Below, piece by piece: positions 1-17,257 of a stretch of DNA of 17,257 bases (position 1 is its first letter; the number at the start of each line of letters is the position of its first letter). The stretch spans positions 13,073 through 30,329 of the forward strand of contig DDCV01000022.1 in NCBI GenBank assembly GCA_002335845.1, written 5' to 3'. Position numbers and translations under genes: made by a program. Source of the DNA: Rickettsiales bacterium UBA1997. Its GTDB lineage: Bacteria; Pseudomonadota; Alphaproteobacteria; Rickettsiales; UBA1997. A model generated the notes under the pieces. That model had not been told where the DNA came from and did no database searches. It saw only the letters and a list, made by a program, of their open reading frames with translations.

Positions 1-347
1 GCATTATTTAAAGCGATAAGAAACGATAGGCATGTCCCATGAATACTAAAGCAAGGGACATTTTTTATTTTGAGTTCTCTTTGAAAAAATACAGAAGTAT
101 CTGGAATAGTTTGTTTTGGGACTCCTGAAGCATTAATAATTAAATCTGGAATACCGTTACCTGCTAATGCTTTTCTAGCAGCAACTGCTCCCATTTCATC
201 TACATCTATTTCAGATATTCTTCTTTCCTCAACCCCTGTCTTTGCAATTATCCATTCAGTACTTTCATTTATAAATTTAGCAGTTGTTTTTGATTTTTCA
301 ACTTTAGGAGGCAAATATATTCCTGACCCTGTTATTTTAATACTCAT
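1..347 (-). CDS. FabH-like 3-oxoacyl-ACP synthase III (KAS III) family protein, partial
   Basis: Only the first 115-116 codons lie in the window; the gene runs off its left edge. The ATG at 347 gives an N-terminus MSIKITGSGIYLPP, followed by WIIAKTGVEERR (residues 32-43), the typical thiolase-fold opening of KAS III enzymes. The nucleophilic cysteine is C106 in the motif HGTCLSFL, near the position of the FabH active-site Cys (about 112). Family members condense an acyl-CoA or acyl donor with malonyl-ACP or a second acyl thioester. The surroundings of the Cys (HGTC) differ from the AACSGF seen in housekeeping FabH, which suggests a specialised paralogue with its own acyl substrates rather than the fatty-acid initiation enzyme. 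The catalytic His and Asn would be in the missing C-terminal half. It is the last visible gene of the sulfotransferase-START-barrel operon, 13 nt after the barrel gene's stop. Family certain; specific role unknown. Confidence 0.85.
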   Translation of the reverse strand, partial: MSIKITGSGIYLPPKVEKSKTTAKFINESTEWIIAKTGVEERRISEIDVDEMGAVAARKALAGNGIPDLIINASGVPKQTIPDTSVFFQRELKIKNVPCFSIHGTCLSFLIALNN

Positions 348-360
348 CCTAGGGTCTCAA

Positions 361-1800
361 TTAAAAATTGAATTTCAAATTTGCGCGGACATGAGAAAAA
401 TCTTCCATTATATTAATTCTATAGTCTTCCCCTAATGGGTGTTTATTATTGCCTTTTATTTTTGTGTAACCTAAAACAAGGTGAAGATTCGTTTTTATAA
501 TATACGATGTTTCAAATGAAAATATGAGACCGGGGACTGAACCATTAAAATTGGTATTATCAATATCTAAAAGTGAAGAGCCTGAAATAGTTAGTTGCTC
601 ATTTGCAAATGTTTTATTTAAAGATATAATAATAGCTCTTTTAGTGAGGACACCAAGAGATGATCCATATCCAGGTGTAAATATATTTTTTGGATCTAAT
701 TCATCTATACTAATCTCTAGGTTGGGTATTGATATATCATTATCAATAGGTAAGCTGTCAGCTTGATAATCAAGCGTGTCGTAAGCAAATAATTGTCCTA
801 TAAGTTTTATATCAAAAGGTAAATCAACTTCAAGTTGTAATGTTGCTTGAAAATAGTTGGCTTTTTCTTTTAGGGGATATGAGTAGTGCAAGGAATCATA
901 AATTTGTGATTGATAAGAACTTGTCCTTAACAAAAAGTCATCAGCGCTATTTTTATCTGAGGTATTAAAAAATGCGGCATCCCCTCTAATTGTTGTATTT
1001 CCTAAAAATAAAGTAGATCCAAAACCAAGCATTTTCGTTTTTCTATATCCATAAATTATGTCAATAATCGAAAAACTTTTATCTGGACCAAATGCATAGA
1101 CATTGACTCCTGATAAGTTGAATAAGCGATCATATCCTTCAAAATAATTGATTGAAATATCACCAACGCCAAATGTTCTTGCAGCATAAATCCCAAGCTC
1201 TAGGGGCATTCCTCTTATTTTCATAAACTCTTCACTAGAAGGATTCGAGGGAAGTTTAATCGGAAAATCATCATTTTCTTGAGGTGTCCTGTGCGTATTG
1301 TGCAAGGGAGATAAAGTGAAACCAAATTTGTAATTATTTAGGTATAAATCGATAGCTGAAGAAAACACACCAAGCTTTTTATCTGAACCACTTTCAAATG
1401 TATAGTAGTAATCATATGGACTGACAACATCAATCGGACTATTTTCATCAACATTACCCCAACTATGAATCATTTTACCAATTTTGAACTCACCCCATGA
1501 TGTAAACATTTGTAAATAAAACTCACGCATATCTAAGCTAAAGTCAGTGGGCGATTGGTCTGATAAAAAGTGGGTAGATTCTCTTAACTTATGTTCAACA
1601 TCTATGTTAGATCGAAATAAAATATCACTGCTTTCATGGTCCACATTAAAACGAAGCAACCTGTAAGGTAGGTTTATTAAAGAGCCATCTGATAATCTCG
1701 AAATATAATTAAAATCTACAAAGCCACTAATTGTGTTAGAGGATTGACTTATAGCGAAATTAAATAAGAAGATTATAAAAAGAATTTTATTTAAGCGCAT
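361..1800 (-). CDS. DUF1302-like outer-membrane beta-barrel protein
   Basis: A 479-aa exported protein. Residues 1-18 form a signal peptide (MRLNKILFIIFLFNFAIS), and the chain ends in phenylalanine (LKFNF), as expected for a C-terminal strand recognised by the BAM complex. Alternating hydrophobic/polar strands run through the whole length. Residues 90-130 carry the recognisable block DMREFYLQMF ... GKMIHSWGNVD ... SPIDVVSPYD. This matches the DUF1302 family pattern (REaYv ... lRiGkQ..vWG..D ... DvvnP.D). DUF1302 barrels are often encoded with MMPL/RND pumps and are thought to be their outer-membrane partners; an MMPL gene lies in the divergent operon here. The ATG overlaps the end of the upstream START gene by 14 nt, so translation is probably coupled. 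Family assignment is from motif and topology; a generic porin is the alternative. Confidence 0.75.
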   Translation of the reverse strand: MRLNKILFIIFLFNFAISQSSNTISGFVDFNYISRLSDGSLINLPYRLLRFNVDHESSDILFRSNIDVEHKLRESTHFLSDQSPTDFSLDMREFYLQMFTSWGEFKIGKMIHSWGNVDENSPIDVVSPYDYYYTFESGSDKKLGVFSSAIDLYLNNYKFGFTLSPLHNTHRTPQENDDFPIKLPSNPSSEEFMKIRGMPLELGIYAARTFGVGDISINYFEGYDRLFNLSGVNVYAFGPDKSFSIIDIIYGYRKTKMLGFGSTLFLGNTTIRGDAAFFNTSDKNSADDFLLRTSSYQSQIYDSLHYSYPLKEKANYFQATLQLEVDLPFDIKLIGQLFAYDTLDYQADSLPIDNDISIPNLEISIDELDPKNIFTPGYGSSLGVLTKRAIIISLNKTFANEQLTISGSSLLDIDNTNFNGSVPGLIFSFETSYIIKTNLHLVLGYTKIKGNNKHPLGEDYRINIMEDFSHVRANLKFNF

Positions 1801-2395
1801 ATGTTATCCATTGTATGATTTCATTTCCTTGAGTTTTCCAAGCTCTTTGCAGAGCAAAATCAGGAAAATCACCTAAAAGTTCTCCATTCCAAGTATAACT
1901 AAGCAAGGTCTCATTTTGATTTTTAGGGGAAAGCTCCCATTTGCCTGCTGCATTTATTAATCGTATATAGTTTTTATTTAATGGAGCATTTTTATGGTTT
2001 CCAGAAACGAAAGAAAACTCCCATTCAGAATCTTTTCTGCTTTTTTTATGCTTTATAACATAATCTCTATCTGCAAGTAGAAAAGGCATGTCAAGCATTA
2101 TATGAACTGTGTTTTCTCCTAAAATTTTAACTTCATGAATTCTTCTAAATACTTTTGGGTAGTGTTCTACATCTTCAATGATTTTAGCTATTGGTTCAAT
2201 TGAATATGGTAATGAAGAACTCACTTTGCATATTGGAAATCCTTGATAATTTGTCCATTTGATTTCAATATCACCTTCTTGAATGATATTCCACTCTATT
2301 GGACTCTTAAAATCTTTTAGATTTAACTCGCTATAATAGACCCCTAGGTTTAGAAAAAATAAAAGCGTAAATAAATTTGATTTTAAGTGTCTCAT
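1787..2395 (-). CDS. Secreted START-domain (SRPBCC) lipid-binding protein
   Basis: A 202-aa protein with an N-terminal hydrophobic signal segment (about residues 7-21) and a single START/Bet v1-like domain of about 170 residues. Diagnostic stretches are IEDVEHYPKVFRRI (73-86) and MPFLLADRDYV (103-113), the latter matching the START signature MPFPLSDRD. START domains enclose one hydrophobic ligand (sterol, phospholipid, fatty acid or polyketide) in a helix-grip cavity. The signal segment places this one in the periplasm or attached to the inner membrane, where it could hand a lipid between membrane proteins. Its ATG overlaps the stop of the sulfotransferase gene (ATGA, 4 nt) and its 3' end overlaps the barrel gene, so the three are translationally linked. 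Ligand unknown; no catalytic residues evident. Confidence 0.82.
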   Translation of the reverse strand: MRHLKSNLFTLLFFLNLGVYYSELNLKDFKSPIEWNIIQEGDIEIKWTNYQGFPICKVSSSLPYSIEPIAKIIEDVEHYPKVFRRIHEVKILGENTVHIMLDMPFLLADRDYVIKHKKSRKDSEWEFSFVSGNHKNAPLNKNYIRLINAAGKWELSPKNQNETLLSYTWNGELLGDFPDFALQRAWKTQGNEIIQWITYALK

Positions 2396-3477
2396 TTATT
2401 CAAAAATGTCTCATATATTGATGAACAATCTTTTTTTATTCTCTCTTCAGATAGTCCAAACTTTTTTAAATCATACTTGTGCTTACTTTTATAATTTTTC
2501 TGTTTTTCAGCGGTATTTTTAATTTCATTTCTAAGTTCTTCTGAAGGTTTATGGTTTGTAAAAATAAAAATATCGTCCATAAGTTTTTCAAAATTTTCCA
2601 TCATTTGATCATATCGAACTATCATTACCCTTGATTTGTCAATTTTATTATTTTCCCAATCATTATTAAATCGTATTAACAGGGTAATGAGTGCATTATA
2701 AAGTCTTTCGATATATTTTTCTCTAATATTTGTGTCCAAACTCCAAAATCCAAACCTTTTATCAAGGACACCCGTTACTAAACTTAAACCTGATGGGATT
2801 ACACTTAATGGATCTCTTATCATATATAAGATTCTAGAATCAGGAAATCTTTTTTGAAAAGAGGGAAGATTTGTGCTTAGAGAAAATAGTTTTCCTATGT
2901 AAGGTAAATCTTTTTTATATGTTTTCCTTGCCCAAACATTTTCATACCAATCAAAATCCCTTTTACTAGTATCTCTGTGTTCTGGATCAAAATATTTAAA
3001 AAAATCTTCATCTGCAAATGAGAACAAAAACCCATAGAGGAAGAAGCCATCAAAATATCTAAAAAATAGACCAACGTCATCTGTTTCGATAGATGTTAAA
3101 CTTGTTTTATGTGCTTCTGTTGAATGGTGACGGGCTGGGCTTAATTTTTCTAAGACTGGTAAAAATGGTTTTATTACTTTTTGAAGAATTATCGAAGGAT
3201 AAATTAATTGCCAAAGTTGAGACCCTTTACCGAGGCCACTATTAATCAAATATCTTTGTAAAAAAGTAGTGCCAGATCTAGGATTTCCAACAATTACAAT
3301 TGGTTTATGCAGGCTAGGTTTTCGAGCTATTTTATAAAAGATTTTATCAATAAATAAGAAAATTGAAACAATCAATCGCATCATACTTAGAAAAAACCCT
3401 GTAATAATTGGGCTGAACCATGCCCCAAATGTGTTTCCAACAATCTTATAGGCTTCTAATTTTCTGTTTATATTCAT
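2392..3477 (-). CDS. PAPS-dependent sulfotransferase (Sulfotransfer_3-like) with N-terminal membrane segment
   Basis: A 361-aa protein. The 5'-phosphosulfate-binding loop is PIVIVGNPRSGTTFLQRYL (59-77), with PRSGTT at 66-71. The 3'-phosphate-binding motif is RDPLSVIPS (221-229), preceded by the usual beta strand RILYMI. SIETDDVGLFFR (129-140) fits the Sulfotransfer_3 pattern. These enzymes move the sulfonate from PAPS to a hydroxyl or amine. A hydrophobic stretch at about 22-45 suggests the enzyme sits on the inner face of the cytoplasmic membrane, as expected for a lipid or lipid-linked acceptor. It is the first gene of the minus-strand operon (START, barrel and KAS III follow) and is divergent from an ASST gene. 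No clear Shine-Dalgarno precedes the ATG at 3477. Enzyme class is secure; the acceptor is unknown. Confidence 0.88.
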   Translation of the reverse strand: MNINRKLEAYKIVGNTFGAWFSPIITGFFLSMMRLIVSIFLFIDKIFYKIARKPSLHKPIVIVGNPRSGTTFLQRYLINSGLGKGSQLWQLIYPSIILQKVIKPFLPVLEKLSPARHHSTEAHKTSLTSIETDDVGLFFRYFDGFFLYGFLFSFADEDFFKYFDPEHRDTSKRDFDWYENVWARKTYKKDLPYIGKLFSLSTNLPSFQKRFPDSRILYMIRDPLSVIPSGLSLVTGVLDKRFGFWSLDTNIREKYIERLYNALITLLIRFNNDWENNKIDKSRVMIVRYDQMMENFEKLMDDIFIFTNHKPSEELRNEIKNTAEKQKNYKSKHKYDLKKFGLSEERIKKDCSSIYETFLNK

Positions 3478-3630
3478 AGCTTGTTATGTATTTGGAATTT
3501 AATTGTATAAAAATTGTTATAATTTTTGAAAGAATTTATTTAACTATTTGACGCATTAAGAGTCTAATAGTTAAAATTTTATTAATCAAATAATTGAGCG
3601 GTCAAAATTTTATTTAATTGGAAAATAACT
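3478..3630. promoter_or_regulatory. Divergent intergenic region between the two operons
   Basis: These 153 nt separate the sulfotransferase start (minus) from the ASST start (plus) and must hold the promoters of both units unless transcription enters from outside. The stretch is very AT-rich, with no ORF and no obvious long inverted repeat that would mark an operator. A shared control region would allow the two halves of the cluster to be expressed together. Confidence 0.6.
3548..3577 (+). promoter_or_regulatory. Candidate sigma70-type promoter for the ASST-MMPL-LolA operon
   Basis: TTGACG at 3548-3553 (5 of 6 with TTGACA) is followed after 18 nt by TAAAAT at 3572-3577 (5 of 6 with TATAAT). 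The ASST start codon is 53 nt further on. In DNA this AT-rich such matches arise by chance, and the promoter consensus of this lineage is not known, so the call is weak. Confidence 0.3.
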
Positions 3631-5115
3631 ATGAATTATAAAATTAATATTTTGTTATTACTGACATTAGTATTTAAAGCAGATTTAAATGCAGAAGTGT
3701 TTGATGGCTACACTCTTTTTTCGCCTACTGGAGGTGGGCCTAGCGGCGCTACAGGGGGTACTAGTTATCTTTATGATAATGATTATAATATTATTCATAC
3801 ATGGGTTCATTCTAGAGGTGCTGCAAGCATGCCATATCTACTGCCTGACAGTTCAATCATATATCCTTTTAGAGTAGAAAGTCCCACTATGAGTGCCGGA
3901 GGCGTAGGTGGCGGAGTCGCTCACATTGCTTGGGATGGGACTATATTATGGGAATACATTATTTCAAATCAAACCTATCAACATCATCATGATGTTCAGC
4001 CTCTTCCAAATGGGAATATATTGGTTATCGCATGGGAGAAAAAAACAGCAACTGAAGCATACGCTATGGGTAGAGTGTCTCTTGATAACCCATTAAATGA
4101 GATGTGGTCAACTGCAATCTTAGAGCTTGAAATGACGCCGCCAAATGGTGCAAATATTGTTTGGGAGTGGCACTTATGGGATCATTTAGTTCAAGATTCA
4201 GATCAAAGTTTACCAGGTTATGGAACAGTGTCTGCTCATCCACAATTAATGGATATTAACTATGGTGAAGTCGGTGGAGGAGGAGGGCCAGGCGGTAGCA
4301 ATGCTGACTGGATGCATATTAATGCGATAGATTACAATCCTTTTCTAGACCAGATTGTAATTAGTTCTAGACATCAAAATGAAATATACATAATTGATCA
4401 TAGTACAACTACCGCTGAAGCGGCAGGACATACTGGCGGAAACTCTGGCAAAGGAGGCGATTTCTTATATCGCTGGGGTAATCCCTCAGCATATGATCGA
4501 GGCTCGAATTCGTCTCAAAGATTAGATAGTCAGCATGGAGTAAACTGGATCAAAGAAGGGTATCCTGGGCAAGGAAATTTAATTTTATTCAATAATAATT
4601 ATGGAAATTTAACCTCTGCTGTTTTTGAAATTTCGCCACCTTTGAACTCAGACAGTACTAATTATATTATCAACGAAACAGAGCCTTTTGGCCCAAATGA
4701 ATTAGAGTGGATGCATACAGGTGATTTTCATTCAAATGTTCAAAGTGGAGCATTTAGATTATCAAATGGTAATACTCTTGTTTCAGTTGCTGATGATGCT
4801 ACAATCTTTGAAGTCGATTCGTTAGGTAATACGGTTTGGAATTATGAGTACCCAGGGGCAAACATAATGATAGCTAGATCACAGAAATATTCAATTGATT
4901 TTTTTGGAGGAAGTGACTCAACAGGTTTCCCCGATTACATTATTGGCGATGTAAACTTTGACTCTTCCAATGATGTCTTCGACTTGATATACGTTGTCGA
5001 TATGCATTACGGTTTTTATCCAAAAACTCCACCTGCAGATATCAATGAAGATTCAGAAGTAAACTTTCAAGATGTAATGGCTCTAATTTATCAAGTAATG
5101 AACTATCTTCGTTGA
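3631..5115 (+). CDS. Exported arylsulfotransferase (ASST)-family protein with C-terminal dockerin-like repeats
   Basis: A 494-aa protein with a signal peptide (about 1-21, ending LNA) and a beta-propeller of the ASST family. ASST enzymes transfer sulfate between phenolic esters and phenols in the periplasm without PAPS. The active-site set is visible: HHHD at 118-121 followed by LPNGN, H229 in WMHINAI, R247 in SSRHQN and H302 in SQHGVNW. H229 to R247 is 18 residues, the same as H356 to R374 in E. coli AssT, and H302 corresponds to the sulfated H436. Glycine-rich loops lie at 33-43, 90-95 and 215-222. Two DxNxDxxxxxxD calcium-loop repeats follow at 440-451 and 470-481, a dockerin-like pair. 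The stop overlaps the MMPL start codon. The true donor and acceptor are unknown, and a non-transferase propeller role cannot be excluded. Confidence 0.83.
   Translation: MNYKINILLLLTLVFKADLNAEVFDGYTLFSPTGGGPSGATGGTSYLYDNDYNIIHTWVHSRGAASMPYLLPDSSIIYPFRVESPTMSAGGVGGGVAHIAWDGTILWEYIISNQTYQHHHDVQPLPNGNILVIAWEKKTATEAYAMGRVSLDNPLNEMWSTAILELEMTPPNGANIVWEWHLWDHLVQDSDQSLPGYGTVSAHPQLMDINYGEVGGGGGPGGSNADWMHINAIDYNPFLDQIVISSRHQNEIYIIDHSTTTAEAAGHTGGNSGKGGDFLYRWGNPSAYDRGSNSSQRLDSQHGVNWIKEGYPGQGNLILFNNNYGNLTSAVFEISPPLNSDSTNYIINETEPFGPNELEWMHTGDFHSNVQSGAFRLSNGNTLVSVADDATIFEVDSLGNTVWNYEYPGANIMIARSQKYSIDFFGGSDSTGFPDYIIGDVNFDSSNDVFDLIYVVDMHYGFYPKTPPADINEDSEVNFQDVMALIYQVMNYLR
4948..5112 (+). other. Dockerin type I-like repeat pair at the ASST C-terminus
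   Basis: Residues 440-451 (DVNFDSSNDVFD) and 470-481 (DINEDSEVNFQD) each fit the 12-residue calcium-binding loop of dockerin repeats, and each is followed by a helix-like hydrophobic segment (LIYVVDMHY, VMALIYQVM). In cellulosomes, dockerins dock onto cohesins. In marine FCB bacteria such tails are common at the ends of secreted proteins and their partner is often unknown. No cohesin-like gene is visible here. Confidence 0.72.
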
Positions 5116-7412
5116 AATCGAAAAATAAAGAATTCTCTATCAAATTTTGGATTACCAGGAAGGTAATTGAAAACCCCTTAAAGTCTATTTTATTCCCCCT
5201 TGCCTTTACCTCAATTTTTGGATTGGGCATGACATTTATTGTTGTTGATGATGATATGCTCGCAATGCTTCCAAATAATATGAGCTCAAAGCTTTCCTGG
5301 GATGCGGTGCAGGATGAATTTGGAAGCACAGAATCTATTTTTATCGCATTTGGTTATAAAGATAAAACGATCTTTAATAAAAGCTCTTTTTCTGATCTTT
5401 GGAAATTAACAAATGAATTAGAATCTCGACCTGAGATAAAAAAAATTACAAGCCTTTCAAATTTGCCAAAAATTGAAAATGTTGATGGTTTTTTAGAGGT
5501 CCACTCATTGCAACCAAGCGAAGAACTAGACGACATTCAAATAAATGGAATAAAAAAATATGTATATAATAATCAGTCTATTAGAGCGAGGTCAATAAGC
5601 AAAGATGGCAATTATTTCAATATAATGGTACAGCCAAATGACAGTATTGCTCATAATGTTGTTAGAGATATAGTCGTGGAGATAGGCGATAGCTTATTAT
5701 CTAAAAATTATGAAATACATTATGGTGGGACTGCATACATTACTGGGTCTGTCCCTGGTATGATAAAAAATGATATATCAAAACTACTTGGGGTTGGTCT
5801 TGTTTTGATGAGTCTGATTTTATTGGTTAACATTCGGGATTTATTTGCGGTAGGGATGATATTCTCTGTCATTATCCAATCTCTAATTGTTATGGCTGGA
5901 TTGATGGGGTGGGTAGTTTATTTGACAGGATCAGAAAATTTTTATTTCACCATTATAAATTCATCGATGCCAATAATTTTACTTACGATTGCAAATTCTG
6001 ATGGAGTTCATGTTGTTACAAAATTTTTTAAAGAGATGAGGCATAATGGCAATATAAAAAAATCAATAGCCAAATCGATAGACACTCTATTCGTGCCGAT
6101 ATTTTTAACTAGTGTTACCACAATTGCTGCGTTTCTTACTCTTTATTTTGCGCCAATAAATCAACTAATGGGTTATGGGATATGCCTAAGTGCTGGGATA
6201 TTATATGCTTTTATTTTAAGTCTTACTTTTTTACCAGCAGCAATGTCGTTAAAGAGATGGGATTTAAATTCGAAAGCAATATCGCAAAATGGGTATTTAG
6301 AAAATATAATTTCTAAATTTGGCAAATTAGTAATTTCAAAACCAAAATCAATTTTAGTAGTTGGAATGATAATTATGTTTATTGGAACTGCGGGATTATC
6401 ATTGCTAAAAGTGGATGTTAATATTGCGAATTTTTTTAAAGAAGATACTGATTTTAGGAAAAGTATTGATTTTATAGATCAAGAGATGACGGGTACAATG
6501 GATGTACGTATTAGAGTAGAAGCGCCTATCAAGGATCCTAATACATTGAATGAAATGCAGGAGATGCAAACATTATTGAACAGCAACCCAAAGGTAACAA
6601 CTAGCTATTCCATAGTGGATGTTGTTAAACAAATGCATCGCATACTTATAGATGATAATCCTGAATTTGAAATTGTTCCTAAAGATGAAAAAAAAGTAAG
6701 CAATCTTTTAATGATGTATTCAATATCCGGAGATCAAGATGACTTAAATACAATAGTTGATTATAATTATAAAGTGGGTCTAATAACTGCTTTAAGTCGC
6801 GTTATGAGTACAGAAGAAATTATTCAGTTCGTAAAAAAAATTGAAGATCAGGTATATGACTTTAAGCATATTAGTAATGCGTCAATAACCGGAATGGCTA
6901 TTGTGATTAGAGATTTAATTTATTTGGTTATTGAATCTTCAGTAATAAGTATTTTTTCATCAGTTATACTTATTTGTCTAATTACATCAATATTTTTTAA
7001 GAACTTTTCATGGGGCTTCCTTTCAATAGTTCCACTTGTCACGGCAGTCTTAATTAATTTTGGCTTTATGGGTATTGCAGGTATTCATTTGAGTCATGTA
7101 ACAGCACTTTTGTCATCAGTTATTATTGGTGTTGGTGTCGATTTTTCTATTCATTACATTTACCAATACAGAAGATTAATCAAGGATAAAGTTCGTAATG
7201 GGATATCAAATAAAGTTATAAATGAGGTTGGTTATCCAATCGTATTAGATGCAGCATCGAATATGTCTTTTGGAGCTTTATTATTTTCTACTTTCATTCC
7301 TGTCCAATACGTTGGGGGTTTAATGGTGTTTGCTATGTTTTCTACAGCTTTCGGCACATTAACATTGCTTGCAGCTTCAGTTGAATTATTAAAGACTAGT
7401 TATTCAAAATGA
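5112..7412 (+). CDS. MMPL/RND-family lipid exporter
   Basis: A 766-aa inner-membrane protein with the duplicated RND/MMPL plan. TM1 is at about 25-45 and is followed by a periplasmic domain (about 46-220). A five- or six-helix bundle lies at about 222-380, then TM7 (about 412-432), a second periplasmic domain (to about 610) and a final helix bundle to the C-terminus. The first bundle carries NSDGVHVV (D297); the second carries GVGVDFSIHYIYQYRR (D677), the conserved acidic site of the proton relay. Relatives such as HpnN and mycobacterial MmpL proteins move hydrophobic lipids from the inner membrane outward. The only start that keeps TM1 is TTG at 5112, overlapping the ASST stop (TTGA), so translation is probably by re-initiation. 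Its stop overlaps the LolA-like gene's ATG. Function as lipid exporter is strong; the cargo is inferred from neighbours. Confidence 0.88.
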   Translation: MKSKNKEFSIKFWITRKVIENPLKSILFPLAFTSIFGLGMTFIVVDDDMLAMLPNNMSSKLSWDAVQDEFGSTESIFIAFGYKDKTIFNKSSFSDLWKLTNELESRPEIKKITSLSNLPKIENVDGFLEVHSLQPSEELDDIQINGIKKYVYNNQSIRARSISKDGNYFNIMVQPNDSIAHNVVRDIVVEIGDSLLSKNYEIHYGGTAYITGSVPGMIKNDISKLLGVGLVLMSLILLVNIRDLFAVGMIFSVIIQSLIVMAGLMGWVVYLTGSENFYFTIINSSMPIILLTIANSDGVHVVTKFFKEMRHNGNIKKSIAKSIDTLFVPIFLTSVTTIAAFLTLYFAPINQLMGYGICLSAGILYAFILSLTFLPAAMSLKRWDLNSKAISQNGYLENIISKFGKLVISKPKSILVVGMIIMFIGTAGLSLLKVDVNIANFFKEDTDFRKSIDFIDQEMTGTMDVRIRVEAPIKDPNTLNEMQEMQTLLNSNPKVTTSYSIVDVVKQMHRILIDDNPEFEIVPKDEKKVSNLLMMYSISGDQDDLNTIVDYNYKVGLITALSRVMSTEEIIQFVKKIEDQVYDFKHISNASITGMAIVIRDLIYLVIESSVISIFSSVILICLITSIFFKNFSWGFLSIVPLVTAVLINFGFMGIAGIHLSHVTALLSSVIIGVGVDFSIHYIYQYRRLIKDKVRNGISNKVINEVGYPIVLDAASNMSFGALLFSTFIPVQYVGGLMVFAMFSTAFGTLTLLAASVELLKTSYSK

Positions 7413-8173
7413 TTAAACTATTTATTATCTGCTCGATTCAATTTTTTCTTTTAATAAATAATTTATCAGCACAAACTGGTTACGAATTAGCTAAGAAGCT
7501 TGATAATAAAGATAAGCCTCAAAATATGACTAGCCGAATTTCGATGACATTGACTAATGCTAAAAATAAATCTCGTAAAAATGTAATGATATCAAAAACA
7601 GCAAGCCAGAGCCAAAAACAGATGATTTGGGTTTTAGAGCCTAAGTCTGATAGAGGTATGTCATTTTTGAAAATCGAGCGTGAAGACAGGAAGACTGAAA
7701 TGCGTATATGGTTGCCTGCCTTTAACAAAATTCGAAGAATTAATGCAAACAGAAGAAGTAATTCTTTTATGGGTTCAGATCTTAGTTATGAAGATATGAT
7801 GAGTCGGTCACTTGATGATAATACATATTTAAGACTTGAAGATGATCAGATTGGGGGAGAAGAATGTTATGTTTTGGAAGTTATACCAAAAAAAAGCATT
7901 AATACATCGTACTCAAAACATATAACATGGGTTTCAAAAGAAAACTTTCAAATTGTACAGGAAGCTTCCTATGATAAAAAAAGTAAGCTAAAAAAAATTA
8001 AAAACTTCCATTATGCCTTTGTAAATAATTATGAGATAATATCAAAAATTCATGTTAAAGACTTGCAGAAAAAGCACAAAACTGATATTTATTTTGACCA
8101 GGTTAAAGTAGATGCAAAAATGGATGAAAAAATATTTCAAGAAAAAAGTTTAAAACGGTTACCGCTTCATTAA
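7409..8173 (+). CDS. LolA-like outer membrane lipoprotein-sorting protein (PF17131-type)
   Basis: A 254-aa periplasmic protein with signal peptide MIKLFIICSIQFFLLINNLSA and cleavage before Q22. The block LEPKSDRGMSFL (76-87) and the hallmark FMGSDLSYEDMMS (120-132) are typical of the LolA-like family regularly encoded beside MMPL pumps. The fold is an open beta-barrel with a hydrophobic cavity, suited to carrying a lipid chain between the pump and the outer membrane. The ATG overlaps the MMPL stop (ATGA). The gene ends 6 nt from the convergent dehydrogenase stop. It should not be taken as the housekeeping LolA, which has a different sequence signature. Confidence 0.88.
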   Translation: MIKLFIICSIQFFLLINNLSAQTGYELAKKLDNKDKPQNMTSRISMTLTNAKNKSRKNVMISKTASQSQKQMIWVLEPKSDRGMSFLKIEREDRKTEMRIWLPAFNKIRRINANRRSNSFMGSDLSYEDMMSRSLDDNTYLRLEDDQIGGEECYVLEVIPKKSINTSYSKHITWVSKENFQIVQEASYDKKSKLKKIKNFHYAFVNNYEIISKIHVKDLQKKHKTDIYFDQVKVDAKMDEKIFQEKSLKRLPLH

Positions 8174-8179
8174 ATAATA

Positions 8180-9445
8180 TCAATAAAAAACAGGCCCTTT
8201 TTCATTTTTAATTTTTTTGATCCATTCCGGTATATTTTTTTTATCTGCTTTCATTCTTTCTGTTGATGAAGAAAAACCAATCATATCCCATATCTCAAAT
8301 GGACCAAAGCGCCATCCAAAACCCCACTTCATAGCATTATCTATATCCTTATAAGAATCTGATATTTCATGTACTCGATTTGCACAATAAAGAAGCATTT
8401 CAGATAGAATCTCCCAGAAAAATTTTCCATATTTTGAGTTCAGGTTTATTAAGGTATTTATTTGTAGAGAAACATTGCTTCCTTGAACAATCTCCTCTTT
8501 CAATCCTAAATCTACTTTTTTCATGGTTCTGTACTTTTTATTATTGAGATCAAAAACTAGAATATTCCCATTAGTATCTTTTTTATAAAAACCGCCTTTT
8601 GCTTTTTGACCAAGGTTTCCATTAGCAATGAGAATTTCCATAACTTCGGGTATTTTAAACATTTCTATAGATTCATCATGAGTAGACTTTTTATAAGTGG
8701 TCATTGCTACACTTTTTAAGACATCGAGGCCAATTATATCTGCTGTCCTAAATGTTGCGCTTTTAGGTCTTCCGCAAATAGATCCTGTTAGTTCATCGAC
8801 TATTTCGATATCAATTTCCATTTTTAAGGCAATATTTATTGTAGACATTAGACCAAAAATGCCAACGCGATTTCCAATGAAATTTGGGCAATCTTTTGCG
8901 GGAACAATTCCTTTATCTAATATATTTTTTCCAAAATTGGATATTGTATTATAGGTTTCTAAGGAAGTCTCTTCACCCCTAATTAATTCCAATAAATGCA
9001 TGTACCTAGGGGGGTTAAAAAAATGAGAGACCATAAATTTATTTTTTAGTTCTGGAGAAAACTTTTGTGAAAGCTCTTTAAGAGTTATTCCTGACGTATT
9101 TGTTGTTAAAATAGCAGATTTTTTGAGAAGAGGTAATATCGTATCATAGACTTTAAGTTTTATATCAAGGTTCTCAGCAACGGCTTCTAATACCCAGTCT
9201 ACTTGCGTAATTTTTTCAAGATCTGATTTATAACTACAAGGAACTATTAAATTAATCTTTTCAGGACTTTCTAATGGAGCAGGTTTTAAAGTTTTTAAAC
9301 GGTCCTTACCATTTGTTGCTAATTTATTAGAAATATCAAATAAATATGTTTTTATCCCTTTATTAGCAAAAACAGCGGCTAGTTGTGCCCCCATTATTCC
9401 AGCACCTAAGACAGCAATACTTTTAAATGGATTATTTGGAGGCAA
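8180..9445 (-). CDS. 3-hydroxyacyl-CoA dehydrogenase (FadN-like, no enoyl-CoA hydratase domain)
   Basis: A 421-aa cytosolic NAD-dependent dehydrogenase that oxidises 3-hydroxyacyl-CoA to 3-ketoacyl-CoA in beta-oxidation. The Rossmann motif is VLGAGIMGAQLA (12-23), and TNTSG is at 115-119. The catalytic pair is H141 in SHFFNPP and E153 in LLELIRG, 12 residues apart as in human HAD. C-terminal 3HCDH domains follow, including KWGFGWRFGPFEIWDMIG near the end. Full-length FadN-type proteins (roughly 700-800 aa) continue into an enoyl-CoA hydratase domain; this one stops at the linker (GPVFY). The start is TTG at 9445, because an in-frame TAA lies 9 nt upstream and the next Met is inside the NAD loop. 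It is the last gene of the LOG-amidohydrolase unit, 23 nt after the preceding stop. Confidence 0.88.
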   Translation of the reverse strand: MPPNNPFKSIAVLGAGIMGAQLAAVFANKGIKTYLFDISNKLATNGKDRLKTLKPAPLESPEKINLIVPCSYKSDLEKITQVDWVLEAVAENLDIKLKVYDTILPLLKKSAILTTNTSGITLKELSQKFSPELKNKFMVSHFFNPPRYMHLLELIRGEETSLETYNTISNFGKNILDKGIVPAKDCPNFIGNRVGIFGLMSTINIALKMEIDIEIVDELTGSICGRPKSATFRTADIIGLDVLKSVAMTTYKKSTHDESIEMFKIPEVMEILIANGNLGQKAKGGFYKKDTNGNILVFDLNNKKYRTMKKVDLGLKEEIVQGSNVSLQINTLINLNSKYGKFFWEILSEMLLYCANRVHEISDSYKDIDNAMKWGFGWRFGPFEIWDMIGFSSSTERMKADKKNIPEWIKKIKNEKGPVFY

Positions 9446-9468
9446 GTGGATTTAGGTCGTTATTTTGA

Positions 9469-10791
9469 TTACTGATTAATTTGGCCAAGTCTTCGGTATT
9501 TTTCTTGATATTTTTTATATAACATTTTTTGATGATTATTCAGGTCGACTTCTCTACCTTGAATGAAGGCCATTAAAATTTTGGGATTCATTTCCATGGG
9601 TGGTATATCAGAGATAAAGAAAGTAGCATCTTTGCCAATATCAAGGGAACCAACCATATCATCAATATCAAGAATTTCTGCGGCACTTAACGTTATGGAT
9701 CTAAGGGCTTCGCTTTTTTCTAAGCCATATGCAGCAGCTCGCATAGCTTCGTTTGGAAGGTTTCGGATATTTCCATCATGGGGGTATCCTATTCTAGTAC
9801 TCAAACAAAATTGCACACCGCCTTTCTGAAGTAGATAGGGTATTTTGTATGGCAAGTGTATAGGCTCAAATCTCCTTGCTGGAATTTTTTCAACTTTATC
9901 TAAAATAACAGGAATATTATTTTTTACAAGAAAGTCGGTTAGTCGCCAGCTGTCTGCGCCACCAACAATGATAATTTTCAAGTCGTTTTCTTTTGCCCAA
10001 TCTACGGCAGATATAATTTGTCTAGCTTCAGCAGCATGTATGTAAATCCCCTTCTTTTCAACAATGAAAGGAATCATTGATTCAAGTCTTAGATCAACTT
10101 TCTGCCTATCTTTGGATAATCGATCTCTTTGTTTTATTATTTGGAAGTATGCTCTTACATCTCGAACCATATCATCAAGTTCTCTGATTGATTTTTGTAT
10201 CTCTTCACGCTGTTTTTTTTCAGATTTTTTTATATTCTTACCATACTTGATGCTCATAGCTGGCCAATTTATGTGTAGGCCTGATGGATGCTTTAAAGTT
10301 GCATGCTCCCAAGTCCAACCATCAAGCATCATGACTGAAGATTGACCTGAAACTCGCCCACCAGCTGGAACGGAATTGGCAATAAGGACGCCATTTGACC
10401 TAGTGATAGGTATAAGTTCAGAATCTGGATTATAACTAACATTTGCTTTCACATTTGGGTTGATTGAGCCACTTTCAGCAAAATCATGTGTTTGACGAAC
10501 TAAACCAATCTCCACTAATCCAATTCTAGTTAAAGGCGCGATGTAACTAGGAACTATGTGTTTACCAAAAACATCGTAAACATCTGTTTCTGGCGATGCC
10601 ATAATATTTTTTTCAATTCTAACTATTTTACCTTTTGAAAATAATATGTCATAGCCTTCGAGAACTTCAGTAGAAACAGTATGGAGGATACCACCTTTTA
10701 AGAGTATAGGTCTTTTTTGCTCTTTTCCAGGAATCTGATCATTCGATAACAAAATAGAAAAAGTAAAAATTAATAGTATGCTTTTATTCAT
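9469..10791 (-). CDS. Exported amidohydrolase-superfamily protein lacking the metal-binding HxH (likely non-canonical)
   Basis: A 440-aa protein with signal peptide MNKSILLIFTFSILLS and an amidohydrolase (imidazolonepropionase-like) barrel. The C-terminal block VGSLDIGKDATFFI is typical of the superfamily. The strand-1 motif that should read GLID.H.H is replaced by VPSYIAPLTRIGLVE, the later metal His is replaced in IIIVGGADSW, and the terminal Asp motif is replaced by LSTRIGYPHDGN. A single His remains in YIHAAEAR. It therefore probably does not hydrolyse by the usual binuclear metal mechanism and may be a structural partner of the 1006-aa protein upstream. I chose ATG at 10791 over GTG at 10800 because AGGTG lies 6 nt before the ATG. 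The start overlaps the end of the upstream gene by 8 nt. Confidence 0.82.
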   Translation of the reverse strand: MNKSILLIFTFSILLSNDQIPGKEQKRPILLKGGILHTVSTEVLEGYDILFSKGKIVRIEKNIMASPETDVYDVFGKHIVPSYIAPLTRIGLVEIGLVRQTHDFAESGSINPNVKANVSYNPDSELIPITRSNGVLIANSVPAGGRVSGQSSVMMLDGWTWEHATLKHPSGLHINWPAMSIKYGKNIKKSEKKQREEIQKSIRELDDMVRDVRAYFQIIKQRDRLSKDRQKVDLRLESMIPFIVEKKGIYIHAAEARQIISAVDWAKENDLKIIIVGGADSWRLTDFLVKNNIPVILDKVEKIPARRFEPIHLPYKIPYLLQKGGVQFCLSTRIGYPHDGNIRNLPNEAMRAAAYGLEKSEALRSITLSAAEILDIDDMVGSLDIGKDATFFISDIPPMEMNPKILMAFIQGREVDLNNHQKMLYKKYQEKYRRLGQINQ

Positions 10792-13700
10792 TGTAGACAC
10801 CTGTATTGTCTAAAATATCACAATTGTGACCCTGGTGATACATTTTTGAATTTATACTTTTACTGGTATTGGTACCAGTACCGCCTTTAATCGATAATAC
10901 TTTTTGGATGATATCTTTTCTTAATTGTTCGTCTCTATCTTCAAGTATTTTATTTTCAGTTTTAGAATAGTACCTAATTCCATCAATCCAAGTTTCTTCA
11001 ACTTTACTATAAACTGATAAAGGTTCACCATCCCATATTACAAAATCAGCATCTTTTTTTGGCTCTAAAGACCCAACAAATTTATCTATTTTTAATTGTT
11101 TTGCAGGATTAATAGTTACCAGTTTTAGCGCCTCATTTGGATCAAGATTCCCATATTGAATCGCTTTTGCTGCTTCGGTATTTAATCGCCTTGCAAGCTC
11201 ACTATCATCTGAATTAAAAGATACTATAACATTGCTTTTTGCCATCATACTTCCATTGTAAGGAATTGCGTCAATAACTTCATATTTATATTGCCACCAA
11301 TCTGAAAAAGTAGATGCTCCTGCTCCATGCTCTGCAATTCTATCTGCAACTTTATAGCCTTCAAGAACATGTTGAAACGTCGCAATTTTAAATCCAAAAT
11401 CTTCTGCAACTCTAGTTAGCATTAATATCTCATCTTGCCTGTATGAGTGACAATGGACCAATCTTTTTCCTTCAAGGATTTCTAAGAGCGCATCAAGTTC
11501 AAGGTCTTTTCTAGGCGGAACTTTTGTCCGTTGATATTTTGAATTTCGATAATAGTTGTCGTTCTCGTGCTTGTAATCAAGAGCGGCTCTAAAAGCATCT
11601 CGAATAACTTGCTCAACGCCCATTCTAGTTTGTGGATATCTATTTGTGCCACTCCAATTAGATTGTTTTACGTTTTCACCTAACGCAAACTTTATTCCCT
11701 CTGGTGCACCTTTGAATAATAAACTGTTAGCATCAGCTCCCCACCGCAGTTTAATTACAGCATTTTGCCCACCAATAGGGTTTGCCGATCCATGCAATAC
11801 ATTAGCTGTGGTTAGTCCACCACCAAGTTGTCTATAAATATTTATGTCTGTTGGGTCTAGCACATCTTTCATTCTAACCTCAGAGGTTATATACTGAGTA
11901 CCTTCATTAATACTACTAGCTGCCGAATGACTATGACAATCAATAAGTCCTGGGGTTACATGTTTACCTGCTCCTTCGATAACAATGGCACTACCCTGGG
12001 GGACTGTAATATCTGGTGCAACTTGCTCTATTTTTCCGCCAACAAACAATATATCCCATTCAGCTAGAGTCCCTTTTGGTCCACATGTCCATAATGTTGC
12101 ATCATTAATTAATATGGCATTCGGTTGAGGATAATCCTTAAACAGACCATATGCCCCATCAGGCGAGAAGACGGATAATGAACTAGGCGACTCGGGCTCA
12201 AGCTCTTTACCAACAGTACTAATTTTAATATCTGCCTGGAAAGGTAGAGACTCATTACCCAGGTTTTTTGTTGTTCCAATTATTTGAGATTTTGTTAATT
12301 CGCCGTTGAATGTTATTGAACCCTTTTGTCCGATATTTTGGCCATCGATTGTAAATGAAATAGATGATTCGAAAATATCGATATTGTATAATTCAACTGT
12401 TTTTCCTTGAAATAATATTGATCCTTTATAAACGATATTTCGAGGGTCATTTGTTCTATTTTTTAGAATGTCTTCAATTTTTAATTCATAGGCGGAACCA
12501 TTATACTTTAAAGACCAATTACCTAAAAACGAAGGTGTTTTTTTTGAGGCGATATATATTTCTTCTCCTTCAATCCACAGGCTGACAACTTTTGAAGTTG
12601 GCTTAAAGTAGTCACCGTCAACAATCACAAGATTTGCATCATATCCTTTGGCAACTCTACCCATCGATTTTTCCAATCCTAAAGCTTCAGCTGGTTGCGT
12701 TGTTAGTGCTGCAAGTACAATATCTTTGCTAAGGCCTCGAGCAATAATTTTTTCGAGGTTTTTACGGAATTCAGATTTTTTTGATAAACGATGACTTGTA
12801 ATGGAAAAATCATGGCCAGCCCTATTAAGATAAGATAGATTGTCCGGAGCCACATCCCAATGTTTGAGTTCTGCAGTTGAATATTGAAGGTCGCTCATAT
12901 ATTTGGTTACACTGGGCTTTGAAGGGAAATCAATAGGCATAATGAAAAAAGGTTTAAGTTGATTAAACTGGTTCAGTTCTCTATACTCATAACCACTACC
13001 AAGAATCCAAGGATTAAGTTTAAACTCTTTTGATATGTTCATTAATCTTGAAGCGGAATTATCATCTGACGATATAAATGCAAATGGTTTTTCAAGAGCT
13101 CTAGTAAGGCCTAAACTTTCTAGAGAAAAATTTGAAGCTAAGGGTCTATTTTCTGCGGGGTATGACTGAACAATTTCTTGCGATTTTAAATACCACTCTG
13201 AATCATAAAAAGTCTGTCTTATGTGAGCAATCACCCCGAGAAGAGACCTGGGGTAAGTTCTTTTGCCCTTAGGCTGATACTTAAAATCAATAACTTGAGC
13301 AACTGAAGAGTTTATCGTTTTAGGGCTTTTAGATAAGTTCACAATACCTGTTTGCCCTCTAAATATTCCTTGTTTTGGTGCTAAGTGAGCTGTCGTAAAG
13401 CCCAAGGATCTTAATTCTTTAATATGTTTCTCTTTAATATCAAAATTATCAACAGATCTGTATTCAGGCCTAACTTTAGAATCCCAATGCCTTCTTTCAT
13501 TTTTTGATTTTGAATTGTAGGATTCAGTTTCGAGCCATGTTTCAATAAAACCAGCATAAACATGCGCGCCTTGGAGATTGATTTCATAAGCATCTTTAGG
13601 CGATTTAATGTATCTACCAACAGCTTCAATCTTGCCATTTCGTATTACAATAGAGCCATCTTTAATGAAATCACCAGGCGACGTATGAATCATTGCATTT

Positions 13701-13804
13701 GTTAGTGTCCATACCTTAGGCCTGTTTTTATGTAAATCTTTGGTTGGCTCTGTTTGCGCAAAGAGGAATAGCGGTAAAAGTATTATGACTGTATTTCTCA
13801 ACAT
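10784..13804 (-). CDS. Exported double-domain amidohydrolase (one intact, one degenerate barrel)
   Basis: A 1006-aa protein with a signal peptide (MLRNTVIILLPLFLFAQ). It holds two amidohydrolase-superfamily barrels in tandem. The N-terminal one (about 25-420) has AHVYAGFIETWLETE where the HxH should be and FISSDD and ILGSGYE where other metal His are expected, so it looks inactive. A beta-rich linker (about 425-540) follows. The C-terminal barrel (about 550-970) has the full set: H624 and H626 in DCHSHS, H784/H786 in VHCHSY, H812 in FQHVLEG and D866/D867 in NSDDSE. It should be a metal-dependent hydrolase of cyclic amides, isopeptides or similar in the periplasm; relatives are annotated as imidazolonepropionase-like. 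The gene starts 1 nt after the LOG stop. Exact substrate unknown. Confidence 0.87.
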   Translation of the reverse strand: MLRNTVIILLPLFLFAQTEPTKDLHKNRPKVWTLTNAMIHTSPGDFIKDGSIVIRNGKIEAVGRYIKSPKDAYEINLQGAHVYAGFIETWLETESYNSKSKNERRHWDSKVRPEYRSVDNFDIKEKHIKELRSLGFTTAHLAPKQGIFRGQTGIVNLSKSPKTINSSVAQVIDFKYQPKGKRTYPRSLLGVIAHIRQTFYDSEWYLKSQEIVQSYPAENRPLASNFSLESLGLTRALEKPFAFISSDDNSASRLMNISKEFKLNPWILGSGYEYRELNQFNQLKPFFIMPIDFPSKPSVTKYMSDLQYSTAELKHWDVAPDNLSYLNRAGHDFSITSHRLSKKSEFRKNLEKIIARGLSKDIVLAALTTQPAEALGLEKSMGRVAKGYDANLVIVDGDYFKPTSKVVSLWIEGEEIYIASKKTPSFLGNWSLKYNGSAYELKIEDILKNRTNDPRNIVYKGSILFQGKTVELYNIDIFESSISFTIDGQNIGQKGSITFNGELTKSQIIGTTKNLGNESLPFQADIKISTVGKELEPESPSSLSVFSPDGAYGLFKDYPQPNAILINDATLWTCGPKGTLAEWDILFVGGKIEQVAPDITVPQGSAIVIEGAGKHVTPGLIDCHSHSAASSINEGTQYITSEVRMKDVLDPTDINIYRQLGGGLTTANVLHGSANPIGGQNAVIKLRWGADANSLLFKGAPEGIKFALGENVKQSNWSGTNRYPQTRMGVEQVIRDAFRAALDYKHENDNYYRNSKYQRTKVPPRKDLELDALLEILEGKRLVHCHSYRQDEILMLTRVAEDFGFKIATFQHVLEGYKVADRIAEHGAGASTFSDWWQYKYEVIDAIPYNGSMMAKSNVIVSFNSDDSELARRLNTEAAKAIQYGNLDPNEALKLVTINPAKQLKIDKFVGSLEPKKDADFVIWDGEPLSVYSKVEETWIDGIRYYSKTENKILEDRDEQLRKDIIQKVLSIKGGTGTNTSKSINSKMYHQGHNCDILDNTGVYNE
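10798..10802 (-). promoter_or_regulatory. Ribosome binding site that decides the 440-aa amidohydrolase start
   Basis: On the minus strand AGGTG stands 6 nt before the ATG at 10791-10789. It includes the alternative GTG (10800-10798), which cannot serve well as both start and ribosome site, so the ATG is preferred. The site lies inside the coding end of the upstream gene. Confidence 0.5.
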
Positions 13805-13805
13805 A

Positions 13806-14618
13806 TTAAAAGTTTGGTCCTGTTAATTTATAGGCTTCAATATATTTGGTGATGTAATCGTATGAATCATCAATATCATCTGATATGTGAAACAAATCTA
13901 AATCAGATTCTGAAATAGTTCCGCAATCAACAAGATAATCCCAGTTTACTACATTATTCCAAAAATCTGAGCCGTAAAGGACTATTGGTAGCTTCTTTTT
14001 GATCTTTTCTGTTTGAATTAATGTTAGGAGCTCCATCACTTCATCCAAAGTCCCAAACCCGCCTGGCCAGACAACAAGTGCCTTTGCTAAATAAATAAAC
14101 CAAAACTTTCTCATAAAAAAGTAATGAAATTTTAAATCTAGACCATTTGAAATATATTGGTTACTTGTAGCTTCAAAAGGGAGTGAAATTGTCAAACCTA
14201 CAGAAATACCGTTTGCTTCTTTAGCGCCTTTATTGGCTGCTTCCATAATCCCACCTCCACCACCAGAGGTGATAATATATCTAGATTTTTTGTTATCAAG
14301 GTTTTTGCTCCAAAGAGTGAGTTTTTTTGACAACTGTCGAGCTTCTTCATAAAACCTGCTCATTTCAACATCTTTTTGTGCTCTTTTCTCTTCTTGATCA
14401 GATGCAGAACCACTTAATTTTGACAAAATTTTGGTTGATTCAGACTCTGATTTAATTCTTGCTGACCCAAAAAATACGATAGTATCGTGAATTTTATTTT
14501 CGGTGATTTTCTTTAATGGCCCATAATATTCTGAAAGTATCCTCATTGAACGTCCTTGTGGGCTTCCAAGGAAATCGTCATTATAATAAAATCTGTTTTT
14601 TCTTTTGTCTTTTGACAT
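13806..14618 (-). CDS. LOG-family protein (nucleotide 5'-monophosphate phosphoribohydrolase-like)
   Basis: A 270-aa protein. The Rossmann-type fold shows IVFFGSARI (47-55), SGGGGGIMEAANKGAKEA (118-135) and the family signature PGGFGTLDEV (185-194), matching PGGxGTxxE. LOG enzymes cleave the N-glycosidic bond of nucleoside monophosphates to release base and ribose-5-phosphate. The old label 'lysine decarboxylase' for this family is wrong. At 270 aa with an extra basic N-terminus (MSKDKRKNRFYYNDDF) and a charged insertion at about 55-85, it belongs to the longer bacterial subgroup. It leads the minus-strand unit with two exported amidohydrolases and a dehydrogenase; no functional link to them is obvious. 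Start ATG at 14618 has AAAGG about 9 nt upstream. It is divergent from the small lipoprotein gene. Confidence 0.9.
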   Translation of the reverse strand: MSKDKRKNRFYYNDDFLGSPQGRSMRILSEYYGPLKKITENKIHDTIVFFGSARIKSESESTKILSKLSGSASDQEEKRAQKDVEMSRFYEEARQLSKKLTLWSKNLDNKKSRYIITSGGGGGIMEAANKGAKEANGISVGLTISLPFEATSNQYISNGLDLKFHYFFMRKFWFIYLAKALVVWPGGFGTLDEVMELLTLIQTEKIKKKLPIVLYGSDFWNNVVNWDYLVDCGTISESDLDLFHISDDIDDSYDYITKYIEAYKLTGPNF

Positions 14619-14706
14619 TCTTATAACCTTTTATGAAATTGACTTGAATTTAAAACAAAATTTTAAAATTAGTTCACTTGTATGATGGAATTCAGGCATC
14701 TTATTT

Positions 14707-15060
14707 TTGGAGGTGTTATATAAACTCTTAGCTATCATATTTATTTTTCTTTCGTGTGCTTCAGAAATTGTGGTCCCCAAAATATTATCCCTTCCTCCTA
14801 CCAAAAAAAGCAGTCCTGATTTAGTAGAAAAAACAATATTTAGCATGGGTTTGATGACAGAATATGAAATTTGGGAGTTTTTAAGAGGGAGCCCAAATGA
14901 GACATTAGTTTTGGATAATATTGGGTTGCCAGACTCTGTTTGGCGCAGTGAGAATGATTCTACCAAATTCTTATATTATTTTGTTGATAAAATTCAAGAT
15001 TATAACATTATTGAAATTAATTCTTTTAGTAATAAAGTTACCGGCTTTGAATGGGATTAA
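14707..15060 (+). CDS. Small putative lipoprotein, possibly BamE/SmpA-like
   Basis: A 117-aa ORF read from TTG at 14707 or 115 aa from GTG at 14713. The N-terminus LYKLLAIIFIFLSCAS is a short lipoprotein signal with C17 as the lipidated residue. The C-terminal half (DNIGLPDSVWRSENDSTKFL ... NIIEINSFSNKVTGFEWD) has the pattern 'lG.P....... Y.F ... v.v.f..gkV..' seen in BamE/SmpA-type outer-membrane lipoproteins, but the match is loose and unconfirmed. No ATG is available in frame. A strong GGAGGTG (14709-14715) lies within the first codons with no standard start at the right distance behind it, so the true start is uncertain. Its stop overlaps the start of the dipeptidase gene. An antisense ORF over the same bases looks like a shadow. 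Confidence 0.6.
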   Translation: MEVLYKLLAIIFIFLSCASEIVVPKILSLPPTKKSSPDLVEKTIFSMGLMTEYEIWEFLRGSPNETLVLDNIGLPDSVWRSENDSTKFLYYFVDKIQDYNIIEINSFSNKVTGFEWD

Positions 15061-16243
15061 AGTAAAACTCTTTTTAAGTTTAGCTCTAAGCTTATTTTTC
15101 ACCGTCACCAGTTGTGAACGATCTATTCATGATATCCATATGGAGTCATTCGTTGCCGATACGCATAATGATATTATTCTTAGAGCGATGGAAGGAGAAG
15201 ATATCTTGTCTTTTCATCAAGAAACGCAATCTGACTTAGAAAAGTTCAAACTAGGTGGTGTAGATCTACAAGTCTTCTCAATATGGGTTAGTCCAAGCAA
15301 CGTAAACAATGATGAAGAGTATTTTCAAAAAGCAAATAGTATGATCAGTAAGCTTAATTTTTTGATTTCTAGAGTTCCTGACGATTGGGGCCTTGTAAAA
15401 TCTTTTCAAGATATTTCATATAACAATAGAAAAAATAAAATGTCTTGTGTTATTGGTGTTGAGGGGGGTCACATAATTGGTAATAAAATTGAACGTATTG
15501 ATCAGCTTCATAATCGAGGAATGAAGTATTTAGGACTTACTTGGAATAACTCTAACAATATTGCTAGTTCCGCAAAAGATGAAGTATTAAATATAAATTC
15601 ATTATCTGTAATTGGACTTTCTAATTTTGGGAAAAAAGTAGTTCGAAGGTGTAATGATCTTGGAGTAATCATAGATGTCTCCCATTTAGGAGAGCAAGCC
15701 TTTTGGGATGTTATCGAACAATCGAAATCGCCGATAATAGCATCACACTCTTCGGTTTTTTCTTTATGCCCACATTATAGAAATTTAAAAGACGACCAAA
15801 TCAAAGCAATCGCAAAAAAAGGAGGCGCTGTTTTTATTAATTTTTACCCTGGATATATTGATAGTACTTTTTCTAAAAAAGCTGATCTCGTTGATAGTAA
15901 ATATGATATAGAATTAGAAATACTAGCTGAAAAGTATGACACATTATCAAATCAATATTGGTTTGAGAAGATGAAACTGCTGAAGCATGAGAAAGCTAAA
16001 TTTGCGCCAAATATAAATGATGTAATTAAACATATATCATACGTCGTAGATTTAGTTGGCGTTGATTTTGTTGGAATTGGTTCTGATTATGACGGAGTCG
16101 AAATAATGCCTACAGGATTAGAAAACGTAGCAAAGTTACCTTTTTTGACAAAAAAGCTTATCGAAAATGGATATACAATAAGAGATGTTAGAAAAATTTT
16201 AGGTGGTAACTTTAAGCGAATTTTTAAGGAGGTTTGCAAATAA
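15047..16243 (+). CDS. Membrane dipeptidase (renal dipeptidase family, M19) lipoprotein
   Basis: A 398-aa zinc dipeptidase of the M19 family, which cleaves dipeptides, including those with a C-terminal D-residue. Metal ligands are all visible: H40 and D42 (DTHND), bridging E139 (GVEGGH), H213 (DVSHLG) and H234 (ASHSS), plus D347 (GSDYDG). The 21-residue spacing H213-H234 equals that of human H198-H219. The reading frame is open from 14921, but the upstream part overlaps the lipoprotein gene and is not protein-like. TTG at 15047 gives MNGIKVKLFLSLALSLFFTVTSC, a clean lipoprotein signal with lipobox VTSC (C23), so I chose it; it overlaps the previous stop by 14 nt. The enzyme would be anchored in the envelope, probably for peptide uptake or wall-peptide recycling. 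OsmC follows 4 nt later. Confidence 0.85.
   Translation: MNGIKVKLFLSLALSLFFTVTSCERSIHDIHMESFVADTHNDIILRAMEGEDILSFHQETQSDLEKFKLGGVDLQVFSIWVSPSNVNNDEEYFQKANSMISKLNFLISRVPDDWGLVKSFQDISYNNRKNKMSCVIGVEGGHIIGNKIERIDQLHNRGMKYLGLTWNNSNNIASSAKDEVLNINSLSVIGLSNFGKKVVRRCNDLGVIIDVSHLGEQAFWDVIEQSKSPIIASHSSVFSLCPHYRNLKDDQIKAIAKKGGAVFINFYPGYIDSTFSKKADLVDSKYDIELEILAEKYDTLSNQYWFEKMKLLKHEKAKFAPNINDVIKHISYVVDLVGVDFVGIGSDYDGVEIMPTGLENVAKLPFLTKKLIENGYTIRDVRKILGGNFKRIFKEVCK
16226..16232 (+). promoter_or_regulatory. Strong Shine-Dalgarno before OsmC at unusually long spacing
   Basis: AAGGAGG is 15 nt upstream of the OsmC ATG at 16248, longer than the usual 5-10 nt. No in-frame start codon lies nearer. It sits in the last codons of the dipeptidase gene and may act through re-initiation after the TAA at 16241-16243. 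Confidence 0.45.
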
Positions 16244-16247
16244 AATC

Positions 16248-16652
16248 ATGAGTACATCAAAAATAGTTTACAGAAACAATTTAAGAACTGAGTCAGAGCA
16301 CATTGCTTCAGGCGAAAAAATTATAACGGATGCGCCGGTTGACAATAACGGAAAAGGGGAAGCCTTCTCACCAACTGATTTGGTAGCAACAGCACTTGGC
16401 TCCTGCATGATCACTATTATAGCAATTGCAGCCGAAAAGAATGGGTTAGATATATCTGGGACTAGTGCTTCAGTTAAAAAAGTTATGAGCGCCAAACCCA
16501 GGATGATTAGCGATGTCATTATTGAAATTAAAATGAATAAACGTATTAGTGAAAAAGATCGGAAGCGACTAGAAAAAGCCGCGTTAGCATGTCCTGTCCA
16601 TAAAAGTTTACATCCCGATATGAACAAAGAAATAAAATTTATTTATTTTTAG
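16248..16652 (+). CDS. OsmC/Ohr-family protein
   Basis: A 134-aa protein. The two redox cysteines are C53 (TALGSCMITI) and C115 (ALACPVHKSL), and SPTDLVATALGSC (41-53) is the standard OsmC-family helix. Members reduce organic or lipid hydroperoxides as homodimers, using a dihydrolipoyl- or thiol-based reductant. The CPVHKSL form resembles the OsmC/YhfA subgroup rather than Ohr. The reading frame is open back to 16203, but that extension overlaps the dipeptidase and is not homologous-looking, so the ATG at 16248 is chosen. It sits 4 nt after the dipeptidase stop. Subfamily and physiological substrate uncertain. Confidence 0.9.
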   Translation: MSTSKIVYRNNLRTESEHIASGEKIITDAPVDNNGKGEAFSPTDLVATALGSCMITIIAIAAEKNGLDISGTSASVKKVMSAKPRMISDVIIEIKMNKRISEKDRKRLEKAALACPVHKSLHPDMNKEIKFIYF

Positions 16653-16684
16653 GTATCTAGTTTTATATGATTTTTCAATGATTT

Positions 16685-16707
16685 TATTTAGATTTTATTT
16701 CTAAATA
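16685..16707 (+). repeat. Inverted repeat abutting the rpe start codon
   Basis: TATTTAGA (16685-16692) and TCTAAATA (16700-16707) are perfect 8-nt inverted arms around a 7-nt loop. The right arm includes the A of the rpe ATG. The stem is AT-rich and weak and lacks a T-run, so it is not a good terminator. It could slightly mask the start in mRNA or be chance in AT-rich spacer. Confidence 0.3.
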
Positions 16708-17257
16708 TGTATTCAGAATTCAAGCTTGCACCATCAATCTTATCTGCAGATTTTTCAAACTTGCAGGGAGCTTTACAAATTTGTGACGAAGGAGGGGCTG
16801 ATTGGATTCATGTTGATGTAATGGATAATCAATTTGTTCCTAATCTAACTATTGGTCCTCCTGTAGTTAAGTCATTGCGAAAAAGTACTAAAAAATTTAT
16901 TGATGTTCATATGATGGTCATCAACCCTGAAAATTTAGTAGAGCCATTCGCCAGAGCGGGTGCAGACAACATAACTTTTCACATCGAGGCGACTGATAAT
17001 CCAGAAGAAGTTATTGATTTGATTCGTTCAACTGGGAAGATGGTTGGAATTTCGCTGAAACCATCAACGCCATTTATTGAAATTATGCCATATTTAGATA
17101 AAATTGATTTAGTCCTTGTCATGAGCGTTGAACCGGGATTTGGTGGCCAAGGTTATATTAAAGATTCAACAAAGCGAATTGCTGAAATAAAAAAATATCT
17201 AAAAGATAATTGTTTAGAAAGAGTCCAAATCCAAGTTGATGGCGGAATCAAACTCCA
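16707..17257 (+). CDS. rpe: Ribulose-phosphate 3-epimerase, partial
   Basis: The first 183 codons lie in the window; the gene continues past its right edge. The enzyme interconverts D-ribulose-5-phosphate and D-xylulose-5-phosphate in the pentose phosphate pathway. The TIM-barrel signatures are complete so far: LAPSILSADF (7-16), HVDVMDNQFVPNLTIGP with metal ligands H35 and D37, DVHMMV with H68, MSVEPGFGGQ, and QVDGGI with D178. The phosphate-binding C-terminal loop is off the edge. Usual family length is about 215-225 aa, so about 35-40 residues are missing. Start ATG at 16707 is 54 nt after the OsmC stop; no strong ribosome site is seen. A secure housekeeping assignment. Confidence 0.96.
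   Translation, partial: MYSEFKLAPSILSADFSNLQGALQICDEGGADWIHVDVMDNQFVPNLTIGPPVVKSLRKSTKKFIDVHMMVINPENLVEPFARAGADNITFHIEATDNPEEVIDLIRSTGKMVGISLKPSTPFIEIMPYLDKIDLVLVMSVEPGFGGQGYIKDSTKRIAEIKKYLKDNCLERVQIQVDGGIKL

Follow-up and report, generated by a model that had tools for sequence, protein, structure and literature searches.

Gene organization of the locus

The DNA analyzed here (the window) is a stretch of 17,257 nt from Rickettsiales bacterium UBA1997 (GCA_002335845.1, DDCV01000022.1, positions 13,073-30,329 of the forward strand). The analysis took the genome for a relative of Candidatus Marinimicrobia (SAR406). The first part of the window, 1..8173, contains a cluster of seven genes arranged in two divergent halves (Table 1). 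An earlier reading of the sequence alone had described the seven genes, the 153-nt spacer between the halves and the overlap of nearly all junctions. All of these features are found in place: ST/START, ASST1/MMPL and MMPL/LolA overlap by 4 nt each and START/barrel by 14 nt, while the barrel and the ketosynthase are separated by a 13-nt gap. Scanning the divergent spacer for sigma-70 promoters gave 4 sites where 3.1 were expected, which is not above shuffles.

The DNA to the left of position 1, which the sequence-only reading had named as a check, carries the complete KS gene (320 aa; contig C95:16638-17600, L008 7638-8600), a second, secretion-tagged arylsulfotransferase (ASST2) and a second MMPL/LolA pair. 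It also contains a fused ATP sulfurylase/APS kinase, a PAPS-making enzyme.

Table 1 Features of the divergent cluster, in window positions
Feature	Position	Strand	Basis
FabH-type ketosynthase (KS)	1..347, cut by window edge	-	PF08541, PF08545
Outer-membrane beta-barrel, DUF1302-like, 479 aa	361..1800	-	Orthologue DUF1302 matches, structure model
START-domain lipid-binding protein, signal-like N-terminus, 202 aa	1787..2395	-	Orthologue PF01852, model
PAPS-dependent sulfotransferase (ST), Sulfotransfer_3, 361 aa	2392..3477	-	Pfam, motifs
Divergent intergenic region ST/ASST1, 153 nt	3478..3630	.	ORF positions
ASST1, arylsulfate sulfotransferase-family propeller, signal-like N-terminus, C-terminal dockerin-like repeat	3631..5115	+	PF05935
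MMPL/RND-type inner-membrane exporter, HAE3-like, 766 aa	5112..7412	+	PF03176
LolA-like periplasmic carrier, 254 aa	7409..8173	+	PF17131

The cluster is one conserved unit

Of 181 relatives, 80 were retained. The order set comprises 130 genomes, 35 with a close ST and 95 without. Synteny was counted in 33 fetched loci from 32 genomes together with the locus itself; G093 and G121, in which a close ST is present, were left out. ASST1 adjoins ST divergently in all 33 testable loci, with a spacing of about 107-266 nt between alignment ends, and START lies directly downstream of ST in 33/33. MMPL1 is found beyond ASST1 on the same strand in 23 of 24 testable loci. The barrel is present in 21/21 loci, and ASST2 and LRR in 20/21 each. 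Of the 130 order genomes, 34 have START, and each of these is one of the 35 with a close ST; in the 35th, the contig stops inside ST. The partner families are absent around all 7 control loci of distant ST paralogues, out of 20 to 25 such paralogues.

The gene set is more than a chance neighborhood: it is one conserved unit. The sequence-only reading held that the two halves belong together and would have given this up had they not been syntenic in relatives. They are syntenic in 33/33 testable loci, and the claim has therefore survived. The ST operon of 9 of the 33 fetched relatives has taken up ASST2-LRR in inverted orientation, giving the order ST-START-ASST2-LRR-barrel, usually with KS next; ASST2 is therefore part of the unit.

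Genes related to those of the unit also occur apart from it. Among the 95 order genomes that lack a close ST, a hand count found 17 with ASST1-like genes, including G101, where ST was perhaps lost at a contig edge (L099). APS kinase is found genome-wide in 17/35 genomes with a close ST and in 34/95 without (hand count, hits of at least 90 bits), and a coupling of the two across the order is unconvincing. At one locus, L070, a formylglycine-type sulfatase is encoded between KS and LRR.

Alignments combined the window protein with 22 of 25 full-length ASST1 (A1; L042, L047 and L069 omitted), 28 of 30 barrel (A2; L042 and L073 omitted), 31 of 32 START (A3; L042 omitted) and 31 of 32 ST sequences (A5; L042 omitted), the omitted rows being near-identical, fused or overlong. 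Alignment A4 joins 17 of 17 ketosynthases with our own one.

Sulfotransferase and ketosynthase

ST matches Sulfotransfer_3 (PF13469) with 59.2 bits (cut-off 27). In the Pfam scan of the window proteins (threshold E 0.01), it was matched by Sulfotransfer_3 and Sulfotransfer_1 and by no Stf0 model. It contains the motifs GNPRSGTTF and RDPxxxxPS, which we take to be the 5' P-loop and the 3'-phosphate motif of PAPS sulfotransferases, and hydropathy indicates one hydrophobic stretch near residue 25. Sulfation, already proposed in the earlier reading, is strengthened by the fused ATP sulfurylase/APS kinase and by three loci from the class of the Ignavibacteria in which an APS kinase sits beside ST. 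No match to PAPS reductase was found in the source genome.

The KS matches PF08541 (86 bits) and PF08545 (57.5 bits), and its triad C106/H247/N277 is invariant in 18/18 sequences. Among solved structures it scores 175.4 bits with MxnB (4v2p, so identified in the available text of PMC5724707) and 174.3 bits with CorB (4yuc, an entry of that name), against 155.5 bits for 2ebd, the highest-scoring entry with a FabH name, and 127.4 bits for 1hn9. With the housekeeping FabH model TIGR00747 it reaches 210.1 bits, below the cut-off of 292.1, while another gene of the genome reaches 392. As a control, the genome's own FabH scored 303 bits with 5bqs, 141 with MxnB and 120 with CorB. Judged by bit scores only, the KS is thus closest to MxnB/CorB and not to housekeeping FabH, by a modest lead. 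Residue 81 is hydrophobic (I/V/L) in 21/21 sequences checked. In our own reading it takes the position of V94, reported in the available part of PMC4578411 where PpyS has Glu. The product is probably a 4-hydroxy-alpha-pyrone, which we propose because the KS sequence is MxnB/CorB-like.

Two arylsulfotransferases with conserved active sites

Both ASST1 (77.6 bits) and ASST2 (79 bits) clear the cut-off of PF05935 Arylsulfotrans (24.2). The active-site list of EcAST in the available text of PMC13426309 includes H252, H356, N358, R374 and H436, which align with H120, H229, N231, R247 and H302 of ASST1. All five residues are kept in 23/23 ASST1 sequences, bar one ambiguous letter, and in 26/26 ASST2 sequences; among 22 ASSTs from other phyla, 8 have lost at least one of them. 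For EcAST T501, no clear counterpart is seen. In our reading, the aligned place in ASST1 is without Thr, and T382 was rejected as a candidate.

A profile search against solved structures marks the C-terminal tail of ASST1 as dockerin-like (E 9e-4); no Pfam dockerin match was obtained at E 0.01. A Por_Secre_tail is present on ASST2 and on LRR. The two ASSTs, missed as a pair by the sequence-only reading, belong to the unit, keep five of six active-site residues and carry secretion or anchor-like tags.

Envelope and transport proteins

At E 0.01, no Pfam family matched the barrel and START proteins of the window. With a threshold of E 0.1, PF01852 matches 17 of the 32 START proteins in the alignment (best 7.5e-10), the window protein not among them. 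The START model (pLDDT 88.8) matches StAR/START structures in Foldseek, with a best E of 4.7e-11. At the same threshold, DUF1302 (PF06980) matches 4 of 29 aligned barrels (best 8e-8) and not the window protein, which has a signal-like N-terminus by eye. For the barrel model (mean pLDDT 77.5), Foldseek returned AlgE first and also porins, with a TM of about 0.5 and an rmsd of about 9.

The MMPL protein scores 97.6 bits with PF03176 (cut-off 20.5) and 174.9 bits with TIGR00921, below its cut-off of 351.9. Scores are 101.3 bits with the actII/MmpL-type model TIGR00833 (cut-off 874.7), 37.1 bits with HpnN (cut-off 1100) and 19.4 bits with BstA (cut-off 1400). Weak Sterol-sensing and Patched matches are seen for the MMPL proteins. 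The LolA-like protein reaches 164.8 bits with PF17131 (cut-off 30). Family and fold thereby back the lipid handling and export that had been suggested for START, LolA, MMPL and the barrel.

Related arrangements in other phyla

The order ASST-ASST-KS-ST-APS kinase-ASSTs is found in two Ignavibacteria genomes and in a third genome of the same class, and APS kinase adjoins ST in three loci of this class. All ASST matches of the Ignavibacteria genomes G130 (8/8) and G131 (7/7) lie on the contig carrying KS-ST-APS kinase. Two KSB1 loci show the order ASST-KS-ST-ASST, and two KSB1 genomes contain 26 and 25 ASST matches. Across 34 ST loci outside Marinimicrobia, some of them on short contigs, KS lies beside ST in 15. 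An ASST occurs within 10 kb in 6 and not in the other 28, and 8 have an APS kinase or an ATP sulfurylase no more than 6 kb away.

A possible sulfation relay across the envelope

We propose a two-step sulfation relay crossing the cell envelope, which we give an even chance of being correct. The unit and the identity of its families are observed; the relay chemistry is what we infer from them. The KS would link two chains, acyl or ketoacyl, to form a lipid that bears an acidic hydroxyl of the enol or phenol type. The membrane-associated ST, a PAPS sulfotransferase by family, would transfer the sulfate of PAPS to that hydroxyl of its putative substrate. In the genus of the window, PAPS could be supplied by the ATP sulfurylase/APS kinase of the cluster. 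The MMPL pumps, START, the LolA-like carriers and the DUF1302-like barrel would take this sulfated lipid across the periplasm as far as the outer membrane, as their families and likely locations suggest. The exported ASST1 and ASST2, in which the sulfo-histidine site is kept, would then draw on the lipid as donor and hand its sulfate to an outer or extracellular acceptor. This last step is suggested by the ping-pong mechanism of ASSTs and by caprazamycin, for which the available text of PMC4257720 and PMC6731281 describes a triketide pyrone sulfated by the PAPS-dependent Cpz8 and the ASST Cpz4 handing on the sulfate of this donor.

Of the 21 loci in which the sequence extends 9 kb downstream of ST, only 12 have KS, and an orthologue of it (E 1e-60) occurs in 20 of the 130 genomes, compared with 35 for the close ST. 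Many loci would therefore need another source of the carrier.

The earlier reading had the cluster sulfate and export a lipid. Sulfation and lipid handling are supported, but the ASSTs are left unexplained. In its full form, the product of KS and ST would be placed in the outer membrane by MMPL, START, LolA and the barrel as the end product, while the ASSTs, as a side activity, would add or move sulfate on this product or on polymers of the surface. The conserved transport genes agree with this, as do a precedent for a sulfated lipid (adipostatin, in the available text of PMC12135136) and the 28 of 34 ST orthologue loci outside Marinimicrobia that lack a nearby ASST at the thresholds used. However, two near-invariant ASSTs with intact active sites in Marinimicrobia would have no role, nor would the concentration of all ASST matches on the KS-ST-APS kinase contig of two Ignavibacteria genomes, and ST has no Stf0 model match. 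We consider this account rather unlikely; the relay, from PAPS by ST and on by the ASSTs, fits better than a sulfolipid as sole end product.

It is less probable still that the ASSTs scavenge, desulfating environmental aryl sulfates, with ST and KS as a separate, merely co-regulated sulfolipid pathway. ASST1-like genes apart from ST in several genomes, the many ASSTs of the two KSB1 genomes and the formylglycine-type sulfatase of L070 would suit such a role, but the PAPS synthesis genes near ST in several lineages indicate that sulfate is being added, and the divergent ASST1/ST pairing is invariant (33/33). Sulfation and transport of a hopanoid, sterol or other terpenoid, with START and an RND pump as in Bst or HpnN, is suggested by the START fold and the weak Sterol-sensing and Patched matches, but is highly improbable given HpnN and BstA equivalog scores far under cut-off, a squalene-hopene cyclase C-terminal domain not found in the 82%-complete genome, and a ketosynthase left unexplained.

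If the relay operates, the enol or phenol lipid sulfate, membrane-derived and exported over both membranes, might be an extracellular counterpart of PAPS: a portable donor for surface-attached ASSTs that sulfate cell-surface or environmental molecules, at least in Marinimicrobia, Ignavibacteria and KSB1. We put this forward tentatively, as a possibility that may well prove wrong. According to the available text of a 2026 review (PMC13426309), the role of Cpz4 is established, while the physiological role of bacterial ASTs is poorly understood and their natural substrates are not identified. Here the ASSTs are linked to a PAPS maker, a PAPS ST and a carrier-type KS, and thus have a concrete and testable candidate donor. 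The relay would suggest a sulfate source for enzymes that work on the surface or beyond it and provide one route for PAPS sulfate to molecules outside the cell. It would also take two-step sulfation out of its antibiotic setting and into the cell envelope of uncultured marine bacteria and of groups distant from them.

No description of the cluster was found among the literature matches listed, a search with most subscription journals and other spellings outside its scope. For Marinimicrobia, sulfotransferase was met solely as a word in a figure key; nothing was found on arylsulfotransferase with Ignavibacteria or with type IX secretion, and nothing relevant on PDB 9kf4.

Comparison with known systems

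In mycobacteria, the Stf0 sulfotransferase and the MmpL8 pump form a sulfolipid system, to which the cluster had been likened. Both combine a sulfotransferase with an MMPL-superfamily pump, but the comparison does not hold further: ST matches no Stf0 model and is of the Sulfotransfer_3/1 type, the pump falls well short of both the actII/MmpL-type and the HpnN cut-off, and ASST, START, LolA and barrel are present here.

Both ASSTs resemble E. coli EcAST (PDB 3elq) in five of the six listed residues. They differ in that the Thr501 counterpart is not conserved, in their T9SS or dockerin-like tails and in their genetic linkage to a PAPS ST. The KS shares the Cys-His-Asn triad of the alpha-pyrone formers MxnB and CorB (myxopyronin and corallopyronin), with scores that are only moderate (about 175 bits).

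Like our loci, the adipostatin cassette (adpPKS, AdpST, adpP1-P3) brings together a lipid polyketide enzyme, a PAPS ST and PAPS-making genes. As described in the available text of PMC12135136, AdpST sulfates type III PKS products, with the PAPS cassette alongside, and is the only ST of its cluster.

In its logic, the proposed relay is like the sulfation of caprazamycin in Streptomyces (Cpz6, a type III PKS, with Cpz8 and Cpz4), where, as far as the available text describes it, a pyrone-type polyketide enzyme, a PAPS ST and a PAPS-independent ASST serve one pathway. The likeness is by family, not by Cpz8 or Cpz4 sequence. A PAPS ST and an ASST share one cluster in 33/33 testable loci. No type III PKS was found among the cluster genes scanned, the sole condensing enzyme being FabH-type; in contrast to Cpz6, the KS is of the FabH/MxnB type and often missing. 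The ASSTs here also differ by their signal-like N-termini and by tails of the T9SS or dockerin-like kind. The unit includes an exporter, START, LolA and barrel, envelope proteins that suggest a two-membrane cell.

Gene content of the cluster and PAPS supply

The window is part of contig C95, whose genome is 82% complete (window position = 16985 - contig position). Among named relatives of the PAPS-type sulfotransferase (ST), the best shares 93% identity and many of the following ones carry the title Candidatus Marinimicrobia / Neomarinimicrobiota, which marks the organism as a relative of this group (SAR406). All genes named in the sequence-only reading were found in place, as were the 153-nt divergent spacer and four overlapping junctions. 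Sulfotransfer_3 (ST), Arylsulfotrans (ASST1), MMPL and LolA_like families are present; the START and DUF1302 (barrel) assignments derive solely from relatives and structure models. As far as seen, the remainder of the window encodes ordinary metabolism.

The DNA left of position 1, to which the sequence-only reading had pointed for further acyl-chain genes, completes the FabH-type ketosynthase (KS) truncated in the window (320 aa at full length on the contig). An LRR protein and a second arylsulfotransferase (ASST2, 691 aa) adjoin and face KS, both with a Por_Secre_tail in this locus. The same flank encodes a fused ATP sulfurylase/APS kinase, a second LolA-like protein (LolA2) and a second MMPL pump (MMPL2). 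By family function, the fused enzyme presumably makes PAPS. It is the sole strong APS-kinase match of the genome (195.9 bits; the other match scores 19.6), and lies within the cluster in this locus (L008) and in L044, L045, L104 and L171. A scan of named genomes recovered it in 9 of 46 Marinimicrobia loci. No PAPS-reductase match was found in the 82%-complete genome, so reduction by that family is an unlikely fate of the PAPS, with the reservation that the genome is incomplete and strong matches (at least 100 bits) are rare across the order (5 of 130 searched genomes, one of which has ST).

The cluster is conserved in Marinimicrobia

A close ST orthologue (at least 51% identity) occurs in 35 of the 130 genomes. 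The START profile is present in 34, each among these 35; in the one ST genome without it, G119, the contig stops inside ST. We compared 33 fetched relative loci and our own. The two halves of the divergent set, which the sequence-only reading had joined into one system, are syntenic in relatives: ASST1 is divergent to ST in 33/33 loci having upstream DNA, with alignment ends about 107-266 nt apart. START directly follows ST in 33/33 loci, and the first MMPL pump (MMPL1) shares the ASST1 strand in 23/24. Where 9 kb of downstream sequence is available, the barrel is present in all 21 loci, ASST2 and LRR in 20 each, and KS in 12. Nine of the 33 fetched relatives have ASST2 and LRR inverted and placed within the ST operon, after START and before the barrel.

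In the named-genome scan, whose 46 Marinimicrobia loci overlap with the first set, ASST1 lies immediately upstream of ST in 44. One exception (L121) is at a contig edge; in the other (L137), ASST1 is not divergent and is located downstream of KS on the same strand. As a control, the partner families were absent around 7/7 distant ST paralogue loci (26-29% identity). A distant paralogue of small-genome group f9 (L075-L080) has a conserved, wholly different neighbourhood of short genes.

Some loci contain extra partners: a TetR-type regulator in the ASST1/MMPL1 gap, a second KS, or a DUF1302-like barrel beside the first LolA-like protein (LolA1). The TetR-like protein (~205 aa), found in several relatives, is absent from the window. 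Many loci encode a conserved, hydrophobic-looking protein of ~104 aa between MMPL2 and LolA2. In the G099 cluster, a formylglycine-type sulfatase, whose C-terminus gives an F5/8-type match below threshold, lies between KS and the LRR protein. G001 has a longer ASST1 orthologue whose C-terminus matches the one on the T9SS-tagged LRR protein, as though the dockerin-like repeat had been exchanged for a secretion tail.

Coordinates of features in the window and in fetched loci (L-numbers)
Feature	Position	Remark
Metabolic genes	window 8180-17255	3-hydroxyacyl-CoA dehydrogenase, two amidohydrolases, lysine-decarboxylase-like (SLOG) protein, M19 dipeptidase, OsmC-like protein, ribulose-phosphate epimerase
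Gene run headed by third MMPL pump	L010 2943-12000	Flavin amine oxidase-like, lipocalin-like, cyclopropane-fatty-acid-synthase-like proteins (names by eye)
Inverted ASST2-LRR	L061, L063, L064, L066, L068, L071-L074	
TetR-like protein	L065 5027-5650; L051 7200-7820; L053 2396-3019; L062 10597-11208	Pfam TetR_N (L065 copy)
~104-aa protein	L063 3748-4062; L065 15498-15812	No Pfam match (L065 copy)
Sulfatase of G099	L070 4928-6865	PF00884, 213 bits
Long ASST1 of G001	L069 5112-7466	
ASST immediately upstream of KS, no R374 equivalent	L169 1096; L170 6394; L176 6355; L180 5898	
Sole ASST of locus, no R374 equivalent	L158 11114; L164 16933	

Active sites and predicted location

The Cys-His-Asn triad is kept in 18/18 KS orthologues and 21/21 members of a wider sequence set. 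Among solved structures, KS scores highest against MxnB (175.4 bits) and CorB (174.3), compared with 155.5 bits for the best FabH-named entry and 127.4 for 1hn9. A separate FabH in the same genome shows the reverse pattern (303 bits to a FabH, 141 to MxnB and 120 to CorB), and it alone, not the cluster KS, passes the fabH cut-off. MxnB and CorB are required when an alpha-pyrone is formed from two chains (PMC4578411, PMC5724707).

ASST1 residues H120, H229, N231, R247 and H302 align with H252, H356, N358, R374 and H436 of the E. coli enzyme (EcAST), which follows a ping-pong mechanism via sulfated His436 (PMC13426309). All five are kept in 23/23 ASST1 (one ambiguous letter excepted) and 26/26 ASST2 sequences; no Thr is found at the counterpart of EcAST T501. 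ST has the PAPS P-loop and the 3'-phosphate motif, and its single hydrophobic stretch lies around residue 25. Judged by eye, ASST1, ASST2, START, the barrel and LolA have signal-like N-termini, which would place them outside the cytoplasm; hydropathy at threshold flags solely ASST2 and LolA1 among them. PAPS should not be available outside the cytoplasm, so an exported ASST needs another sulfate donor.

ST loci in other phyla

The named-genome scan kept 80 of 181 ST relatives, 34 of them outside Marinimicrobia as judged by titles and gene content, several on short contigs. Of these 34 loci, 15 have a cluster-type KS (>300 bits) no more than 1.5 kb from ST, and 8 have APS kinase or ATP sulfurylase (>100 bits) no more than 6 kb away. 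Within 10 kb, an ASST (>200 bits) accompanies ST in 6 loci; the count for LolA or MMPL (>100 bits) is 6 as well. Two Ignavibacteria loci (L170, L176) share the order ASST-ASST-KS-ST-APS kinase-ASST x4, and L195 of the same class ends in ASST x3. All ASST matches of their genomes G130 (8/8, L170) and G131 (7/7, L176) are on the cluster contig. ST was detected at E 1e-70 in 3 of 245 genomes drawn from this class, a patchiness that suggests block transfer. In KSB1 loci L169 and L180, KS-ST is flanked by ASSTs on both sides; the respective genomes (G133, G132) have 25 and 26 Arylsulfotrans matches, several adjoining one another.

The five active-site residues are intact in 14 of 22 ASSTs from other phyla, and 8 have lost at least one. 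The Arg equivalent to R374 is missing from several, whereas most other paralogues of these loci retain all five. The Arg-less ones are perhaps non-catalytic partners.

A possible sulfate relay

A relay is the simplest model to account for all the conserved parts: KS would make a carrier, ST would charge it with sulfate, the transport proteins would export the charged carrier and the ASSTs would discharge the sulfate onto an acceptor. It builds on observed families, residues and synteny; substrate identity, transport direction and acceptor are what we infer. Several observations count against it. KS is missing from 9/21 loci with enough downstream DNA, with an orthologue in only 20/130 genomes, one of which (G096) lacks ST. 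ASST1-like genes occur in 17/95 genomes that lack a close ST, and genomes with ST may carry additional copies. A nearby ASST is missing at 28/34 non-Marinimicrobia ST loci, and genomes with ST show no clear enrichment of APS kinase across the order. The sequence-only reading instead had a sulfolipid as the end product, which we consider less likely.

Our literature search, which left most subscription journals outside, returned no description of this cluster. Caprazamycin biosynthesis offers a direct precedent for the relay chemistry: Cpz8 sulfates a triketide pyrone with PAPS, and the sulfated pyrone is then the donor for the ASST Cpz4 (PMC4257720, PMC6731281). The principle of two-step sulfation is already known; the parts list and its placement across the envelope are new as far as these searches go.
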